A stretch of 64,000 nucleotides of DNA from Roseibium sp. MMSF_3412. GTDB taxonomy: Bacteria > Pseudomonadota > Alphaproteobacteria > Rhizobiales > Stappiaceae. The DNA lies in the NCBI RefSeq assembly GCF_030733265.1, contig NZ_JASHJI010000010.1:124001-188000 (forward strand), read 5' to 3'. This document shows positions 1-64,000 of the stretch, in pieces. Below the pieces are notes generated by a model that saw nothing but the letters and a program-made list of their open reading frames with translations, ran no database searches and was not told where the DNA came from. The position numbers were made by a program, and so were the translations under genes. The first letter of the stretch is position 1; every line of letters starts with the position of its first letter.

Positions 1-1
1 A

Positions 2-634
2 CCACGCCTTTTTCTCGTAACGCCGCCCCAGTTCGATACCGATGACATGGCATCGAAAATCGAGCAGGCGTTCGCCGGTGGCGACATCGCGTGCATCCTG
101 ATCTACCTGCCGGCTGAAAGCACCAAGGCCGTGCAGGAAGCAGCCGGCAAGCTGGTCCCGGTCATTCAGGCCGGCGGAGCCGCCGCCCTTGTCTATCGGG
201 ACACGCAGGCTGCCGGGCGCAGCAACGCCGACGGTGTCCATGTCGATACGTCGCTTGAAGACGTCAAGCTCGCGGTGGAGAGTTTCCAGCCTGAGCGGAT
301 CGTCGGCACGGGAGGCACCAAGCTCAAGCATGACGCCATGGAATGGGCGGAAACCGGCGTAGACTACCTGTTTTTCGGCAAGCTCGATCTTGATGAGCGC
401 GACAAGGCGCATGACAAGACGCTTGCAGGTGCCGCATGGTGGGCCGAACTGTTTGAAACACCCTGTGTCGCGATGGCGGGCAACACTCTGGAGACCTTGC
501 CCGAGGTCGCCGCGACAGGCGCGGATTTTGTTGCCCTTAAGGATGCGGCCTGGAAATCCGATGCGCCGATTTCAGAGGTCATTGCCATGGCCAACACCAT
601 TCTGGAAGCCCACCCGTTTCCGGAGGGTGAATAG
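2..634 (+). CDS. Thiamine phosphate synthase-like protein (ThiE/TenI fold), 5' truncated by window
   Basis: The frame is open from base 2 and reads PRLFLVTPPQFDTDD before the first internal ATG at 47, so the true start lies upstream of the window. The product resembles the ThiE/TenI TIM-barrel family: an early LVTPP strand, a GVHVDT segment where ThiE has its pyrimidine/phosphate-binding GvHl motif, a DYLFFGKLD strand, and late VAMAGNT and GADFVALKD strands that match the phosphate-binding end of the barrel. The usual ThiE signature is degenerate. It could therefore be a paralog rather than the committed thiazole-pyrimidine coupling enzyme. It is followed by a Sel1 gene, efp and an inositol monophosphatase, all on the same strand. 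Confidence 0.7.
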   Translation, partial: PRLFLVTPPQFDTDDMASKIEQAFAGGDIACILIYLPAESTKAVQEAAGKLVPVIQAGGAAALVYRDTQAAGRSNADGVHVDTSLEDVKLAVESFQPERIVGTGGTKLKHDAMEWAETGVDYLFFGKLDLDERDKAHDKTLAGAAWWAELFETPCVAMAGNTLETLPEVAATGADFVALKDAAWKSDAPISEVIAMANTILEAHPFPEGE

Positions 635-672
635 ACGGCGGCATGCCGCTTACTGAACACGGAGTTGCAACG

Positions 673-1782
673 ATGTTGAAGGAAAGCTCCCGCCCCTGCC
701 GTTTTCAGATGGCCGTGCTCGCGCTCGCCGGACCACTCCTGTTGCCGATCTCGATCGCACCTGCTGCGGCACAGGAGAAAAGTCCGGAAGCGGCGGAGCA
801 AATCGAGCAGATCGTCGTCACCGAACCGGCCGTTATTGACATCACCACGCAGGAAAAGACGCTCTTTGGCATAATCGATGCCGGGCCGCCCGAATTCGAG
901 GAAAAAAGCGAAGTCACGGCCGAGATGGCCTATTCCGCCTTTCAGCGCGGCTGGTTTCTGACAGCGCTGGGGCTCGCGACACCGCTTGCCGAGCAGGGCG
1001 ACAAGGCCGCTCAGGCACTGCTTGGCGTTCTTCACGAAAAAGGGCTGGGTATCAAGCTGGACAAGTCCAAGGCGGCCGACTGGTACACCCTTGCCGCCGC
1101 AGCGGGCGACAATGGATCGGCGCTGCAGCTGGCTCAGTTCTATCTGCTTGGAACAGGCGTCGAAGCCGACAAGGCGAAGGCTGCGGATCTGTTCGAACAG
1201 GCAGCCGATGCCGGCAATGCCTCGGCGCTCTACAATCTGGCTGTTCTCTATCAGGAAGGTGAAGGACGTCCCTTCAACGAGGAAAAGGCCCGCGCCCTCC
1301 TGGAAGAAGCAGCACGCAAGAACGATCCCGAAGCCCAGTATGCGCTCGGTCTGTCCTATCTTGAATCGCAGACGGGCCTGAACGATCCGGGTCAGGGAGC
1401 CTTCTGGCTCGGACGCGCGGCGCGCAGGGGTCACACGTCCGCGCAGGTCTACTACGGAATCCTGAGGCATCAGGGCAAGGGCGTCGATCCGAACGAGGCC
1501 GAAGCCGCCGACTGGTTCGAGCGGGCTGCCATTGCCGGCAATCCGGTCGCCATGAACCGCCTGGCGAGGATTTATGCGTATGGCCGCGGACGGGAACAGG
1601 ATTTCACGGCAGCCGCCGGCTGGCATCTGGCGGCGCGCTCAAACGGCGTGCCGGACTTCAATCTGGACAGGATCGTCGAAACGCTCGATGAAAAGACGAT
1701 CGAGGACGCACGCGTTTTGGCCGAACAGCACGCCACGACGCTGCTCGCACCGACCGAAGATCCGGCTGCGGAATCTCCGTAA
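673..1782 (+). CDS. Exported Sel1-like repeat (tetratricopeptide) protein
   Basis: The start is placed at ATG 673 because GGAG at 661-664 lies eight bases upstream; an earlier in-frame ATG at 643 has no such site. The first ~35 residues form a signal peptide (basic start, hydrophobic VLALAGPLLLPISIA, AAA-Q cleavage). Six Sel1-type repeats of about 36 residues follow, with AxxxLGxxxxxGxGVxxDxxKAxxWFxxAAxxG periodicity (for example residues ~115-150). Sel1 repeats are alpha-helical scaffolds for protein-protein contacts in the periplasm. No catalytic motif is seen, so the specific partner is unknown. It lies 38 bp after the ThiE-like gene and may be cotranscribed with it. Confidence 0.85.
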   Translation: MLKESSRPCRFQMAVLALAGPLLLPISIAPAAAQEKSPEAAEQIEQIVVTEPAVIDITTQEKTLFGIIDAGPPEFEEKSEVTAEMAYSAFQRGWFLTALGLATPLAEQGDKAAQALLGVLHEKGLGIKLDKSKAADWYTLAAAAGDNGSALQLAQFYLLGTGVEADKAKAADLFEQAADAGNASALYNLAVLYQEGEGRPFNEEKARALLEEAARKNDPEAQYALGLSYLESQTGLNDPGQGAFWLGRAARRGHTSAQVYYGILRHQGKGVDPNEAEAADWFERAAIAGNPVAMNRLARIYAYGRGREQDFTAAAGWHLAARSNGVPDFNLDRIVETLDEKTIEDARVLAEQHATTLLAPTEDPAAESP

Positions 1783-1940
1783 ATCGTCCCAGAGTGGGTC
1801 AAACCTAGGAGAAATTGCCTTTTTTCCTTGAAACGGCCCCGCTTTTGTGGTGGACAGTCGCGAGCATTTTCCGGCGCTTCGGTGATCTGCCGGGGTCCGC
1901 TCTGCTTCAGATCCTAACAATTCATAAAATCGGTCGTTCC

Positions 1941-2504
1941 ATGAAAATCAACGGTAACGAAATCAAGCCCGGCAATGTGCTTCAGCATCAGGATACGCTC
2001 TGGGCGGTCGTAAAGGTCCAGCACGTGAAACCCGGCAAGGGCGGTGCCTTCGCACAGGTTGAGATGAAGAATCTGATCGATGGCCGCAAGCTCAACGAGC
2101 GCTTCCGCTCAGAAGACAAGGTCGAGCGCGTGCGCCTGGAACAGAAGGACTTTCAGTACCTTTACACCCAGGACGACATGCTGATCTTCATGGACACCGA
2201 GACCTACGAACAGCTGGAACTGCAGTCCGAATTCGTCGGCGATCGCGCCGCCTTCCTGCAGGACGGCATGATGGTCACCGTGGAACTTCACGAGGAGCGC
2301 CCGATCGGCATCACCCTGCCGCAGCACGTGACGCTCGAGATCAGCGAAGCCGACGCGGTCGTGAAAGGTCAGACCCAGTCTTCTTCCTATAAACCCGCAC
2401 TGATGGAAAACGGCGTTCGCGTGATGGTTCCGCCCTTCATCACCGCCGGTGAGAAAATCATCGTCGACACGGGTACGCTGGAATACGTCCGCCGCGCCGA
2501 ATAG
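1941..2504 (+). CDS. efp: Translation elongation factor P
   Basis: The 187-residue product matches the EF-P length and its three beta-barrel domains: the KOW-like N-terminus [11 protein letters not shown], the central OB domain with [11 protein letters not shown], and the C-terminal domain ending in [19 protein letters not shown]. Lys33 in the KPGKGGAF loop corresponds to the lysine that is beta-lysylated in species with EpmA/EpmB. EF-P relieves ribosome stalling at polyproline stretches. The open frame extends back to 1815, but the N-terminal family signature begins at ATG 1941. A GC-rich hairpin (arms 2544-2551 and 2560-2567) follows the gene without a strong T-run. Confidence 0.97.
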
Positions 2505-2589
2505 GCGTCCGGTGAGAACACTTTTTACAAACACCAATTCTGGCGCGCCCGGGCGTTTTCGGGCGCGGCCCAACAACAAGTGACAATCC

Positions 2590-3390
2590 ATGGCCCGCAC
2601 AGCAATCCTCAACGTGATGGTACAAGCCGCAATCAAGGCCGGACGCAGTCTGGTTCGCGACTTCGGCGAAGTCGAAAATCTCCAGGTGTCCCGCAAGGGG
2701 CCCGGTGATTTCGTTTCCGCCGCCGACCGCCGCGCGGAGGAAATCCTGAGTGGGGAACTTACCAAGGCACGCCCGACTTACGGCCTTGTCATGGAAGAAA
2801 GCGGTGTCGTGGAAGGCACAGACGGCCAGCACCGCTGGCACATCGACCCTCTCGACGGCACCACCAACTTTCTTCACGGCATTCCGATCTTTTCGGTCTC
2901 AATTGCGCTTGAGCGCGCGGGCGAGATCGTTGCGGGTGTCATCTTCAACCCGGTCATGGACGAACTCTACACCGCCGAGCGCGGCCGCGGTGCCTTTCTC
3001 AACGACCGGCGCCTGAGGGTCGCCGGACGGACAGAGCTGCCGGAAATGCTGATCGGCATGGGTCTTCCCTTCATCGGCAAGGGCGATCACGGCCGAGCGC
3101 TTCGCGAACTGCGCCACGTGATGCCGGAAGTTTCCGGTGTCCGCCGCGCCGGCGCCGCCTCGCTCGATCTCGCCTGGACCGCCTCCGGACGCCTCGACGC
3201 CTATTGGGAACACAATCTGAATTCCTGGGACATTGCCGCCGGCATCCTCATGGTGCGCGAGGCAGGCGGCTTCGTGAGCGACCTGCAGGGCAAGAACAAG
3301 ATGCTGGAAACCGGCGACGTTCTGGTTGGCAACGAATATGCTCACAGGCTGCTGCTGCGGCTTCTGAAACAGGCCGAAACGGCAGCCTGA
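2590..3390 (+). CDS. suhB: Inositol monophosphatase family protein (SuhB type)
   Basis: The 266-residue length and motifs fit the Mg2+-dependent inositol monophosphatase family: EESG near residue 75, the metal-binding WHIDPLDGTTNF block near residues 87-98, and the C-terminal WDIAAGILMVREAGG. These enzymes hydrolyse myo-inositol 1-phosphate; SuhB homologues also act in rRNA transcription and processing complexes. The gene is downstream of efp with an 85-bp gap holding a GC-rich hairpin, so partial read-through from efp is possible. The symbol is given by similarity to SuhB, since alphaproteobacterial IMPase paralogs can have other phosphate substrates. Confidence 0.9.
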   Translation: MARTAILNVMVQAAIKAGRSLVRDFGEVENLQVSRKGPGDFVSAADRRAEEILSGELTKARPTYGLVMEESGVVEGTDGQHRWHIDPLDGTTNFLHGIPIFSVSIALERAGEIVAGVIFNPVMDELYTAERGRGAFLNDRRLRVAGRTELPEMLIGMGLPFIGKGDHGRALRELRHVMPEVSGVRRAGAASLDLAWTASGRLDAYWEHNLNSWDIAAGILMVREAGGFVSDLQGKNKMLETGDVLVGNEYAHRLLLRLLKQAETAA

Positions 3391-3419
3391 CATCGGGCGG
3401 CAGCAAACGTTGGAGCAAA

Positions 3420-4097
3420 TCAGAGCGGAACCGCGATCCGGTTCAGTTTGGCCGTATGCTGTCCGCCGCCGTTGCCGCGCGCATCCACCTCCAGAGACAG
3501 GTAGCTGCCCGTCTTGAACCTGGTCGCCTTGGTCAGAACCTCGAAGAATGTCGTCCCGTCCGGCTCTGTCAGAAACGTGTTGAACTCGAACCGGCCATTG
3601 CCGCGGTAGGATCCCTGCAACGTTTCAGCACCAAGGCTCTGGCTTTGGTCGATCGTGTACACTTCGACCGGGAACGCGGACCTGGGAAAGCCCGTGATCG
3701 TGACGATCTCGACATTCACCAGTTGACCGCCCTTCTTCTGAGGCCCCGTACCGGGAAAGAACGTCATGTCGCGGAACCGGTAGGCGAAGATCAGGGTATT
3801 GGTATTGGTCGAGCGAACGACCCGGCTCTGCACTGCGCCCTTGATCCTTCCGCCCGACCCCGTTGGACCGTTTGACCCGTTTGGCGGTGTGTACTGTCCC
3901 GCATCGAAAGGGATCACCTCGTCGTAGATGACCGTGCCGCCGAGATCGGTGCGGCTGACATCCCGAACATGCAGGACATCACTGCCCGTATCGTCGTAAT
4001 TCGTGGGTGTCGGACGCTGTATCCCGTTCAAGGTTGTGCCGCCGGACTGGCAGGCTCCCAGGGAAAATGCTCCAAGCAGGAATGTTCTTCGGTGCAT
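3420..4097 (-). CDS. Putative lipoprotein, function unknown
   Basis: I do not recognise this family. The preferred start (ATG at 4097) gives MHRRTFLLGAFSLGACQSGG, a twin-basic n-region, hydrophobic core and an LGAC lipobox with Cys16, so the mature protein is likely lipid-anchored. An upstream ATG at 4145 would add 16 residues that spoil the signal peptide. The mature part is beta-rich, with a low-complexity PNGSNGPTGSGG segment around residues 75-86 and repeated aromatic/Thr strands (LIFAYRFRDMTFF, FEFNTFLTEPDGTTFFEV). It is convergent with suhB, 29 bp apart. No partner gene suggests a role. Confidence 0.7.
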   Translation of the reverse strand: MHRRTFLLGAFSLGACQSGGTTLNGIQRPTPTNYDDTGSDVLHVRDVSRTDLGGTVIYDEVIPFDAGQYTPPNGSNGPTGSGGRIKGAVQSRVVRSTNTNTLIFAYRFRDMTFFPGTGPQKKGGQLVNVEIVTITGFPRSAFPVEVYTIDQSQSLGAETLQGSYRGNGRFEFNTFLTEPDGTTFFEVLTKATRFKTGSYLSLEVDARGNGGGQHTAKLNRIAVPL

Positions 4098-4227
4098 GTC
4101 GAAACCATCCAAATCATAAAAAAACAAACAATCAAATCGGCGCAACCGCCTGCCCTGCAGCGTGACTGCAACAGCAGCCGGAAAATCAAACGCCCGGCCG
4201 CCGGGGCCGAGCGCCTTTAATTGCCGC

Positions 4228-4242
4228 TAGGTAACTTACCTA
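4228..4242. promoter_or_regulatory. Perfect 15-bp inverted repeat upstream of the lipoprotein gene
   Basis: TAGGTAACTTACCTA has two perfect 7-bp arms around one base. It sits 131 bp upstream of the lipoprotein start in the 4098-4358 intergenic stretch. The same stretch holds a weak hairpin (CCATCAA arm 4255-4261, TTGATGG arm 4272-4278) followed by a T-rich run. The palindrome has the size of a dimeric repressor site, but no regulator is assigned. Confidence 0.35.
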
Positions 4243-4358
4243 AAACGGGAACGGCCATCAAACTTCAATTCTTGATGGGTTTTCCTTTTCGGTGAGTGAC
4301 GAACGTGTGGACCAGCCTCAAGAACCGGTGGTTCAGGTCCGTGTCCGAAACGTCTTGC

Positions 4359-5135
4359 CTACTTGGTCTGCATACCTGCAACCATTTTCAGGACCTGCCG
4401 GCGCGGCATCAGCGGCGTCAACCAGTTCAGCATGAACGACAGACGCTGTTCGTTGACGGCGATCAGTTCGCCTTTCATCATCGCATCGTAGCCGCACTTG
4501 GCAACTGAGGCAGGGGTCGCCCCCTTCTGCTTCGCCAGACCGGTTCCGCCCAGATCCGCCGTTGCAACGAACTCCGTATTCACCAGCCCGGGGCAAAGGG
4601 CCGTGGAGGTAATCCCGTCCTTGCGCATTTCCTGATCGATCGCCTGACTGAAAGAAGTGACGAAAGCCTTGGTTGCGAAGTAGACCGCCTGATAGGGACC
4701 GGGAATGAAGCTGGCGGTCGAGGAAACGTGCAGCATGCGTCCGCCGTTCCGGCTTTTCATGTCATTGCCGAAGTGATGGCTGAGCGTCACCAGTGCCGAA
4801 ACGTTGAGATCGATCATGGCCTGATCCTTGGCAAGGTCACGGTCAAGAAAAGCGCCATGTCCGCCAAAACCTGCATTGTTGATCAGGATGTCGACGTCGA
4901 TACCCTGCCCCTTGACCGCCTCGTAAAGAGCCGTTGCCTGCGCCGGCGACCCGACATCCTGCGCGAAAACAGTGACCTTTACCTTGTAAGCCGCTTCGAG
5001 TTCGCTCTTCAGGGCGTCCAGCGGCTCCTGCCGCCGTGCTACGACGACAACATCGCCGCCGCGTTTGGCGTGGTAACGCGCAAATTCCATTCCAATTCCG
5101 GATGAGGCTCCCGTGATCAACGCAGTGTTCGACAT
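4359..5135 (-). CDS. Short-chain dehydrogenase/reductase (SDR family)
   Basis: The 258-residue classical SDR has the cofactor motif TGASSGIG at residues 8-15, an NNAG motif (ILINNAGFGG), a catalytic Ser in HVSSTASF, and YxxxK in VYFATKAF. The Arg-rich VVARRQEPL after beta-2 suggests NADP(H) preference. The C-terminal VTSFSQAIDQEMRKDGI segment resembles the oxidoreductases often annotated as DltE/YqjQ-like. The substrate cannot be told. It is divergent from a TetR gene, with two matching inverted repeats between them, so repression by that TetR is likely. Confidence 0.88.
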   Translation of the reverse strand: MSNTALITGASSGIGMEFARYHAKRGGDVVVVARRQEPLDALKSELEAAYKVKVTVFAQDVGSPAQATALYEAVKGQGIDVDILINNAGFGGHGAFLDRDLAKDQAMIDLNVSALVTLSHHFGNDMKSRNGGRMLHVSSTASFIPGPYQAVYFATKAFVTSFSQAIDQEMRKDGITSTALCPGLVNTEFVATADLGGTGLAKQKGATPASVAKCGYDAMMKGELIAVNEQRLSFMLNWLTPLMPRRQVLKMVAGMQTK

Positions 5136-5153
5136 GACGTGCTCCTGTAAAAA

Positions 5154-5169
5154 GTCAACAACTGTTGAC
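5154..5169. promoter_or_regulatory. TetR-type operator, site 1
   Basis: GTCAACAACTGTTGAC is an inverted repeat with perfect 7-bp arms (GTCAACA/TGTTGAC) and a 2-bp centre. It starts 18 bp upstream of the SDR start codon. Together with site 2 it lies in the divergent SDR/TetR intergenic region. Confidence 0.7.
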
Positions 5170-5197
5170 GAAGCAGATAAGGTGCGGAAAAACGAAA

Positions 5198-5213
5198 GTC
5201 AACAGTCGTTGAC
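5198..5213. promoter_or_regulatory. TetR-type operator, site 2
   Basis: GTCAACAGTCGTTGAC is a second copy of the same dyad (6-bp perfect arms GTCAAC/GTTGAC), 44 bp from the first, centre to centre. It lies 30 bp upstream of the TetR gene start. Two similar sites facing two divergent genes suggest autoregulation plus control of the SDR. Confidence 0.65.
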
Positions 5214-5243
5214 AAAAATATTCGTGGCATCTAGATGAGACCC

Positions 5244-5795
5244 ATGAGCAAGTCTACCTCCACCAAGGCAAAACTCGTCGCTGCAGCCCGGGAACTGTTC
5301 TGGACACGCGGCTATTCGAACGTCTCGGTCCGCGACATAACCGGAAAGGCAGGCGTGGATGCCGCGCTTGTGTCCCGTTATTTCGGCGGCAAACAGGGGC
5401 TTTTCGAAGCAACCCTGGCCGAGATCCCGCCATGGGACGCATTGACCGCGTCGTCAGACGAACTGCTTGCAAAGGCCGCCGAGAGCTTTGCACATCCGTT
5501 TGACCCCGAAGCCGACGCCACGAATGTCTTTACCATGCTCCTGGCAAATGTGATTGATCCGGAAATGGGCGGCATGATCCGCGAACTGGTGCAGGCGAAA
5601 CTCGCCGATCCGCTCACAAAAAGGATCGACGGACCTGGCGCGCGCGAGCGCGCTGCGCTGCTGCTTTCCGTTTTGTTCGGTGTTGCCCTGATGCGCAAGA
5701 ACTTCCAGCTTGAAGGCCTTGCCGGCAAGTCACCGGAACAACTTCAGGCGGAGATCATCCGGCTCGGCCGGGTCGCACTCGAATGCAGGGACTAG
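5244..5795 (+). CDS. TetR/AcrR family transcriptional regulator
   Basis: The N-terminal HTH is typical: LVAAARELFWTRGYSNVSVRDITGKAGVDAALVSRYFGGKQGLFEATL, where helix 3 is ALVSRYFGGK. The C-terminal half (LAKAAESFAHPFDPEADATNVFTMLLANVIDPEMGGMIREL) resembles TetR_C_17-like ligand domains. An ATG at 5235 would add three residues; ATG 5244 is preferred as the common TetR start, but the choice is weakly supported. The gene is divergent from the SDR and flanked by two GTCAAC-N-GTTGAC dyads, so it probably represses itself and the SDR until a ligand binds. Confidence 0.9.
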   Translation: MSKSTSTKAKLVAAARELFWTRGYSNVSVRDITGKAGVDAALVSRYFGGKQGLFEATLAEIPPWDALTASSDELLAKAAESFAHPFDPEADATNVFTMLLANVIDPEMGGMIRELVQAKLADPLTKRIDGPGARERAALLLSVLFGVALMRKNFQLEGLAGKSPEQLQAEIIRLGRVALECRD

Positions 5796-5824
5796 CACCG
5801 GGACGAAGTCCGGGCCCTTGCCGG

Positions 5825-8500
5825 TCATGCCGCCTCTTTTGCAAGCGTCAGCAGTTTCTTCGAGAACTTTGCGGTCTTGCCGCCACCGGACAAGGACGCA
5901 AGACAGCTTAGCGTTTCCGGCCGTTCGGGCGCGGTGCCCGCATCGACATGAAGCTCGTAATAGAGTTCCAGCATGCCCCCGAGATCGCGCGGACATTCTT
6001 CCGGCGCAAAGTCAAGGATCGAACCGATCGTCTCGCGGACATGACGCGCCGCACCTGCCTCGGCCATGGCAGCGAACCCCCTCGTCCATCGGGTCGTCGG
6101 CAAGGCTCCCGAGAGCAGGAAAACCTTGATTGCGTCAGCGAAGTCGCCGATGGCGAGACGTCCGTTGTTAAGGGTTTCCGTTGCCGCTTCGGCTGCAAGC
6201 GACGTCACCGACTTGTCTTCGACCGCCATGTAGTAAGCCAGCACCCCTGCCCTCAATGGACCGACGTCCGGGCCCGGCCGAAAAAACGGTTCAAGATAGG
6301 CCCGCGTGTGGTTGTCCGTAAGCTTCTGCCAGACGTCCTGGTGGAGGAGCGCCTGCCGGAAAAGGAGATCCGGTGCGCCTGGCCGTGCGAGCGACGCCCA
6401 GGCAACATCGGCAAACGAGTTGCCGCATCGGCGAAGCATGATGGGCGTTTTGCTTTCCTTGCGGGAAAAGACCGATCGCAGACCGCCTCCTTCGCCTTCA
6501 ACCTCCGGCGCGATCGGCACGGTCACGTCGACCCAGAAATACGCCCCGCACTTGCTGTCCTTGCGCACAACATCGAGTGTCATCTTCGCCGGCACGCCGC
6601 ATTCCGGATAGGTTTTTCCAAAAAGCCCGGCAACGCGGCTGTCTTCACGAACCGGCCTGCGCGCGCACCACGCCGCCGCCCATAACTCGGGCGTTGGCCC
6701 GATATCGACATCTTGACCAATTGCATAGGCGAAGGCGCGCTCTGGCTCTGAAGCCATGGAAAGACCAGCGGGACTGCCCGGTGTATCTGCATTGAGCCGC
6801 ATGAGCGCGAGGGATAGGTCGGCCGTCCCGGGCGAGGCGCCTGCGGCCGCATAGCGCTGCAGCCGGTCAAGCAGATCTGCTGCCTTGATCGCACCGGAAG
6901 TGTCGCCCGGCAGGGAAAGCAGCGGGAGCGATTCACCGGCCAGAACCCGGTCGAGCATTTCGCCGTTCCGCGCAAGATGCAGCGATTGAAGTCCGGTCTC
7001 ATCAACAAGAGACGCGCTTTCACGCCCGTCCTCTTCCCTTGCAAGGGCAGCGAGCGGCTGGCCTTCGCAAAGCCCGCGCCCGGTCAGCGCGAGCACGGCC
7101 CGCACACCAACACCGCCCGGTCTTGCCCAGAGCTGTCCGGCGCGTTTTTTCAGCGGCGAAAGGAGTGTGCCGTTTCCGCGCAATTCAGCTCCGAACCGCG
7201 AAATACCGTCAGCCGCACGCTCAACGTCAAACGGGTCACGGGGCGTTTCAAGCACGGAAAGGAACAGGGACAGCGCTTCGTCGGCGTTTTCAACCGGTGA
7301 TATCACCACCGCCTGCAACGGCTCGGCGGGAACAGCGGCCGCGTGGGCGCCGGGCTGAGCCGTCCCGCCGGCCATGCCGGCAATCCGGTTGCGCAGGGAT
7401 GGCACGACAAGATCGGCGTAATCGGCAAGAAACGGCTGCACGCTGCTTTCATTGCCATCGCTCAGCCTCTCGATGAGATCCAGCGCCGTTTTTTGAACGC
7501 CCGCATCTTCGGACACAAGCGCCTGGGTAACGGCCTTCAGAGCCTCGGAGCGGGTCTTCTGGTCGCGCGTGCACGCCCGGTCAACCAGTTTCAGTGCGGC
7601 AAGAACCGACCCCTTCGAACGCGCCTGAAGGGCAGGTTCAAGACTTGTGAGCAATTTGGCCGGTTCCAGCGGGGAAGACTTGTCGGCGGCCTGAACGAAT
7701 TTCAGCGCAAAAGACACCGTGGGTGGAACGGAGGATGACAGAAGGCCGAGATAACGGTCGGCACGCGCGGCAATTTCCTCCTTCGTCGGCGCCAGTGCGG
7801 TGTGGAAGCGGGAGTACCAGCCGGCACGATACTGGCCGAAGTCCCGTTCAAGGGCATCGAGCGACGCGTCGAGAAGCCTCTGACGGTCGAGCTTGCCCGC
7901 CTCTGCATAGCCGATCAGCCGGTCGGACCAGGTGGGCGTACCCTGTTTCGCGAACTTGTCATGATTGGCGAGACTGAACTCACCGCCGCCCTCGACTTCG
8001 AAAAACCGCCACACATCTTTGGAAAGCAGGACCTCTTCGTCGACGCCCCAGCGTTCGTGCCAGATCCCGTAGTAACCGAGAATAATGCCATCGCTTTCCG
8101 GCCTCACTGCGAGGCCGTCCTGCCAGAGTGGAGCGGCGTTGCCGATGGCATGCGGATTTTGCTCAACAAGGTGGTCGACAAGACCCTGCGCGAAATCCAG
8201 CTCAAGGCCCCTGAAGACATCCTGGATCGGAACAGAGGCAGGCATTGGAACGAAACCGAGTTTCTTGAGCTCCGAAAGGGTTGCCGTTGCATAGAGCCCA
8301 ACAATGACGGCATCGCGGTCACGCGGTTTTGTGGCTTTGTCCCCGCGCTGCTCGAATCCGAACAGCACATGGTCCGAATAGAGCTTCGCGACAGCTTTCG
8401 CATGGGGACGCCGGTCGGCATGCGGGATCGCGGCGAGGCTTTCAAGCGCGCTGCGCGCCTTCTGCTTCGTGACAATCGAGATCAGTTTTTCTTCGCTCAC
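5825..8500 (-). CDS. Large HEAT-like helical protein (DUF6493-like)
   Basis: This 891-residue soluble protein has no signal peptide. Residues ~250-370 form HEAT/ARM-like helical repeats (LLTSLEPALQARSKGSVLAA, KALTQAL-type pairs). The overall organisation resembles DUF6493 proteins, a MolR-related family usually found next to SWIM zinc-finger genes. That is the case here: its ATG overlaps the end of the SWIM gene by 4 bp, so the two are translationally coupled. The biochemical role is unknown to me. In other bacteria such pairs occur with MoxR/VWA genes, which are absent here. The family assignment is from pattern memory and needs a profile search. Confidence 0.6.
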   Translation of the reverse strand: MSEEKLISIVTKQKARSALESLAAIPHADRRPHAKAVAKLYSDHVLFGFEQRGDKATKPRDRDAVIVGLYATATLSELKKLGFVPMPASVPIQDVFRGLELDFAQGLVDHLVEQNPHAIGNAAPLWQDGLAVRPESDGIILGYYGIWHERWGVDEEVLLSKDVWRFFEVEGGGEFSLANHDKFAKQGTPTWSDRLIGYAEAGKLDRQRLLDASLDALERDFGQYRAGWYSRFHTALAPTKEEIAARADRYLGLLSSSVPPTVSFALKFVQAADKSSPLEPAKLLTSLEPALQARSKGSVLAALKLVDRACTRDQKTRSEALKAVTQALVSEDAGVQKTALDLIERLSDGNESSVQPFLADYADLVVPSLRNRIAGMAGGTAQPGAHAAAVPAEPLQAVVISPVENADEALSLFLSVLETPRDPFDVERAADGISRFGAELRGNGTLLSPLKKRAGQLWARPGGVGVRAVLALTGRGLCEGQPLAALAREEDGRESASLVDETGLQSLHLARNGEMLDRVLAGESLPLLSLPGDTSGAIKAADLLDRLQRYAAAGASPGTADLSLALMRLNADTPGSPAGLSMASEPERAFAYAIGQDVDIGPTPELWAAAWCARRPVREDSRVAGLFGKTYPECGVPAKMTLDVVRKDSKCGAYFWVDVTVPIAPEVEGEGGGLRSVFSRKESKTPIMLRRCGNSFADVAWASLARPGAPDLLFRQALLHQDVWQKLTDNHTRAYLEPFFRPGPDVGPLRAGVLAYYMAVEDKSVTSLAAEAATETLNNGRLAIGDFADAIKVFLLSGALPTTRWTRGFAAMAEAGAARHVRETIGSILDFAPEECPRDLGGMLELYYELHVDAGTAPERPETLSCLASLSGGGKTAKFSKKLLTLAKEAA

Positions 8501-9855
8501 GCCAACCTCTCAAGTTGCATTTCAACCGCCAGCACGTGCTTGCAGGGTCCTCTTTGACGTCCGTGTTTCGAAAACCACGGACAAGTGCAGCGCCAGCCCT
8601 GCGCGTCCCGGTCAACCTTGTGAACGACGTCTTTGCTTGCGACCTCTGCTCCGAAGGGTGTCATCGTCACAGCATTCGCTTCGCAAAGGTCCCGGGCTGC
8701 CTTCAGCCTTGGATTGAGATCGTCCAGCGGCGCAAGATCAAAGGGAAGAACGCGGTGGAAATAACCCATCCGGCCGAGATCGAACCCGACGAGGCCTCTG
8801 GCTGCGAGCTCCGCCAGAGCATCTTCGACAATGTGCGTTTCAAGACCTGTTGCCGATGAAAGTGCCGGGACGTCGATACGGTCCTGCCAGTTGAGCTGGG
8901 CCCGGATCGCCGCGACCGCATCGCTCGAGGATGACACCATCGCGGACAGGGTGCCGCCATCACCTGAAAACCCGCGCCAGGGCTCCGCGTTCAAAACCAG
9001 CCAGAAGCGCTGACTGCCGAAATCAAGCGACCACGCGCTGGCTCCGGTTGCCTCTGCGCTGAAAACATCCATTCCGCCGGAACGGCTGACCATGGCTTCC
9101 AGGAGGCGCAACCGGTGAGCACCGCGCAGCAGGACAGCCCCGTCCGCCGGGCGCGAGGACACGGCGGCAATGCCGCCGCGCACGCTCACCCATCGGGCGC
9201 TGTCGTCCTTGCTCCGGGGCAACGTCCGCAGGAAACGCTGCGCGGCGATCCTGGACAGATGGAAGGCCGGCTGCATTTGCGCCTGGGCAACCTGTAACTC
9301 GGCAAATCCCCTGATCCAGCGCAGCGGCAGCGGCACCTTGCGTTCAACAACGGTTGTGTCGTCGCGCGTGATGCCGACGGCATCTTGCGAAACAGTTATG
9401 TCGAAATCCGTATCGCGACCGACATTCGCCAGCGCGCCGCGAAGCTCCGCTCCGAAGTCGACATTCGTAGTACCGTTCCGGGAATGGCTGACTTCCAGTG
9501 CATCCGGCGTCAGATCCATCCTGGCATAGGCGCTGCAACACGCGGAAAATCCCTCGAAGCGCACCGCACCGGGGCTGACAGTTACCACCGGATCAGCCTC
9601 GCGCAGGATCTTCGCGAGCATCCCCGGCGGAATGTAATAGCGTGCGGCCACCGTCTCGGAGACCGCGCGCAACCCCTTTGCAGTGATGTCGGGATAGAGC
9701 GCCCGGGCGCTCAGGAAATGTCCGGAGTTCGATGGAGACACACCCCTGTCAGTCGCAAGGGTCAACCGGGTTCTGCCGGCATTTGCGTGAACCCCGGACG
9801 ACGCCGCATATCGATAGGTCTTGTCGGTCGCGGGCAAAACTGGACATCCCGTCAA
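8497..9855 (-). CDS. SWIM zinc-finger protein
   Basis: The C-terminus contains CTCPWFSKHGRQRGPCKHVLA, a CxC-x(n)-CxH SWIM zinc-binding motif implicated in DNA or protein binding. The rest (452 residues in total) has no recognised enzymatic motif. It shows a repeated FEGFSACCSAYARMDLT-like segment and a winged-helix-like stretch near residues 320-380 (SSATGLETHIVEDALAELAARGLVGFDLGRMGYFHRVL). It is the first gene of a two-gene operon with the DUF6493-like gene (4-bp overlap). Its cellular role is unknown. Confidence 0.75.
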   Translation of the reverse strand: MTGCPVLPATDKTYRYAASSGVHANAGRTRLTLATDRGVSPSNSGHFLSARALYPDITAKGLRAVSETVAARYYIPPGMLAKILREADPVVTVSPGAVRFEGFSACCSAYARMDLTPDALEVSHSRNGTTNVDFGAELRGALANVGRDTDFDITVSQDAVGITRDDTTVVERKVPLPLRWIRGFAELQVAQAQMQPAFHLSRIAAQRFLRTLPRSKDDSARWVSVRGGIAAVSSRPADGAVLLRGAHRLRLLEAMVSRSGGMDVFSAEATGASAWSLDFGSQRFWLVLNAEPWRGFSGDGGTLSAMVSSSSDAVAAIRAQLNWQDRIDVPALSSATGLETHIVEDALAELAARGLVGFDLGRMGYFHRVLPFDLAPLDDLNPRLKAARDLCEANAVTMTPFGAEVASKDVVHKVDRDAQGWRCTCPWFSKHGRQRGPCKHVLAVEMQLERLA

Positions 9856-10193
9856 ACAAAATCAGCAGAGTGTCTTTTGGCGCATTTCAATTAAAACGGG
9901 ATGAAAATAAATCCTAACAATTGTCATAATTTCCGAGGCTTGGAGCGCTTCATGAGACATCGCCCGCCCAAGCACCCCGGTCCCGTTCCGCTTTTATCCT
10001 GAAGCCGGGAACAACGCGGTACGAGGACACCTCTTTCCTGTCTGTGCAGGCGAGATTTGTCTTAACTTTCAGGCGGCTTACGCTAAGCTTTCCCGAGTTA
10101 TGTCTTGGCCGCAGCTGCGAGAGGGTCACCGGAACGGCGGTTGTCTTTGGGTCGTAGACTCCGGGTACAGAAAAAAGAGCGGGGAAGCGCGTG
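9856..10193. other. 338-bp divergent intergenic region
   Basis: This stretch separates the leftward SWIM gene from the rightward hydrolase gene. It starts AT-rich (9890-9930, AATTAAAACGGG / AATAAATCCTAACAATTG), a reasonable place for promoters. No ORF, tRNA or strong hairpin is seen. A short open frame (9950-10243, minus) has no start signal or coding look. Confidence 0.5.
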
Positions 10194-11855
10194 ATGGGTT
10201 GGGTTCGCTCACTGGTGACGGGATTGTCGGTCCCCTGTCTCATGCTCGGGCTTCTGTTCTTTGCGGCTTCTCTTACCCCGTCCCTGATACCGCGCGGTCC
10301 GCTGGTTCAGGGCATACTCGGCGGTATCGTGATCGCGCTCGGTTATCTGCTGGGCAGGATCGTCGACCTGACCTGGCAGGCTGCGGACCTGCCGCGTCTT
10401 CGCGGCAAGGCCGCCCTGACCGCCAATCTTGTGCTGGCAGCGGCCACGCTTCTGTTCATCCTATGGACCGCAACATCCAGTCTGAAATGGCAAAATGAAC
10501 TTCGCGTCAAGATGGGTCTCGAACCGGCGCAAGCCCAGCACCTTGTAACCATTCTGGTCAGCGCCACGCTCACATTCATCGTGGCATACCTGATCGGAGC
10601 CCTGGTTGTGGCCCTGTTCCGCTGGATCCGATCGCGTTTCTATCGCTTCATGCCGGCGCGCAGAGCCAATGTTCTCGGTGTCGTGGCGGTGATCCTGATC
10701 CTGTTCGTGGTGACGCGCGACGGCATTCTCGATCGCGTCGTAACAGGGCTCGACGAAAGCTACGAAACGGCGCAACAGCTCTTCGATGCCGCCCCGCCGC
10801 CACCGGATGATCCGCGAAAGTCGGGATCTTCCGCCTCCCTGATAGACTGGGCAGCAATGGGAAAGCCCGGACGCGATTTCGTGCAGTCCGGGCCTGACAG
10901 GGAGGCAATTTCCGCCTTTACCGGCAAACCGGCCCTGGACCCGATCCGTGTCTATGTTGGCCGGGCCAACGCAGAGACGCCCGAAGAACGGGCCAAGCTG
11001 GCGCTGGAAGAACTCAAGCGGCTGAACGCCTTTGACCGCGAGGTCCTCATCGTCACCAGCCCGACCGGAACCGGCTGGATGGACCCCGGTTCCCATGACC
11101 CGCTCGAATACATGCACAACGGCAACATCGCGACGGTCAGCGCCCAGTATTCCTACCTGCAATCCCCGCTTGCCCTGATCCTGGAAACGCGCACCGGCCT
11201 CGATCAGGCGACAGCGCTTCTGGAGGTGGTTCACGATCACTGGAAAACCCTGCCGAAGGACAGCCGACCAAAACTGTATGCGCACGGCCTCAGCCTCGGG
11301 GCCTGGTCGTCAATGTATGGAACCAACCTGTTCCGCATGGTCGGTGATCCGATTGACGGTGCATTCTGGGCAGGCCCGCCGTTTCCATCCGATCTCTGGA
11401 ACTACGTTCAAAATGCGCGCAACCCCGGAACTCCCTGGGTCTTGCCCACAATCAATGACGGTTCGCTTGTCCGCTACGCTTCGCATTATGCCGACGCGTC
11501 GGAGGCCCCTGCTGACTGGGGCGGCATGCGCATCGTCTTCCTGCAGTATTCCAGCGATCCGATTGTTTTCTACGACCCCTTTTCCCTTTGGCGCGCACCG
11601 CCGTGGATGAACGACCCGCCGGCTCCCGATGCATCGGAGCACCTGACCTTCATACCGGTCGTCACCCAGTTTCAGCTCGCGCTCGACATGGCACTGGCTT
11701 TCGGCGCACCGCCCGGACACGGCCACGCATACTACGCTCAGGATTACATCGAGCCCTGGGTTCAGGTAACAGCTCCAAAGGACTGGACGGACGCGGACAC
11801 GGAACGGCTCAAGGCCCATTGCGACCTGGGCTTCCAGAATGGCTGTTCCAATTGA
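10194..11855 (+). CDS. Membrane-anchored alpha/beta-hydrolase family protein (PF10081-like)
   Basis: The N-terminal ~180 residues have four to five transmembrane helices (for example CLMLGLLFFAASLTPSLI, GILGGIVIALGYLLG, LVLAAATLLFILWTAT, TLTFIVAYLIGALVVALF, VLGVVAVILILFVVT). The C-terminal ~350 residues are an alpha/beta hydrolase with the nucleophile elbow GLSLG in YAHGLSLGAWSS and repeated PP/W motifs. The SLTPSLIPR segment and GTGWMDPGSHDPLEYMHNGNIATVSAQYSYLQS are characteristic of this actinobacterial/proteobacterial family. The substrate is unknown. ATG 10194 is preferred over the adjacent GTG 10191; GGGGAAG lies upstream. Confidence 0.8.
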   Translation: MGWVRSLVTGLSVPCLMLGLLFFAASLTPSLIPRGPLVQGILGGIVIALGYLLGRIVDLTWQAADLPRLRGKAALTANLVLAAATLLFILWTATSSLKWQNELRVKMGLEPAQAQHLVTILVSATLTFIVAYLIGALVVALFRWIRSRFYRFMPARRANVLGVVAVILILFVVTRDGILDRVVTGLDESYETAQQLFDAAPPPPDDPRKSGSSASLIDWAAMGKPGRDFVQSGPDREAISAFTGKPALDPIRVYVGRANAETPEERAKLALEELKRLNAFDREVLIVTSPTGTGWMDPGSHDPLEYMHNGNIATVSAQYSYLQSPLALILETRTGLDQATALLEVVHDHWKTLPKDSRPKLYAHGLSLGAWSSMYGTNLFRMVGDPIDGAFWAGPPFPSDLWNYVQNARNPGTPWVLPTINDGSLVRYASHYADASEAPADWGGMRIVFLQYSSDPIVFYDPFSLWRAPPWMNDPPAPDASEHLTFIPVVTQFQLALDMALAFGAPPGHGHAYYAQDYIEPWVQVTAPKDWTDADTERLKAHCDLGFQNGCSN

Positions 11856-12057
11856 GCCTGTCCTGAAGTGGTCAGTCCCGAGCGGCGATTCGTGCCCGCG
11901 TGGAAGACCCGGCCGAGAGGGACGGCACCCTGGCGGATGCGTGCGATTCCAAGCTTTCCAGACATTATTACCCTTCCACCGCGATAAGAGGTTTCCAAGG
12001 CGTTAAAAATCACGCTATCAATTAGTTACCTTTGAAACAGGCGATTGATTGCACAAT

Positions 12058-13047
12058 ATGGCCCGTGAATTTGATCCGTACAGTCTGTCCAGCCCGAGGG
12101 CATATCTGACCTTCATGATCATCTTCCTGGTGATCGTTGCCTTCATCGCTTTCATCCTGTTTCCGCAGATTTCCGTCGCCTTCATGAGCAACCCCGGCCT
12201 GAACGGGCTGATCGTGCTGGTGGGTGTGTTCGGTGTCCTGCTGCTGTTCGGCAGGGTCATCCGGCTGTTCCCTGAAATCGCTTGGGTGAACAGTTTCAGA
12301 ATGGGTGACCCGGCGCTCGATACCCGTTCTCCCGTTTTGCTGGCGCCGATGGCGGCGCTCCTCGGCAACAAGGCCGGAGACATGGCGCTGACGCCGACGA
12401 CCGCCCGCTCCATTCTCGATTCCATCGGCATGCGCCTTGAGGAATCGCGCGAAATGTCCCGATACCTGACCGGCCTGCTGGTTTTCCTGGGACTTCTCGG
12501 CACATTCTGGGGCCTGCTTCAGACCGTGAGTTCCGTTGGTGCCACCATTCAGTCTCTCGATGTCGGGTCGGGTGACGCCAACGTGATCTTCGAGGATCTC
12601 AAGGCCGGGCTGGAAGCGCCGCTCTCCGGTATGGGCACCGCGTTTTCATCCTCGCTTTTCGGCCTGACCGGGTCTCTCGTTCTGGGTTTCCTCGACCTGC
12701 AGGCGGGACAGGCCCAGAACCGGTTCTACAACGAGCTTGAGGACTGGCTGTCCACCGTCACGGACATCGATCCGGAAGACGGTCTCTTCAATGCGCCCGA
12801 CGCGCCCGGCGTCGAACAGATACAGGCCTCGATCCAGACGCTTCAGAAAAGTGTCGAGGACGGTGGCGGCAAGAACGCCGCCCAGGCCATGGCCAATCTC
12901 GCTGAAGGCATCCAGGGCCTGGTCAAGCATGTCCGCTCCGAACAGCAGATGATGCGGGACTGGGCGGAAGCCCAGGGCGAACAGCAGAAGCGTATCGAAG
13001 GGCTGCTGACCTCGATTTCAGCCGCGTTCGATCGCGCGAAGGAGTAA
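12058..13047 (+). CDS. MotA/TolQ/ExbB-like proton-channel protein
   Basis: There are four predicted membrane segments (YLTFMIIFLVIVAFIAFILF, GLIVLVGVFGVLLLFGRV, YLTGLLVFLGLLGTFWGLL, SSLFGLTGSLVLGFLDLQ) with the GTFWGL and SLFGLTGSL pore motifs of MotA/ExbB proteins. A cytoplasmic C-terminal coiled tail follows. It lies 6 bp upstream of an OmpA/MotB-like gene, so the pair probably forms a stator-like complex that uses ion flow to act on the envelope. There are no flagellar genes nearby, so flagellar MotA is unlikely. The start is ATG 12058; an in-frame TTG at 12049 is less likely. Confidence 0.8.
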   Translation: MAREFDPYSLSSPRAYLTFMIIFLVIVAFIAFILFPQISVAFMSNPGLNGLIVLVGVFGVLLLFGRVIRLFPEIAWVNSFRMGDPALDTRSPVLLAPMAALLGNKAGDMALTPTTARSILDSIGMRLEESREMSRYLTGLLVFLGLLGTFWGLLQTVSSVGATIQSLDVGSGDANVIFEDLKAGLEAPLSGMGTAFSSSLFGLTGSLVLGFLDLQAGQAQNRFYNELEDWLSTVTDIDPEDGLFNAPDAPGVEQIQASIQTLQKSVEDGGGKNAAQAMANLAEGIQGLVKHVRSEQQMMRDWAEAQGEQQKRIEGLLTSISAAFDRAKE

Positions 13048-13053
13048 CGTCGG

Positions 13054-14088
13054 ATGGCCGCAGGATTGCGCGCCCGTCGCCGCGCCCAGACAACGGATTA
13101 CTGGCCCGGCTTTGTCGATGCGATGGCAACCCTTCTGCTTGTCATCATCTTCCTTCTGTCGATTTTCATGATCGCGCAATTCTTCCTGTCACAGCAGCTT
13201 TCCGGACGCGACACGGTGCTCAACCGGCTGAATGCCCAGATCAGCGAACTGACGGAACTGCTGGCGCTGGAACGGGCGGCGTCCGGCGAATTGGAAGACA
13301 CGATCCTCGGTCTGCAGGCGAACCTCTCCGATGCGGAAGCGGAACAGAGCCGTTTGCTGGGACTTCTGGAAAGCAGTTCCGGGGCCGCCGATGCCGCCGG
13401 CGGGCGCGCAGCGCAACTGGAAAACCTCTTGGACGACGAACGCCAGGTCAGCCAGGAAGCGCTTGCCCAGGTCGAACTGCTCAATCAGCAGATCGCCGCG
13501 CTCAGACGCCAGATCGCAGCGGCCAATGCAGCCCTTGAGGCCTCCGAAGCCAAGGAAGCGGACAGCCAGGCCAAGATCGCCAGCCTCGGCCGCCGGCTGA
13601 ATGCCGCGCTTGTCCAGCGCGTGCAGGAACTGTCTCGCTACCGGTCGGACTTCTTCGGGCGGCTGCGCGAAATCCTGTCGCAGCGATCCGATATCTCGGT
13701 GGTCGGTGACCGCTTCGTATTCCAGTCCGAGGTTCTGTTCGATTCCGGGTCCGAAGACATCAACCCCGCCGGTGAGCAGGAACTGGAAAAGCTGGCAGAT
13801 GCCATTCAGGAACTGAGCGCGCAGATCCCCGATGAGATCAACTGGGTGCTCAGGGTCGACGGGCATACCGACGCCCGCCCGCTGTCCGGCACCGGGCGCC
13901 TGCGCAACAACTGGGAACTGTCGGCGGCGCGTGCCATTTCCGTTGTCCGGTATCTCATTGAAAAAGGCGTTGACCCGAAGCGCCTTGTCGCCGCCGGGTT
14001 CGGTGAATTCCAGCCTCTGGAAGAAGGCGAGGAGCCCGAGGTTCTCGCAAGGAATCGCCGCATCGAACTGAAACTCACCGAGCGCTGA
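13054..14088 (+). CDS. OmpA/MotB-family peptidoglycan-binding protein
   Basis: One transmembrane helix near residues 25-45 (MATLLLVIIFLLSIFMIAQFF) is followed by a long coiled coil (residues ~50-190, many LxxxLxxA heptads). The C-terminal OmpA domain has VLFDSGSEDINPAGEQELEKLA, the VDGHTDARPL motif and NxELSxARAxSVVRYL. The layout matches MotB-like partners of MotA/ExbB proteins, and the gene follows such a protein by 6 bp. It probably anchors the complex to peptidoglycan. No plug or flagellar-specific motif is evident. Confidence 0.85.
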   Translation: MAAGLRARRRAQTTDYWPGFVDAMATLLLVIIFLLSIFMIAQFFLSQQLSGRDTVLNRLNAQISELTELLALERAASGELEDTILGLQANLSDAEAEQSRLLGLLESSSGAADAAGGRAAQLENLLDDERQVSQEALAQVELLNQQIAALRRQIAAANAALEASEAKEADSQAKIASLGRRLNAALVQRVQELSRYRSDFFGRLREILSQRSDISVVGDRFVFQSEVLFDSGSEDINPAGEQELEKLADAIQELSAQIPDEINWVLRVDGHTDARPLSGTGRLRNNWELSAARAISVVRYLIEKGVDPKRLVAAGFGEFQPLEEGEEPEVLARNRRIELKLTER

Positions 14089-14125
14089 CGAATTTCACGC
14101 GTAAAACGTCAATCACCCGGCTCGT

Positions 14126-14974
14126 TCACCGATGCGTCGGTGTCCACTTGTCCAGCGCTTCAAGCATCTTTTCATGTTCGCCCGCGCGCATGCCGATATT
14201 CGTCTGGCTGTAAGGGAAGTTCCGAGCGGTGACTTCGGCGTGGAACTTGCCGAGTGCGGCAACGCGTTCCTCGTGGATCTGCTTGTGAAGACGCCCGACA
14301 TTGCCGAAGGCATAGGCGTGCTTCGGCGGCGTTTCCTCTTCGCTGGCCTCGCCGCAGATATCGGCAACAAAGGAAAAGACGGCATCGCCCGCCTTTCCCG
14401 ATCCGAGTGAAAAGGTGACGACCGATGTCTTATCGTTGATCACCGCCAGAACTTCTTCCGCGATACACTCCGCTTCCACGGCGAAGACGCCTGCATCTTC
14501 CATGCGCTTGAGCGTTTCGAAGATCTTCATCGCCTCTTCCGCCGTCCGGCCCCAGGCGCGCAAGCCGCCGCAATGATGGCTGAAAGTCGGGATCAGGCCG
14601 ATGTGGCTCTGCACCGGTATCCCGTCGCGCGCCATCCTCTCCATCACATCGAAGGAGCGAAGTGTGTAGTACATGTCCGCGCCGCTTCGCATGGTCTCGT
14701 AGGCGTGGGCAACGATTTCATCGTCCGAGCCGAACTGGGCCCAGCTGGATCCGGCACCGGTGAAATGATACGGCGCGATGCGCCGGACATCCTCCATCTG
14801 GTCGGCTCCGACAACAAAAAGGTCGATGCCTGCCTCGACACAGGCCCTCAATTCATCATTGTTCGCCGGATTTGCCATCGACAAAGTGCGCCCGGAACCC
14901 TTCAGCGCCCGCAGGTCGGCCACGGTGTAGTTGCGCTTCGCCGGGTTCCGGCTGAAGTCGTAGATCCGCTTCAT
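14126..14974 (-). CDS. PanB-like (ketopantoate hydroxymethyltransferase-fold) protein, paralog 1
   Basis: The 282-residue product aligns by eye with PanB: GIPVQSHIGLIPT matches PanB VPVxGHLGLTPQ, RTAEEAMKIFETLKRMEDAGVFAVEAECIAEEV matches the DALALEAAGAxxxVLECVP region with the catalytic-type Glu kept, and VVTFSLGSG matches VIGIGAG. The Mg-binding Asp positions are not conserved: VGDS reads VGAD and the LLADLPF block reads FTGAGSSW. A role in pantothenate synthesis is therefore doubtful. The start at 14974 (MKRIYDFSRNP) is shared with the paralog at 27946. It is third in an operon after PhyH and HD-domain genes, 25 bp behind the latter. Confidence 0.65.
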   Translation of the reverse strand: MKRIYDFSRNPAKRNYTVADLRALKGSGRTLSMANPANNDELRACVEAGIDLFVVGADQMEDVRRIAPYHFTGAGSSWAQFGSDDEIVAHAYETMRSGADMYYTLRSFDVMERMARDGIPVQSHIGLIPTFSHHCGGLRAWGRTAEEAMKIFETLKRMEDAGVFAVEAECIAEEVLAVINDKTSVVTFSLGSGKAGDAVFSFVADICGEASEEETPPKHAYAFGNVGRLHKQIHEERVAALGKFHAEVTARNFPYSQTNIGMRAGEHEKMLEALDKWTPTHR

Positions 14975-14999
14975 GGTTTCAGGTCCTTTTCCCGCCTGC

Positions 15000-15614
15000 T
15001 CAAGCGCGGGCGAGCTGCGCCGGAAGGCCGGTAATCTCATTTTCGCGGATCACGGCAGGGTCGTAGGCCTTGCGGGAGAAAACCTCGCGCACCATCGGCT
15101 CGAAGGTCTCCATCGGTTCGCTCACGTAGTCCGGGTCGAAACTGGACTGGTCCCAGTGTTCGCAAAAGGCCGCGCATGTGTCGAACAGGGGATGGTCACG
15201 ATAGCGGTCGCGCGCATTCCTGTCCCAGCCGTAGTGATGACCGAAATAGAGCGTCTGGAAGATTCCGTGATGCTCGACCGTCCAGGCGACTTCCCATCTG
15301 ACGAAGGGGCGGATCACTTCCGCCGACATCTTGTCGTGGTTTTGAGGTGCGAGCCCGTCGCCGACATCGTGCAGCAGGGCGCCGACGACCCAGTCGATAT
15401 CCGCGCCGTCCCGGAGCGCCCGGGTGCCCGACTGAAGCCCGTGCTCAAGACGGGTGATCTTGTAGCCTTCAAGCGTCGCGTCCCCCGCCCGGCGCAACTC
15501 CTCCAGCACGCGGTCGGCAGTCAGGGCAAGAAACGGTTTTTCCAGTTTTTCCAGAAGCTCGTAGTCTTCCTTCGTGCCGTCTTTCATTGCAGTGAAGCTG
15601 ACGGTCTGGCTCAT
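15000..15614 (-). CDS. HD-domain protein, possible PhnZ/TmpB-type diiron oxygenase
   Basis: This 204-residue HD protein has the ligand pattern H58 (RLEHGLQSG), H82-D83 (LLHDVGD), H93 (NHDKMSAE), H115/H116 (EHHGIFQ) and D155 (EHWDQ). That resembles the six-ligand diiron site of PhnZ and myo-inositol-oxygenase-like HD enzymes. The H58-to-H82 spacing of 24 equals the spacing in PhnZ as I recall it. The gene overlaps the upstream PhyH-type oxygenase gene by 4 bp; the same pairing (2-oxoglutarate oxygenase then HD oxygenase) is used in PhnY/PhnZ organophosphonate cleavage. A plain HD phosphohydrolase remains possible. No phosphonate transporter is present, so the substrate is open. Confidence 0.7.
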   Translation of the reverse strand: MSQTVSFTAMKDGTKEDYELLEKLEKPFLALTADRVLEELRRAGDATLEGYKITRLEHGLQSGTRALRDGADIDWVVGALLHDVGDGLAPQNHDKMSAEVIRPFVRWEVAWTVEHHGIFQTLYFGHHYGWDRNARDRYRDHPLFDTCAAFCEHWDQSSFDPDYVSEPMETFEPMVREVFSRKAYDPAVIRENEITGLPAQLARA

Positions 15615-16477
15615 GAGGCGTCTCCTTTTGCATACAATCCGACGGTCTGCGCGGCGCCTGCCGCGAGCGTCTCGGACTGACCTGCGAGGATACGATCATA
15701 AAGCGCAAGGTCGGCAGGATGAAAGAGCCCGCGCGGACCGGCGATGCAGTCCCAGCCGCCACGGGGTGTTTCACCGCGGACCGGCATGGCCCAGTCCCGG
15801 CCCGGCGCATGATCGCGCACGGCGGGTGTCACATAACGGATGGCCAGCCCGATCCGGCGGTCGGTGCTGTTGTTTGCGCCCGACGCGTGAAAACAGCGCC
15901 CGTGGTGCAGCGACATCTCCCCGGGCCGCAAGGGCCCGTGCACGGCAGCGGCCTCGTCGACACCGGCAATCGCTTGTCCGCGGGACAGAAGATTGTCCTT
16001 GTCAAACGTATCCTCGTGATCGGCGATGCGGCCCTTGTGGCTGCCTGGAATGAAGCGCATGCAGCCTGCCTCGATGGAAACATCTGAGAGCGCCACCCAG
16101 GCCGTCACCTCGTCATCGGTCTCCCCCATGCCCCAATAGGTAATGTCCTGGTGCCAGGAGACCGTTTTCCTGCTCCCCGGTTCCTTGATGAAAAGTTCCA
16201 CCGACCAGGCCAGCAGATCCGGCCCGAGCACGCTTTCGACCGCATCGAGAATGGCGGGTGTGCGGGCCGCATCGGCAAGCATCGGGACAACGACATGTCC
16301 GTTGACCCGGAAGAACTGGGAAAGATCATGCCCCCCGGCACCCGCTGAATGTTCAGCCTCCAGCGCTTCGATCTGCCGGCGCAGATACGCGGCTTCGGTG
16401 GCGGAAAAAACCGGAAGACCGGCCACAAACCCGTTCTGGCGATATTCGCTGAGATGACTTTGTGTGAAATCGAGCAT
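15611..16477 (-). CDS. PhyH-family Fe(II)/2-oxoglutarate-dependent oxygenase
   Basis: The 288-residue product shows the facial triad of the phytanoyl-CoA dioxygenase family: H109 and D111 in SWHQDITYWG, and a distal His near 197 in HHGRCFHASGANNS, followed by RRIGLAIRY with the 2-oxoglutarate-binding Arg. These enzymes hydroxylate small substrates while decarboxylating 2-oxoglutarate. ATG 16477 is chosen because GGAGG lies eight bases upstream on the minus strand. It is the first gene of an operon with HD and PanB-like genes, divergent from a LysR gene. The order suggests hydroxylation followed by oxidative cleavage. Confidence 0.85.
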   Translation of the reverse strand: MLDFTQSHLSEYRQNGFVAGLPVFSATEAAYLRRQIEALEAEHSAGAGGHDLSQFFRVNGHVVVPMLADAARTPAILDAVESVLGPDLLAWSVELFIKEPGSRKTVSWHQDITYWGMGETDDEVTAWVALSDVSIEAGCMRFIPGSHKGRIADHEDTFDKDNLLSRGQAIAGVDEAAAVHGPLRPGEMSLHHGRCFHASGANNSTDRRIGLAIRYVTPAVRDHAPGRDWAMPVRGETPRGGWDCIAGPRGLFHPADLALYDRILAGQSETLAAGAAQTVGLYAKGDAS

Positions 16478-16548
16478 CGTGATCTCCTCCATTTCACCTG
16501 AAGCTACAATTTGCGCCGGCGTTGAAAAGACAGATCTCTTGCCCGCCA

Positions 16549-16567
16549 GGATAAGCTCAGCTTATCC
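16549..16567. promoter_or_regulatory. Perfect LysR-type palindrome between divergent operons
   Basis: GGATAAGCTCAGCTTATCC is a perfect inverted repeat (9-bp arms, 1-bp centre) ending six bases before the LysR ATG. It contains ATAAG-N5-CTTAT, which fits the T-N11-A shape of LysR sites. A half-site GGATAAG recurs at 17519-17525, upstream of the Rieske gene. It probably mediates control of both divergent units. Confidence 0.65.
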
Positions 16568-16573
16568 TTGATC

Positions 16574-17464
16574 ATGACCAAACGCATTCCTTCGCTGAAC
16601 TGGCTGCGGGTGTTCGAGGCCGCTGCCCGTTCGGGCAGTTTCGCAAGGGCCGCCGAAAGCCTTGCCATGTCGCCTCCGGCCGTGAGCCAGCAGATCCGGG
16701 CCCTTGAAGCGCATCTGGGCCGGCCGCTGTTCGAACGCGCGGCCGCAGGCGTCAAACTGACGGAAGCCGGACGAAATCTTTTGTCTGTTGTCGGCGACGC
16801 GCTTGGACGGATGGAAATGGCGGCGGCCGCGCTGGCCGCCCCCGGCGCACCGCCTCTTGTGGTCGGTGTTTCCATGGCGCTCTCCGTGGGTTGGCTCGTG
16901 CCGCGCCTTCACAGGTTCACATCGGCTAATCCGGACGTTTCACTGGAGCTTTATTCCCTTCTCGGACGTCCGGAAACGCCACCTCGAAATGCCACGCTCT
17001 GGATTGCCTTCGGCCCGCCGCCGCCAGGAACAGACGGGGAAACACTTTTTGGCGAACGGCTCCAACCGGTCGCCCATCCCGAGATTGCCGGAAGTATCGG
17101 CACCCTGGACGATGCCCTCGCACACCGGCTGATCGAAGTTGCCGATCACCGGCGCAACTGGGCACAGATCTTTGGCAGCGATGTCCTTCCGGCCAATGCG
17201 CAGGTGACTTATGTCGACACCACGCTGAGCGCACTCGCACTCGCCGGTGCACGCGGCGGCATCGCATTGGCACGCCCGCCGGCAAGTGACGATCTGGTGG
17301 ACCGGTACGGCCTTGTGCCGTGCCTGCCCGGCTTCGATGTGCGCGGGATCGAGGAATATCACATCCTTCACCTGGCCGGTGCGCCGCTGGATTCCCAGGC
17401 GAGGACCTTTCTGTCCTGGATCGGCGCTGAAGCCGCGGAAACAAGACGGAAACACGATCTGTAG
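16574..17464 (+). CDS. LysR-family transcriptional regulator (GcvA-like)
   Basis: The N-terminal winged HTH is KRIPSLNWLRVFEAAARSGSFARAAESLAMSPPAVSQQIRALEAHLGRPLFERAAAGVKLTEAGR, the GcvA-subgroup signature. A substrate-binding domain follows, ending in HLAGAPLDSQARTFLSWIGAEA. The start is ATG 16574; the frame also opens at TTG 16568 inside the palindrome flank. The gene sits between the PhyH/HD/PanB-like operon and the Rieske/sulfatase operon. The adjacent palindrome and the repeated GGATAAG half-site make it the likely regulator of both. Confidence 0.9.
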   Translation: MTKRIPSLNWLRVFEAAARSGSFARAAESLAMSPPAVSQQIRALEAHLGRPLFERAAAGVKLTEAGRNLLSVVGDALGRMEMAAAALAAPGAPPLVVGVSMALSVGWLVPRLHRFTSANPDVSLELYSLLGRPETPPRNATLWIAFGPPPPGTDGETLFGERLQPVAHPEIAGSIGTLDDALAHRLIEVADHRRNWAQIFGSDVLPANAQVTYVDTTLSALALAGARGGIALARPPASDDLVDRYGLVPCLPGFDVRGIEEYHILHLAGAPLDSQARTFLSWIGAEAAETRRKHDL

Positions 17465-17600
17465 AACCGCCCCGGCGCGGACCATACCCATCGGGCGTCG
17501 CAGCCGACTGGCGAAAAAGGATAAGTTTACGGCTAGAAATATCTATTGCCGACTGTCCGTTGAAGGCAAGCTTGAAGCAAGAGTACGGGAGGGAAACGGC

Positions 17601-18722
17601 GTGTCCGACACAACAGCAATCGCATACGGCTATGACCGCGATCCGTCGCGCTCCAGCTCGCTGCAAGCAGCAGCTTATGTGGAACCGGACTGGTACAGAT
17701 CCGACTTGAACGCGATCATTGCCCGGACATGGCAATGGGTGTGCCATGTCGAGAAGACGCGCGAACCGGGATCTTATGTAACCGTCGACATCGCGGGCCA
17801 TCCGATCGCGGTGGTGCGCGCAAAGGATGGCGTTTTGCGCGCCTTTTATAATGTCTGCAAACACCGGGCCCACGAACTCCTGTCCGGCGAAGGCACCACC
17901 ACGCGCATCATGTGTCCCTACCACGCATGGGTTTACCGCCTGGACGGTCAGCTCGCCCGGGCGCCGCACACGGAGTCGCTTCAGGACTTCAACACCTCGG
18001 ACATCTGCCTTGATGAAGTCCGGGTCGAGGAATTCTGCGGCTTCGTCTTTGTTAACCTGGACCGTCAGGCGGCATCCCTTTCAGAACAGTCCGGCGATCT
18101 GGAAACCGAGATCAGGCACTGGGCGCCCGATATCGATCAACTGACCTTTGGCCATCGCCTCACCTACGACATCAAGTCGAACTGGAAGAACGTCGTCGAC
18201 AATTTCCTGGAGTGTTACCACTGCCCGACGGCGCACAAGGATTTCTGCGATCTGGTCGATATGGACACCTACAAGGTGACGACACACGGCATCTATTCCA
18301 GCCACATGGCGGACGCGGGAAATGCCGCAAACAGCGCCTATGATGTTTCCAATGCCAGCGTCAGAACCCACGCCGTCTGGTGGCTCTGGCCGACCACATG
18401 CCTGATGCGATATCCGGGCAGGTCCAGCATGATCGTGCTCAACATAATCCCCATCGGGCCGGACCGCACGCTGGAAACCTATGACTTCTTCCTGGAAACG
18501 CCCGAGCCGAATGACATGGAACGTGACGCGATCCGCTATCTCGATGAAGTTCTGCAGGTGGAAGACATCGCGCTTGTCGAAAGTGTCCAGCGCGGCATGA
18601 ACACACCGGCCTTCACGCAGGGCCGCATCGTTCACGATCCGGACGGGTCGGGCAAATCGGAACACGCGGTCCACCATTTCCACGGCCTTGTGCTGGACGC
18701 TTATGCAAGGGGCGCCGCGTGA
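17601..18722 (+). CDS. Rieske non-heme iron oxygenase, alpha subunit (GbcA/choline-monooxygenase type)
   Basis: The GTG start at 17601 is supported by GGGAGG seven bases upstream. The Rieske [2Fe-2S] ligands are C86-x-H88 (NVCKHRAHE) and C105-x2-H108 (MCPYHAW). The mononuclear iron motif is VVDNFLECYHCPTAH with H207 and H212. This layout, with the ECYHCP segment, is close to glycine-betaine monooxygenase GbcA and related quaternary-ammonium oxygenases that cut or hydroxylate N-methyl compounds. No reductase gene (GbcB type) is adjacent, so electrons must come from an unlinked reductase. Its stop overlaps the sulfatase start by 4 bp. Confidence 0.88.
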   Translation: MSDTTAIAYGYDRDPSRSSSLQAAAYVEPDWYRSDLNAIIARTWQWVCHVEKTREPGSYVTVDIAGHPIAVVRAKDGVLRAFYNVCKHRAHELLSGEGTTTRIMCPYHAWVYRLDGQLARAPHTESLQDFNTSDICLDEVRVEEFCGFVFVNLDRQAASLSEQSGDLETEIRHWAPDIDQLTFGHRLTYDIKSNWKNVVDNFLECYHCPTAHKDFCDLVDMDTYKVTTHGIYSSHMADAGNAANSAYDVSNASVRTHAVWWLWPTTCLMRYPGRSSMIVLNIIPIGPDRTLETYDFFLETPEPNDMERDAIRYLDEVLQVEDIALVESVQRGMNTPAFTQGRIVHDPDGSGKSEHAVHHFHGLVLDAYARGAA

Positions 18723-20254
18723 CGCCGCCCAACATCGTCGTGGTAATGGCGGACCAGCTGGCGCCGCACTTTACCGGCGCCTACGGGCATCGGCTGGCAA
18801 AAACGCCGCATCTTGATGCACTCGCCGCGCGCGGCATGCGCTTTGACGCGGCCTATTGCAATTCACCGCTTTGCGCACCCTCGCGCTTTGCCTTCATGTC
18901 CGGCCAGCTCATCAGCCGTATCGCCGCCTATGACAACGCTTCGGAGTTCAAGGCCTCCATCCCGACCTTCGCGCACTATCTGAAGGCACTCGGCTACCGG
19001 ACCTGCCTGTCCGGCAAGATGCATTTTGTCGGACCGGACCAGATGCATGGTTTTCAGGACCGTGTAACCACCGACATCTACCCGTCCGATTTTGCCTGGA
19101 CGCCCGACTGGGAAGCCGCGGATGAGCGGATCGACAAGTGGTATCACAACATGCAGACCGTCAAGGAAAGCGGTGTTGCAAAGGCCACCTTCCAGATCGA
19201 CTATGACGACGAGGTCGGTTTTGCGGCCCGCCGCTGGCTGTTCGACCGCGCGCGCGACAGGTCAGCGGGCGCAAACGCGCCTTTCGCGCTGGTGGCGAGC
19301 TTCATACATCCCCACGATCCCTATGTCGCCCGTCCGGAATGGTGGAACCTCTACGAGGATACGGATATTCCGCTTCCCGCCGATATCCCGCCCCTGGAAG
19401 ATCAGGATCCTTTCTCACGCAGGCTCATGGACGGGATCGAAGCGTCTTATGTTCCCTTGAGTGACGAGGACGTCCGCAGGGCGCGCCACGCCTATTTTGC
19501 AAATGTGAGCTACTTCGACAGCAAGATCGGTGAGATCGTCAGCACCCTCGAAGAGATCGACGAACTGGACAACACGGTGGTGATCGTGACGGCGGATCAC
19601 GGCGACATGCTCGGCGAGCGCGGTCTCTGGTACAAGATGAATTTCTTTGAGCATTCCGCCCGGGTACCCCTGGTCATGGCCGGACCCGGCATTGCCAGAG
19701 GCCATGCCTCAAACGCGTGTTCGCTCGTCGACCTGCTGCCGACCTTCCTGGAGATTGCGGGCGGCCGGGAGGACATGCTGGGAGAACCGATCGATGGCCG
19801 CAGCCTGTTGCCTCTTGCGCGGGGTGAACACGATCCCGTCGACGAGGCGATCGGCGAATACTGCGCCGAAATGACGGCCCACCCGGTGCTCATGATCCGG
19901 CGCGGTTCCATGAAATACATTCACTGCGACAGCGATCCGCCGCAGCTCTACGATCTGGAACGTGACCCCGGCGAAAGAACAAACCTGGCAAGCGAACCGC
20001 AATTTCGCGACATCGCTGCCCGTTTTGCCGAAGACGTTGCCCGGCGCTGGGACGGAGCGGAGCTGCGCCGCAAGGTCATGGCGACCCAGAAGTCCCGTCG
20101 CGCACTGCACGCCGCCATGGAAGCAGGCGCGGGCGAAACGTGGGACTACAATCCGCCTTCCGACGCCAGTCAGCAATATGTCCGAAACCACATGGACTGG
20201 ACCGTTGCCGCCAATCGCTACCGCTATCCGCCGTTGAAGGAACACGAAGAATGA
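18719..20254 (+). CDS. Choline-sulfatase-type sulfatase
   Basis: This type I sulfatase of 511 residues has the formylglycine signature C52-A-P-S-R in NSPLCAPSRFAFMSG, the metal site MADQL at residues 10-14, and VTADHGDMLGERGLW in the C-terminal metal region. The end (WDYNPPSDASQQYVRNHMDWT) matches the specific C-terminal extension of BetC choline-sulfatases. It would hydrolyse an O-sulfate ester; choline-O-sulfate or a related zwitterion is the best guess. A formylglycine-generating enzyme is needed from elsewhere. The GTG start overlaps the Rieske stop (GTGA) and its own stop overlaps the next SDR (ATGA), so it is deep inside an operon. Confidence 0.85.
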   Translation: MTPPNIVVVMADQLAPHFTGAYGHRLAKTPHLDALAARGMRFDAAYCNSPLCAPSRFAFMSGQLISRIAAYDNASEFKASIPTFAHYLKALGYRTCLSGKMHFVGPDQMHGFQDRVTTDIYPSDFAWTPDWEAADERIDKWYHNMQTVKESGVAKATFQIDYDDEVGFAARRWLFDRARDRSAGANAPFALVASFIHPHDPYVARPEWWNLYEDTDIPLPADIPPLEDQDPFSRRLMDGIEASYVPLSDEDVRRARHAYFANVSYFDSKIGEIVSTLEEIDELDNTVVIVTADHGDMLGERGLWYKMNFFEHSARVPLVMAGPGIARGHASNACSLVDLLPTFLEIAGGREDMLGEPIDGRSLLPLARGEHDPVDEAIGEYCAEMTAHPVLMIRRGSMKYIHCDSDPPQLYDLERDPGERTNLASEPQFRDIAARFAEDVARRWDGAELRRKVMATQKSRRALHAAMEAGAGETWDYNPPSDASQQYVRNHMDWTVAANRYRYPPLKEHEE

Positions 20255-21045
20255 TGCTTGAAGGCAAGAACGCCCTCGTGACGGGCGCAAGGGGCGGTAT
20301 CGGCCGAGCCATCGTCGCCCGTTTCCTGAAGGAAGGGGCAAAGGTCTATGCGGCCGACCTCAGCCCCGAAGGCTCACTGCACACGCCGCAAGACGACGGC
20401 AGCCGGTTTCTCAAACTGGATGTCACCAGCGAACCCGACGCAGTTGCTGCCATGAAGCAAATCGGAGACGAGGACGGCAAGCTCGATATCCTTGTGAACG
20501 CCGCCGGTATCGAGATCGAAAAGACGATTGAAGAGACGTCGCTTGAGGAGTGGAACCGGTCCTTTGCGGTCAACGTGACCGGCACCTTCCTGACATCGAA
20601 ATATGCGCTTCCGCTTCTGCGCCAGGCAGCGCAATCGGGATCGAGCGCCAGCTTGATCAATTTCGGCTCATATGACGGCTTCATCGCCGACCCCGGCCTT
20701 GCCGCCTATTGCGCCACCAAGGGCGCCGTCCATGCGCTCACCCGCGCGATGGCCTGCGATCACGGGCCGGAAGGCATCCGCGTCAACGCGATCTGCCCCG
20801 GCTACATCGACACGCCCATGCTGCAGAGCTTCTTCAACGGAGACGGCTCGGGCGGCGATGGCGGCAACATCGAGACCTTGCAGCAGGCCGTCCGGGACGT
20901 ACACCCGATGCGCACCTACGGAACGCCTGCGGACATCGCCAACCTGGTCAACTGGCTGGCCTCGGACGAGGCGCGGTATGCCTCCGGGCAGCTCTGGGTT
21001 CTCGATGGCGGTCTGTCCGCCCAAGTTCAGCAGATGAGGCTCTGA
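20251..21045 (+). CDS. SDR-family oxidoreductase (first of operon pair)
   Basis: The start is ATG 20251, overlapping the sulfatase stop by 4 bp; a second ATG follows directly. The 264-residue classical SDR has TGARGGIG at residues 10-17, NAAG (LVNAAGIEIEK), Ser in NFGSYDG, and YCATK (AAYCATKGAVHALTRAMA). The C-terminal ASDEARYASGQLWVLDGGLS is typical of FabG-like SDRs. It may oxidise a hydroxyl of the desulfated substrate or reduce a keto intermediate. A second SDR of related type lies three genes downstream. Confidence 0.87.
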   Translation: MMLEGKNALVTGARGGIGRAIVARFLKEGAKVYAADLSPEGSLHTPQDDGSRFLKLDVTSEPDAVAAMKQIGDEDGKLDILVNAAGIEIEKTIEETSLEEWNRSFAVNVTGTFLTSKYALPLLRQAAQSGSSASLINFGSYDGFIADPGLAAYCATKGAVHALTRAMACDHGPEGIRVNAICPGYIDTPMLQSFFNGDGSGGDGGNIETLQQAVRDVHPMRTYGTPADIANLVNWLASDEARYASGQLWVLDGGLSAQVQQMRL

Positions 21046-21977
21046 TGCCCAGATCCGTTATCATTACCTGTGCACCGACAGGCGGCATTCATACCCCGTC
21101 CATGTCGCCTCACCTGCCTGTCACACCGGCAGAAATCGCAACCGCGAGCATCGAGGCGGCCGAGGCCGGCGCCTCCATCATCCACCTGCATGCACGCGAT
21201 CCCGAGACCGGCAAGCCCGATCCAAGACCGGAAACGTTCAACCAGTTTCTTCCGGTGATCAAACAGTCGACCGACGCGGTCATCAATGTCTCGACCGGCG
21301 GCGGTCTTGGCATGACGATGGATGAACGTCTTCTGGCGGCAACGACGGCCAGCCCGGAGATGGCGTCCCTCAACATGGGATCGATGAATTTCGGCATTTT
21401 CCCGATGCTGCAGAAATACACCGAGTTCCAGCATGACTGGGAACGCCCGTTTCTGGAAATGACCGAGGACTTCATTTTCCCCAACACGTTCCGCACGATC
21501 CGCTACGCGATCGAGAAGCTGGGTGGTGACCACGGAACCAAGTTCGAGTTCGAGTGCTATGACCTCGGCCACCTCTACAACGTCAAATGGTTTGTCGATC
21601 AGGGACTGATCAGGCCGCCATTCTTCATTCAGCTGGTCTTCGGCATCCTCGGGGGAATGGGTGCCGATGCGGACAACCTGTTGCATCTGCACAAGAAAGC
21701 GGACGAACTCTTCGGACCGGAAAACTATGAATGGTCGGTGCTTGCCGCCGGGCGGCACCAGATGCCCTTCGCCACGCAGAGCGCGATGCTCGGCGGAAAT
21801 TTGAGGGTTGGCCTGGAGGACAGCCTCTTCATCGGCAAGGGTGAACTTGCAACCTCCAACGCACAGCAGGTCTCGCGCATTCGCGACATTTTGGAAAATC
21901 TTGGCCTGACCCTTGCGACACCGGCGGAAGCCCGTGAAAGGCTGGCGCTCAAGGGTGGCGACAAGGTCGGCTTTTAG
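21045..21977 (+). CDS. Beta-keto acid cleavage enzyme (BKACE family, CdhC-like)
   Basis: The product is 310 residues, the usual BKACE length. Features include the metal-binding HLHARDPETGKPDPRPE block near residues 46-62, NVSTGGGLGMT, SLNMGSMNFG, and the C-terminal GGNLRVGLEDSLFIGKGELATSNAQQV. BKACEs condense acetyl-CoA with a beta-keto acid and split it into acetoacetate plus a new CoA ester; in carnitine breakdown CdhC does this to 3-dehydrocarnitine. The start overlaps the preceding stop (TGATG). With the carnitine-dehydrogenase-like gene at the operon end it argues for a 3-hydroxy-acid zwitterion as an intermediate. Confidence 0.9.
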   Translation: MPRSVIITCAPTGGIHTPSMSPHLPVTPAEIATASIEAAEAGASIIHLHARDPETGKPDPRPETFNQFLPVIKQSTDAVINVSTGGGLGMTMDERLLAATTASPEMASLNMGSMNFGIFPMLQKYTEFQHDWERPFLEMTEDFIFPNTFRTIRYAIEKLGGDHGTKFEFECYDLGHLYNVKWFVDQGLIRPPFFIQLVFGILGGMGADADNLLHLHKKADELFGPENYEWSVLAAGRHQMPFATQSAMLGGNLRVGLEDSLFIGKGELATSNAQQVSRIRDILENLGLTLATPAEARERLALKGGDKVGF

Positions 21978-21989
21978 GGAGGATCGGAT

Positions 21990-23408
21990 ATGCAGACGCG
22001 CATGTTGATAAATGGCGAGCTGGTTAAAGGAACCGGCGAAGGGCTTCCTGTCCTGAACCCCGCCAGTGAAACGACCATCGACGTTGTGAAGGAAGCGGGC
22101 GAGGACCAGATCGACGCCGCCGTCAACGGCGCCGCCGAGGCCTTCGAGACGTTTTCGGCGACCTCTCCTTCAGAGCGGTCAGCGCTGCTTCTGCAGATCG
22201 CCGACGTGATTGAACAGAACAGCCAGGAGTTGGCGGAACTGGAAAGCCTCGACGTCGGCAAGCCCTGGCCGTCCGCTCATGACGACGAGATGCCTCTGAC
22301 AATCGACGTCTTCCGGTTTTTTGCAGGCGCGGCCCGGACAATGACAGGCTCGGCGGCGGGCGAATACATCGCCGGGCACACCTCCATGATCCGGCGCGAT
22401 CCGGTCGGCCCGGTTGCCGCGATTGCCCCCTGGAACTATCCGCTGATGATGGCCAGCTGGAAGCTGGCAGCCCCGATCGCCGCCGGCTGTTCCGTGGTTC
22501 TGAAGCCGTCCGAACTCACACCGCTATCAACCCTGAAGCTCGGCGAATTGCTGCAGGACGTGGTCCCAAAAGGCGTCGTGAACATCGTGCACGGGCGCGG
22601 ACCGACCGTCGGCAGCACGCTGATGAACAGCCCCCGGATGGAAGCAATCAGCGTCACCGGATCTCCGGCAACGGGCATGGCCGCCATGCGGGCGGCCTCC
22701 AGTCAGATACGGCACGTCCACCTGGAACTCGGCGGCAAGGCCCCGGTGATCGTTTTCGACGACGCGGATCTGGACGCGGTCGCCGAGACGATCCGCTATG
22801 GCAGTTATTTCAACGCCGGTCAGGACTGTGCCCAGCCCTGCCGCGTATTGGTCGCCGACAAGGCTTATGACCGCCTTGTCGCCGCCATCGCCGATCAGGT
22901 CGGCCAGATCAGGACCGGTGCACCCAAGGATGAGGGAACCGAGATGGGTCCGCTCGTGTCGGCGGCACAGAGAGACAGGGTCGCCGGTTTCGTTGAACGC
23001 GCCGGATCAAGCGCCGAGATCGTAATGGGTGGCAACGAGGGCAGCGGGCCGGGTTACTTTTTCGACCCGACGGTCGTTGCCAATGTCGACAATGCGTCGG
23101 AAATCGCCTGTGACGAGGTCTTTGGTCCGGTCGTGACGGTGTCGCGGTTTACCGATGCCGAGGCAGCCTTGAAGATCGCCAACGCGGGATCTTATGGTCT
23201 GGCGTCTTCCGTCTGGACCCGCGATGTTGGCCTTGCCATGCGCATGACTTCCAGATTGCGCTACGGCTTCACCTGGGTGAACACCCACGGCATGGCGACG
23301 CCGGAAATGCCCTGGGCCGCGATGAAAGGCTCAGGCACTGGCTGCGACATGTCCGTCTATGCCCTCGACGCCTATACGTCGATCCGCCACGTCATGGTCG
23401 CGCACTGA
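21990..23408 (+). CDS. Aldehyde dehydrogenase (betaine/aminobutyraldehyde type)
   Basis: The 472-residue NAD(P)-dependent ALDH has the catalytic Glu in [12 protein letters not shown] and the catalytic Cys in [14 protein letters not shown]. The GQDC motif is typical of gamma-aminobutyraldehyde, 4-trimethylaminobutyraldehyde and betaine aldehyde dehydrogenases. The [19 protein letters not shown] block completes the family signature. It lies 12 bp after the BKACE gene with an AGGGAGGA ribosome site, and its stop overlaps the next SDR start by one base. It probably oxidises a quaternary-amine aldehyde released by the Rieske oxygenase or an upstream step. Confidence 0.9.
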
Positions 23409-24142
23409 TGCGTCTGGCCGGAAAGAAAGCCCTTGTCACAGGTGGCCGGCAGGGCATCGGCAAGGGCATTGTCGACGCCTTTCTTGAAGAAGGCGCACAT
23501 GTCACCGCCTGCGGCCGGGGTGAAAAGCCCGCCGGATATCCGGCCGATTGGCTGACACTGGATGTTGCAGACCCGGATGCCGTCGCAGCCGCGGCAACTT
23601 CGCTGAGCGCACTCGACATTCTGGTCAACAATGCCGGTGTTCAGGTTGAAAAGACCGTTGTCGACAGCACGGATGCGGACTGGGACCACGTGATGAACAC
23701 CAACGCACGCGGTGTGTTCAACACCTGCCGCGCCTTCATTCCCCTCATGCGTGATGGTGGATCGGTCATCAATATCGGTTCGATATCGGGCAATGTCGCC
23801 GACCCGTCGATGGCGCTCTACAACGCGTCCAAGGCCTTCGTCCATGGGCTGACGCGCTCCATCGCGGTCGATCACGGCCCGAAGATCCGCTGCAACGCGA
23901 TCTGCCCGGGCTGGATCGAGACAGGAATGCTCGACGCAGGCTTCGACCTCGCAGGCGATCCGGCAGGAGCGAAGACGGATGCACTTCAGCGGCACCCAGT
24001 GCGGCGTTTTGGCCAGCCCCGCGACATTGCCGCCATGGCGGTCTGGCTCGCCTCGAACGAGGCCGGCTTCGCCACGGGTCAACTTTTCACCCTTGACGGT
24101 GGCATGACCGCCGCCTCGCCGCTCAATCCGGGACTGTTCTGA
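23408..24142 (+). CDS. SDR-family oxidoreductase (second of operon pair)
   Basis: This 244-residue FabG-like SDR has TGGRQGIGKG at residues 10-19, NNAG (LVNNAGVQVEK), Ser in NIGSISGNVAD, and YNASK in ALYNASKAFVHGLTRSIA. The C-terminal ASNEAGFATGQLFTLDGGMT closes the family pattern. It shares unusual phrases with the first operon SDR (VEKT after NNAG, Ala-Asp-Pro after the Ser loop, HxLTRx(M/I)A, CDHG/VDHGP), so the two may be duplicates with different substrates or stereochemistry. One-base overlaps link it to both neighbours. Confidence 0.87.
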   Translation: MRLAGKKALVTGGRQGIGKGIVDAFLEEGAHVTACGRGEKPAGYPADWLTLDVADPDAVAAAATSLSALDILVNNAGVQVEKTVVDSTDADWDHVMNTNARGVFNTCRAFIPLMRDGGSVINIGSISGNVADPSMALYNASKAFVHGLTRSIAVDHGPKIRCNAICPGWIETGMLDAGFDLAGDPAGAKTDALQRHPVRRFGQPRDIAAMAVWLASNEAGFATGQLFTLDGGMTAASPLNPGLF

Positions 24143-25086
24143 TGAGCCAGATTTCAAAAATTTCGGTCCTGGGTGGCGGTGTCATCGGCGCGAGCTGGAC
24201 CGCCTTGTTCCTCGCCTCCGGACGCGATGTCACCGTCTATGACACGGCTCCGGATGCAGAGAGCAAGGTGAAAAGCTACATCGAAACCGCATGGCCGTCG
24301 CTCGAGGCGCTCGGCCTCGCGGGAAGCACAGCGCCGGGAGAGGTTTCGTTTGCAAAAACCGCTGCGGACGCGTCAGCAGACGCGGACTTCGTTCAGGAGA
24401 ATGTTCCCGAACGGTTGCCGATCAAACATGCGATCTACAGCGAAATCGAACCGGTGCTGTCAAAAACCGCGATTGTGTCGAGTTCCACATCCGGCCTGAC
24501 ACTGGAAGCCTTGCAGGAAGGATGGCAGAACCCGGCGAACTTCGTTCTCGGTCACCCGTTCAATCCGCCGCATCTCATCCCGCTTGTCGAATTGACGGCC
24601 AACGAGAAGACCGACCCTGCGGCACTGGATGCGACGGAGGCCTTCTACGAGACAATCGGCAAGGTCACGATCCGCATCAGGAAAGGCATGCCGGGTCATG
24701 TCGCCAATCGCCTGCAGGCCGCCGTCTGGCGCGAGGCTGTTTTCATGGCGGTCGAAGGCGTTGCCAGCGTGGAGGATATCGACAAGGCGATGTGGGCTGG
24801 ACCGGGTCTGCGATGGGCCGCGATGGGACCGACAACGCTGTTTCATCTCGGGGCAGGCGATGGCGGCCTTCAGGCCTTCTGCGATCATTTCAGAGACACC
24901 TTCAACGGCTGGTGGGATGGCCTCGGCGACCCGCGCCTGGACGATACCGTGATCGAAAAGCTGGTTGCCGGCATGAACGAGCAGGCGCGTGGACGAAGCC
25001 CGCAGGAGCTGTCCGAGGAGCGGGACAGGATGCTGGTCGCACTGCAGGCCGCGACCCGGGCCCTTCGGAAGCAGTCCGCGGATTAA
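24142..25086 (+). CDS. 3-hydroxyacyl-CoA dehydrogenase-family protein, carnitine 3-dehydrogenase-like
   Basis: The 314-residue product begins with the Rossmann motif VLGGGVIGASWTALF. It carries SSTSGL, VLGHPFNPPHLIPLVEL, the GMPGHVANRLQAAVWREA helix and a C-terminal LRWAAMGPTTLFHL. This resembles L-carnitine 3-dehydrogenase (CdhA/LcdH) more than fatty-acid FadB-type enzymes, including the VPERLPIKHAIYSEIEP segment. It would oxidise a 3-hydroxyl to the beta-keto acid used by the BKACE enzyme two to three genes earlier. It is the last gene of the operon. The exact substrate is uncertain because no thioesterase (CdhB) is present. Confidence 0.82.
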   Translation: MSQISKISVLGGGVIGASWTALFLASGRDVTVYDTAPDAESKVKSYIETAWPSLEALGLAGSTAPGEVSFAKTAADASADADFVQENVPERLPIKHAIYSEIEPVLSKTAIVSSSTSGLTLEALQEGWQNPANFVLGHPFNPPHLIPLVELTANEKTDPAALDATEAFYETIGKVTIRIRKGMPGHVANRLQAAVWREAVFMAVEGVASVEDIDKAMWAGPGLRWAAMGPTTLFHLGAGDGGLQAFCDHFRDTFNGWWDGLGDPRLDDTVIEKLVAGMNEQARGRSPQELSEERDRMLVALQAATRALRKQSAD

Positions 25087-25152
25087 GGATTGCCGGGACG
25101 TTGTCCGCCCGTTTCTCGCGCTGCGCCGCGATCAGGCGGTAATGCCATCAAA

Positions 25153-25455
25153 CTAAATGAATTGCGGATAGGCAGCCGCCACGATGATCCCGGCAACCAT
25201 CGCCCAGATCACACTCCGCGAACCTGCGGCAACGACAATCGCGCTGCCGGTTGCAACAATTGTCTTCAAGTCCGCGGCAACAAGTGACGACGCAACCAGG
25301 GCGGCGATGACGGAAACCGACATTCCCTGAAGAAACTTCTCGACGCGCGGTGTTGGCGTCACCCAGGCCATGAGTACGGCGCCGGACAGCCGCGTCCCCA
25401 GCGCAACCAGTCCAAGAAGCGCGACGGCCAGGATGTAGGACCAATCACTCAGCAT
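25153..25455 (-). CDS. azlD: AzlD-family branched-chain amino-acid exporter subunit
   Basis: This is a small 100-residue membrane protein with four hydrophobic helices (YILAVALLGLVALGTRL, MSVSVIAALVASSLVAADL, IVATGSAIVVAAGS, VIWAMVAGIIVAAAY). Length and position fit AzlD, the small partner of AzlC. The start ATG at 25455 overlaps the end of azlC by 11 bp, so translation is coupled. Together they are expected to export branched-chain or similar amino acids. They are convergent with the carnitine-like operon. Confidence 0.85.
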   Translation of the reverse strand: MLSDWSYILAVALLGLVALGTRLSGAVLMAWVTPTPRVEKFLQGMSVSVIAALVASSLVAADLKTIVATGSAIVVAAGSRSVIWAMVAGIIVAAAYPQFI

Positions 25456-26149
25456 GACGCAGGGCGGCGACGCCGCCGCCAAGGAGTGCAGCCAGAATGA
25501 TGTTCCAGCCATTCGGGAGATAGGGCAGCGTAATCGCCGAGGTGACGACTGCGACGATAACAGGGAGCAAGAGGGATGGCGTTGAGCGCACCATCCCAAA
25601 GGCCGTTGCCGCAAAGAAACAGAGCATCACGACGCCGAACCCGAGGGCCTCCGTGTTGCCGAGCAGGTTTCCCCCGAACGCCCCGGCAGCCGTGCTGCCG
25701 ACCCATGTGATCCACAGCATCAGACCACCCCCCAAAAGCGGACCCAGATCTGTTTCACCGCGTTGCAGGAGCATTTGCGTATCAGCAAAGTTTGCGTCGC
25801 TGAGAAACATCAGCACCACAAACCGCTTGCCTGCGGGAAGCCGGTTGATCCATTGGGCGAGAGCCGCTCCCATGATCAGATGCCGGCCACTCAGCGCAAG
25901 TGCAACAAGGCCGAGGGAAAAGAAGGCGACCGGCTCCTGGAGAAAATCCAGCGCGGCAAACTGCGCCGTCGCAGTGAACACAAAGGCACTCATCGCTGTG
26001 GCTTGTATCGGTCCGATGCCGCCTTCTGTTGCCGCAATGCCAAAGGCGATGCCGAACGGAACGACAAACAGGCAAATCGGCAGCAGCCGCGTCATTCCGC
26101 GCAAGACGCCCGCACGCGAGATGGTCACGATTTCAGAGTTTCTAACCAT
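25445..26149 (-). CDS. azlC: AzlC-family branched-chain amino-acid exporter subunit
   Basis: The membrane protein has the AzlC landmarks: FGIAFGIAATEGGIGPIQATAMSAFVFTATAQFAAL near the N-terminus, LSGRHLIMGAALAQWINRLP, VLMFLSDANFADTQM, and several later helices. The first ATG is 26149 (234 residues); a TTG at 26185 would lengthen it. A TCTAACC/GGTTAGA dyad overlaps this start codon, so the real start could be slightly downstream. It is divergent from a CGNR-type regulator, which probably controls it. Confidence 0.88.
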   Translation of the reverse strand: MVRNSEIVTISRAGVLRGMTRLLPICLFVVPFGIAFGIAATEGGIGPIQATAMSAFVFTATAQFAALDFLQEPVAFFSLGLVALALSGRHLIMGAALAQWINRLPAGKRFVVLMFLSDANFADTQMLLQRGETDLGPLLGGGLMLWITWVGSTAAGAFGGNLLGNTEALGFGVVMLCFFAATAFGMVRSTPSLLLPVIVAVVTSAITLPYLPNGWNIILAALLGGGVAALRHAE

Positions 26150-26202
26150 TATAAAGGTTAGACAGATTTCGGACTTGTCTGTCAACCGGTGCAGGGGTTA
26201 GA
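26141..26202. promoter_or_regulatory. TCTAACC/GGTTAGA operator cluster between azlC and the CGNR regulator
   Basis: TCTAACC (26141-26147) and GGTTAGA (26156-26162) form a perfect 7-bp-arm dyad with an 8-bp spacer. A further GGTTAGA lies at 26196-26202, next to the regulator start. A second dyad, GACAGA (26161-26166) with TCTGTC (26178-26183), overlaps it. The 60-bp divergent region is thus almost wholly repeat-structured. Confidence 0.55.
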
Positions 26203-26209
26203 AATTCAC

Positions 26210-26743
26210 ATGAGCTATTCCCAAGGACATCCCGTTCGGCCTGTCGGCGGACGCCTGGCGCTTGACTTTGTCAACACCGCCGATTGGACGGCAAATGATC
26301 ATGTGGCGCACGAAAAGCTGAAAAGCCCGGATGATTTGGACGTTTGGCTGCGCACGCTCGGGATAGACGCGTGTTGTGCCGGTACGCTGGAAGAGCTCAA
26401 GGGTCTCAGAAGCGATCTCCGGGCTGCATTGCTTGAATCAAGGGCTTCCGGCAGCCTGAACGCGGTCAAAGAGCTGGATTTTGGCACGGAACAAGGTTCA
26501 CTGCCTTTGCTGGAAGGTCTTTTGGCGGCCTCCGCAATCTCGATTCTGGCCGACCCCAGGGAGCGCGGCCGCCTCAAGATGTGCCCCGGTGACAACTGTG
26601 GCTGGCTGTTCATTGATGAAACAAAGAACAGCAGGCGGACCTGGTGCAGCATGGAGAGCTGTGGCAACAGGGCAAAGGCCGCAAGGCACTATCTGCGCAA
26701 CAGGAAAGCCGCCGCTGCAAGTAACCGATCCTTGGAAGAATAG
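26210..26743 (+). CDS. CGNR zinc-finger transcriptional regulator with ABATE domain
   Basis: The 177-residue product has the N-terminal GGRLALDFVNTADW signature of the ABATE domain and a C-terminal treble-clef finger CPGDNCGWLFIDETKNSRRTWCSMESCGNRAKAARHYLRNRK with the diagnostic CGNR. Such proteins are thought to be stress- or metabolite-linked transcription regulators. The start is ATG 26210; a GTG at 26189 would add seven residues. It is divergent from azlCD across a 60-bp region rich in GGTTAGA motifs, the likely operator. Confidence 0.9.
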   Translation: MSYSQGHPVRPVGGRLALDFVNTADWTANDHVAHEKLKSPDDLDVWLRTLGIDACCAGTLEELKGLRSDLRAALLESRASGSLNAVKELDFGTEQGSLPLLEGLLAASAISILADPRERGRLKMCPGDNCGWLFIDETKNSRRTWCSMESCGNRAKAARHYLRNRKAAAASNRSLEE

Positions 26744-26774
26744 TCCGAACGCGTGCCGGCGAACGGACGGAAGT

Positions 26775-27815
26775 TCACTGTTCCGTCTCGTGAGGACCCG
26801 GCCTGGGACTGTACATCGGCCAGGCACGGAATTCGAATGGCACACGGCCTTCGATACGATCGCTCCCTGGCGACAACCCGAACCGCTTCTTGTAGGACCG
26901 GCTGAAATGTACCTGGCTGTTGAAGCCGGACGCTGCGGCAATTTCACTGAGCTTCATTTCCGTCTGCGTCACGAGCCCGCGCGCCCGGTCGAGCCGGATA
27001 TCGCGGTAGTATTCAACCGGCGACCGGCGCACATAATGTCCGAAAAGACGGCTGAGCTGGCGTTGCGACACACCCAGGCGCGCACAGATGTCGGGGATGG
27101 ACAGCGGGTCCTCGAGATTTTGCTCCATCAGATCGATCGCACGCCTGACAGCGCCCGGCGTCGCGTACCCTGTCGGTTCGGTCCCCTTGGGATTTTGCGA
27201 ATGTCCTTCGGTCCGAATCTGATGATGGAAAAGGTACCTGGACGCGGCGTTTGCAACACTGACGCCCGAATAGTTTCGCAGGAAATGCAACGCAAGGTCG
27301 GTCGAGGCCGAGCCGCCGCAACAACTGAAGAACCGGTCGTCGATGACGTAGAGATCCTCGGAGACAGTCGTGTCCGGGGCAACTTCGATCAGCGCGTCGA
27401 TGTGTTCGTAGTGCACGGTGGCTGTCCTGTCCGCAAGCAGACCTGCCTTCGCCAGCACGAACGCACCGGTGTCGAGCCCGCCGACGACCGCTCCCCCCCG
27501 CGCCCATTTCTTCAGCGGTCCGAGAACCCGGTCCGTGTAGTGCCGCTCCGGGGTCCAGCTTGTGCTGACAAGGACCACGTCCGGCTTCACCGCATCCGCA
27601 TCGGCAATGGCCTTGGTATCGACGCTCAGGCCGCTGCTTGAGGAGACCGGTCCGCCACGATCGGAGACAAAGGTCCAGGAAAACAGGGACGTTCCGGTCA
27701 GGTAGTTGGCAACGCGAAACGGATCGATGAACGATGTCGTCGCCGACACGTTGAAGTGCGGCGTAACGAGAACAACGATCCGGACGGTGTCGGTCTGATC
27801 TATGGGCATGGCCAA
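26775..27815 (-). CDS. GlxA/AraC-family transcriptional regulator (CdhR/GbdR-like)
   Basis: The 346-residue product joins an N-terminal DJ-1/PfpI-type class I amidotransferase-like domain (RIVVLVTPHFNVSATTSFIDPFRVANYL, GGLDTGAFVLAKAGLL) to a C-terminal double HTH (MEQNLEDPLSIPDICARLGVSQRQLSRLF, MKLSEIAAASGFNSQVHFSRSYKKRFG). This architecture includes CdhR and GbdR, activators of carnitine and glycine-betaine catabolism. The FFSCCGGSASTDLALHFL segment is typical of that branch. It lies about 1.7 kb from the carnitine-like operon and is divergent from a PanB-like gene. A quaternary-amine ligand is plausible but inferred. Confidence 0.87.
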   Translation of the reverse strand: MAMPIDQTDTVRIVVLVTPHFNVSATTSFIDPFRVANYLTGTSLFSWTFVSDRGGPVSSSSGLSVDTKAIADADAVKPDVVLVSTSWTPERHYTDRVLGPLKKWARGGAVVGGLDTGAFVLAKAGLLADRTATVHYEHIDALIEVAPDTTVSEDLYVIDDRFFSCCGGSASTDLALHFLRNYSGVSVANAASRYLFHHQIRTEGHSQNPKGTEPTGYATPGAVRRAIDLMEQNLEDPLSIPDICARLGVSQRQLSRLFGHYVRRSPVEYYRDIRLDRARGLVTQTEMKLSEIAAASGFNSQVHFSRSYKKRFGLSPGSDRIEGRVPFEFRAWPMYSPRPGPHETEQ

Positions 27816-27868
27816 TTCTGTATATGTATGGCCGGGAAAATCAAATCGATCCCACTGAGGATTGCATG

Positions 27869-27880
27869 GTCACGCGTGAC
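27869..27880. promoter_or_regulatory. Perfect 12-bp palindrome between regulator and PanB-like gene
   Basis: GTCACGCGTGAC is perfectly self-complementary and sits midway in the 130-bp divergent region between the GlxA-type gene and the PanB-like gene. AraC proteins usually bind direct repeats, so another factor may use it. Confidence 0.4.
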
Positions 27881-27945
27881 AGGACACGGCTCAATCCTGT
27901 TAAGGTGCCGCTACCAGTTTCAAGACAAATCCGGACGAATCGGCC

Positions 27946-28776
27946 ATGAAACGCATATACGACTGGGACGCCAGATTTTCGCTTCGCAACCACACAGCCG
28001 CAGACATTCTCGCGCTCAAGGGGAAGCGGAAGCTGACACAGACGACGGCAAACTCCGTTGAAGAGGCTGCGGCGGCTGCGGATGCCGGCATCGACCTGAT
28101 CATGGGAAATGCCCAGAATACCAAGGCAGCCCGCGAAGGCGCGCCGCATCTCTTTTTCACCGCCGCCATCGCGCTGCCCGATTTCCCGACCGGGACCGAT
28201 GTCCTGAACGCCGCGTTCAAGGCCATGAAGGACGGCGCCGACTCGGTCTACACCGCGCGCGGCCCTCATATCGTGGAATTGTTGGCGAAAGAGCAGATCC
28301 CTGTGATGTGCCATCTCGGGCTGGTGCCGCGCAGATCCGGCTGGCATGGCGGGCTGCGCGCGATCGGGCGGACGGCAGACGAGGCCGTGGAGCTTTGGAA
28401 AGCGTTCAGACGGATGGAAGACGCGGGCGCATTCTCCGTCGAGGCGGAAGTCATTCCGGCCCCCGTGATGGAAGAAATAAGCCGCCGCACGTCGCTGGTC
28501 ACCATGTCGCTTGGATCGGGAAGCGGCGGCGACGTCATTTACCTGTTTCAAAACGATATTTGCGGGGAAGATACGACCCGTCCAAGACATGCGAGGGCAT
28601 TCGGTAACATTCACGCGCTTGAGCAGCAGATTCGTGCGGAGCGCCGGTCCGCCCTCAGCGCCTTCAAGGAAGCAGTCCACTCCGGCAGTTTCCCCGCTCA
28701 AGGGGAAACCGCAGAAATCGACGATCAGGCGCTCACCGAATTCATTGACCGCATCGCTCGAGAAGACGGGAAGTAG
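27946..28776 (+). CDS. PanB-like protein, paralog 2
   Basis: This 276-residue paralog of the gene at 14126-14974 shares MKRIYDW/F, IPVMCHLGLVPRRS, LRAIGRTADEAVELWKAFRRMEDAGAFSVEAEVIPAPVMEEI, TSLVTMSLGSGSGGDVI, NDICGE and HARAFGNI. As in paralog 1 the PanB GDS motif is absent (DLIMGNAQN), so canonical pantothenate synthesis is unlikely. It is divergent from a CdhR/GbdR-like regulator, which may control it. Both copies sit next to quaternary-amine-type catabolic genes, so they may act on a product of those routes. The reaction is unknown. Confidence 0.65.
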   Translation: MKRIYDWDARFSLRNHTAADILALKGKRKLTQTTANSVEEAAAAADAGIDLIMGNAQNTKAAREGAPHLFFTAAIALPDFPTGTDVLNAAFKAMKDGADSVYTARGPHIVELLAKEQIPVMCHLGLVPRRSGWHGGLRAIGRTADEAVELWKAFRRMEDAGAFSVEAEVIPAPVMEEISRRTSLVTMSLGSGSGGDVIYLFQNDICGEDTTRPRHARAFGNIHALEQQIRAERRSALSAFKEAVHSGSFPAQGETAEIDDQALTEFIDRIAREDGK

Positions 28777-28810
28777 CGCTTGAGGGGTCGGCATCCGAAC
28801 AGGAGAGAGC

Positions 28811-29416
28811 ATGTCAGGCAAAGACACTGAAATCCCCGACCCGATGACGACCGATGAGCCATGGGAACGGACGATCGAACGTGACACCGTTCTTCTGCGC
28901 CGCGGGCTTGAGCTTCACGCCGCGTTTTGCGAGGCGGCGGAAGCGCAGGAAGCCGAACGTGAAAGGGCCGAGCAAGAAGCCGCCGATCGCGGCGGGAAAC
29001 TGCCGTTTGTGGAAACGGAAGAGGAAAAGGCATGGGACGCCTATCACGACCGCGCCCTGACCGGCATCGCAATCGACAACCGGCATGTCCTGGAGCAGCT
29101 TGGCCTCGACCCGCGCAAATCCGTTCTGTTTGAAAGCTTCCCCGAGTTGCTCACCAAGGCCTGCGATCCGCAGGTGCCGGTTCTCTACGATCCATCCATC
29201 CGCCGCTTCGCTCTCAAGGAGACATGGGGCCCCGCCATGCGTACCATCAGCCATTGCCCATGGAGCGGCCGGAAACTGCCCGAAGACCTTGCGGACCAGT
29301 GGTTCGACCTGATCGAGGAGTTGATGGGGACGGACGACTGGTCGACGGACGAAGCACGTGAAAAGCTGAGTGGCGACTACTTCAATGAAACCTGGTGGAT
29401 CGAACGCGGGCTGTGA
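28811..29416 (+). CDS. Hypothetical acidic protein with CPWSGRKLP motif (DUF6980-like C-terminus)
   Basis: This is a 201-residue soluble protein. The N-terminal half is Glu/Arg-rich and probably coiled (residues 35-60). The C-terminal half has MRTISHCPWSGRKLPEDLADQWFDLIEELMG. That pattern (I..CPWxG..LP..L...WF..LE.L) recalls small DUF6980-type proteins; the second Cys of CPWCG is replaced by Ser, so metal binding is doubtful. The start is ATG 28811 with AGGAGA upstream. It follows the PanB-like gene by 34 bp. The function is not known. Confidence 0.6.
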   Translation: MSGKDTEIPDPMTTDEPWERTIERDTVLLRRGLELHAAFCEAAEAQEAERERAEQEAADRGGKLPFVETEEEKAWDAYHDRALTGIAIDNRHVLEQLGLDPRKSVLFESFPELLTKACDPQVPVLYDPSIRRFALKETWGPAMRTISHCPWSGRKLPEDLADQWFDLIEELMGTDDWSTDEAREKLSGDYFNETWWIERGL

Positions 29417-29505
29417 TAGCGCCTCAAGCAGACCAAGAGCAATCATGCAGGCAGTAGCAGGACTGTCCGCTTGACTTCACCCCCGCCCCATGTCCAATCA
29501 CTCTC

Positions 29506-30192
29506 ATGCAGCTCCTCAAAGGTCATTGGCAACTCATCGCGATCACGCTGGTGCTCTTCGTTTTCTGGAACACGCCGGTCGTCATTCCGCTCAAGATCCT
29601 GATCGTGTTTCTGCATGAGCTGGCGCATGCCATCGCCACGGTGCTGACCGGTGGGTCGGTGATTGACCTGTCAGTATCTCCCAACCAGGGCGGTCACGTG
29701 ATTTCGCGGGGCGGCAACCGCTTCATCACCCTCACCGCAGGCTATCTGGGTTCGCTCGTGATCGGCATCGCGCTTTTGGTCATTGCACTGCGAACGGAGG
29801 CTGACCGCGCTGTCCTGGCGATCTTCGGCTGCCTGACCCTGCTGGTGACGATCCTTTACGTCCGGGACTGGTTTGCGCTCCTGTTCTGTGGAGCGACCGG
29901 CCTTGGCATGCTTGCGATCGCACGCTACCTGAGCCGACCGGTCAATGACATGGTGCTGCGCGTGATCGGTCTGTCGAGCATCATCTATGTGCCCTACGAC
30001 ATATTCGACGATACGATTCGCCGGTCCGGTGCGCGGTCCGACGCCTATATGCTTGCCGAGGAGTTCGGTGGGACGACCCTGTTCTGGGGAGGGCTCTGGC
30101 TCTTGCTGAGCCTCGTAGCGATCTTCTGCTGTATTCGCTACGGGCTCGGGTCAGAAAGCAATCTTTCTTTCCGCGAACGAACGAGAAGCTGA
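29506..30192 (+). CDS. M50-family membrane metalloprotease-like protein
   Basis: This 228-residue polytopic membrane protein has a HELAH zinc motif in IVFLHELAHAIATVLTGG near residues 37-41, inside a membrane segment as in site-2-protease relatives. Further helices are LGSLVIGIALLVIAL, LAIFGCLTLLVTILYV, FALLFCGATGLGMLAIA and FWGGLWLLLSLVAIFCC. The NPxxPLDGG motif of classic S2P enzymes is not seen, so it belongs to the short PF13398-like branch. Its substrate is unknown and its neighbours give no clue. Confidence 0.8.
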   Translation: MQLLKGHWQLIAITLVLFVFWNTPVVIPLKILIVFLHELAHAIATVLTGGSVIDLSVSPNQGGHVISRGGNRFITLTAGYLGSLVIGIALLVIALRTEADRAVLAIFGCLTLLVTILYVRDWFALLFCGATGLGMLAIARYLSRPVNDMVLRVIGLSSIIYVPYDIFDDTIRRSGARSDAYMLAEEFGGTTLFWGGLWLLLSLVAIFCCIRYGLGSESNLSFRERTRS

Positions 30193-30240
30193 TCCCGGCT
30201 CTTTTACAAAGCGCTGCAAAAGCCGCCTACCTCAGAAACG

Positions 30241-31401
30241 CTATGCCTCCGTGGGCTTCAGGTCCATGTGTCTGGCGAGGCTTTCCTGGAACCACCGGAT
30301 CGGGTCTTCCGCGCCGGGGCCACGGGAGATTGGCCCGAATTCGAAACCGGGCATCTCCAGGCCGCGTTGGGTCTTTTCGCATATCCAGACGTCCTCGGTC
30401 TGAAAGTCACCGGTTTCCAGCGCCGGACTGGTCCAGTTGTCGGAGGAAATGACGCCCGTCTTCTTGTCGTAGCCGGGAATGGAGCCGCGCTCGTCCGACC
30501 ACTGCCACGGTCCGACCCATTGGCGGATCTCCAGTCGCGTCTTCGCAGGAGCATAGGGCTTGAGCGAACTGACCGAGAACCCGTAGGGCGTCGGCACGAT
30601 CAGCGTGAGCGGGAAAAGAAAATAGACACCGCCATACCCCGTTTCGGATGCGCTTGCGATGACGCCCAGCGAACCGGACTCCTCGCGGATCTTCTGAGGC
30701 AGCCGGTGCCGCACCCCCTCCTCGTTTGCATACCAGATCATGTGATCGCCGGCCCGTTCCCAGATATTTCCGTCCGGTTTCGGTCCACCCAGCGTTTTCT
30801 CGTGAAGATAGGCAAGGTGATAGCCGTCCAGAGCGTTTTCGGCAAAGACCTTCCAGTTGCACTTGAGATCATAGACCAGCGGCACCGCCTCCTTCACGTC
30901 ATGGGCAAAAAGATCATGCGGCCAGGCTAGGCTCCTGATCGGTTCGATCCAGTCCTCAAAGCGCGCTAGCGGGTTCGGGTTGACGAACACAAGGTCCTTG
31001 AAAGCACCCACAGAGGCAGGCTTCAGATTGAGCTTGGCCCGGTCCAGATCGGCGAAGCAGCTCTGCATGTCCGGAACACCGCGCAGGGCGCCATCGAGAC
31101 CATAGGTCCAGCGGTGATACGGACAAACGATCATGCCGCCCGCATTGCCTGACGTATCGTCCAGAAGGGTCGCACCGCGGTGCCGGCAAAAGTTGTGATA
31201 GGCATTGAGATGCCCCGTCTTGTCCATAATGACAAGAACCGTGGAGGCTCCGATCTCTACGAGCCGGTAATCTCCCGGCTCTTTGAAATCCCGGCTCGTG
31301 CCGGCGAACGCCCAGGCATCGCGGAAGAGCGACGCACGTTCGTGTTCCAGCCAGTCCTGGCTGAAATAGGCACCCGGTTGCAAACGCAAAAAATCATTCA
31401 T
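30241..31401 (-). CDS. Rieske non-heme iron oxygenase, alpha subunit
   Basis: The 386-residue product has a Rieske cluster site C72-x-H74 (NFCRHRGATLL) and C93-x2-H96 (VCPYHRWTYG), then the mononuclear iron motif CNWKVFAENALDGYHLAYLH with H195 and H200. The C-terminal half ends in WFQESLARHMDL. It resembles single-component-type aromatic or quaternary-amine ring/N-alkyl oxygenases; no ferredoxin or reductase gene is adjacent. The start is ATG 31401, 8 bp inside the end of the TetR gene, so the two are translationally linked on one minus-strand transcript. Confidence 0.87.
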   Translation of the reverse strand: MNDFLRLQPGAYFSQDWLEHERASLFRDAWAFAGTSRDFKEPGDYRLVEIGASTVLVIMDKTGHLNAYHNFCRHRGATLLDDTSGNAGGMIVCPYHRWTYGLDGALRGVPDMQSCFADLDRAKLNLKPASVGAFKDLVFVNPNPLARFEDWIEPIRSLAWPHDLFAHDVKEAVPLVYDLKCNWKVFAENALDGYHLAYLHEKTLGGPKPDGNIWERAGDHMIWYANEEGVRHRLPQKIREESGSLGVIASASETGYGGVYFLFPLTLIVPTPYGFSVSSLKPYAPAKTRLEIRQWVGPWQWSDERGSIPGYDKKTGVISSDNWTSPALETGDFQTEDVWICEKTQRGLEMPGFEFGPISRGPGAEDPIRWFQESLARHMDLKPTEA

Positions 31402-31984
31402 TGGCGGCCTCCAGCGCAATCACCAGCATCTTTGCTGCCTGTCTCGAAGACTTGGCGAACCGTTCAGAAAGGCCAATCGGATAAAGAGCCTCGACATTGA
31501 AATAGATGCCCGTCAGTCCCGCGGCGACCGCTTCCACCAACGCAGCCGGCGCGCGCGGACAACATTGCACGAGCACGGCCTCCAGACGGGTGACGAAATC
31601 GGTCAGCCACCGCTGCAGCTGCTTTGCCAGCGCCGGATCTCCGGGCGCAGCCGCGCTCAGAGCATTGAACACGAGGACAAGCTGCGGGTTGGCGCCGCGC
31701 GGGTCGAACAGGATATCCAGCAGCGTATCGAGGCGGTTCTCGTCCGGCAGACATGCCACCAGCTCGTCCATCGCCGTTTTGCTGCGCTGAAGGAACCGCT
31801 GCACCAATGCGTCCTGAAGGTCTTCCTTGTTGCCGACATTGTGCCGGATGAGCGGCCTTGCAAGTCCGGCAAACTCCGCCGTCTTGCCCAGTGTCGCTCC
31901 CTCCAGGCCATACCGCGCGACACACTGTTCGAATGCATCCAGGATCTGTTCCCGGCGGTCATCCTTGATTTCCGGCCGTGCCAA
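31394..31984 (-). CDS. TetR family transcriptional regulator
   Basis: The start is chosen at TTG 31984 because GGAGGAAGG lies directly upstream; the longer frame from TTG 32017 lacks such a site. The HTH is REQILDAFEQCVARYGLEGATLGKTAEFAGLARPLIRHNVGNKEDLQDAL. The TxxLxxILFDPRG and ligand-domain helices follow. It is divergent from a sterol desaturase and overlaps the downstream Rieske gene by 8 bp. The CTTGACAAT inverted repeat in the divergent region is its likely operator, implying autoregulated control of Rieske plus desaturase. Confidence 0.87.
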   Translation of the reverse strand: MARPEIKDDRREQILDAFEQCVARYGLEGATLGKTAEFAGLARPLIRHNVGNKEDLQDALVQRFLQRSKTAMDELVACLPDENRLDTLLDILFDPRGANPQLVLVFNALSAAAPGDPALAKQLQRWLTDFVTRLEAVLVQCCPRAPAALVEAVAAGLTGIYFNVEALYPIGLSERFAKSSRQAAKMLVIALEAANE

Positions 31985-32009
31985 AACCTTCCTCCAATAA
32001 ATTTTCCAT

Positions 32010-32048
32010 CTTGACAATCAATATAAGCACGCACATTTAATTGTCAAG
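32010..32048. promoter_or_regulatory. Long inverted repeat, probable TetR operator
   Basis: CTTGACAAT (32010-32018) and ATTGTCAAG (32040-32048) are perfect 9-bp inverted arms 21 bp apart. The right arm continues as TTGTCAAGATTGATAA (32041-32056), itself a near-palindrome of typical TetR size. The region lies between the TetR start and the desaturase ribosome site. Confidence 0.6.
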
Positions 32049-32071
32049 ATTGATAATTTTGGAGCACAGGT

Positions 32072-32980
32072 TTGGAATTCCTGCTTTCCCCTCTCAGCAC
32101 CGAATGGCTTTTGGAGCTGGAAGTCTTCATTAACGACTGGTTCTTTGTCCTGGCGCTAGCGTTTCTGGCTTTCGAAATGATCCGCTACAAGATTTTCCGG
32201 AAACTGAGCTGGACGCTGGTTGCAGACACGATGACCAACTACGTCACGCTCGCGCTCTTCATCGGGATCACGGTGCTGGCGCTCGGCGCGTTCTATGTTG
32301 CCGCGTTTTACTTTGTCTTCCAATTCGCGATATTCGACATTGAGGTGAACTGGCTGACGGTGCTGATCTGTGTCGTTCTGGCAGACCTTGTCTATTATTG
32401 GGAGCATCGCTTTCTGCACCGGGTCAACCTCGGCTGGGCAACCCACTCGGTTCACCATTCCTCGCCCTTCTTCAACATATCCGTCGCCTACCGCTTCGGC
32501 CCGATGGACAGCTTCTGGCCGGTATTCTTTCATTTGCCGCTGGTCCTGCTCGGATTCAATCCGATTGTTGTCTTGTTTGCGGAAGTGATCGTTCAGGTCT
32601 ACCAGACGGCCCTCCATACGGAAGCGGTCGGCAAACTGCCTCGCCCGGTCGAGGCAGTCATGAACACCCCCTCCCATCACCGGGTGCACCACGGCTCGAA
32701 TGCGGACTATCTCGACAAGAACTACGGCGGCATCTTCATCATCTGGGATCGTATGTTCGGCACCTTCGAGGAAGAAAAAGAAAAGGTCACCTACGGCCTG
32801 GTGCATCCGATCAATTCGGTGAACCCGCTGGTAGCCTTCCTTCACGGATTCCACCGCCTCTTCAGGGATGCCTGGCAGATGCCCGGATTGGCCAACAAGT
32901 TTCAGGTGCTGGTGAAACCGCCGGGATGGCTGCCGAAAGACAAGTCCGGAACACAGAAACAAGGAAGACGGGACACGTGA
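32072..32980 (+). CDS. Sterol desaturase / fatty-acid hydroxylase family protein
   Basis: The TTG start at 32072 has GGAG seven bases upstream; no ATG fits. The 302-residue membrane protein has the three diiron histidine boxes of this superfamily: HRFLH (112-116), HSVHH (125-129) and a later HHRVHHG. These enzymes hydroxylate or desaturate C-H bonds in lipids or carotenoids. The C-terminus continues to a soluble tail after NYGGIFIIWDRMFGTF. It overlaps the DUF2141 gene by one base and is divergent from a TetR gene. A second family member lies at 37659-38573. Confidence 0.88.
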   Translation: MEFLLSPLSTEWLLELEVFINDWFFVLALAFLAFEMIRYKIFRKLSWTLVADTMTNYVTLALFIGITVLALGAFYVAAFYFVFQFAIFDIEVNWLTVLICVVLADLVYYWEHRFLHRVNLGWATHSVHHSSPFFNISVAYRFGPMDSFWPVFFHLPLVLLGFNPIVVLFAEVIVQVYQTALHTEAVGKLPRPVEAVMNTPSHHRVHHGSNADYLDKNYGGIFIIWDRMFGTFEEEKEKVTYGLVHPINSVNPLVAFLHGFHRLFRDAWQMPGLANKFQVLVKPPGWLPKDKSGTQKQGRRDT

Positions 32981-33456
32981 TGGCAACCGCAAAGCAACGC
33001 CTCTCGGCAATCCTGATCAGCGCCGCAATCCTGATCGTCGGCGCATTCACCGCCAGTCTTGTTCGCTCCGGAGAGACAAACGAAAACACGAACGCAGTCA
33101 AGGGTCTGGAGGTTACGGTTGAAGGCGTCCGGAACGGCAACGGGAATGTAATCATTATTGTCATGAATGACGCCGATGCCTTTAACGCGTCTGAATATGC
33201 GAATGCCGCCGGCTACCATGAGATCCCTGCTTCGCCTGGCAATATGACAACCACGTTTCCGCGACTGACATCGGGCCGCTATGCAGTTGTTGCGTTCCAC
33301 GACGAGAACGGAAACCGGGATTTTGACATGAAGCACAACCTCCCCGCTGAAGGCTATGCCATTTCGGGTGCAAAGGACGCTTCCGACACGCCCCTTTTCG
33401 ACAGGGCCGCCAGCGACAAAAGCTCCCGAAAGGTAGAGATGTATTACCTGGACTGA
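32980..33456 (+). CDS. DUF2141 domain-containing exported protein
   Basis: The ATG at 32980 overlaps the desaturase stop (TGATG). Residues 1-28 form a signal or anchor (RLSAILISAAILIVGAFTASLV). The mature region has the DUF2141 pattern: LEVTVEGVRNGNGNVIIIVMNDADAF, then LTSGRYAVVAFHDENGNRDFDMKHNLPAEGYAISG. The role of DUF2141 is unknown. Coupling to a desaturase-family enzyme suggests an envelope lipid or pigment context, but this is inference. Confidence 0.85.
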   Translation: MATAKQRLSAILISAAILIVGAFTASLVRSGETNENTNAVKGLEVTVEGVRNGNGNVIIIVMNDADAFNASEYANAAGYHEIPASPGNMTTTFPRLTSGRYAVVAFHDENGNRDFDMKHNLPAEGYAISGAKDASDTPLFDRAASDKSSRKVEMYYLD

Positions 33457-33520
33457 ACCCGGTTCGAACCGCGAATGCTTTTCAACGTGAGCCGGCCAAC
33501 ACGGCGTTCTCTCTTCCGCA

Positions 33521-33557
33521 CCAAAAACAAAACCGCCGGCTGTCTCCAACCGGCGGT
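33521..33557 (-). terminator. Intrinsic terminator of trcR
   Basis: ACCGCCGG (33532-33539) pairs with CCGGCGGT (33550-33557). On the minus strand the stem is followed by TTTTGTTTTTGG. It lies 29 bp beyond the trcR stop and between convergent genes. Confidence 0.8.
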
Positions 33558-33585
33558 CTCGGCATTCGTCAGTGTAAGGAGGGCC

Positions 33586-34356
33586 TTACTTGGCGTCCTC
33601 TTCGTCAGGCGCTGCTTCTTGGGCAGGCTCCTCCCCGGAAGCTTCCGCTTCATCGTCGCTTTTCAGCGAGTTGAGCTTCGCAAAAACGGCATCCGCGTCG
33701 ATTTCCTCTTCCTCTTCGCGCCGGACCGGCTGGCTTGGATCAAGCGAGAAGGCGGCCGCAATCGCGTCTTCGCTGGTGCTGTCCTCGACCGGCATCAGCG
33801 TTTCGACGGGTTCGCCGGCCACAGGCTGCGGTGCGTTCTTCGCGGCCTTTTCCACTTCCATGTCCAGTTCGAGCTGGCTGCACAGGCCCAGCGTGACAGG
33901 ATCGGATGGCGTCAGGTTGGCCGAGTTCCAGTGGGTCCGGTCGCGGATCGCGGCAATTGTCGGCTTGGTGGTGCCGACAAGACGCATGATCTGGGCGTCT
34001 TTCATTTCCGGATGGTTACGCACGAGCCACAGGATCGCATTCGGACGGTCCTGCCGGCGCGACACCGGGGTGTAACGCGGTCCCTTGCGCTTCGATTCCG
34101 GCACCACAACCTTCGACCCCTGAAGCTTGAGCTGGTACTTGGGATCGTTCTGCGCCTTTTCGACTTCTTCGCGTGTCAGCTGGCCGGTCAGGATCGGGTC
34201 CAGACCCTTGATGCCCTGGGCCGCTTCACCATCGGCAATCGCCTTGACTTCAAGCGGGTGCAATTTGCAGAACGATGCGATCTGCGTGAAGCTCAGGGCC
34301 GTGTTGTCCACGAGCCAGACGGCGGTGGCCTTCGGCATTAGCGGCGTGTTCGCCAT
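33586..34356 (-). CDS. trcR: Cell-cycle transcriptional regulator TrcR (DUF1013)
   Basis: The 256-residue product is a clear DUF1013/TrcR protein: MPKATAVWLVDNTALSFTQIASFCKLHPLEVKAIADGEAAQGIKGLDP, then YTPVSRRQDRPNAILWLVRNHPEMKDAQIMRLVGTTKPTIAAIRDRTHWN with an HTH-like segment, and an acidic disordered tail. TrcR is conserved in alphaproteobacteria and linked to cell-cycle transcription. It is followed upstream on the same strand by a quinone oxidoreductase gene, and the neighbourhood (DUF1192, rcdA, rpmE) looks like a conserved block. It has its own terminator. Confidence 0.93.
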   Translation of the reverse strand: MANTPLMPKATAVWLVDNTALSFTQIASFCKLHPLEVKAIADGEAAQGIKGLDPILTGQLTREEVEKAQNDPKYQLKLQGSKVVVPESKRKGPRYTPVSRRQDRPNAILWLVRNHPEMKDAQIMRLVGTTKPTIAAIRDRTHWNSANLTPSDPVTLGLCSQLELDMEVEKAAKNAPQPVAGEPVETLMPVEDSTSEDAIAAAFSLDPSQPVRREEEEEIDADAVFAKLNSLKSDDEAEASGEEPAQEAAPDEEDAK

Positions 34357-34510
34357 CGGATAAATTCCTCTCGTGTGCTCCCCCGCCCGGCAGGGCGAAA
34401 AAGCGGTGTTCTGGTTCTATTTCATGGAAAGTGGCGCGAATATATGCCGAACGCCGCGGAAACGCAAATAGGTTCCGCGACCGGCTGTTTCCACGGAATT
34501 TGAACGCCGT

Positions 34511-35515
34511 TCACGCATCCATCGTCAGGACGATTTTGCCAATATGTCCAGAGCTTTCCATCCGCCGGTGCGCATCTGCCGCCCTTTCAAGCGGGAAGGT
34601 GGAATCCATAACCGGCTTCACTTTCCCGGCCTCGATCAGCGGCCAGACCCTTGATTCCAGGCTTTCGGCAATGGCGGCCTTGAAGGCATCGCTTCGCGGA
34701 CGCAGCGTCGAACCGGTATGCGTCAGCCGCTTGACCATCAGGCGGGAGAAGTTGACGCTCTCCGCAACACCATTGAGCGTCGCGATCTGGCAGATGCGGC
34801 CTTCAACCGCCGCCGCCTTCCAGTTCCGCTCCACATAGTCACCGCCCACCATGTCGAGGATGACGTGGACACCCTCGCCGTCCGTCACCTCCAGGACCAC
34901 CTTTTCAAAGGCGGCATCCCGGTAGTTGATGACATGATCTGCGCCGAGCGCCCGCACGGCCTCCGCCTTTTCATCGGAACCGACCGTCGTGAACACTTCC
35001 GCGCCGAACGCCTTTGCCAGCTGGATTGCCGTCGTGCCGATGCCGGACGTGCCGCCATGAACCAGAAACCGTTCGCCGGAAACCAGACCGCAACGGTCGA
35101 ACACATTCGTCCAGACCGTGAAAAAGGTTTCGGGGAGCGCAGCCGCCTCGATCATGGACATGCCCATTGGGATCGGCAGCGCATGACCCGCATGCACCTT
35201 GCAATAGGTCGCATAGCCGCCTCCGGGCGCAAGCGCCGTCACCCGGTCATCAACGTTGAAGCGTTCAACGTTCGCGCCGCAGGCCACGATCTCGCCGGCG
35301 ACTTCGAGACCCGGCAGATCGGACGCGCCTTTCGGGGGCGGATAGGCGCCCTTGCGCTGAAGAACATCAGGGCGGTTGACGCCGGCGGCGTGCACCTTGA
35401 TCAGGATCTCGTCCGGGCCAGGCTCCGGCAGCGGGCGCCTTTCCAATATCAGAACATCCGCTTCTCCGGGTTCTGAAATTGCAACGGCTGTCATTTCGTC
35501 CGGCAAATTCTGCAT
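34511..35515 (-). CDS. NAD(P)H:quinone oxidoreductase (zinc-independent MDR family)
   Basis: The 334-residue product matches the quinone-oxidoreductase branch of the medium-chain dehydrogenase family: VHAAGVNRPDVLQRKGAYPPPKGASDLPGLEVAGEIV, AALPETFFTVWTNVF, VHGGTSGIGTTAIQLAKAFG (nucleotide-binding GxSGxG) and GADHVINYRD. There are no structural or catalytic zinc ligands. Start ATG 35515 (MQNLPDE) is preferred because AGGA lies nine bases upstream; ATG 35524 is too close. It reduces quinones or other electrophiles. Confidence 0.9.
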   Translation of the reverse strand: MQNLPDEMTAVAISEPGEADVLILERRPLPEPGPDEILIKVHAAGVNRPDVLQRKGAYPPPKGASDLPGLEVAGEIVACGANVERFNVDDRVTALAPGGGYATYCKVHAGHALPIPMGMSMIEAAALPETFFTVWTNVFDRCGLVSGERFLVHGGTSGIGTTAIQLAKAFGAEVFTTVGSDEKAEAVRALGADHVINYRDAAFEKVVLEVTDGEGVHVILDMVGGDYVERNWKAAAVEGRICQIATLNGVAESVNFSRLMVKRLTHTGSTLRPRSDAFKAAIAESLESRVWPLIEAGKVKPVMDSTFPLERAADAHRRMESSGHIGKIVLTMDA

Positions 35516-35663
35516 CAAAACCATTCCTGTTGGCTCATTTTGGGACTGGCGGGCGGTTACCTGTGTAGCCTATGGTAAATATGCCGTCAGCCCACTGAAA
35601 GGAAAGACGGATTGGAAAATCCGGTTGTGGATTTGTTTGGAGGACGGATCGGAGAGCGAAACG

Positions 35664-35858
35664 ATGGGCCTTTTTGACGAAGATATCCCCAAAAAGCCGG
35701 AGGCCGGCAAGATCACGGTCGGAGAAGATTTGGCACGATTATCGGAAGATGAGCTGTCAGAGCGCATTTCGGCACTTACGGAAGAAATTAACCGTACCCG
35801 GCAGGAATTGGAGCAACGCAGCACTATTCGCGATGCCGCCAACTCTGTATTTCGCTGA
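35664..35858 (+). CDS. DUF1192 small protein
   Basis: This 64-residue protein, MGLFDEDIPKKPEAGKITVGEDLARLSEDELSERISALTEEINRTRQEL, is a recognisable DUF1192 member. The C-terminal half is a predicted coiled coil. GGAG lies at 35651-35654 upstream of ATG 35664. The function is unknown. Its place between the quinone oxidoreductase/trcR unit and rcdA is typical for the family. Confidence 0.9.
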   Translation: MGLFDEDIPKKPEAGKITVGEDLARLSEDELSERISALTEEINRTRQELEQRSTIRDAANSVFR

Positions 35859-36273
35859 TTAGCTCGATATTTTTGGCAATAAATTTGAATTAAATCAGCT
35901 CTTTGCCGCATTTCTGGTAAATGAGCTAGGTAAATTTTTACGCGTTTACCACTCATTAATCTTTCCAAAGTATAAATAAGTTCATCCAGTCATCTGGATT
36001 TGAGTGGCTCCTGTCCACTCTGTTTGACGCCTCCCTGTTAAAGACTCAGAGCCGCAACCGTGCGGCTCTTTTTTTTGCTCCGCACGCATAGTATCCTCAA
36101 ATGGTTCTGGTTAACTGCCGATCGCGCAGCAGTCTGGCATGGCGTTTGCTCGGTATACGGCAACACAGCGCGTTCCGTTCCGATACGGGACATCTTTGAA
36201 AAGATGTTTCGACCCGGGACACACAATGTGGATGCGCATGGAACCGGAAGAGTAGATGAGGCGTAGTGATCCC
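35859..36273 (+). ncRNA. Structured 415-bp non-coding stretch, candidate sRNA or 3' UTR
   Basis: No gene is seen. From 35984 there are three successive hairpins: ATCCAG-TCAT-CTGGAT (35984-35999), GAGTGG/CCACTC (36002-36020) and a strong terminator at 36048-36076. An AT-rich block (35870-35980) with TATAAA at 35971-35976 precedes them. GGTAAA (35929-35934) and TTTACC (35945-35950) add another weak dyad. This may be a small RNA or the structured tail of the DUF1192 transcript. After 36077 the stretch leads to rcdA with no further structure noticed. Confidence 0.35.
36048..36076 (+). terminator. Strong intrinsic terminator
   Basis: AGAGCCGCA (36048-36056) pairs with TGCGGCTCT (36061-36069) across a 4-base loop, followed by eight T residues. 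It ends the DUF1192 transcript or a small RNA. Confidence 0.9.
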
Positions 36274-36819
36274 ATGACGGAAGACAACAAAAAAGCCGAA
36301 GGTCCTGCAAGTGCGGTGCATATTGCGCACCATCTGGCAAACTCGGACAACTTCCAGAACCTGTTTCAGGAAGGTATGTCTCTCGTCGAGGAGACCGCCA
36401 TGTATCTCGACGGCGAAGGCCGGGAAGAAGCAAAGCAACTGCCCCGCCCCGCGTCTCTTGCCTACGCGACAGAATCCATGCGCCTGACCACACGCCTGAT
36501 GCAACTGGCATCCTGGCTTCTGCTGCAGCGTGCCGTGAATGAAGGCGAAATGTCCCGCGAACAGGCCGGCAGCGAAAAGAACAAGGTGCGGCTCGACAAG
36601 CTCAGCAGCGCCACCGGCGGCCCCTCCTGGGACGAACTCCCGCATACCCTGCGCGACCTGATCGAACGCTCCACGCGCTTGCAGGAGCGCGTCGTGCATC
36701 TCGACAAGATGCTGTACCGCAAGGGCGAGGAAGAGATGGCAGAAGAAGCAGCCATCAATGACAACCCCGTCGCCTCACAGCTCAACCAGCTCCACGCGGC
36801 ATTCGCCAAGCTGGGCTGA
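36274..36819 (+). CDS. rcdA: Protease adaptor RcdA-like (DUF1465)
   Basis: The 181-residue DUF1465 protein has FQNLFQEGMSLVEETAMYLDGEGREEAKQL, YATESMRLTTRLMQLASWLLLQRAVNEGEMS, and ERSTRLQERVVHLDKMLY. In Caulobacter RcdA is an adaptor that helps ClpXP degrade CtrA and other cell-cycle factors. ATG 36274 is preferred; ATG 36256 would add six residues, and both have purine-rich stretches upstream. It lies in the same block as trcR and is followed by a strong terminator. Confidence 0.88.
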   Translation: MTEDNKKAEGPASAVHIAHHLANSDNFQNLFQEGMSLVEETAMYLDGEGREEAKQLPRPASLAYATESMRLTTRLMQLASWLLLQRAVNEGEMSREQAGSEKNKVRLDKLSSATGGPSWDELPHTLRDLIERSTRLQERVVHLDKMLYRKGEEEMAEEAAINDNPVASQLNQLHAAFAKLG

Positions 36820-36845
36820 TCCGGCCGGGCAGGAACTGAGTTGAG

Positions 36846-36870
36846 AAAGCCGCCGCGAGGCGGCTTTTTT
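36846..36870 (+). terminator. Intrinsic terminator of rcdA
   Basis: AAAGCCGCC (36846-36854), loop GCGA, GGCGGCTTTTTT (36859-36870). It lies 27 bp after the rcdA stop. Confidence 0.9.
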
Positions 36871-36931
36871 GCATCTGCGCCGACGGAGAAGCAAAACCGT
36901 CAAGGTGCAGGCAATCACCCGCGGCGTCGGA

Positions 36932-37525
36932 TCACACCGGCTCGATAGTCCGCATCAGCATTTCCAAAAGGGCGGTTTCAATGTCTTTGTGGGCGCGGTC
37001 ACTGGTTCCGGCTGCGCTCTGGCCCGCCCGTTCGATCAGATCCAGGACAAGACCGGCCGCTGCTGCGCGATTTGAAAAGGTCTCGGGCAAATGTGGCTCC
37101 AGCGCTGTGACAAGGCGCTTTCTGGTTCCTGAAAATGCCCTTCCAGTCTCGGGATTACGGAAAATCTCGGCAATGATCTCGGCACTGAGGGCTGCATTTT
37201 CCGGCAGGGAACAGGTCCTGAAATAGGCTTTGGCGAACGGGATCAGCACGTCCCTGCCCTTTGCCCCTGGCGTCTCAAGGAGGTCCAGAAGCGGCTCCAT
37301 CTCGGCTGTCTCCATCTCGGCGATGGCCGCAATTATCTCGTGCTTGCCTTTGAAATGATTGTAGAGATTTCCGAGGCTAATTCCTGCCTGACCGGCAATG
37401 TCGCGCATGCCTGTCTGATGAAAGCCTTTCAAGATGAACAGCGTCGCCGCCGCCTCAATGATCCTTTGGCGGCGCAGTTCGGACTTGTCCGCGCGCGCCA
37501 GCTTGTTTGTTTGGTCTTGCACCAT
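36932..37525 (-). CDS. TetR family transcriptional regulator
   Basis: The 197-residue product has the HTH RRQRIIEAAATLFILKGFHQTGMRDIAGQAGISLGNLYNHFKGKHEIIAAI, where ISLGNLYNHFKGK is the recognition helix. The C-terminal half resembles the TetR_C_6/BetI-like domain. It is divergent from a sterol-desaturase gene, with a perfect ACGAACGTTCGT palindrome between them. It probably represses that gene and the hydrolase behind it. The arrangement parallels the module at 31.4-33.5 kb. Confidence 0.9.
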   Translation of the reverse strand: MVQDQTNKLARADKSELRRQRIIEAAATLFILKGFHQTGMRDIAGQAGISLGNLYNHFKGKHEIIAAIAEMETAEMEPLLDLLETPGAKGRDVLIPFAKAYFRTCSLPENAALSAEIIAEIFRNPETGRAFSGTRKRLVTALEPHLPETFSNRAAAAGLVLDLIERAGQSAAGTSDRAHKDIETALLEMLMRTIEPV

Positions 37526-37628
37526 CTGCTTGCGTTACCCGATTGAGGTTCACTCCCGGCTTCCCAGTGTTTCACATTTCAGGTTTTGATCCGACTTGCA
37601 ATTCATCCGGCAGCTCACTAACTAACGT

Positions 37629-37640
37629 ACGAACGTTCGT
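37629..37640. promoter_or_regulatory. TetR operator palindrome
   Basis: ACGAACGTTCGT is a perfect 12-bp palindrome within GTACGAACGTTCGTTTT, a form common for TetR operators. It lies 18 bp upstream of the desaturase start, well placed to block its promoter. Confidence 0.75.
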
Positions 37641-37658
37641 TTTTTATTGAGGCAAGCG

Positions 37659-38573
37659 ATGTTTGACAATCTTGAAATCCGCCTGAGCGCCATGGATCCC
37701 GTGTTCACGGTTATCGAAATAACCGGTCTCGTATTCCTGTTGCTGCTGGTATCCGAGACGGCCTGGGATGTTTTTTCCGGATACCGGAAGTCACTTCGTG
37801 AAACCGGCGCCAACATTTTCATCTCGATCGTCAACACGATCCTGGAGCGCCTGGCATTCGGTGCCGTGTTCGTTGTCGCGATATTTGCAGCGGAAACGCT
37901 CGCCGTCGCAAGCATTCCGTTGTCCTGGTGGTCCTGGCTTCTCGCGGTCCTGGCTGCGGACCTGACATATTACTGGATGCACAGATGTGAACATCGCGTT
38001 CGCCTGTTATGGACCTATCACAGCGTTCATCACTCCTCTCCGGAGTTCAATTTCAGCACCGCGCTGCGCCTTGCCTGGATGGAAGCCCTGTTTACCTGGA
38101 TATTCTTTGTTCCCATGGTGCTGGCAGGTTTCGACCCTGCACAGGTGATCGCCGCTCTTGCGATCGTGATTGCCTATCAGTCCTGGATCCACACCGAAAA
38201 AGTCGGGAAGCTCGGGTTTCTGGAGACAGTGCTCAACACGCCCTCCAACCATCGCGTGCACCACGGCAGAAACCCGGTCTATCTGGACAAGAACTATGGC
38301 GGCATCCTGATCATCTGGGACAAGATGTTCGGAACTTATGAAGCGGAAACCGAAAAGGTCCAGTTCGGCATAACCGAACCGGTCAGGTCGTCGAACCCCT
38401 TCATCATCAACTTTCGTGAGACCGCCCTTCTTGTAAAAGATGTTCTCAGGCCCGGACCGCTGAATTCCCGGTTAGCAAGGATCATTATGCCTCCCGGTTG
38501 GCGCAAGGAAACCGGAGCGAAAAAGCCAGGCAAACCTCAAGGTCAGCCGCCGAGGCATTCGGGGTCCAAATGA
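37659..38573 (+). CDS. Sterol desaturase / fatty-acid hydroxylase family protein (second copy)
   Basis: The 304-residue membrane protein has histidine boxes HRCEH (108-112), HSVHH (121-125) and a later NHRVHHG, with KNYGGILIIWDKMFGTYEAE shared almost word for word with the copy at 32072. Start ATG 37659 is preferred over the in-frame TTG 37647. It overlaps the following hydrolase gene by 4 bp (ATGA). It is probably repressed by the divergent TetR protein. The substrate may be a membrane lipid or an exogenous hydrocarbon-like compound; this cannot be decided from sequence. Confidence 0.88.
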   Translation: MFDNLEIRLSAMDPVFTVIEITGLVFLLLLVSETAWDVFSGYRKSLRETGANIFISIVNTILERLAFGAVFVVAIFAAETLAVASIPLSWWSWLLAVLAADLTYYWMHRCEHRVRLLWTYHSVHHSSPEFNFSTALRLAWMEALFTWIFFVPMVLAGFDPAQVIAALAIVIAYQSWIHTEKVGKLGFLETVLNTPSNHRVHHGRNPVYLDKNYGGILIIWDKMFGTYEAETEKVQFGITEPVRSSNPFIINFRETALLVKDVLRPGPLNSRLARIIMPPGWRKETGAKKPGKPQGQPPRHSGSK

Positions 38574-39628
38574 AACTCGATCTCATTTCAGCGACGTTTG
38601 CAGGGTATCTGGCGGCATTCGGATTGACCGAACGGCCGCAAACACCGGTTACCCGCGACTACCACATAGAACATCACAGGCTGCCCGGCGGCAGTCCCGA
38701 GGTCACACTTGACGCGGAACTGACGATGCCGAAAGGAACTTTCCGCGTCCCCGGGGTTGTTCTCATCACCGGATCGGGACCGCAGAACAAGAATGAGGAG
38801 ATCGCGGGCCACAAACCGTTTCTGGTTCTCTCCGACTACCTGACAAGGCAGGGTTTTGCGGTGCTTCGATATGACGATCGGGGCGTTGGCAAGAGCACCG
38901 GCGACTTTGCCTCGGTAACGCCGCAAGAGCTGGCTTCGGACGCGGCTGCAGCGCTGCGGTTCCTGAAGGCGCATCCGCGCATCGCCGAAGGCAAGACCGG
39001 GTATGCCGGACACTCCGAAGGCGGCTATCTTGCTCCAATCGCCCAAAGGCACGTGCCTGCGGATTTCCATGTTCTGCTGGCTGCCCCCGCACTTCCCCTG
39101 CTGCCTGATGTCATGGCAACGCAGGTCGCCGATATAGCCCGGGCGGAAGGTGTGCCGGAAAACGAAATCGAGAGACAGCTCATTGCGGTTGACCAGATGG
39201 TATCCGTGCTCCGGTCGGCAAGGCCGCCGCAGGACATTCGCCGGGACCTGACGCGCGTGTTCCGCCGAGCCGGCGCGACCCGCCGCCAGTTGCGCGAAAA
39301 TGTGGATCTGTGGTCGACGCCCTGGGCGGCCGCCTACGCCCATCATGATCCCCGGCCTTTTCTGGAAGCACTCGACATTCCCGTGCTCGCCCTCTTCGGC
39401 GAATACGATCTGCAGGTTTCCGCCCGCCACAATGCACGCGTGATGACGGAACTGTTGCGGAACCCCGGCTCGAAAACGCTCGTGCTTGCGGGAATGAACC
39501 ACCTCTTTCAGCCGACCGAAACCGGAAAGGTGTCGGAATATGTCCGCATTCCGACGACGATTGATCCCTTGGCCCTGGGGATCATCGGGACTTGGATGCT
39601 GGACATCACAAGTGATCGCAGCCCTTGA
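38570..39628 (+). CDS. Alpha/beta-hydrolase (dienelactone hydrolase-like)
   Basis: The 352-residue product has an oxyanion-type GVVLITGSGPQNKNEE, the YDDRGVGKSTGDF strand, the nucleophile elbow GHSEG in GYAGHSEGGYLAPI, the acid Asp in LALFGEYDLQVS and a catalytic His in GMNHLFQPTETG. The pattern matches the BD-FAE/dipeptidyl-peptidase-like hydrolases that act on esters. ATG 38570 overlaps the desaturase stop, so the two are coupled. It may cleave an ester or lactone formed after hydroxylation by the desaturase-family enzyme. Confidence 0.85.
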   Translation: MKLDLISATFAGYLAAFGLTERPQTPVTRDYHIEHHRLPGGSPEVTLDAELTMPKGTFRVPGVVLITGSGPQNKNEEIAGHKPFLVLSDYLTRQGFAVLRYDDRGVGKSTGDFASVTPQELASDAAAALRFLKAHPRIAEGKTGYAGHSEGGYLAPIAQRHVPADFHVLLAAPALPLLPDVMATQVADIARAEGVPENEIERQLIAVDQMVSVLRSARPPQDIRRDLTRVFRRAGATRRQLRENVDLWSTPWAAAYAHHDPRPFLEALDIPVLALFGEYDLQVSARHNARVMTELLRNPGSKTLVLAGMNHLFQPTETGKVSEYVRIPTTIDPLALGIIGTWMLDITSDRSP

Positions 39629-39686
39629 ACGCCCGTGTTTGACTGCCTGCCATCTGCCGCAACGCAGGACCGGCATGACCCCGGTC

Positions 39687-39720
39687 AAACAAAAAAAACC
39701 CGGCCATAGGCCGGGTTTTC
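39687..39720. terminator. Bidirectional intrinsic terminator
   Basis: AAAACCCGGCC (39695-39705), loop ATA, GGCCGGGTTTT (39709-39719), with A-tract upstream and T-tract downstream. It serves the hydrolase gene (+) and rpmE (-). Confidence 0.9.
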
Positions 39721-39745
39721 ATGTTCAAGGCAGTGGCCGCGGCAC

Positions 39746-39970
39746 TTAAGAGCCGAGGAAACCCGCGAACTTGTTCTTGAAGCGGGACACGCGGCCACCG
39801 CGGTCCATCAGCTGACGGTCGCCACCGGTCCATGCCGGATGGGACGTCGGATCGATGTCGAGCTGCAGCGTGTCGCCTTCCGCACCATATGTGGAGCGCG
39901 TGGTAAATTCTGTACCATCGGTCATGACGACCTTGATGGTGTGGTAGTCGGGATGAATATCCGCTTTCAT
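39746..39970 (-). CDS. rpmE: 50S ribosomal protein L31
   Basis: The 74-residue L31 begins [29 protein letters not shown] and ends [14 protein letters not shown]. It has no cysteines, so it is the zinc-independent (C-minus) form common in alphaproteobacteria. The frame extends further upstream, but the family start is ATG 39970. It shares a bidirectional terminator with the convergent hydrolase gene. Confidence 0.97.
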
Positions 39971-40282
39971 GACCGGTCCTTTCAAGCGCCAAGGCGTGCC
40001 TTTCAGAAAAGCTTCACCTGCCGGCGCAAAACGAGATAAAGGGCCGCCGATCCGGATGCGGACGCCGCCCTCAGAAACTGAGGCGGGGATATACCCCAAG
40101 GTGGCAGGCAAGACAAGGGGCAAATTCCTGCAATCGGGCTTTGGCATTGATCAAGGACGCAAGCCCGGCTTTGCGGCAGATTGCGATGCATGCATCGGTG
40201 CGACAGGCATTGTGCACGCGAAAGAACATGATAAAGACGGAGTGGGCCGCGCCGCAGCGCGCAGGCAAGGAGGAGAAGCCGG
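39971..40282. other. 312-bp divergent region between rpmE and the ABC exporter
   Basis: No gene is supported. It holds promoters for rpmE (leftward) and the ABC exporter (rightward). A perfect 14-bp palindrome CGATGCATGCATCG lies at 40184-40197. AAGGAGGAG at 40267-40275 is the ribosome site of the exporter. Confidence 0.5.
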
Positions 40283-42091
40283 TTGGCGGACGCTATTGCA
40301 TCAGAGCTGGAGGAAAACGGGAAAAGAGCCCGGCGCTCGCTGAGACCTCTCACGCGCCTCTTGCCCTATCTCACCAAGCACAGGGGCATGGTCGCGGCCG
40401 CCGTTGCGGCCCTCTTCTCGGCTGCCGTGATCACGCTCGTACTTCCGGCGGCCGTGCGCCGGATGATCGACTATGGCTTCGGAGCAGACGATCCTGCTCT
40501 CGTCAATTCCTACTTTGCAGTCCTGATCGGCGTTGTCTGCGCGCTGGCGATGGCCAGCTCCGTCCGGTATTTCCTGGTCATGTGGTTGGGCGAGCGCGTT
40601 GTTGCCGAGGTCAGGTCGGACGTTTTCGACCACATGACCCGCCTCAGCCCGTCTTTTTACGACAGTGCGAAATCCGGTGAAATCCTGTCGCGGCTGACCG
40701 CCGACACCACCCAGATCAAGGCCGCCTTCGGCGCAAGCGCGTCGCTTGCCATGCGCAACCTGATCATGTTTGCCGGTGCCTCGGTCATGATGGTCGTAAC
40801 CAGCCCGCGCCTTTCAATTTTTGTTCTGGCCGCCATCCCCATCATTCTGGTTCCGGTCCTCGGGTTTGGCAGAAAGGTGCGCAAACGCTCACGTTTCGCC
40901 CAGGACACGCTTGCGGATGCATCGGCCTATGCCAGTGAGATGCTGGGGTCCGTTCGAACCATACAGGCCTTCACGCACGAACAGCGCAGCGCAAACCGCT
41001 ACACATCCGCCGTCGAAGCGGCTTTCACCGCCGCGCGCCAGGCCATCGTGGCACGGGCCGCCCTCACCGGGTTTGCCATCTTTGTCATCGGCTCCAGCAT
41101 TGTTGCCGTTTTGTGGATCGGCGCCAGCGACGTGTTTGCCGGCCGGATCACCGGCGGCGAACTCAGCCAGTTCCTGCTCTATTCGATCCTGGCCGCAGGC
41201 TCACTGGCCGCCCTTTCCGAGGTCTGGGGAGAACTGTCCCAGGCCGCCGGCGCAGCAGAACGCCTGTCTGAGCTTCTTGAAATCGAGCCCGAGATCAAGG
41301 CCCCTGCCGTTCCGGCAAAACTGCCGGAAACCAGGCGGGGCGACATTGCCTTTCAGAACGTTTCCTTTGCCTATCGCAGCAGCGAGACCATGCCTGTGGT
41401 TCGCGATCTGACACTCCAGGTCTCTCCGGGGGAAACCGTTGCGGTCGTCGGCCCCTCCGGTGCCGGCAAATCGACCCTCTTCAGCCTGCTCATGCGGTAC
41501 TACGACCCGACGTCCGGTGTCATTCGCCTGAATGGCGTCTCGCTGCAGGAACTCGACCCGGTGGATCTGCGCAGCCATATCGCGCTGGTCCCACAGGACA
41601 CGGCGATCTTCGGCGCGTCGGTTGCCGAGAACATTGCGTATGGCCGGCCCGACGCTTCACGTGACGAAATTGTTGCCGCAGCCAATGCCGCCCTGGCCGC
41701 TCCGTTCATTGAAAACATGACTGACGGCTACGACACCCTCGTGGGCGAACGCGGTATTACGCTCTCCGGCGGTCAGCGCCAGCGGATCGCAATTGCCCGC
41801 GCGGTTCTGAGAAACGCCCCCGTATTGCTGCTCGACGAGGCAACCAGCGCACTCGATGCCGAGAGCGAAAATCTGGTTCAAAAGGCCCTCGAACGGCTGA
41901 TGGAAGGCCGCACCACACTTGTCATCGCCCACCGTCTGGCCACCGTGTTGAAGGCCGACAGGATCGTCGTCATGGAAGACGGACGCATTGTCGAATCGGG
42001 AACCCACGCGGAACTGAGTGCCGCCGGCGGTCTTTATGCCAAACTTGCCCGCCTCCAGTTTGGTGCGGAAACACAGAAACAACCGGCCTGA
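40283..42091 (+). CDS. ABC exporter, fused permease and ATPase (MsbA/ABCB type)
   Basis: The TTG start at 40283 is supported by AAGGAGGAG about eight bases upstream. The 602-residue half-transporter has six membrane segments in residues ~25-310 and an ATPase with Walker A GPSGAGKST, signature LSGGQRQR, Walker B VLLLDEATSALD and the H-loop VIAHRLATV. It resembles lipid or multidrug half-exporters that work as homodimers. Its 3' end overlaps the convergent LysR gene by 58 bp. Position after rpmE fits the usual alphaproteobacterial order. Confidence 0.9.
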   Translation: MADAIASELEENGKRARRSLRPLTRLLPYLTKHRGMVAAAVAALFSAAVITLVLPAAVRRMIDYGFGADDPALVNSYFAVLIGVVCALAMASSVRYFLVMWLGERVVAEVRSDVFDHMTRLSPSFYDSAKSGEILSRLTADTTQIKAAFGASASLAMRNLIMFAGASVMMVVTSPRLSIFVLAAIPIILVPVLGFGRKVRKRSRFAQDTLADASAYASEMLGSVRTIQAFTHEQRSANRYTSAVEAAFTAARQAIVARAALTGFAIFVIGSSIVAVLWIGASDVFAGRITGGELSQFLLYSILAAGSLAALSEVWGELSQAAGAAERLSELLEIEPEIKAPAVPAKLPETRRGDIAFQNVSFAYRSSETMPVVRDLTLQVSPGETVAVVGPSGAGKSTLFSLLMRYYDPTSGVIRLNGVSLQELDPVDLRSHIALVPQDTAIFGASVAENIAYGRPDASRDEIVAAANAALAAPFIENMTDGYDTLVGERGITLSGGQRQRIAIARAVLRNAPVLLLDEATSALDAESENLVQKALERLMEGRTTLVIAHRLATVLKADRIVVMEDGRIVESGTHAELSAAGGLYAKLARLQFGAETQKQPA

Positions 42092-43026
42092 CGATCTGCA
42101 GCGGGGCAGATCAGGTTTCCGGTTTCCCAGACCGGGGGCCTGCCGATTTTCTCAACCAGGAAATCGATGAAGACCCGGACCTTGGCCGTGAGCACGTTTG
42201 AGCGCGGGTAAACCAGCCAGATGGCAGATCCGTCCCGGACTTCATAGTCAGGCAATACCCGCACCAGGCTCCCCTTCCTGAGATCTTCGTAGACGCTCCA
42301 GTACGAGTTCATCGAGATGCCAGCCCCGTTCACGGTCGCGACCCGCATGCAGGTGCCGTCATCGAAAACCAGCCGGTTTTCAGAACCCGGCGGGGGGAAC
42401 GTCGCAGCGGCCCCGGTCTCATTCGCTTCAAGCTTTCGCGGCGGGCCGTCCCGGAACACCAGCAGGCGGTGGGTGCGAAGGTCTTCAGGTACGGCCGGAG
42501 GCGCGCGATGCGCAAGATATTGCGGCGATGCGCAAAGGATACGCCTGTCATCGGCCAGTTTACGAGCCCTCAGGCTGCTGTCCTCGATCGCGTAGTTGCG
42601 CAGCGCCAGATCGAAGGCGCCCTCGATCAGGTCCATCTGCGTGTCGGACAACCGCAATTGAAGATCAATTTCCGGATACCTGTCGAGAAACTCGCCAAGA
42701 ACAGGCGCAATGAAGAGCTGCGCGAACGAACTCGGCGCCGCGAAGCGCAAGGTCCCCTTGATCTCCTTGCCATGGTGCCCCTGCGCGGCGTGGAAAGCGT
42801 CCTCCTGAGCCAGTATTTCCCTGGCAAAGGGCAGAAATTCCGCCCCCTCCAGCGACAGGGACACCTTGCGCGTCGAGCGGTGCAGCAAATCGGAACCGAC
42901 CTGTCTTTCCAGTTTGGACAGACGGGCGCTTGCCACCGCCTGCGCCAATCCTAGCTCGCGCCCCGCAGCGCTGATGTTCAGCATGTCGGCCGCAAGCACG
43001 AACAGTCTTATGCAATCCGTGTCCAA
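42034..43026 (-). CDS. LysR-family transcriptional regulator
   Basis: The HTH is LDTDCIRLFVLAADMLNISAAGRELGLAQAVASARLSKLERQVGSDLLHRSTRKVSLSLEGAEFL. The frame is open to 43179, but the first ~50 residues (MNKEPSDPCPCEEPQQTG) do not look like LysR. GAGGA before the TTGs at 43029/43026 makes one of these the likely start. The substrate domain ends in VRVFIDFLVEKIGRP. The C-terminal ~20 residues overlap the convergent ABC gene by 58 bp. It is divergent from the crotonase gene and may regulate it. Confidence 0.82.
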   Translation of the reverse strand: MDTDCIRLFVLAADMLNISAAGRELGLAQAVASARLSKLERQVGSDLLHRSTRKVSLSLEGAEFLPFAREILAQEDAFHAAQGHHGKEIKGTLRFAAPSSFAQLFIAPVLGEFLDRYPEIDLQLRLSDTQMDLIEGAFDLALRNYAIEDSSLRARKLADDRRILCASPQYLAHRAPPAVPEDLRTHRLLVFRDGPPRKLEANETGAAATFPPPGSENRLVFDDGTCMRVATVNGAGISMNSYWSVYEDLRKGSLVRVLPDYEVRDGSAIWLVYPRSNVLTAKVRVFIDFLVEKIGRPPVWETGNLICPAADRQAGCFCVSAPNWRRASLA

Positions 43027-43345
43027 CAATTCAGTCCTCTTCGATTGGATCGGGCGGTTCTTCAGAACGTCAACCCGGGAACGGGCTACCTGCAGCTGCG
43101 ACCCGGCTTCTGCGCCCGGGAATGAACCTGTTTGCTGCGGCTCTTCGCAGGGGCAAGGGTCGCTTGGCTCCTTATTCATAACGAAATCGAATTTCTGAAA
43201 CCAGTAATTACCGGATTAAATCGAAAAGCCGATTGAATTAGCTGTTGTGGTGTGACGCGCCGGGCCCTCCTCCCGGCGCTGAGCCGTCCTGGATCAGACT
43301 GCCGGGAACGAACCCAAGCATCGCTTTTGGACAAGGATCGTCTCG
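43027..43345. other. 319-bp region between the LysR start and the crotonase gene
   Basis: If LysR starts at TTG 43026/43029 this is a non-coding divergent region. If it starts at ATG 43179 the gap shrinks to about 166 bp. AT-rich DNA at 43180-43240 (GAAATCGAATTTCTGAAACC) holds a weak GAAATCGAATTTC dyad that may be a promoter or LysR site. Nothing else is evident. Confidence 0.4.
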
Positions 43346-44191
43346 ATGAAATACGATAATTTCACAACCTTCGACGTGAAGGTGGAAGATGCAATCGCAA
43401 CGGTGACCTTCGATTTCGGCACCGTGAACGTACAGGGTCAGGAAATGCTGGCCGACCTGAACAGCCTGGCCATGCGGCTTGAGAGAGACCGGGAAACAAA
43501 GGTGGTCGTTTTCCAGTCGGCCAATCCCGAGATCTGGGTCTGTCACTACGACACGGAACTTTTGAAAGACATGTCGACCGAGGCCGTTTCCCGCGATGAA
43601 GCTGAACTCCTCGATCTGCAGGCGGTCTGTGAGCGCATCAGCAAGGTGCCCCAGGCGACCATCGCCAAGCTGGAAGGCTTCGCACGCGGCGGCGGCCATG
43701 AACTGGCACTGGCCCTCGACATGCGCTTCGCGGCTCGCGGCAAGTTCAAGTTCATGCAGATGGAAGTCGGCATGGGTATCCTCCCCTGCGGCGGCGGCGC
43801 GTCGCGCATGGCCCGCCAGACGGGCCTCGGCCGGGCCCTTGAGATCATCCTCAGCGCCCGCGACTTCGACGCCGATGAAGCCGAGGCAATGGGCACGATC
43901 AACAAGGCGCTGGACCCGGACGAGATCGGCGACTACGTCGACAATCTGGCAAAACGCATAGCCAGCTTCCCTGCTGAATCCATCAACGCGTGCAAGCAGA
44001 TGGTCTATGAATCCATCGACCGGCCGATCCAGGACGCACTCAAGGCGGAAGCCTACTGGCTCTATCAGGCAACCAGCAAGACACCTGCCGTCAAGCGGTT
44101 CACCATCGCCGACGAGCAGGGTCTGGAGCATGACATCGAGAACCAGAGAAACTGGCCCGATCTGGTCATGAAGGTTCAGGAGATCAACTGA
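43346..44191 (+). CDS. Enoyl-CoA hydratase/isomerase (crotonase) family protein
   Basis: The 281-residue crotonase has both catalytic glutamates: one in FARGGGHELALALDMRF and one in FMQMEVGMGILPCGGGASRM. The preceding PQATIAKLEGFARGGG supplies the oxyanion-hole Gly. The NPEIWVCHYDTELL segment, in place of the usual GxxFxxGxDL, is atypical and suggests an unusual substrate. The C-terminal SIDRPIQDALKAEAYW resembles other alphaproteobacterial orphan crotonases. It is divergent from LysR and convergent with an SDR gene. The reaction direction is unknown. Confidence 0.87.
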   Translation: MKYDNFTTFDVKVEDAIATVTFDFGTVNVQGQEMLADLNSLAMRLERDRETKVVVFQSANPEIWVCHYDTELLKDMSTEAVSRDEAELLDLQAVCERISKVPQATIAKLEGFARGGGHELALALDMRFAARGKFKFMQMEVGMGILPCGGGASRMARQTGLGRALEIILSARDFDADEAEAMGTINKALDPDEIGDYVDNLAKRIASFPAESINACKQMVYESIDRPIQDALKAEAYWLYQATSKTPAVKRFTIADEQGLEHDIENQRNWPDLVMKVQEIN

Positions 44192-44229
44192 CCCACTGAC
44201 AGGCCTCCGGGCGCAGGCCAGAACAGGAA

Positions 44230-44291
44230 ATGGCCGCCGGCAGAACCGGCGGCCATCGCATTGAGTTCCTCAATGCCTGCGAGAGCAGGCA
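44230..44291. terminator. Three stacked hairpins between convergent genes
   Basis: ATGGCCGCCGG/CCGGCGGCCAT (44230-44256), CATTGAG/CTCAATG (44259-44275) and TGCCTGC/GCAGGCA (44274-44291) lie end to end. None has a strong T-run, so they may act in both directions to end the crotonase and SDR transcripts. Confidence 0.6.
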
Positions 44292-44298
44292 CACCGCT

Positions 44299-45102
44299 TC
44301 AGTCGTCGTCTGGGACCGCAACGGTATAGTTGAGCGGCATCCGGCCGCCATCGGCCATGATCGTCTGACCTGTGACGTAACTTGAGTCCTTTGACGCGAG
44401 GAACGCGGCAACTCCGGCAATCTCGGAAGGTTCGCCGATGCGCTGGAGCGGCGTCCGCGACATCACGCGTTTCTTCGCGGCCGGATCGCTGTTTACCGCC
44501 GCCAGCATGTCCGTCATGATCGACCCCGGTCCGATCGCATTGACCCGGATCCCGTGGGGAGCCAGCGCCAGCGCGGTTACCTTGGTGAGTTGCGACACCC
44601 CGCCCTTGGAAACGCAGTAGGGAATCTGGTTCGGAATCGCGAGCACCGAGTTGATCGACGACATGTTGATGATGCAGCCGGGTTCACCGCCATTTTCGAC
44701 CTTCTCGACCATGTGCCGGGCAACGGCCTGCGAACACAGGAACGCACCTTTCAGATTGACCGATAAGATCCGGTCGAAATCTTCTTCCTCCAGCTCCAGG
44801 AAGTCGGCTCCTCCGACGATGCCGGCATTGTTGACCAGAATGTCGATGTCGCCATACCCGTTGAGCGTCTCGGCTACCATGTTGCGCACGTCCAGACGCT
44901 CGCCGACATTGCAATGGATGTATGTCACATCCCCGAGGCTGCCGAGATCTTCGACCGTTTCCTCGCCCGCCGCGTCGTCAATGTCTGCGACGACCACTTT
45001 GGCACCATCGCTCACAAAGCGTTTGGCGATGGCGAAACCGATTCCTCTGGCTCCACCGGTAACGATCGCAACCTTATTTTCCAAAGACACGAAAAACCTC
45101 AC
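44299..45102 (-). CDS. SDR-family oxidoreductase (FabG-like)
   Basis: The 267-residue classical SDR has TGGARGIG near residues 15-22, VVADIDDAAGEE (Asp after beta-2, so NAD(H) is likely), NNAG, a Ser in INMSSINSVL and YCVSK in PYCVSKGGVSQLTKV. The C-terminal ASKDSSYVTGQTIMADGGR is typical. Starts at 45102 (ATG) or GTG 45090 are possible. It is convergent with the crotonase gene. The likely substrate is a secondary alcohol or beta-hydroxy acid. Confidence 0.86.
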   Translation of the reverse strand: MRFFVSLENKVAIVTGGARGIGFAIAKRFVSDGAKVVVADIDDAAGEETVEDLGSLGDVTYIHCNVGERLDVRNMVAETLNGYGDIDILVNNAGIVGGADFLELEEEDFDRILSVNLKGAFLCSQAVARHMVEKVENGGEPGCIINMSSINSVLAIPNQIPYCVSKGGVSQLTKVTALALAPHGIRVNAIGPGSIMTDMLAAVNSDPAAKKRVMSRTPLQRIGEPSEIAGVAAFLASKDSSYVTGQTIMADGGRMPLNYTVAVPDDD

Positions 45103-45215
45103 GGTTTACTGACCAAAAGCGGCACCGGAACGGGCGCACGCGCGCCCGACCATAAGTCTCAAAACCGGCGCTGTCGATGGCCGATCCGTCCCTCCAGTAA
45201 GGGAAGTTTCGATCC

Positions 45216-47123
45216 TCAGGCGGAAATTCCGTGTGATTTCAATGCGTCAGTGATTTCATCCAGGATCGCCGGATCATCGATGGTTGCCGGCATCTTGTAG
45301 CTTTCCCCATCAGCAATCTGACGCATGGTTCCGCGCAGGATCTTGCCCGACCGCGTTTTCGGCAGCCGCTCCACCGTAATGGCGATCTTGAAGGCAGCCA
45401 CCGGACCGATCTTCTCGCGCACCAGTTTCACAAGTTCGCTCTCGATATCGGCATGGTCGCGGTCGACGCCTGACTTCAGCACCACGAAACCGCAGGGCAA
45501 CTGCCCTTTCAGCTTGTCCGCAATCCCGATGACGGCGCACTCGGCAACATCCGGATGCGTCGCCAGAACCTCTTCCATGCCGCCTGTGGAAAGGCGGTGT
45601 CCGGCCACGTTGATGATGTCGTCGGTCCGCGCCATGATTGAAAGATAACCGTCCTCGTCGATGATGCCCGCATCGGACGTCTTGTAGTAGCCGGGGAACT
45701 CGGCAAGATAGGCATCGAAGAAGCGCTGGTCGGCGTTCCAAAGCGTCGGCAGCACGCTCGGTGGGAGCGGCAGTTTCACGACGATGTTGCCCAGCGTGTT
45801 CGCGCCCAGCGGGTGCCCCGCATCGTCAAGCACCTGGACATCGTAGCCCGGCATCGGCACCGTCGGTGAACCGGGCTTGACCGGCAGCTGGCCGAGACCA
45901 AGCGGATTGCCGACGATGCACCATCCTGTTTCGGTCTGCCACCAGTGGTCGATCACTGGCACCTGCAGCTGATCGATGGCCCAGTTGACCGTTTCCGGAT
46001 CGGCGCGCTCGCCTGCTAGGAACAGAGACCTGTATTGAGACAGGTCGTACTTCTTGATCAGTTCGCCTTCCGGGTCTTCCTTGCGGATCGCGCGGAATGC
46101 TGTCGGAGCGGTGAAGAGGGACGCGACGTTGTGTTCCGATATGACGCGCCAGAACACACCCGCGTCCGGCGTACCGACCGGCTTGCCTTCGAACAGCACC
46201 GTGGTGCAGCCGTGAAGCAGCGGCGCATAGCAGATGTAGGAGTGGCCGACGACCCAGCCGACATCCGATGCCGCCCAGAACACCTCGCCGGGCTGAATGT
46301 CGTAGAGATTGCTCATTGACCACTTCAGGGCAACCATGTGACCGCCATTGTCCCGGACAACGCCTTTCGGCTGCCCGGTGGTGCCGGAAGTGTAGAGAAT
46401 ATAGAGCGGGTCTGTTGCCTTCACCGGCACCGGAGCCACTTTCCGGCCCGCCGCCCTGGCTTCGTCCATCAGGTGTCCGAGATCGTGATCCCGGCCCTCC
46501 GTCATCTCCGCTTCCAGTTCCTCGCGCTGGAACACGAAACAGGAGGCCGGCTTGTGCGTGGACAGTTCGATTGCCTTGTCGACAAGCGGTTTGTAGGCGA
46601 TCACCCGTCCGGGTTCGATACCGCAGGAGGCCGCGATAATCGCCTTGGGCGAGGCATCGTCGATCCGGGTCGCCAGCTCGTTGGCCGCGAACCCGCCGAA
46701 AACGACGGAGTGAATGACGCCAAGCCGCGCGCAGGCGAGCATCGCCATCACCGCCTGCGGGATCATCGGCATGTAGATGATCGCACGATCGCCCTTCGTC
46801 AGCCCCTTGTCGGTGAGGACAGCGGCAAAGGCCTCGACTTCATCGAGCAACTCCTCGAATGTATAGGTTGCCTGCCTGCCGGTGATCGGGCTGTCGTAAA
46901 TAAGCGCGGGCTGACCGGGCCGCCCGCGTTCCACATGCCTGTCGAGACAGTTGTAACAGGTGTTGCACTCCCAGTCCGGATACCATCGGCCGTATTGCCC
47001 CTGATCCGGATCGAAGACCGTGTCCGTCGTGGAAATCCAGTCGATCTCGGCGGCAGCCGCCTTCCAGAACCCATGGGGATCGTCTTTCCAGCCCTGGTAG
47101 ACCTCGTGATACCGGCTTGCCAT
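45216..47123 (-). CDS. prpE: Propionyl-CoA synthetase (PrpE-type acyl-CoA ligase)
   Basis: The 635-residue ANL-family ligase starts at ATG 47123 with GGAGG upstream. It begins with YHEVYQGWKDDPHGFWKAAAAEIDW, has NTCYNCLDRHVERG, the AMP-binding P-loop YTSGTTGQPKGVVRDNGGH, HWWQTETGW, and the catalytic lysine in PKTRSGKILRGTMR. These features and the length fit PrpE, which makes propionyl-CoA from propionate, ATP and CoA. The short leader MSYSSVV before 47123 is excluded because the ribosome site is downstream of it. Confidence 0.92.
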   Translation of the reverse strand: MASRYHEVYQGWKDDPHGFWKAAAAEIDWISTTDTVFDPDQGQYGRWYPDWECNTCYNCLDRHVERGRPGQPALIYDSPITGRQATYTFEELLDEVEAFAAVLTDKGLTKGDRAIIYMPMIPQAVMAMLACARLGVIHSVVFGGFAANELATRIDDASPKAIIAASCGIEPGRVIAYKPLVDKAIELSTHKPASCFVFQREELEAEMTEGRDHDLGHLMDEARAAGRKVAPVPVKATDPLYILYTSGTTGQPKGVVRDNGGHMVALKWSMSNLYDIQPGEVFWAASDVGWVVGHSYICYAPLLHGCTTVLFEGKPVGTPDAGVFWRVISEHNVASLFTAPTAFRAIRKEDPEGELIKKYDLSQYRSLFLAGERADPETVNWAIDQLQVPVIDHWWQTETGWCIVGNPLGLGQLPVKPGSPTVPMPGYDVQVLDDAGHPLGANTLGNIVVKLPLPPSVLPTLWNADQRFFDAYLAEFPGYYKTSDAGIIDEDGYLSIMARTDDIINVAGHRLSTGGMEEVLATHPDVAECAVIGIADKLKGQLPCGFVVLKSGVDRDHADIESELVKLVREKIGPVAAFKIAITVERLPKTRSGKILRGTMRQIADGESYKMPATIDDPAILDEITDALKSHGISA

Positions 47124-47295
47124 GTCAAATCCTCCCGAACAGCCGCCTCGGCAATTTGTGACTACACTGCTGTAAGACAATACGGAAATGCAAGTGGGCT
47201 GGCGTAAGCAATTAGGTGGTCGGGTCTTTACGTAATCTCTCTGGCGTGCTTGTTTCCCGCCTCCGATCCCGTCACCGAGACAGTCCTTCCTTCAA

Positions 47296-48060
47296 ATGCT
47301 GCCCATTGCCGATCCCTGGTTCTATTTCGCCGCGTTTCCCGCCGTCATTCTGGTTGGCCTTTCCAAGGGCGGCTTCGGCGGCACGCTGGCGATGCTGGCG
47401 GTTCCGATCCTGACACTGGTGATCTCCCCCATCCAGGCGGCCGGGATCATGTTGCCGATCCTCCTCCTGATGGATGTGGTCGCGCTGCTCGCCTACCGGG
47501 GCCGCGCGGACTGGACCTGCCTAGCGATCATGCTGCCGGCCGCCGTTGTCGGCATTGTCATCGGCTGGGCAGCGGCGGCTTATGTCAACGACAATTTCAT
47601 CACGCTCCTTGTGGGCGTGACCTCTCTTGCCTTCGTCGCAGATTATGTTTTCAAACGGCGCAAGCAGGAAACGGCCAGCGGGCATAAGCCGGTCTGGGGT
47701 TTCTTCTGGGGTGGCATTGCCGGATTTACCAGCTTCATCAGCCACACCGGCGGGCCGCCCTATCAGATGTACACGGTTCCGCTCAGAATGCCGAAGCTGC
47801 TGTTCGCGGGCACGGCCGTCATCTTCTTTGCGACAGTCAACGCGATCAAGGTTGTTCCCTATTTCTTTCTCGGTCAGTTCGACACGACGAACCTGGCCAC
47901 ATCGGCCGTGCTGATGCCGCTCGCCCTCGTCGCGACCCTTGCGGGCGTGCGCCTGATCAGGGTCATCAATGCCGACACATTCTACAAACTCATCTATGTG
48001 TTCATGGGTCTGATTGGTGCGAAGCTGACCTATGACGGTCTCACGAACCTGCTCGCCTAG
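47296..48060 (+). CDS. Sulfite exporter TauE/SafE-family membrane protein
   Basis: The 254-residue protein has about eight hydrophobic helices and the family pattern FPAVILVGLSKGGFGGTLAMLAVPIL, IMLPILLLMDVVALLAYR and GGIAGFTSFISHTGGPPYQMYTVPL, duplicated in the two halves as usual. TauE/SafE proteins export sulfite, sulfoacetate or other organic acids. It precedes an acyl-CoA ligase on the same strand; without the inserted repeats the gap would be only about 86 bp. Confidence 0.87.
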   Translation: MLPIADPWFYFAAFPAVILVGLSKGGFGGTLAMLAVPILTLVISPIQAAGIMLPILLLMDVVALLAYRGRADWTCLAIMLPAAVVGIVIGWAAAAYVNDNFITLLVGVTSLAFVADYVFKRRKQETASGHKPVWGFFWGGIAGFTSFISHTGGPPYQMYTVPLRMPKLLFAGTAVIFFATVNAIKVVPYFFLGQFDTTNLATSAVLMPLALVATLAGVRLIRVINADTFYKLIYVFMGLIGAKLTYDGLTNLLA

Positions 48061-48119
48061 CCTGCTTCCAACTCTAACGGGAGATTGCGCGGCGAGGCAT
48101 TTCCGGATTTGATAGTCTA

Positions 48120-48383
48120 GGTGATGGACCTATAAATGAGACTGAAATGGCATGCGAAATGGCGAAATCCCGTCAGGAAGAGTGTGCGGAGCGGGCTTCC
48201 TGCCCGGTCAAGCACGCTGACGCCACGGGGTGATACCATTTCCATGTCCTTCGGATTTGACCGGCTTGCGCCTCTTCGGCGTTGCGAAAGGCTTGAAAAT
48301 GCGCCGCATTTCCTGCGCTTCCGCTCCTTGACGAGAAGCAAGCCACCTCAAACCATTTCGGCCTCATTTATGGGTCCATCACC
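48120..48383. mobile_element. 264-bp MITE-like element, copy E1
   Basis: The termini GGTGATGGACCTATAAATGA (left) and the complement of the right end GGTGATGGACCCATAAATGA differ at one base over 20. The element is flanked by TA at 48118-48119 and 48384-48385, the target mark of IS630/Tc1-mariner transposition. It has no transposase. It is about 90% identical by eye to copy E2 (56427-56690) in inverted orientation. An open frame across it is conserved in E2 but is not convincing as a protein. It abuts copy E3. Confidence 0.85.
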
Positions 48384-48385
48384 TA

Positions 48386-48649
48386 GGATCAGGACTTATT
48401 AATTTGGTTGAATTGGCGCAGCAAACGGCGACGAGTTGCAAGGAAAAGCGCGACAAGCGGGCTTCCTGCCCTGTTGAGCGGTTTGACGAAGCAGACCGAA
48501 GCCGTTTTTGCGTCCCTTCAGGATAGAGTGAATTTGCCCGGCAACGTCGTTACAAATCTTTGGAAACCGGACGGTTTCCTGCAGCTTTGCGCCTCGTATC
48601 CGAACAAATTCATCTCTACCAATTCGTCCAAATTAATGAGTCCTGACCC
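48386..48649. mobile_element. 264-bp MITE-like element, copy E3 (divergent relative)
   Basis: The left end GGATCAGGACTTATTAATTT and the complement of the right end GGGTCAGGACTCATTAATTT form a near-perfect inverted repeat. TA flanks lie at 48384-48385 (shared with E1) and 48650-48651. The length equals E1 and E2 exactly. The interior has diverged, but a GCGGGCTTCCTGCCC block and its surroundings match E1. It ends 29 bp before the acyl-CoA ligase start codon. Confidence 0.75.
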
Positions 48650-48678
48650 TAAACAGGGCAATAGCTGGGAGGATAGTC

Positions 48679-50313
48679 ATGGATGCCGGTCTCAGCCCCT
48701 TCGAACAGGGGCTCGACAAGAATACCGCAAACTACGCTGCGCTGAGCCCGCTCAGTTTTCTGGCGCGTGCGGCCGACGTCTTTCCGGAAAAGATCGCCAT
48801 CGTTCACGGCAACCAGCGGACGGATTACCGGACCTTCTACCGCCGCTCGCGTCAGCTTGCCTCGTCCCTGTCGAAGCTTGGCATCGGCAAGAACGACACT
48901 GTCAGCGTGATGCTCTCCAACGTCCCGCCGATGCTCGAGGCCCACTACGGCGTCCCGATGACCAAGGCGGTACTGCATTCGATGAATACGCGCCTGGACG
49001 CGGCCGTCATTGCGTTTCAACTGGATCACGCCGACTGCAAAGTCCTGATCACGGACCGCGAATATGCACCCGTGATGAAGGAGGCCCTGTCGATCGCAAC
49101 CGTCAACCCGGTGGTCATCGACTATTCCGACCCGGAATTTCCGCAGGACGGTGAGCGGCTCGGAACACTGGACTATGAAGACTTCGTGCAATCCGGAGAT
49201 CCCGGGTTCGACTGGTCGCTTCCGGACGATGAATGGGATGCGATTACCCTGAACTATACCTCCGGGACGACCGGGAATCCGAAGGGCGTCGTCTATCACC
49301 ACCGGGGCGCTTATCTGCTTGCACAGGCCAACGTGATCACCGCCTCGATGGCGAAACACCCGGTCTATCTCTGGACGCTGCCGATGTTCCACTGCAACGG
49401 CTGGTGTTTTCCCTGGTCGATCTCCATCGTCGCCGGGACCCATGTCTGCCTCCGCTGGGTCCGGCCCCAGTCTATGTGGGACCTGATCGCGGACGAAAGC
49501 GTCACGCATCTGTGCGGTGCACCGATCATCATGTCCACGCTTCTGAATGCTCCAGCGGAGCAGAAACGGGATCTGGAGCGCGAGGTCGAGTTCTTTACCG
49601 CCGCCGCGCCGCCCCCCGAAAGCGTGCTTGCGGCGATGAAAACGGCCGGCTTCAACGTTACCCACCTCTACGGTCTGACCGAGGTATACGGTCCGGCGGT
49701 TGTCAATGACTGGAAGTCGGACTGGGATGCCCTGCCGCTGGAACAGCAGGCCCAGAAAAAGGCCCGCCAGGGGGTCCGCTACGTTGCGCTGGAGGACTTG
49801 AAAGTCCTCGATCCGGAAACGCTGGACCCCGTGCCTGCCGACGGCACCACCCTCGGCGAAGTGATGTTCCGCGGCAATGTGGTCATGAAAGGCTATCTGA
49901 AAAACCCGGATGCCACGTCGGATGCGTTCCAAGGCGGCTGGTTTCATTCCGGTGATCTTGGCGTCATGCACCCCGACGGCTATATCCAGCTCAAGGACCG
50001 GTCCAAGGACATCATCATCTCTGGCGGCGAGAATATCTCGTCAATCGAGGTTGAAGATGTGCTCTACAAACACCCGGCCGTTCAGGCGGCTGCCGTCGTC
50101 GCCCGGCCCGACGAGAAATGGGGAGAAACACCCTGCGCCTTTGTCGAGCTTGCCGCCGGATCGGATATCACGGAAGCGGAATTGATCGCGTTCTGCCGCG
50201 AGCACATGGCCAACTTCAAGGCGCCAAGAACAGTGGTCTTTTGCGAGTTGCCCAAGACGTCGACCGGAAAGATCCAGAAATTTGCCTTGCGCGAACAGGC
50301 GAAACAGCTGTGA
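48679..50313 (+). CDS. Acyl-CoA synthetase (long/medium-chain fatty acid or DmdB-like)
   Basis: The 544-residue ANL ligase has the P-loop YTSGTTGNPKGVVYHHRG, LPMFHCNGWCFPW, YGLTEVYGPAV, DRSKDIIISGGENISSIEVEDVL and the catalytic lysine in PKTSTGKIQKFALR. The HCNGW form and length fit fatty-acyl-CoA ligases and the methylmercaptopropionate ligase DmdB of marine bacteria. The sequence alone does not separate them. GGGAGG at 48667-48672 serves ATG 48679. The two MITE-like elements sit immediately upstream, so its promoter either lies in them or was displaced by them. Confidence 0.87.
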   Translation: MDAGLSPFEQGLDKNTANYAALSPLSFLARAADVFPEKIAIVHGNQRTDYRTFYRRSRQLASSLSKLGIGKNDTVSVMLSNVPPMLEAHYGVPMTKAVLHSMNTRLDAAVIAFQLDHADCKVLITDREYAPVMKEALSIATVNPVVIDYSDPEFPQDGERLGTLDYEDFVQSGDPGFDWSLPDDEWDAITLNYTSGTTGNPKGVVYHHRGAYLLAQANVITASMAKHPVYLWTLPMFHCNGWCFPWSISIVAGTHVCLRWVRPQSMWDLIADESVTHLCGAPIIMSTLLNAPAEQKRDLEREVEFFTAAAPPPESVLAAMKTAGFNVTHLYGLTEVYGPAVVNDWKSDWDALPLEQQAQKKARQGVRYVALEDLKVLDPETLDPVPADGTTLGEVMFRGNVVMKGYLKNPDATSDAFQGGWFHSGDLGVMHPDGYIQLKDRSKDIIISGGENISSIEVEDVLYKHPAVQAAAVVARPDEKWGETPCAFVELAAGSDITEAELIAFCREHMANFKAPRTVVFCELPKTSTGKIQKFALREQAKQL

Positions 50314-50347
50314 GATAAAACAAAATCGCCGCACATTGTGCGGCGAT
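50314..50347 (-). terminator. Intrinsic terminator
   Basis: ATCGCCGCACA (50325-50335) pairs with TGTGCGGCGAT (50337-50347). On the minus strand it is followed by TTTTGTTTTATC, so it ends the leftward DUF465 transcript; it may also serve the ligase gene. Confidence 0.8.
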
Positions 50348-50377
50348 CCAAACCTTCCTCAAACAGATATAAACTGT

Positions 50378-50557
50378 CTAGTGAAGGGTCTTGTCATGCC
50401 TTATTCGCTCAATCTCGTCCTTGATCTTGAGCTTTTGTCTTTTCATGTCGGCCAATTCCAGTGAGTCTGTACTCGGGTGCATCAGAGCGTCTTCGATTTT
50501 GCGCTTCATTTCCGCGTGACGGCGCTCAAGTTCTTCGAGATGCGACTGCATTGACAT
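50378..50557 (-). CDS. DUF465 (YdcH-family) small protein
   Basis: This 59-residue protein, MSMQSHLEELERRHAEMKRKIEDAL then LADMKRQKLKIKDEIERI, has the DUF465 heptad pattern with the conserved LKxxKLxxKDEI segment. ATG 50557 has AGGAGG just upstream. It is probably a coiled-coil dimer of unknown role. A second DUF465 gene lies 361 bp away on the other strand. Confidence 0.9.
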   Translation of the reverse strand: MSMQSHLEELERRHAEMKRKIEDALMHPSTDSLELADMKRQKLKIKDEIERIRHDKTLH

Positions 50558-50918
50558 GGATAAACCTCCTGTCTGTTGGCTCAACATTACCATCGTGCCA
50601 CATGAAATCTGACCTTGTCGATTGCAGATTCCGCATATCTGATCCATTTCGCCGACAAAATACGCATTCATGTATCTATCCTTAGAAAAGCTTAAAGAAC
50701 GCCCGTCGATTAACTGTCTAAAATCGCACGATAATTGCTCCTGCTTACTTCGCCGGCTGAGGAAATCACGCTGTGTACAATTATTGGACAATTGTGGAGC
50801 CATCCCGCGTCGCATCGATGCCCGCGACGCATTGGTGGCTGCGAAAGATGCTATCTTGCCCGCGACGGGCAAAATAGACTAGGACTTGATTCCTGGGCGT
50901 TGGGGAACAGAGGGCCAA
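50558..50918. other. 361-bp divergent region between two DUF465 genes
   Basis: No gene is seen. A hairpin CTATCTTGCCCG/CGGGCAAAATAG (12-bp arms with one mismatch, 50851-50877) lies 42 bp before the rightward DUF465 start. ACAATTATTGGACAATTGT near 50776-50796 is a weak dyad in the probable promoter zone. The GC content is lower than in flanking genes. Confidence 0.45.
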
Positions 50919-51116
50919 ATGGACACGGATGCTTTGCGAATGGAGCTTGCGCAGCTTCGTCAGGAACACAGGGACCTTGACGTCGCCGTGGAGGCGCTTG
51001 CGGCAACATCGAACCATGACGTATTGCAGCTTCAGCGGCTGAAAAAGAAGAAACTTCTGATCAAGGATCGCATTTCGGCCCTGGAGGATCAGCTGTTCCC
51101 GGATATCATCGCATAA
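50919..51116 (+). CDS. DUF465 (YdcH-family) small protein, second copy
   Basis: This 65-residue protein, MDTDALRMELAQLRQEHRDLDVAVEAL then LQLQRLKKKKLLIKDRISALEDQLFPDIIA, carries the diagnostic KKKKLxxKDxI segment of DUF465. It is predicted as one long coiled coil. It precedes purE with a terminator between. The pairing of two DUF465 genes next to purEK is common in related bacteria as I recall, but I cannot verify this here. Confidence 0.9.
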   Translation: MDTDALRMELAQLRQEHRDLDVAVEALAATSNHDVLQLQRLKKKKLLIKDRISALEDQLFPDIIA

Positions 51117-51133
51117 CCTTCGCGAGGGCGGAC

Positions 51134-51165
51134 CAACCGGGTTCAGCCGGTTGAGCGCTTTTTTT
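51134..51165 (+). terminator. Intrinsic terminator of DUF465 gene
   Basis: CAACCGG (51134-51140), loop GTTCAG, CCGGTTG (51147-51153), then AGCGC and seven T residues (51159-51165). It lies 17 bp after the stop codon. Confidence 0.8.
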
Positions 51166-51254
51166 GTTCGCATCCGCGCCATTCCGGGGTTGCGATGCTG
51201 GGCGCTCTGCCTATACTCCGCGCCTTTCTGAGCCCCGGGCCTGTGGAGCAAGCA

Positions 51255-51746
51255 ATGGCAAATGCGGATGTCGCGATCATAATGGGAAGCCAGTCGGACT
51301 GGCCGACGATGAAACACGCGGCTGAGACGCTCGACCAGCTTGGTGTGAGCTACGAAGCGCGGATCGTCTCCGCACACCGCACGCCTCAGCGCATGTATGA
51401 TTTCGCCAAGAGTGCGAAGGCCGAAGGCTTCAAGGTGATCATCGCTGGGGCCGGCGGCGCCGCCCATCTTCCCGGCATAACCGCCGCGCTGACGCCGCTA
51501 CCCGTGTTTGGCGTCCCCGTGGAAAGCCGGGCGCTGTCGGGCGAGGACAGCCTGCTCTCGATCGTGCAGATGCCCGGCGGTATTCCGGTCGGCACGCTTG
51601 CCATCGGTAAGGCCGGTGCCACGAACGCCGGACTGCTTGCAGCAGCCGTGCTCGCGCTTGGCGATCCTGCAATCGAGGCCGCGCTTGACGCCTACCGCGC
51701 CGAACGCACTGCCGCTGTCGCCGAATTTCCGGCAGACGATCTCTGA
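51255..51746 (+). CDS. purE: N5-carboxyaminoimidazole ribonucleotide mutase
   Basis: The 163-residue class I PurE has [42 protein letters not shown] with the catalytic His in SAHRTP, and [24 protein letters not shown]. It converts N5-CAIR to CAIR in purine synthesis, partnered by PurK, which follows 24 bp downstream. The upstream in-frame extension (51195-51254) lacks homology, so ATG 51255 is the start. Confidence 0.97.
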
Positions 51747-51770
51747 AACCACAAACACGAGACATCGAAG

Positions 51771-52862
51771 ATGAGCGACAAACGGCTAAGCCCGGGCGAC
51801 ACTGTCGGTATTCTTGGCGGAGGCCAGCTTGGCCGCATGCTTGCTCAGTCCGCCGCCAGTCTCGGTCTGAAGACCCATATCTTCTGCCCGGATCCGCACA
51901 GCCCTGCCTTCGATGTCAGCGCGACCTTCACCATCGCGCCATACGAGGACATCGATGCGCTGAACCGGTTCGCGGACGCCGTGTCTGTCGTCACATATGA
52001 ATTTGAGAACGTGCCCGGCCCAACCGCCGCCCATCTGGATGCAAAAGTCCCGGTGCGCCCCGGAGTGCGTGCGCTGGAAGTCTCCCAGGATCGTCTGCTT
52101 GAAAAACGCTTCCTGTCGGAGACCGGCATCGCGATTGCCGGTTTTGCAGACATCAATTCGCAACAGGACCTCGACAACGCCCTGAAGGATTTCGGCGGCA
52201 AGGGCGTTCTGAAAACCCGGCGATTCGGCTATGACGGCAAGGGCCAGATGATGATCCGCCAGCCTGGCGATGCCGACGGTGCGTTTGACCGGATCGGCGC
52301 GGTGCCGGCCGTCCTGGAGGCGCTGATCCCCTTCGAATGCGAAGTCTCGGTGATTGTTGCCCGTGATCTCGATGGCACGTCCCGCAGCTTCGACATCGCG
52401 CGCAACCACCACGAAAACCACATCCTCAAGACTTCCACGATCCCGGCCGGCGTTTCCGCCCAGACGGCGGAGACCGCCCGCGAAATGGCCGGACAGATTG
52501 TCGACGGCCTCGACTATGTCGGTGTCATGGGCGTCGAGATGTTCCTTGTCCGGGACGGGACCGGCGAAAGACTGCTCGTCAACGAAGTTGCGCCGAGGGT
52601 TCACAATTCCGGGCACTGGACGCAGGATGCCTGCCTGACATCGCAATTCGACCAGCATATCCGTGCGGTGGCTGGCTGGCCGCTCGGCTCGGCTGAACGG
52701 CACTCGGATGCCGTCATGGAAAACCTGATTGGCTTCGATGTCGATGCCTGGACGGATATTCTGAAGGACCCGGGCGCGCGGCTCCATCTCTACGGCAAGT
52801 CCGAAACCCGCGAAGGCCGCAAGATGGGGCACGTCAATCGCATTGCTCCGAAATCGGACTGA
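51771..52862 (+). CDS. purK: N5-carboxyaminoimidazole ribonucleotide synthase
   Basis: The 363-residue ATP-grasp enzyme starts SPGDTVGILGGGQLGRMLAQSAASLGLKTHIFCPD and has VTYEFENVP, KTRRFGYDGKGQ, FECEVSVIVARD and NEVAPRVHNSGHWTQDACLTSQF. It makes N5-CAIR from AIR, ATP and bicarbonate. It is cotranscribed with purE. Its stop is 3 bp from the end of the convergent MATE gene. Confidence 0.97.
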   Translation: MSDKRLSPGDTVGILGGGQLGRMLAQSAASLGLKTHIFCPDPHSPAFDVSATFTIAPYEDIDALNRFADAVSVVTYEFENVPGPTAAHLDAKVPVRPGVRALEVSQDRLLEKRFLSETGIAIAGFADINSQQDLDNALKDFGGKGVLKTRRFGYDGKGQMMIRQPGDADGAFDRIGAVPAVLEALIPFECEVSVIVARDLDGTSRSFDIARNHHENHILKTSTIPAGVSAQTAETAREMAGQIVDGLDYVGVMGVEMFLVRDGTGERLLVNEVAPRVHNSGHWTQDACLTSQFDQHIRAVAGWPLGSAERHSDAVMENLIGFDVDAWTDILKDPGARLHLYGKSETREGRKMGHVNRIAPKSD

Positions 52863-52865
52863 CGG

Positions 52866-54263
52866 TCAGATCCTGACCAGACCGAGTTCCTCGCGGCGCG
52901 CAAACCGGAGATTGGCAAGCAGGGCGACGCTGGCAAGGCCGCCGGCAAGACCGAGCCATACGCCGACACCGCCCCACCCCGCCAGAAAGCCGAGTCCCAG
53001 GGACAGGCTGATGCCCACGACCCAATAACCGAAAAGCGCGTAGAACAGCGGGACCGTCGTGTCGCCAAGGCCGCGCAGGTTGTTCACGCCGATGATCTGC
53101 CCGCCATCTGCAAGCTGAAACAACGCTGCGACCAGCAGGAAGGAAACGCCATAGGCGAGGACCTCCAGCGCTTCCGGGTCTGCAAAATCGAGATAAAGCC
53201 CGATCAGTGTCTCGGGGATCGTCCAGAAGACAATCGCAAAGCACACCATGAAGAAAGTTGTCACCCACAGCGATGTCCAACCGGCGCGGCCGATGCCGGC
53301 CCGGTCGCCGCGGCCTGCCGCAAGGCTGACGCGTGTCATTGCCGCCATCGAAAGCCCGACCGGCACCATGAAGGTGATCGACGCGATCTGAAGCGCAATG
53401 CCGTGCGCAGCCAGAGGCACCGTCCCCAGCCAGCCGATCATGATGGCCGAGGCCGTGAACAGCGACCCTTCCGCAACGATGGTCAGTCCGATCGGTGTGC
53501 CGAGCCGGAGGATCTGAAAAAAGACCGGCCAATCGGACCGCCAGATGCGGCCGAGGAGATTGTAGCGGCGGAGCTTGGGATGCAGCAGCGCGTAACCGAG
53601 CAGGAACAGGAATGTGGTCGTTGAACTGAGGACGGATGCAATCCCTGCCCCGACAAGCTCCAGCCTCGGAAATCCGAAATGACCGAAGATGAGCAGGTAA
53701 TCGAGGATGGCATTGGCGACCGCCCCGGCGATCGTTGCCCACAGGACGACCTGGGTGCGTTCCATAACCGTAAGGAAACCGCGGATGGCCATGATCAGCA
53801 GGGCGGGCAGCATCGTCCATTGCAGCACCCGCATGTAGATACCGGCAAGCCGCGCCAGTTCCGGCTCCTGGCCGAGCAGGAGCAGAATCGATTCGGTGAA
53901 AAACAGGACAATCCAGACCGGAACGCTGAATATAACGGAGATCCAGAAGCCCATTCGCACGGCACGGCGCAGATCGCGGGGCCGCCTTTGACCACGCGCC
54001 AGCGCCGCGAGCGGTATAACCGCCTGCAGGATTCCCATGCCGAAAAACCACAGCAGCATGTAGAAATTGAACGCCAGAACCGAGGCGGCAAGTTCCACGG
54101 CCCCAAGACGGCCGATCATCAGCACATCGGTCGTGTTGATCGCGATCTGCGCAAGCTGCGCGCCGGCAAGCGGCATGCCGAGCGAAAGCGTCGGCAGGAT
54201 ATCGCTCTGCCACAACGACTTCGACTGCGCCGGAACAGGTTCTCGTGACGCGGGATGCGCCAT
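52866..54263 (-). CDS. MATE-family efflux transporter (NorM-like)
   Basis: The 465-residue protein has twelve predicted membrane helices. It starts at ATG 54263 with GGAGGAAACA upstream. Family phrases include GMPLAGAQLAQIAINTTDVLMIGRLGAVELAASVLAFNFY, IGLTIVAEGSLFTASAIMIGWLG and INNLRGLGDTTVPLFYALFGYW. It would export cationic drugs or metabolites using Na+ or H+. It lies between purK and rpsU on the opposite strand, so it may be an insertion into that gene order. Confidence 0.9.
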   Translation of the reverse strand: MAHPASREPVPAQSKSLWQSDILPTLSLGMPLAGAQLAQIAINTTDVLMIGRLGAVELAASVLAFNFYMLLWFFGMGILQAVIPLAALARGQRRPRDLRRAVRMGFWISVIFSVPVWIVLFFTESILLLLGQEPELARLAGIYMRVLQWTMLPALLIMAIRGFLTVMERTQVVLWATIAGAVANAILDYLLIFGHFGFPRLELVGAGIASVLSSTTTFLFLLGYALLHPKLRRYNLLGRIWRSDWPVFFQILRLGTPIGLTIVAEGSLFTASAIMIGWLGTVPLAAHGIALQIASITFMVPVGLSMAAMTRVSLAAGRGDRAGIGRAGWTSLWVTTFFMVCFAIVFWTIPETLIGLYLDFADPEALEVLAYGVSFLLVAALFQLADGGQIIGVNNLRGLGDTTVPLFYALFGYWVVGISLSLGLGFLAGWGGVGVWLGLAGGLASVALLANLRFARREELGLVRI

Positions 54264-54651
54264 TGTTTCCTCCAGCAAACGGGGCGTTGAACCGCCTTCT
54301 TGAATGAGGCATTTGGGTTCTGGTGAGAAAATCAGCTCTAGTCCTCTATCGCTCCCCTGTCCATCTTTCTTCTGGTCCGCCAACCGTCGTAAGGTCGGAT
54401 TTCGCCCGGATTATTTGCGAATGGCTGTGGACAGGTGTTGCCGCCTCTGGTATGTACCGCCCTCATGTGAGCGACGCGTCAGCGGCGATCAAGTCTCTAT
54501 ACACAAGTGAATGCATCGCAGCCCGTTGCTGCAGCGGCACATCACGTTGTGATTTCGGGACGATCGATTGAAGGGCTGGCAAGGCGTCTTTAATCAAGGT
54601 TTTAATTTGCCCGCGGGTCGGCCGCAGGGCATCGAGAACAGGAAAAAACGC
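54264..54651. other. 388-bp divergent region between MATE gene and rpsU
   Basis: No gene is supported; the ORF running into rpsU starts here but lacks family similarity before 54652. A GCAGC-CCGTT-GCTGC hairpin near 54526-54540 and an A/T-rich stretch (54588-54608) precede rpsU, the probable leader or promoter. AGGAAA at 54640 serves rpsU. Confidence 0.45.
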
Positions 54652-54879
54652 GTGCAGGTTTTGGTTCGCGACAACAATGTCGATCAGGCGCTCAAGGCGC
54701 TGAAGAAAAAGATGCAGCGCGAAGGCATCTTCCGTGAAATGAAACTTCGCGGCCATTTTGAAAAGCCGTCCGAGAAAAAAGCCCGTGAAAAGGCCGAAGC
54801 CGTGCGCCGCGCGCGCAAGCTGGCCCGCAAGCGTGCACAGCGTGAAGGTCTGCTTCCGGGCAAGTCCGCTCGTCGCTGA
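54652..54879 (+). CDS. rpsU: 30S ribosomal protein S21
   Basis: GTG 54652 begins [60 protein letters not shown], a clear S21 of 75 residues. The preceding open frame from 54568 does not match the family, so the GTG start is preferred, with AGGAAA nine to twelve bases upstream. S21 is important for translation initiation. A terminator follows. Confidence 0.96.
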
Positions 54880-54936
54880 TAGCGGCTTGAGTGCACCCGG
54901 CTGAAAGGCCTCTTCTTTTCGCAAATCTGCCGTAAG

Positions 54937-54966
54937 GCCGACCGGGTTCACGGTCGGCTTTTGGCG
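54937..54966 (+). terminator. Intrinsic terminator of rpsU
   Basis: GCCGACCG (54937-54944), loop GGTTCA, CGGTCGGC (54951-54958), then TTTT. It lies 58 bp after rpsU. Confidence 0.8.
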
Positions 54967-55078
54967 TTTTTACAAAGAAATTGCCGGGCGGAAACGCCGT
55001 ATGGAAACGGCAGCCACATTACCGCCCTATTGGAGGTCGATGAACGGCATGTCCGAACGCCTTATTGTCAGAGAGCAT

Positions 55079-55903
55079 ATGTGCCGCATGCGCAATTTCC
55101 TGCCACACGCGACCTTGTTCGCCTTTGCAACGCTCCTGGCTGCGTGCAACACCGCCGGCGTTTATGACGACGTACCGGTCAACAAGTCGGCAGGGTCTTC
55201 GACCAACATCGCCTCGCTGACTGCAGTGATCGAATCGAATCCTTCCGACGCGACGGCCTACAGCACCCGCGGCATTGCCTATGGACAGGCCGGCAAACTC
55301 GACCAGGCGATCGAGGACTTCAACCGCGCCCTGCAACTCAATCCCCAGTCCTACCAGACCTACGCCAACAGGGCGCTTGTCTACCGCCGCCAGGGCAAGA
55401 ACGATCTGGCCGTTTCGGACTACACCCGCGCCATCAACATCAAGCCCGACTATGATGTCGCCTATGTCGGCCGCGGCAACATCTATCGCCAGCAGGGCAA
55501 CTACAACGCAGCCCTCGCCGACTTCAATTCGGTGATTGCCCGCGACAGCAGCGACGCCCGCGCCTTCTACAACCGGGGCCTGATCTACCAGGCACAGAAG
55601 CAGGACAGCCTTGCGATCGAGGACTTTGCGACGGCAATCGGCCTGAACCCGAAGGCAAGCGCCCCCTATATCGCGCGCGGCATCTCCTATCTGGCCGTCA
55701 ACGACCCGAACGCGGCATTCGAGGACCTGTCCATGGCAGTCAATCTCGACAGGGAATCGGCGATCGCCTGGGCAAATCGCGGCCTTGCACTGGAGCTGCT
55801 CGGCAAGCCGAAGGATGCCCGCCGCAATTATTCGCGGGCCATGTCGCTCGACAATTCCAACAAGATCGCGCGCGAGGGCCTGGGCCGCGTCGGCCAGGGT
55901 TGA
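55079..55903 (+). CDS. TPR-repeat lipoprotein (NlpI-like)
   Basis: From ATG 55079 the product begins MCRMRNFLPHATLFAFATLLAACNTAG, a lipoprotein signal with an LAAC lipobox. Earlier in-frame ATGs (55040, 55049) would give an over-long signal. Six to seven TPR units of 34 residues follow (SDATAYSTRGIAYGQAGKLDQAIEDFNRALQLNP and so on). Such envelope TPR lipoproteins act as scaffolds, for example in peptidoglycan hydrolase control as for NlpI; that role here is inferred. It follows rpsU on the same strand. Confidence 0.87.
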   Translation: MCRMRNFLPHATLFAFATLLAACNTAGVYDDVPVNKSAGSSTNIASLTAVIESNPSDATAYSTRGIAYGQAGKLDQAIEDFNRALQLNPQSYQTYANRALVYRRQGKNDLAVSDYTRAINIKPDYDVAYVGRGNIYRQQGNYNAALADFNSVIARDSSDARAFYNRGLIYQAQKQDSLAIEDFATAIGLNPKASAPYIARGISYLAVNDPNAAFEDLSMAVNLDRESAIAWANRGLALELLGKPKDARRNYSRAMSLDNSNKIAREGLGRVGQG

Positions 55904-56018
55904 CGATCAGCGCACACACGGGTCATACGCCCACCTGATCCAGATCAACGCGAAAAACGCGACCTCACACCTTCATTGAGACCTTCCTGCATCCGTTCCG
56001 ATACCGATGGAAGGTCCC

Positions 56019-56869
56019 ATGAAAACCATCCTGATACTGGACGGTCACCCCGACCCCGACGGCACCCACCTGTGTCACGCGCTCGCAAGCGCCTATCAAG
56101 CGGGCGCGGAGCAGGCAGGACATCGCCCGACCCTCATCCGCATAGCCGATCTCGATTTTCCCATTCTGCGCAAGCCGTCGGACTTCACAGATCAACCAAG
56201 CCCGGAACCCGTCAGACCGGTCCGTGACGCGCTCCGGAAGGCCGATCACCTTGTGCCGATCTATCCTTTGTGGCTGGGCACGCTGCCGGCCTATACCAAG
56301 GGCTTCCTGGAACAGCTCCTCCATTACGACACCGCGTTCGAACGCTCGGCGGAAGATCGCTGGCCGAAAGGCAAGATGCGCGGAAAGTCGGCACGGATCG
56401 TCCTGACCGCCGACATGCCCGCCATAGGGTACGGATTCATAAATGAGGCCGAAATGGTTTGAGGCGGCTTGCTTCTCGTCAAGGAGCGAAAGCGCAGGAA
56501 ATGTCCCTCATTTTCAAGCCTTTCGCAACGCCGAGGAGGAGCAAGCCGGTCAAATCCGAAGAACAAGGAAATGGCTTCACCCCGTGGCGTCAGCGCGCTT
56601 GACCGGGCCGGAAGCCCGCTCCGCGCACCCTTCCTAACGGGATTTCGCCATTTCGCATGCCATTTCAGTCTCATTTATGAGTCCGTACCCTCACCTACAA
56701 GCTCTGGTATGGCGCGCACAGCCTGAAAAGCCTGAAGCGGAACATTCTCGGCTTTGTCGGATTCAAGCCGGTCAGGTCCACGGTCCTTGGCATGGTGGAA
56801 CATGCCGACCCTGCGCAGGTCGGTCGCTGGCTGAATACAATGGAAAAACTCGGGCAAAAGGCGATCTGA
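56019..56869 (+). pseudogene. NAD(P)H dehydrogenase (flavodoxin-fold) gene split by a 264-bp element
   Basis: The N-terminal part (MKTILILDGHPDPDGTHLCHALASAYQAGAEQAGHRPTL, YPLWLGTLPAYTKGFLEQLLHYDTAF) is a KefF/MdaB-type quinone oxidoreductase. It runs to MPAI at 56425, where element E2 interrupts it. After the element the same family resumes as TYKLWYGAHSLKSLKRNILGFVGFKPVRSTVLGMVEH to a TGA at 56867-56869. Removing the element (with the A56426/T56691 ambiguity) joins 407 and 178 bases into an uninterrupted 194-codon frame, the usual length. The gene is therefore an intact reading frame except for the insertion and is presumably inactive. Confidence 0.9.
56427..56690. mobile_element. 264-bp MITE-like element, copy E2
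   Basis: The ends are GGGTACGGATTCATAAATGA and, as the complement of the right end, GGGTACGGACTCATAAATGA (19/20 identity). The left flank is TA (56425-56426) and the right flank is TC (56691-56692), so one TA copy may have mutated. The interior matches E1 in inverted orientation. It disrupts the flavodoxin-fold oxidoreductase gene. There is no transposase, so mobilisation would need an unlinked IS630/mariner-type enzyme. Confidence 0.87.
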
Positions 56870-56889
56870 CGGCTATATCCAAGGCGTCG

Positions 56890-57561
56890 TCAAAAGGGGC
56901 ACGGTGAGCGGAACGTGACCCGTTCACCACCGGTCGGATGATGCAGCTCGAGGCTCTCCGCATGCAGCGCCAGACGACCCGACGCCATCAAGGCCTCGTC
57001 TTCGGCATAAAACCGGTCGCCCAGGATAGGATGCCCCAGCGCCAGCATATGCACCCTCAATTGATGGGAGCGGCCGGTATGCGGAAAGAGCCGGACGCGT
57101 GTCGTCCTGTCGGATCGGCCGATGACCTGCCATTTGGTGAGCGCCGCCTTTCCGTTTGCATGGCACACCATCTGTTTCGGGCGGTTTGGCCAGTCGCAGA
57201 TCAATGGCAGATCAACTTCGCCGGTGTCGCCTGCCAGGTGGCCCCACAGGTCGGCGATATAGGTCTTGTGGGTCTTGCGCCGCTCGAACTGCAGGCCGAG
57301 GTGACGGTGCGCTGCCGGGTTCATCGCAAGGACCATGACGCCCGAAGTATCCATGTCGAGGCGATGCACGATGCGGGCGTTGCCATGCGCCGCCTGCGCG
57401 CGGCTCTCCACGCAGTCCCCATGCTCGGGAGCCTTGCCCGGAACGCTCAAAAGGCCGCTTGGTTTGTCGACGACCAGAACGTCCGCGTCCGCATGGATGA
57501 CAGGCAGAAACGGATCCAGGGGAGGCTTGTAGTCGAAAGACTGGGGCACTGCGCTTGTCAT
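56890..57561 (-). CDS. RluA-family pseudouridine synthase
   Basis: The 223-residue product has the RluA catalytic motif HRLDMDTSGVMVLAMN with the conserved Asp, VVDKPSGLLSVPG, the TYIADLWGHL strand and RLFPHTGRSHQLRVHMLALGHPILGDRFY. It isomerises uridine in rRNA or tRNA; the short form without an S4 domain resembles RluA itself. It is convergent with the disrupted oxidoreductase gene, 20 bp apart. Confidence 0.92.
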   Translation of the reverse strand: MTSAVPQSFDYKPPLDPFLPVIHADADVLVVDKPSGLLSVPGKAPEHGDCVESRAQAAHGNARIVHRLDMDTSGVMVLAMNPAAHRHLGLQFERRKTHKTYIADLWGHLAGDTGEVDLPLICDWPNRPKQMVCHANGKAALTKWQVIGRSDRTTRVRLFPHTGRSHQLRVHMLALGHPILGDRFYAEDEALMASGRLALHAESLELHHPTGGERVTFRSPCPF

Positions 57562-57591
57562 GGCCGTTTTCCGCGCCTTTCCGGATAAACG

Positions 57592-57619
57592 AAAGGCGCA
57601 GTTCCGGACTGCGCCTTTT
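57592..57619 (-). terminator. Hairpin terminator downstream of the oxidase subunit IV gene
   Basis: AAAGGCGCAGT (57592-57602), loop TCCGG, ACTGCGCCTTTT (57608-57619). It can work on both strands. It lies between the cytochrome oxidase subunit gene and the RluA gene, both leftward. Confidence 0.75.
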
Positions 57620-57661
57620 GCAATCGGACGGGCGCTGAAACGCCCGGAAATCGATACCGGG

Positions 57662-57943
57662 TCAGACCGTCAGGATCGCCAGGATGATCGTGAGAACGGT
57701 CACGGCGGTTACCGGGATCCAACCCGAATCTCCAAGGGCCAGGCCGATGGCCGAGGCAACCATGGTGGCAATCAGCATCAGCCATCCGAACACCACTGCC
57801 GTGGTGCCGCCAAACCCGAACAGGATAAGGCAGATGACGATGTTGATGACGGCGATGGTGCCGACTTTGGAAAAGTTGATGAAGCCTTCGTAAGTCCGCT
57901 CGTGAGCGTCATAGTCCATCGCGGGTGCTTTTTCGTCAGACAT
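57662..57943 (-). CDS. aa3-type cytochrome c oxidase subunit IV
   Basis: This 93-residue protein, MSDEKAPAMDYDAHERTYEGFINFSKVGTIAVINIVICLILFGFGG, matches the small alphaproteobacterial subunit IV of aa3 oxidase, here with about three hydrophobic segments (a second half ATMVASAIGLALGDSGWIPVTAVTVLTIILAILTV extends the usual single-helix form). It is not near the core oxidase genes in this window. The DYxAHExTYxGFxxxxK motif is diagnostic. Confidence 0.85.
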   Translation of the reverse strand: MSDEKAPAMDYDAHERTYEGFINFSKVGTIAVINIVICLILFGFGGTTAVVFGWLMLIATMVASAIGLALGDSGWIPVTAVTVLTIILAILTV

Positions 57944-58107
57944 TCAGTTCCCCAGGAAAAACAGCAGTTGGCAGACTTCATACAATAAAGACTTCCGGGT
58001 TCGCAATGTCCGCAAACACATAATCCGACAGGTTCGACGCGACTTTTTGGCCTAGGCTGGACCAAACGGTGTTGTCGGCAGCACTTTTCGGCCTGTTGAT
58101 CCGGTGG

Positions 58108-59487
58108 TTACGCCGCGTTAGACGTTCCGGCAAGACCGGCCGCGCGCAGCACGTCATCCTGGCGCTGACGCACCTTGGACGCCTCGAAACCTTCAATCTG
58201 CTCATTGAACAGCTGGAAGAAGTTCAGCTGGGCCCGCAGGTGCAGGAAAACACCGCCAAGCCCGATGGCCGCGCGATCCATGAAGACGAACTCCTGCGGC
58301 ACGGTGACCGGGCCGAGCTGTTTCAGTGCCGAATGTACCTTGAAGGCTTCCTTGCGGCCGTATTCGGCAGCGGAGACCCCGTCCGCGATCGAGCGCACGC
58401 GGTCGCTCAGGAGCGGTCCGTAGATAAACCGCGCCCAGATATTCAGAACCTCGACGACGTCTTTCTTGAGGTTCTTGAAACCCCAGCGCTCGTAGGCCGA
58501 TACGACCCGGTCGTTGTCCTCTTCCAGAAGACCGAGATAGAGATTGACGACGCCTTCGACAAACGATTCCGGGAACACGCGGATACAGCCATAGTCGAGC
58601 AGGTTGATGCCGGCCGGCCGGCCTTCCTGTTCGAACACGGTGTAGTTTCCAAGATGCGGGTCGCCATGGATGACGCCATAATGGCTGAAGGGGTGCCACC
58701 ACGCATGGAACATCGTTTTCGCCAGCAGATTGCGGTCTTCCTGATCGTGTTCCTTGAAATCCAGCAGCGGTTTGCCGGTAAGCCAGCCCATGGTCAGGAG
58801 CCTGCGCGTAGACAACTCGTCAACGACCGAGGGAACACGGATGTTCTCATACTCGGCAAGGATCTCCTGATACATCGCAATATGCGCAGCCTCGCGCGCA
58901 TAGTCGAGTTCCTCGCGCACTCTTGCGCTAATTTCCTTCGCGATTTCGCGCGTGTCGATGGCCGGGCTCATGCGCCGGTGCAACGAGAACAGCATTTGCA
59001 GCTGGGAAAGATCGGCTTCGACGGCAGACGCCATGTCGGGATATTGCAGCTTGCAGGCCAGCACACGCCCGTCATGGGCGGTGGCCCTGTGCACCTGTCC
59101 GAGCGACGCCGCCGCGGCGGGTTCGCGGCCGAATTCGGCGAACCGGCTTTGCCAGTCCGCGCCGAGTTCTGCGCGCATCCGGCGTTTGACAAATGCCCAG
59201 CCCATTGGCGGAGCGCTCGCCTGGAGCTTCGCGAGCTCGGTGGTGTATTCGGGCGGCAGAGCGTCGGGAATGGTGGAAAGCAGCTGCGCCACTTTCATGA
59301 GAGGACCCTTTAGCCCGCCCAGCGCCTCTGCAAGTTCGGCCGCGTTCTTGGCGTTGTCGAGGTTCATGCCGAAGAACCGCGCCCCGGCGAATTTCGCGGC
59401 AATGCCGCTCATGTTCGTTCCGACCTTGGCATAGCGCCCCATCCGGGCGGTGAACCGGTTGCTCTCGCGGTCTTTTGACTGTGCCAT
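58108..59487 (-). CDS. ABC1/AarF-family protein kinase-like (UbiB type)
   Basis: The 459-residue product carries the ABC1 signature: LGGLKGPLMKVAQLLSTIPDALPPEY (KxGQ region), RATAHDGRVLACKLQYPD (VAIK-like Lys), HGDPHLGNYTV (catalytic loop) and NLLDYGCIRVF (DFG-like). These atypical kinases support ubiquinone synthesis or lipid homeostasis. Start ATG 59487 (MAQSKDRESN) is preferred over the extension to 59508. The preceding gene on the strand encodes a DUF3445 protein. Confidence 0.9.
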   Translation of the reverse strand: MAQSKDRESNRFTARMGRYAKVGTNMSGIAAKFAGARFFGMNLDNAKNAAELAEALGGLKGPLMKVAQLLSTIPDALPPEYTTELAKLQASAPPMGWAFVKRRMRAELGADWQSRFAEFGREPAAAASLGQVHRATAHDGRVLACKLQYPDMASAVEADLSQLQMLFSLHRRMSPAIDTREIAKEISARVREELDYAREAAHIAMYQEILAEYENIRVPSVVDELSTRRLLTMGWLTGKPLLDFKEHDQEDRNLLAKTMFHAWWHPFSHYGVIHGDPHLGNYTVFEQEGRPAGINLLDYGCIRVFPESFVEGVVNLYLGLLEEDNDRVVSAYERWGFKNLKKDVVEVLNIWARFIYGPLLSDRVRSIADGVSAAEYGRKEAFKVHSALKQLGPVTVPQEFVFMDRAAIGLGGVFLHLRAQLNFFQLFNEQIEGFEASKVRQRQDDVLRAAGLAGTSNAA

Positions 59488-59612
59488 TCGGCAAGCTACT
59501 CCCTGCAACTGACCTGATCTGTGCCATACGGCCGGAATTCAATAGTCCAACACATATGACCTACGGCAAAGAAATCCAGCTGGACCAGTCGACAAAACGC
59601 CGCTCTGCGAAC

Positions 59613-60500
59613 TTACATGCGCGCAAGCGTTGCGGCAATTTCATCGCGGGCCGTGACCATTCCCTTGTAGTCGAGCTGGTCTTCCGTCAGGTTCATCAGC
59701 TGGCCGCGGAGGTCCGATGCGATGCGTTTCCGGTCCTCCTGCTCTGCCAGCTTTGCCAGCGGATCATGATGAATACGGATCGTGAAAAGGATGTCCCCGC
59801 TCCCGGGAAGCCTGCGCAGCGTCTGCCGCTCCACCCGCAGAAACAGCCGGGCCAGGGTTTCTGCCGTAACGGTGAACGGAATGCCCTCCGGCATCGGGTG
59901 ATGAAGGTTGCTGTCCGGATAGATCGACCAGTTGAACCGGCAAACAAGCTGATCTGTCGTCAGGTTCTCAAACAGCCGCTCCACGACCTGCCCCATGCGC
60001 GCGCCGTTGAAATCGGGCACACCTTCATGGATCCCGGACATGGAACGCCCGATTTTCTCAGAGAGCCGCCAGGACGAGGGAAAACAGACGGATGCGGCAA
60101 CAAGCCGGTACCCGTCCACTCCCTTGCGCATCACCACCAGGTCTTCCTGCACCAGCTTGGAGGCCGTCAGCAGAGCCGGCTCCTCGGCAAGCGCAATCCT
60201 GCGCCCGGTCTCCGTGAGGGTCACCGAACCTTTCTCGAACGCATGCGTTCGAGGATGAAACCGCACCAGGTTGTCCGCGACCAGGTCCAGCACCTCGCGC
60301 TGAACGTCGGCCGTGTCGTCCTCGGCGCGGAATACTGCTGAAAGATCCCGCGCATAAAGTCTGTCTTTTTCCGCCAGATGCACGTTCAGAAACCGGTCCG
60401 GCTCCAGCCAGACCTCTTCGCCGATCGGCTTCAGACCGACGGTGAAGGGCCGCGTTGATCCGTCATAGGGACGATGCCGGAACGGCGGGTCTTTGGGCAT
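59613..60500 (-). CDS. DUF3445 family protein (heme-dependent oxidative N-demethylase-like)
   Basis: The 295-residue product resembles DUF3445/HODM: PFTVGLKPIGEEVWLEPDRFLNVHLAEKDRLY, SKLVQEDLVVMRKGVDGYRLVAASVCFPSSWRLSEKIGRSMSGIHEGVPDFN and RFNWSIYPDSNLHHP. HODM members demethylate N-methylated amines using heme; the activity here is inferred from family. An N-demethylase would fit the quaternary-amine catabolism elsewhere in the window, but it is 35 kb away. Start ATG 60500 (MPKDPP) or 60512. Confidence 0.8.
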   Translation of the reverse strand: MPKDPPFRHRPYDGSTRPFTVGLKPIGEEVWLEPDRFLNVHLAEKDRLYARDLSAVFRAEDDTADVQREVLDLVADNLVRFHPRTHAFEKGSVTLTETGRRIALAEEPALLTASKLVQEDLVVMRKGVDGYRLVAASVCFPSSWRLSEKIGRSMSGIHEGVPDFNGARMGQVVERLFENLTTDQLVCRFNWSIYPDSNLHHPMPEGIPFTVTAETLARLFLRVERQTLRRLPGSGDILFTIRIHHDPLAKLAEQEDRKRIASDLRGQLMNLTEDQLDYKGMVTARDEIAATLARM

Positions 60501-60526
60501 TGGCGTCGGCACGCGATCCGCTTACC

Positions 60527-62353
60527 TCACGCCTTGTCGAGCTCTTCGAGCTCATCGATGATCCGCTCGATGACAGACAGACCCTTTTTCCAGAAATCGG
60601 GGTCCGTTGCGCTCAGTCCGAACGGTGCCAGCAGCTCGGAGTGATGCTTGGTGCCGCCTGCCTTCAAAAGCTCGAAATACTTCTCCTGGAATCCGCTTTC
60701 GGCATCTTCGTAAACCGCGAACAACGAGTTCACGAGACAGTCACCGAACGCATAGGCATAGACATAAAACGGCGAGTGGATGAAATGCGGAATATACGTC
60801 CAGAAGGTTTCGTAACCCTCGTTCAGCTTGATCGCCGGACCGAGGCTCTCTCCCTGAACGGACATCCACAACTCACCGATCTTGTCGGCAGTCAACTCGC
60901 CGTTGCGCCGTTCGGTATGGACCTTGCGCTCGAAACTGTAGAAAGCGATCTGCCGGACCACCGTGTTGATCATGTCCTCGGCCTTGGACGCCAGCATGAT
61001 CTTGCGGGTCTGGGGATTGTCCGCCTTTGCCAGCAATGACTTGAAGGTCAGCATTTCGCCGAAGACGCTGGCGGTCTCTGCAAGCGTCAACGGTGTCGGC
61101 GCCATCAGCGGACCGTTGTGCCCGGCCAGAACCTGGTGCACGCCATGCCCGAGCTCATGCGCGAGCGTCATCACGTCGCGGATCTTGCCCTGGTAGTTGA
61201 CCAGAACATAAGGATGGGCACTTGGCACCGTCGGATGCGCAAACGCGCCCGGAGCCTTTCCCGACCGCGCCGGGGCGTCGATCCAGCCCCTGTCGAAGAA
61301 CTGCCCGGCAATTTCCGACATCTCAGGCGAAAAGGCGTCATAGGCGGACAGCACCGTCTGCTGCGCCTCATCCCAGGGAATGACCCTTGTATCCGCCTCC
61401 GGGAGCGGTGCGTTCCGGTCCCAGCTGTTCAGCTGTTCTGTTCCGAGCCAGCCTGCCTTGAGCTTGTAATACCGGTGGGACAGCCGCGGATACGCATCCC
61501 GGACGGCGGCGACAAGAGCGTCGACGACGTCCCGCTCGACCCGGTTGGCCAGGTGCCTGCTGTCGGCAATATCCTTGAAGTTCCGCCAGCGGTCGGAAAT
61601 TTCCTTGTCCTTCGCCAGCGTGTTCGTGATCAGGGCGAAGGTCCTCAGGTTTTCCGAGAAGGTTTCATTCAGCGCCTGGAACGCCTGACGGCGCTTGTCC
61701 GCCGAGGGGTCGACCAGAAGATTGAGCGTCGGCTCGATCGCAAGCTTGTCGCCGTCGACATTGAAGGTGAGCGCCGCCATCGTCTCGTCGAAGAGCCGGT
61801 TCCAGGCGTTGTTTCCGGTGACTGATTTTTCGTGGAAGAGCTGTTCGACGCGGTCTTCCAGCTGATAGGGCTTGCCCTTGCGCAGATCTTCGATCCAGGG
61901 CCGGTAGTGCTTGAGCTGACCGTCATCCAGCGCGGCATCCATGACCGCGTCATCGACAGTGTTCAGCTCGAGACCGAAAAACAGCAAGTGGGAACTGGCC
62001 GTCGTGATCTGCTCCTGCACGTCGCCATAAAACTTCTGCGCCGCCGGGTCGATCGTGTTCCCTGCATAGACCAGACCGGCGAATGAAATCAGCCGCCCCA
62101 TGAGATCTTCCAGGTCTTCATAAGCCCGGATCGCGGTAACCAGCGCGGACACATTGTCCTTTGCCAATTCCGCCAGGCGGCCCTTGTAGGACGCCTCGAA
62201 TGTCTTCGCGCGTTCCAGGCTTTCCTTCAGGTCCCGCTCGACCTCGGGGGCATCCATGGCATTATAGAGATCGGTGAGATCCCACTCCGGCAAGGTACCA
62301 AGATCAGCGGATCCGGCGGACTGAGGCGCATGGACTGGGTGCGGAAGAGGCAT
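60527..62353 (-). CDS. pepF: M3-family oligoendopeptidase F
   Basis: The 608-residue metallopeptidase has HELGHGVHQVLA (zinc HExxH) and the downstream TLAETASVFGEMLTF with the third ligand Glu. It also has TASSHLLFFGLELNTVDD, RYYKLKAGWLG and FYVYAYAFGDCLVNSLFA typical of PepF/M3B enzymes. It cleaves short peptides in the cytoplasm. ATG 62353 is preferred; the 28 extra residues from 62437 are not family-like. Confidence 0.93.
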   Translation of the reverse strand: MPLPHPVHAPQSAGSADLGTLPEWDLTDLYNAMDAPEVERDLKESLERAKTFEASYKGRLAELAKDNVSALVTAIRAYEDLEDLMGRLISFAGLVYAGNTIDPAAQKFYGDVQEQITTASSHLLFFGLELNTVDDAVMDAALDDGQLKHYRPWIEDLRKGKPYQLEDRVEQLFHEKSVTGNNAWNRLFDETMAALTFNVDGDKLAIEPTLNLLVDPSADKRRQAFQALNETFSENLRTFALITNTLAKDKEISDRWRNFKDIADSRHLANRVERDVVDALVAAVRDAYPRLSHRYYKLKAGWLGTEQLNSWDRNAPLPEADTRVIPWDEAQQTVLSAYDAFSPEMSEIAGQFFDRGWIDAPARSGKAPGAFAHPTVPSAHPYVLVNYQGKIRDVMTLAHELGHGVHQVLAGHNGPLMAPTPLTLAETASVFGEMLTFKSLLAKADNPQTRKIMLASKAEDMINTVVRQIAFYSFERKVHTERRNGELTADKIGELWMSVQGESLGPAIKLNEGYETFWTYIPHFIHSPFYVYAYAFGDCLVNSLFAVYEDAESGFQEKYFELLKAGGTKHHSELLAPFGLSATDPDFWKKGLSVIERIIDELEELDKA

Positions 62354-62539
62354 TTTCAACTCCGGTGAGAACCTGCCTCGTGGGGCAGCAAACTTGCGAT
62401 TTTCCGATATGTAGGACGCCCGGCCACCGGCGTGCAATTCAGAAAACCGAAATTTTTCATGTGGCAGGGACGATTTATTTACCCGATTGCGACCACAATG
62501 GATCGAAACGAGACAATTTCAAGTGAACTGATCCGGCCC

Positions 62540-64000
62540 ATGCAAGCAACCAGTGGTAAAATTCTCATTGTCGACGACGACCCGATTCAACGCCGGCTTC
62601 TCGAAGAAGCGGTAAAAAAGTTCGGCTATCGCTCCAAAACGGCGGAAAACGGCGTCGAGGCGATGCAGATCATGAACGGTTCGGAGGCCAGCGAGATCGA
62701 CCTCATCATCCTGGACATGGTCATGCCGGAACTGGACGGCATGGGCGTTCTGGAACAGTTGCGCGGCAACAAGAATGCGACGCCGGTCATCGTTCAGACG
62801 GGCCATGGCGGCATCGACACCGTGGTGAGTGTCATGAATGCGGGCGCGCAGGACTTTGTCGTCAAACCCGTTGCGCCCGAACGCCTCAACGTCTCGATCC
62901 GGAACCTGTTGAAGACATCCGCCCTTGAAGACGAAATCACCCGGTTCAGAAAACAGGCGTCCGGCACGCTGACCTTCGCGGACATCATCACGCATTCCGC
63001 GGCAATGGAGCGCGTGATCAGTCTCGGCAAACGCGCGGCCGCCTCCAACATTCCGATCCTGATCGAGGGCGAGAGCGGTGTCGGCAAGGAGATGATCGCA
63101 AGCGCGATCCAGGGCTCCAGCGATCGCAGGTCCAAACCTCTCATCGCCGTAAACTGCGGTGCCATCGCAGAAAACCTTGTGGAATCCATTCTGTTCGGAC
63201 ACGAGAAGGGTGCGTTCACGGGTGCTGTCGACAAGCATGTCGGCAAGTTTCAGGAGGCCCACGGTGGAACGCTGTTCCTGGATGAGGTTGGAGAACTGCC
63301 GCAGGATGTCCAGGTCAAGCTGCTGCGCGCGCTTCAGGAAAACGAAATTGACCCGATTGGTTCCCGGCGCCCGGTCAAGGTGGATTTCCGCCTGATATCT
63401 GCCACCAACCGCCGCCTGATCGATCAGGTCAAGGAAGGGGCTTTCCGCGAGGATCTTTACTACCGGCTCAACGTGTTTCCGATCTGGATCCCGCCCCTGC
63501 GCGACCGGCGTGAAGACATCCCGGCGCTGACCCGTCACTTCCTGGCGCGGTTCGCGGCCGAAGAGGGAAAACCGCATGTCGCCGGTGTCAGAAGCGACAC
63601 TGTCGCGATGCTTCAGGATTACCACTGGCCGGGGAACATCCGCCAACTTGAAAACGCCGTGTTCAGGGCCGTCGTCCTGTGTGACGGTGCCCAGCTCACG
63701 ATCAACGATTTTCCTCAGGTCGCCGCCGCCGTCGATCAGCCGGTTCCGGAGCCCGTTTCACCGCCACGGTCACACAGTGTCCTCAGCGAACCCGTTCCCA
63801 GTCAAACTGCCGCCGGTTCGCCCGGCAACCCAACCGGCAACGCACCCGCCGGCGCACAACCGGACGAAGCGCCGGGTGTTTCAGCCTCGCCAGCCGGATT
63901 TGAGTTCGCTGCCCCCTTCGGCTTCATGCGCAACCTCGATCATGAGGGTCACGTCAGAAAGCTCACCGATATCGAGGAAGAGTTGATTCGAGCCGCCATC
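62540..64000 (+). CDS. Sigma-54-dependent response regulator (NtrC family), 3' truncated by window
   Basis: An uninterrupted frame runs to the window edge. The receiver domain has the acidic pocket VDDDP (12-14), the phosphoacceptor Asp59 in LIILDMVMPELDG, T87 and K109 (VVKP). The AAA+ domain has Walker A GESGVGKE, the sigma-54 contact loop GAFTGA, and GGTLFLDEVGELPQDVQVKLLRALQE. A Pro/Ala-rich linker (VPEPVSPPRSHSV) leads to the unseen DNA-binding part. Start ATG 62540 is preferred; an in-frame ATG at 62498 would add 14 residues. No histidine kinase gene is in view. Confidence 0.93.
   Translation, partial: MQATSGKILIVDDDPIQRRLLEEAVKKFGYRSKTAENGVEAMQIMNGSEASEIDLIILDMVMPELDGMGVLEQLRGNKNATPVIVQTGHGGIDTVVSVMNAGAQDFVVKPVAPERLNVSIRNLLKTSALEDEITRFRKQASGTLTFADIITHSAAMERVISLGKRAAASNIPILIEGESGVGKEMIASAIQGSSDRRSKPLIAVNCGAIAENLVESILFGHEKGAFTGAVDKHVGKFQEAHGGTLFLDEVGELPQDVQVKLLRALQENEIDPIGSRRPVKVDFRLISATNRRLIDQVKEGAFREDLYYRLNVFPIWIPPLRDRREDIPALTRHFLARFAAEEGKPHVAGVRSDTVAMLQDYHWPGNIRQLENAVFRAVVLCDGAQLTINDFPQVAAAVDQPVPEPVSPPRSHSVLSEPVPSQTAAGSPGNPTGNAPAGAQPDEAPGVSASPAGFEFAAPFGFMRNLDHEGHVRKLTDIEEELIRAAI

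Follow-up and report, generated by a model that had tools for sequence, protein, structure and literature searches.

The DNA analysed here, referred to as the window, is a 64-kb stretch from Roseibium sp. MMSF_3412. All gene positions given in a preliminary description of this DNA were confirmed, as were the tight packing of seven rightward genes and the presence of three leftward genes. The features relevant to this analysis are listed in window coordinates.

14126-14974, minus strand: PanB-superfamily enzyme of the accessory block (PF02548, 97 bits)
15000-15614, minus strand: HD-domain protein of the accessory block (PF01966)
15611-16492, minus strand: PhyH-type Fe/2-oxoglutarate oxygenase of the accessory block (PF05721, 118.6 bits)
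16549-16567, no strand: palindrome between PhyH and LysR
16574-17464, plus strand: LysR regulator of the leftward accessory block, an ORF whose orthologue travels with the block
17509-17525, plus strand: recurrent element upstream of the operon, TGGCGAAAAAGGATAAG
17601-18722, plus strand: Rieske oxygenase alpha subunit, group Va and CntA-like (Pfam Rieske and Ring_hydroxyl_A)
18719-20254, plus strand: sulfatase of the choline-sulfatase family, a distinct paralogue (TIGR03417)
20251-21045, plus strand: short-chain dehydrogenase 1 (SDR1; Pfam adh_short_C2), kept beside BKACE in relatives
21045-21977, plus strand: beta-keto acid cleavage enzyme (BKACE), non-CdhC type
21990-23408, plus strand: aldehyde dehydrogenase (ALDH), aminobutyraldehyde type (PRK13473, 666 bits, cut-off 615)
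23408-24142, plus strand: short-chain dehydrogenase 2 (SDR2; Pfam adh_short_C2)
24142-25086, plus strand: CdhA/lambda-crystallin-like beta-hydroxy acid dehydrogenase (3HCDH_N and 3HCDH)
26775-27815, minus strand: GlxA/GbdR-type AraC activator, the likely operon regulator

The seven rightward genes (17601-25086) are joined by five overlaps (4 bp at Rieske/sulfatase and sulfatase/SDR1; 1 bp at SDR1/BKACE, ALDH/SDR2 and SDR2/CdhA-like) and by a single 12-bp gap between BKACE and ALDH. They constitute one operon that is a conserved catabolic unit. No Rieske reductase was found among the genes annotated in the window cluster.

Using BKACE as the seed, we retained 80 of 431 relatives, and the Rieske, SDR1, SDR2 and CdhA-like genes were all present in 46 of these 80 loci; where at least 7 kb was available on both sides, the full core was recovered in 32 of 41. 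The preliminary description had made its case depend on relatives keeping the gene set together, and they do. A GlxA-type regulator was present in 42 of the 46 full-core loci, ALDH in 32 and the sulfatase in 31, and both the sulfatase and ALDH are optional members of the operon in relatives. The 15 full-core loci without a sulfatase include that of a marine Nioella (L134), and the land-sea split in its occurrence is only a tendency because marine loci such as this one also lack it. The operon is carried by Ruegeria, Roseovarius, Roseibium, Shimia and others, and by plasmids of Shinella, Rhizobium, Mesorhizobium and Pseudomonas; with the latter four genera and Paracoccus among the carriers, the marine algal source first proposed for the substrate is too narrow.

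Because BKACE was the seed, this set is blind to clusters that lack it. Plasmid searches seeded with CdhA and Rieske recovered two such clusters, which keep the Rieske, sulfatase, SDR, CdhA-like and GlxA genes while this BKACE is missing. Across 87 family genomes, a CdhA orthologue (at least 70%) was found in nine, the same nine that carry the BKACE at 89% or more. A Rieske orthologue (at least 74.9%) was found in ten of 72,556 plasmid records, the next Rieske records reaching only 34.6-37.8%, and the ten best CdhA records (at least 57.4%; next 50.0%) were these same ten among the matches listed, the best 40 of 955 records. On one genome contig (L193), which has neither the CdhA-like gene nor BKACE, a leftward ORF comes next after Rieske, SDR1 and SDR2, and in another locus (L194) the core is present and a GlxA-type match is absent. 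In 14 of the 80 loci, six of them with full flanks, a BKACE of the same clade stands without any of the other seven genes; the neighbours of such lone copies (TctA/PrpF, enolase-like and TPP enzymes) point to no common substrate, and those of more distant CdhA relatives (L184, L185, L187-L189, L195-L198, L239-L241) are mixed. Similarity clusters occurring in at least 20 loci comprised only the eight gene types belonging to the unit, the two SDRs forming one cluster, and an ABC ATPase, and no further common flank of the operon was found in the locus maps and one family scan. Inserts between Rieske and BKACE occur in a few loci each (glyoxalase, M48, and genes that we take, from reading them, to be isochorismatase-like, small HEAT-like and CutA-like).

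Group Va of the Rieske oxygenases is defined by an aromatic residue at position 203 (PMC7948474). The window protein, whose best match among solved structures is carnitine monooxygenase 6y8j (254 bits), has Phe202 and Glu204 at CntA positions 203 and 205, in agreement with the Tyr/Phe and Glu205 of CntA, CmoA and OxyBAC, and it retains the bridging Glu, the Cys pair, Tyr225 and Tyr295. Phe occupies CntA position 203 in 63 of 64 Rieske relatives, the remaining one being unread; in this and the following residue counts for Rieske and sulfatase relatives, up to five genomes are counted twice under two locus ids. GbcA, the type first assigned, is indeed the top NCBIfam name, but at 152.8 bits against an NF058607 cut-off of 670, and the Asn of group Vb is Phe in this protein. 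Of the CntA carnitine pocket (Phe258, Asn270, Tyr295, Tyr315, Phe319) only Tyr295 is kept, with Met at 270, Leu at 315 and 319, and Thr or His at 258 depending on the alignment; positions 270, 315 and 319 are unlike CntA in 64 of 64 rows. The protein failed this pocket test for identity with CntA carnitine monooxygenase and, judged by its residues, is a CntA-like group Va enzyme with a predicted different pocket.

The sulfatase scores above the choline-sulfatase equivalog cut-off (TIGR03417; 703 versus 433 bits), which two other genes of this genome also pass. It retains the catalytic residues that were checked, and Glu386, which reads the quaternary ammonium group in S. meliloti BetC, is kept in the window and in all 56 relatives. 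The tunnel and latch residues Leu499, Asp500 and Leu502 are replaced in the window by Trp, Thr and Ala; among relatives, position 499 is Trp in 54 of 56 and Leu in none, Asp500 occurs in 6 of 56 and Leu502 in 0 of 56. In the BetC found elsewhere in the genome these three positions are Leu, Asn and Val, and Leu499 is therefore the telling residue. A plain betC duplicate was rejected, the window sulfatase being 47.3% identical to S. meliloti BetC and the separate BetC 71.5%; the R. pomeroyi BetC is reported as 75% identical to S. meliloti BetC (PMC4744692).

The BKACE belongs to its Pfam family (PF05853; 349.8 bits, gathering score 24.8) and scores 502 bits, above the cut-off of 430, against NF053538 (3,5-dioxohexanoate:acetyl-CoA acetone transferase). 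This membership leaves the substrate unfixed, because the cut-off is also passed by a lone BKACE and by a 60% paralogue. Elsewhere in the genome a canonical CdhA (732 bits) has beside it a BKACE of another type, which scores 210 bits on NF053538 and shares 34.8% local identity with the window enzyme. Nine BKACEs next to canonical CdhA fell on their own side of a branch apart from the window BKACE (SH-aLRT 100) in a quick tree, with long branches flagged at the CdhC split; this separation and the two NF053538 scores overturn the CdhC-type label proposed at first. The name carnitine dehydrogenase fared no better: carnitine 3-dehydrogenase is the best NCBIfam match of the CdhA-like protein, but its scores of 258.4 bits against NF005716 (cut-off 592) and 250.6 bits against NF005471 (cut-off 414) are below both thresholds.

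The best-scoring family for the regulator is GbdR (NF052371), although at 236.5 bits it is below the cut-off of 480, and the operon is probably under the control of this GbdR/GlxA-type activator at 26775-27815. The upstream element, placed by a sequence check, carries the word TGGCGAAAAA, which is found within one mismatch in 27 of 59 operon upstream regions versus 1 of 59 when letters were simply shuffled, the word having been picked from the same 59 regions. Choline/betaine-type ABC genes adjoin the operon in some relatives (annotated in L040, L041 and L043; by ORF similarity in L192), and in L042 a choline-binding protein above its cut-off stands beside it; L042 also carries a CdhB-like thioesterase. 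Ferredoxin-reductase-like genes occur in L040, L042 and L043.

No described pathway with this gene set was found in the open-access literature searched, in line with the initial impression, and the set is mismatched to the known choline and carnitine pathways. Like the operon, the carnitine pathway CdhA-CdhC-CdhB combines a beta-hydroxy acid dehydrogenase with a BKACE in a quaternary ammonium setting, and we take its regulator to be of the same GbdR/CdhR class as the operon activator; unlike it, the operon has a CdhA-like protein below the cut-off, a BKACE of another subfamily and no thioesterase in the window, with Rieske, SDRs, ALDH and sulfatase added. The CntA/CntB pathway of A. baumannii also has an aldehyde dehydrogenase as well as a Rieske enzyme bearing the aromatic residue of group Va, whereas the operon Rieske is 35-38% identical to CntA/YeaW plasmid records and changed at 270, 315 and 319, the ALDH is of the aminobutyraldehyde type, and the D-malate route was not seen. 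With BetC and the bet operon it shares the sulfatase family, the checked catalytic residues and the quaternary-ammonium glutamate, but the sulfatase is only 47% identical to S. meliloti BetC with a changed tunnel-lining tail, and BetA and BetI are absent from the window operon. An Arctic SAR11 island (ABC transporter, CHDH, ALDH, CDH, BBOX and BKACE) follows a shared logic of transporter, aldehyde dehydrogenase, carnitine-dehydrogenase-like enzyme and BKACE, but uses choline dehydrogenase and BBOX, and Rieske and sulfatase are not named in the available part of its description (PMC12421898). The oxidative deoxyribonate pathway similarly uses an SDR and a BKACE to reach acetoacetate, but from a sugar acid, and again neither Rieske nor sulfatase is named in the available part of the report (PMC6365646).

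The preliminary idea of a quaternary-amine catabolic operon thus survives in part: the operon is conserved and linked to onium compounds by the CntA-like Rieske, Glu386 of the sulfatase, the GbdR-like regulator and the choline/betaine-type genes in L040-L043 and L192, but the GbcA, CdhC and carnitine-dehydrogenase labels do not. On the basis of sequence, we tentatively propose that the operon may degrade a hydroxylated quaternary-onium compound (trimethylammonium, possibly dimethylsulfonium) other than choline, glycine betaine or carnitine, and probably longer-chain than carnitine; in many relatives it apparently also opens the sulfate ester of this substrate. Where present, the sulfatase would convert the O-sulfate to the free alcohol, which an SDR and the ALDH would oxidise to a beta-hydroxy acid. 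From this the CdhA-like enzyme would make a beta-keto acid, and BKACE would cleave it with acetyl-CoA, yielding acetoacetate and an acyl-CoA. The Rieske enzyme of group Va would break the C-N bond adjacent to the onium moiety to give trimethylamine and an aldehyde, which the second SDR or the ALDH could take up, and this step could stand first or last in the route.

It is rather unlikely, in our view, that the Rieske enzyme removes trimethylamine first, leaving an uncharged or anionic hydroxy-acid skeleton for ALDH, the SDRs, the CdhA-like enzyme and BKACE. The confirmed substrates of the related BKACE15 are uncharged (PMC11961710) and fit a cationic beta-keto acid badly, which favours early amine loss, as do the placement of the window BKACE in the NF053538 family, apart from CdhC, and the fact that CntA acts first in A. 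baumannii according to one report (PMC11353897). The aminobutyraldehyde-type ALDH and the L042 thioesterase, expected for a betainyl-CoA-like product, argue against early loss.

Together with LysR, the PanB-HD-PhyH genes make up an accessory block that is specific to its lineage and has a regulator of its own. That this block and the operon serve one pathway, as first claimed, would be compatible with an onium-degrading operon, but we consider it unlikely. PhyH (4 of 87 family genomes) and HD of the window type (at least 93%; also 4 of 87) adjoin the operon in all four cases, though the operon occurs in just 9 of 87, and elsewhere relatives of HD occur in the company of choline genes (L245). 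However, the four genomes belong to one genus and are not independent, five of the nine operon-bearing family genomes lack PhyH altogether, and among loci L039-L139 the block and a LysR orthologue (at least 60%) occur only in L045, L046 and L047/L060. A leftward 443-aa ORF separates LysR and Rieske in L046 and L047, the PanB-like gene (5 of 87 family genomes) is on a different contig from the operon in G064, and on a Phaeobacter plasmid LysR, HD and PanB occur as a set from which the operon's Rieske is absent. The palindrome (GGATAAGCT-C-AGCTTATCC) is real and perfect, with as many matches in 0 of 100 shuffles, and is recognisable, though not always perfect, in three relatives that have the block (L045, L046, L047); it is not, as had been suggested, common to both transcription units, which is ruled out by its position, roughly 1 kb away from where Rieske starts, and by the different upstream element of the operon. 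HD homologues in 33 of 87 family genomes were considered as proof that the block is independent, an argument we dropped, since only four are of the window type, all beside the operon, and the other 29 are 46-77% homologues. The HD protein is below the cut-offs for PhnZ/TmpB HD oxygenases (Phn-HD, 34.3 versus 214.6 bits; TmpB, 21.8 versus 300 bits), and the PanB-like protein below that of the panB equivalog (70 versus 207 bits).

A sulfonium version, in which 5-dimethylsulfonio-3-hydroxypentanoate (gonyol) or a sulfated relative gives DMSP-CoA through the CdhA-like enzyme and BKACE, with DMSP then degraded, appears improbable; we know of no sulfated gonyol. The L088 cluster holds a DMSP-lyase-family cupin (PF16867; 52.7 bits, cut-off 27) whose nearest solved relatives are DMSP lyases, and a homologue from the same similarity cluster lies in L066 with 4-bp overlaps to Rieske on one side and to sulfatase on the other, but the cupin occurs in just these two loci and the operon is also found in land bacteria. 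One study reports gonyol from a marine bacterium but also describes it as a DMSP-lyase inhibitor (PMC9695272). Least probable is a redundant choline-O-sulfate or carnitine pathway repeating bet and cdh functions, for although the sulfatase passes the choline-sulfatase cut-off and keeps Glu386 and the checked catalytic residues, the genome has a true BetC elsewhere, as well as a canonical CdhA accompanied by a separate BKACE, and the sulfatase tail and Rieske pocket are changed across the relatives.

Returning to the proposed hydroxylated onium substrate, a more specific and doubtful conjecture is that the sulfatase moved from choline-O-sulfate to the O-sulfate of a hydroxylated onium osmolyte that is longer and unreported in seawater, for which the operon would be a dedicated route returning sulfate, trimethylamine (or dimethylsulfide) and carbon, with sulfatase-less relatives, including land bacteria, using the unsulfated compound. 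If the proposal is true, methylated nitrogen (or sulfonium sulfur) and sulfate esters would have in the operon a route that current annotation masks under names such as choline-sulfatase, 3-hydroxyacyl-CoA dehydrogenase and 3-keto-5-aminohexanoate cleavage protein. This unit is spread over many genera and plasmids, and its substrate should therefore be a real, possibly unmeasured metabolite, for the finding of which the gene set would provide a direct handle.

The seven rightward genes of this region are a real conserved unit. Their tight packing in the preliminary description holds, with successive junctions of 4, 4, 1, 12, 1 and 1 bp, all overlaps except the 12-bp gap, and the three leftward genes and the LysR gene also lie where it had placed them. 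In the 6.2-Mb host genome the features concerned are as follows.

14126-14974, leftward, PanB-like gene
15000-15614, leftward, HD gene
15611-16492, leftward, PhyH gene
16549-16567, perfect palindrome
16574-17464, LysR gene
17509-17525, + strand, recurrent upstream element TGGCGAAAAA
17601-25086, rightward, operon of Rieske oxygenase, sulfatase, SDR1, BKACE, ALDH, SDR2 and CdhA-like dehydrogenase, in this order
25153-26743, genes that we take to be an AzlC/AzlD-like pair and a CGNR-type gene, between the operon and the next regulator
26775-27815, GlxA-class activator
27946-28776, another PanB-superfamily gene (88.8 bits against a cut-off of 272), directly past this activator and related to the PanB-like gene 14126-14974
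30241-31419, further Rieske-type oxygenase, no NCBIfam match at 1e-40, its neighbour presumably TetR-like

Searching named genomes with the BKACE protein as query gave 431 relatives, 80 of which were taken for locus comparison. With gene presence called by fixed identity thresholds, the Rieske, SDR1, SDR2 and CdhA-like genes stand together with BKACE in 46 of the 80 loci, and in 32 of the 41 having at least 7 kb either side of BKACE. The nine loci without the full core despite such flanks are L079, L083, L092, L096, L102, L103, L105, L126 and L136; BKACE occurs without any of the other seven genes in 14 of the 80 loci, 6 of them with full flanks. Among the 46 full-core loci, the GlxA-type regulator is present in 42, the ALDH in 32 and the sulfatase in 31; the sulfatase is missing from 15, some of them marine, and from the full-core copies of Shinella, Mesorhizobium, Rhizobium, Pseudomonas and Paracoccus. 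In Labrenzia sp. DG1229, two additional ORFs, possibly an insertion element, lie between sulfatase and SDR1 (L051:7045-8651).

Nine of the 87 genomes from the host's family have BKACE (at least 89%), and these same nine have the CdhA orthologue (at least 70%). Ten of 72,556 plasmid records hold the Rieske orthologue (at least 74.9%), after which Rieske records drop to 34.6-37.8%, CntA/YeaW included; the ten best listed plasmid CdhA records (at least 57.4%; next 50.0%) come from these same ten plasmids, eight of which carry BKACE at 70% or above. In Rhizobium sp. CB3171 the Rieske and CdhA genes are about 13 kb apart and on opposite strands, and Alisedimentitalea and strain M382 have the cluster without this BKACE. 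The Rieske orthologue is rare in Alphaproteobacteria, at 3 of 385 genomes in an even sample, the window's counted. The other two are L194, with the full core, no sulfatase and no GlxA-type match in the stretch taken, and L193, where Rieske, SDR1 and SDR2 are followed by a leftward ORF to the contig end, with neither a CdhA-like gene nor BKACE on the contig.

The regulator conserved with the operon is the GlxA-class activator (26775-27815), which lies beyond the coordinates of the preliminary description and has GbdR as its best NCBIfam match (236.5 bits against a cut-off of 480). Of 59 regions upstream of the operon, 27 contain TGGCGAAAAA within one mismatch, compared to 1 of 59 simple shuffles; the element was picked from these very regions, and we infer that this regulator binds it. 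Among loci L039-L139, the AzlC-like and CGNR-type genes were found again only in L045.

The leftward block has a narrower distribution. PhyH occurs in four of the 87 family genomes (the window's, G070, G065 and G067), always adjoining the operon, as does the window-type HD gene (at least 93%) in the same four; the PanB-like gene is found in these and in G064 (81%), there on a contig other than the operon's. The block is therefore missing from five of the nine family genomes that bear the operon. Among loci L039-L139 it was recovered only in L045, L046 and L047/L060; the palindrome, which sits between PhyH and LysR, recurs in L045-L047, though not always in perfect form, and LysR and Rieske are separated in L046 and L047 by a 443-aa ORF running leftward. 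HD homologues at 46-77% are present in 29 further family genomes; in the two examined (L242 and L243) they come after a MaoC-type gene and may be paralogues. A Phaeobacter plasmid combining LysR with HD (57%) and PanB (54%) relatives is absent from the ten plasmid records with the Rieske orthologue. We conclude that the leftward block is accessory, with its own regulator, and might still serve the operon's substrate. The oxygenases partnering the HD protein differ, being PhyH in the window's block (14126-16492) and others in L244 and L245: the Phaeobacter HD relative is accompanied by an annotated sterol-desaturase-family protein and the PanB-like protein, and one on a Pseudomonas plasmid by a TmpA-like TauD enzyme (347 bits, cut-off 400) adjoining choline genes.

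For the Rieske oxygenase, GbcA is the top NCBIfam name but scores 152.8 against a cut-off of 670, and this identity was rejected; the closest solved structure is carnitine monooxygenase 6y8j (254 bits). According to PMC7948474, group Va enzymes (carnitine, choline, benzalkonium) have Tyr or Phe at CntA position 203, and group Vb enzymes (GbcA, Stc2) have Asn. Phe occupies this position in the window and in 63 of 64 relatives, the remaining one being unread, and CntA Tyr225 and Tyr295 are retained. Asn270 is replaced by Met, Tyr315 by Leu, Ile or Val, and Phe319 by Leu in every one of the 64 rows, which makes the pocket constant yet distinct from that of CntA. Another Rieske protein of the same genome (L171:1501-2544, contig C5), 36% to the window's and with Tyr at 203, is a candidate second group Va member.

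The sulfatase passes the choline-sulfatase cut-off (703 versus 433 bits), with 47.3% identity to S. meliloti BetC compared to 71.5% for another gene of the genome. BetC Glu386, the residue that recognises the quaternary ammonium according to PMC5870055, is conserved in all 56 relatives, Asp500 in 6, and Leu499 and Leu502 in none; position 499 is Trp in 54 of the 56. Since the genome's own BetC retains Leu499 and neither Asp500 nor Leu502, position 499 is the telling one.

The window BKACE reaches 502 bits on NF053538 (3,5-dioxohexanoate:acetyl-CoA acetone transferase; cut-off 430), compared to 210 bits for the BKACE adjoining the genome's canonical CdhA, called CdhC by position. A CdhC type was rejected for the window BKACE, as nine canonical-CdhA-adjacent rows fall on a separate side with support of 100 in a quick tree with long branches flagged at this split. 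Its relative BKACE15 has uncharged confirmed substrates (PMC11961710). The CdhA-like gene is likewise not canonical CdhA (258 bits against a cut-off of 592; a 732-bit CdhA lies elsewhere in the genome), and the ALDH is of the aminobutyraldehyde type (666 bits, cut-off 615). At L103:7325-10004, a TPP enzyme carrying a Rieske domain at its N terminus precedes an isochorismatase-like gene, and the latter overlaps a lone BKACE from the window BKACE's clade; L105 has the identical order.

Annotation places choline/betaine-type ABC genes next to the operon in L040, L041 and L043, and ORF similarity does so in L192; L042 carries genes for a choline-binding protein (440 bits against a cut-off of 379) and for a CdhB-like thioesterase. 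Ferredoxin-reductase-like genes follow the operon in L040, L042 and L043. The L088 cluster, where the family was tested, contains a DMSP-lyase-family cupin (PF16867; L088:3735-4370), and a homologue from its similarity cluster at L066:6978-7628 overlaps both Rieske and sulfatase by 4 bp.

Parts of the operon are similar to those of the carnitine, CntA and bet pathways, of an Arctic SAR11 island (PMC12421898) and of deoxyribonate oxidation (PMC6365646), but none matches the whole; no description of the gene set was found in the open-access literature searched. The BKACE subfamily favours an early loss of the amine, before the BKACE step; the subfamily of the ALDH and the thioesterase in L042 favour instead a cationic beta-keto acid as BKACE substrate. 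From these sequence comparisons, we infer that the operon would encode the breakdown of a hydroxylated onium compound distinct from choline, betaine and carnitine.
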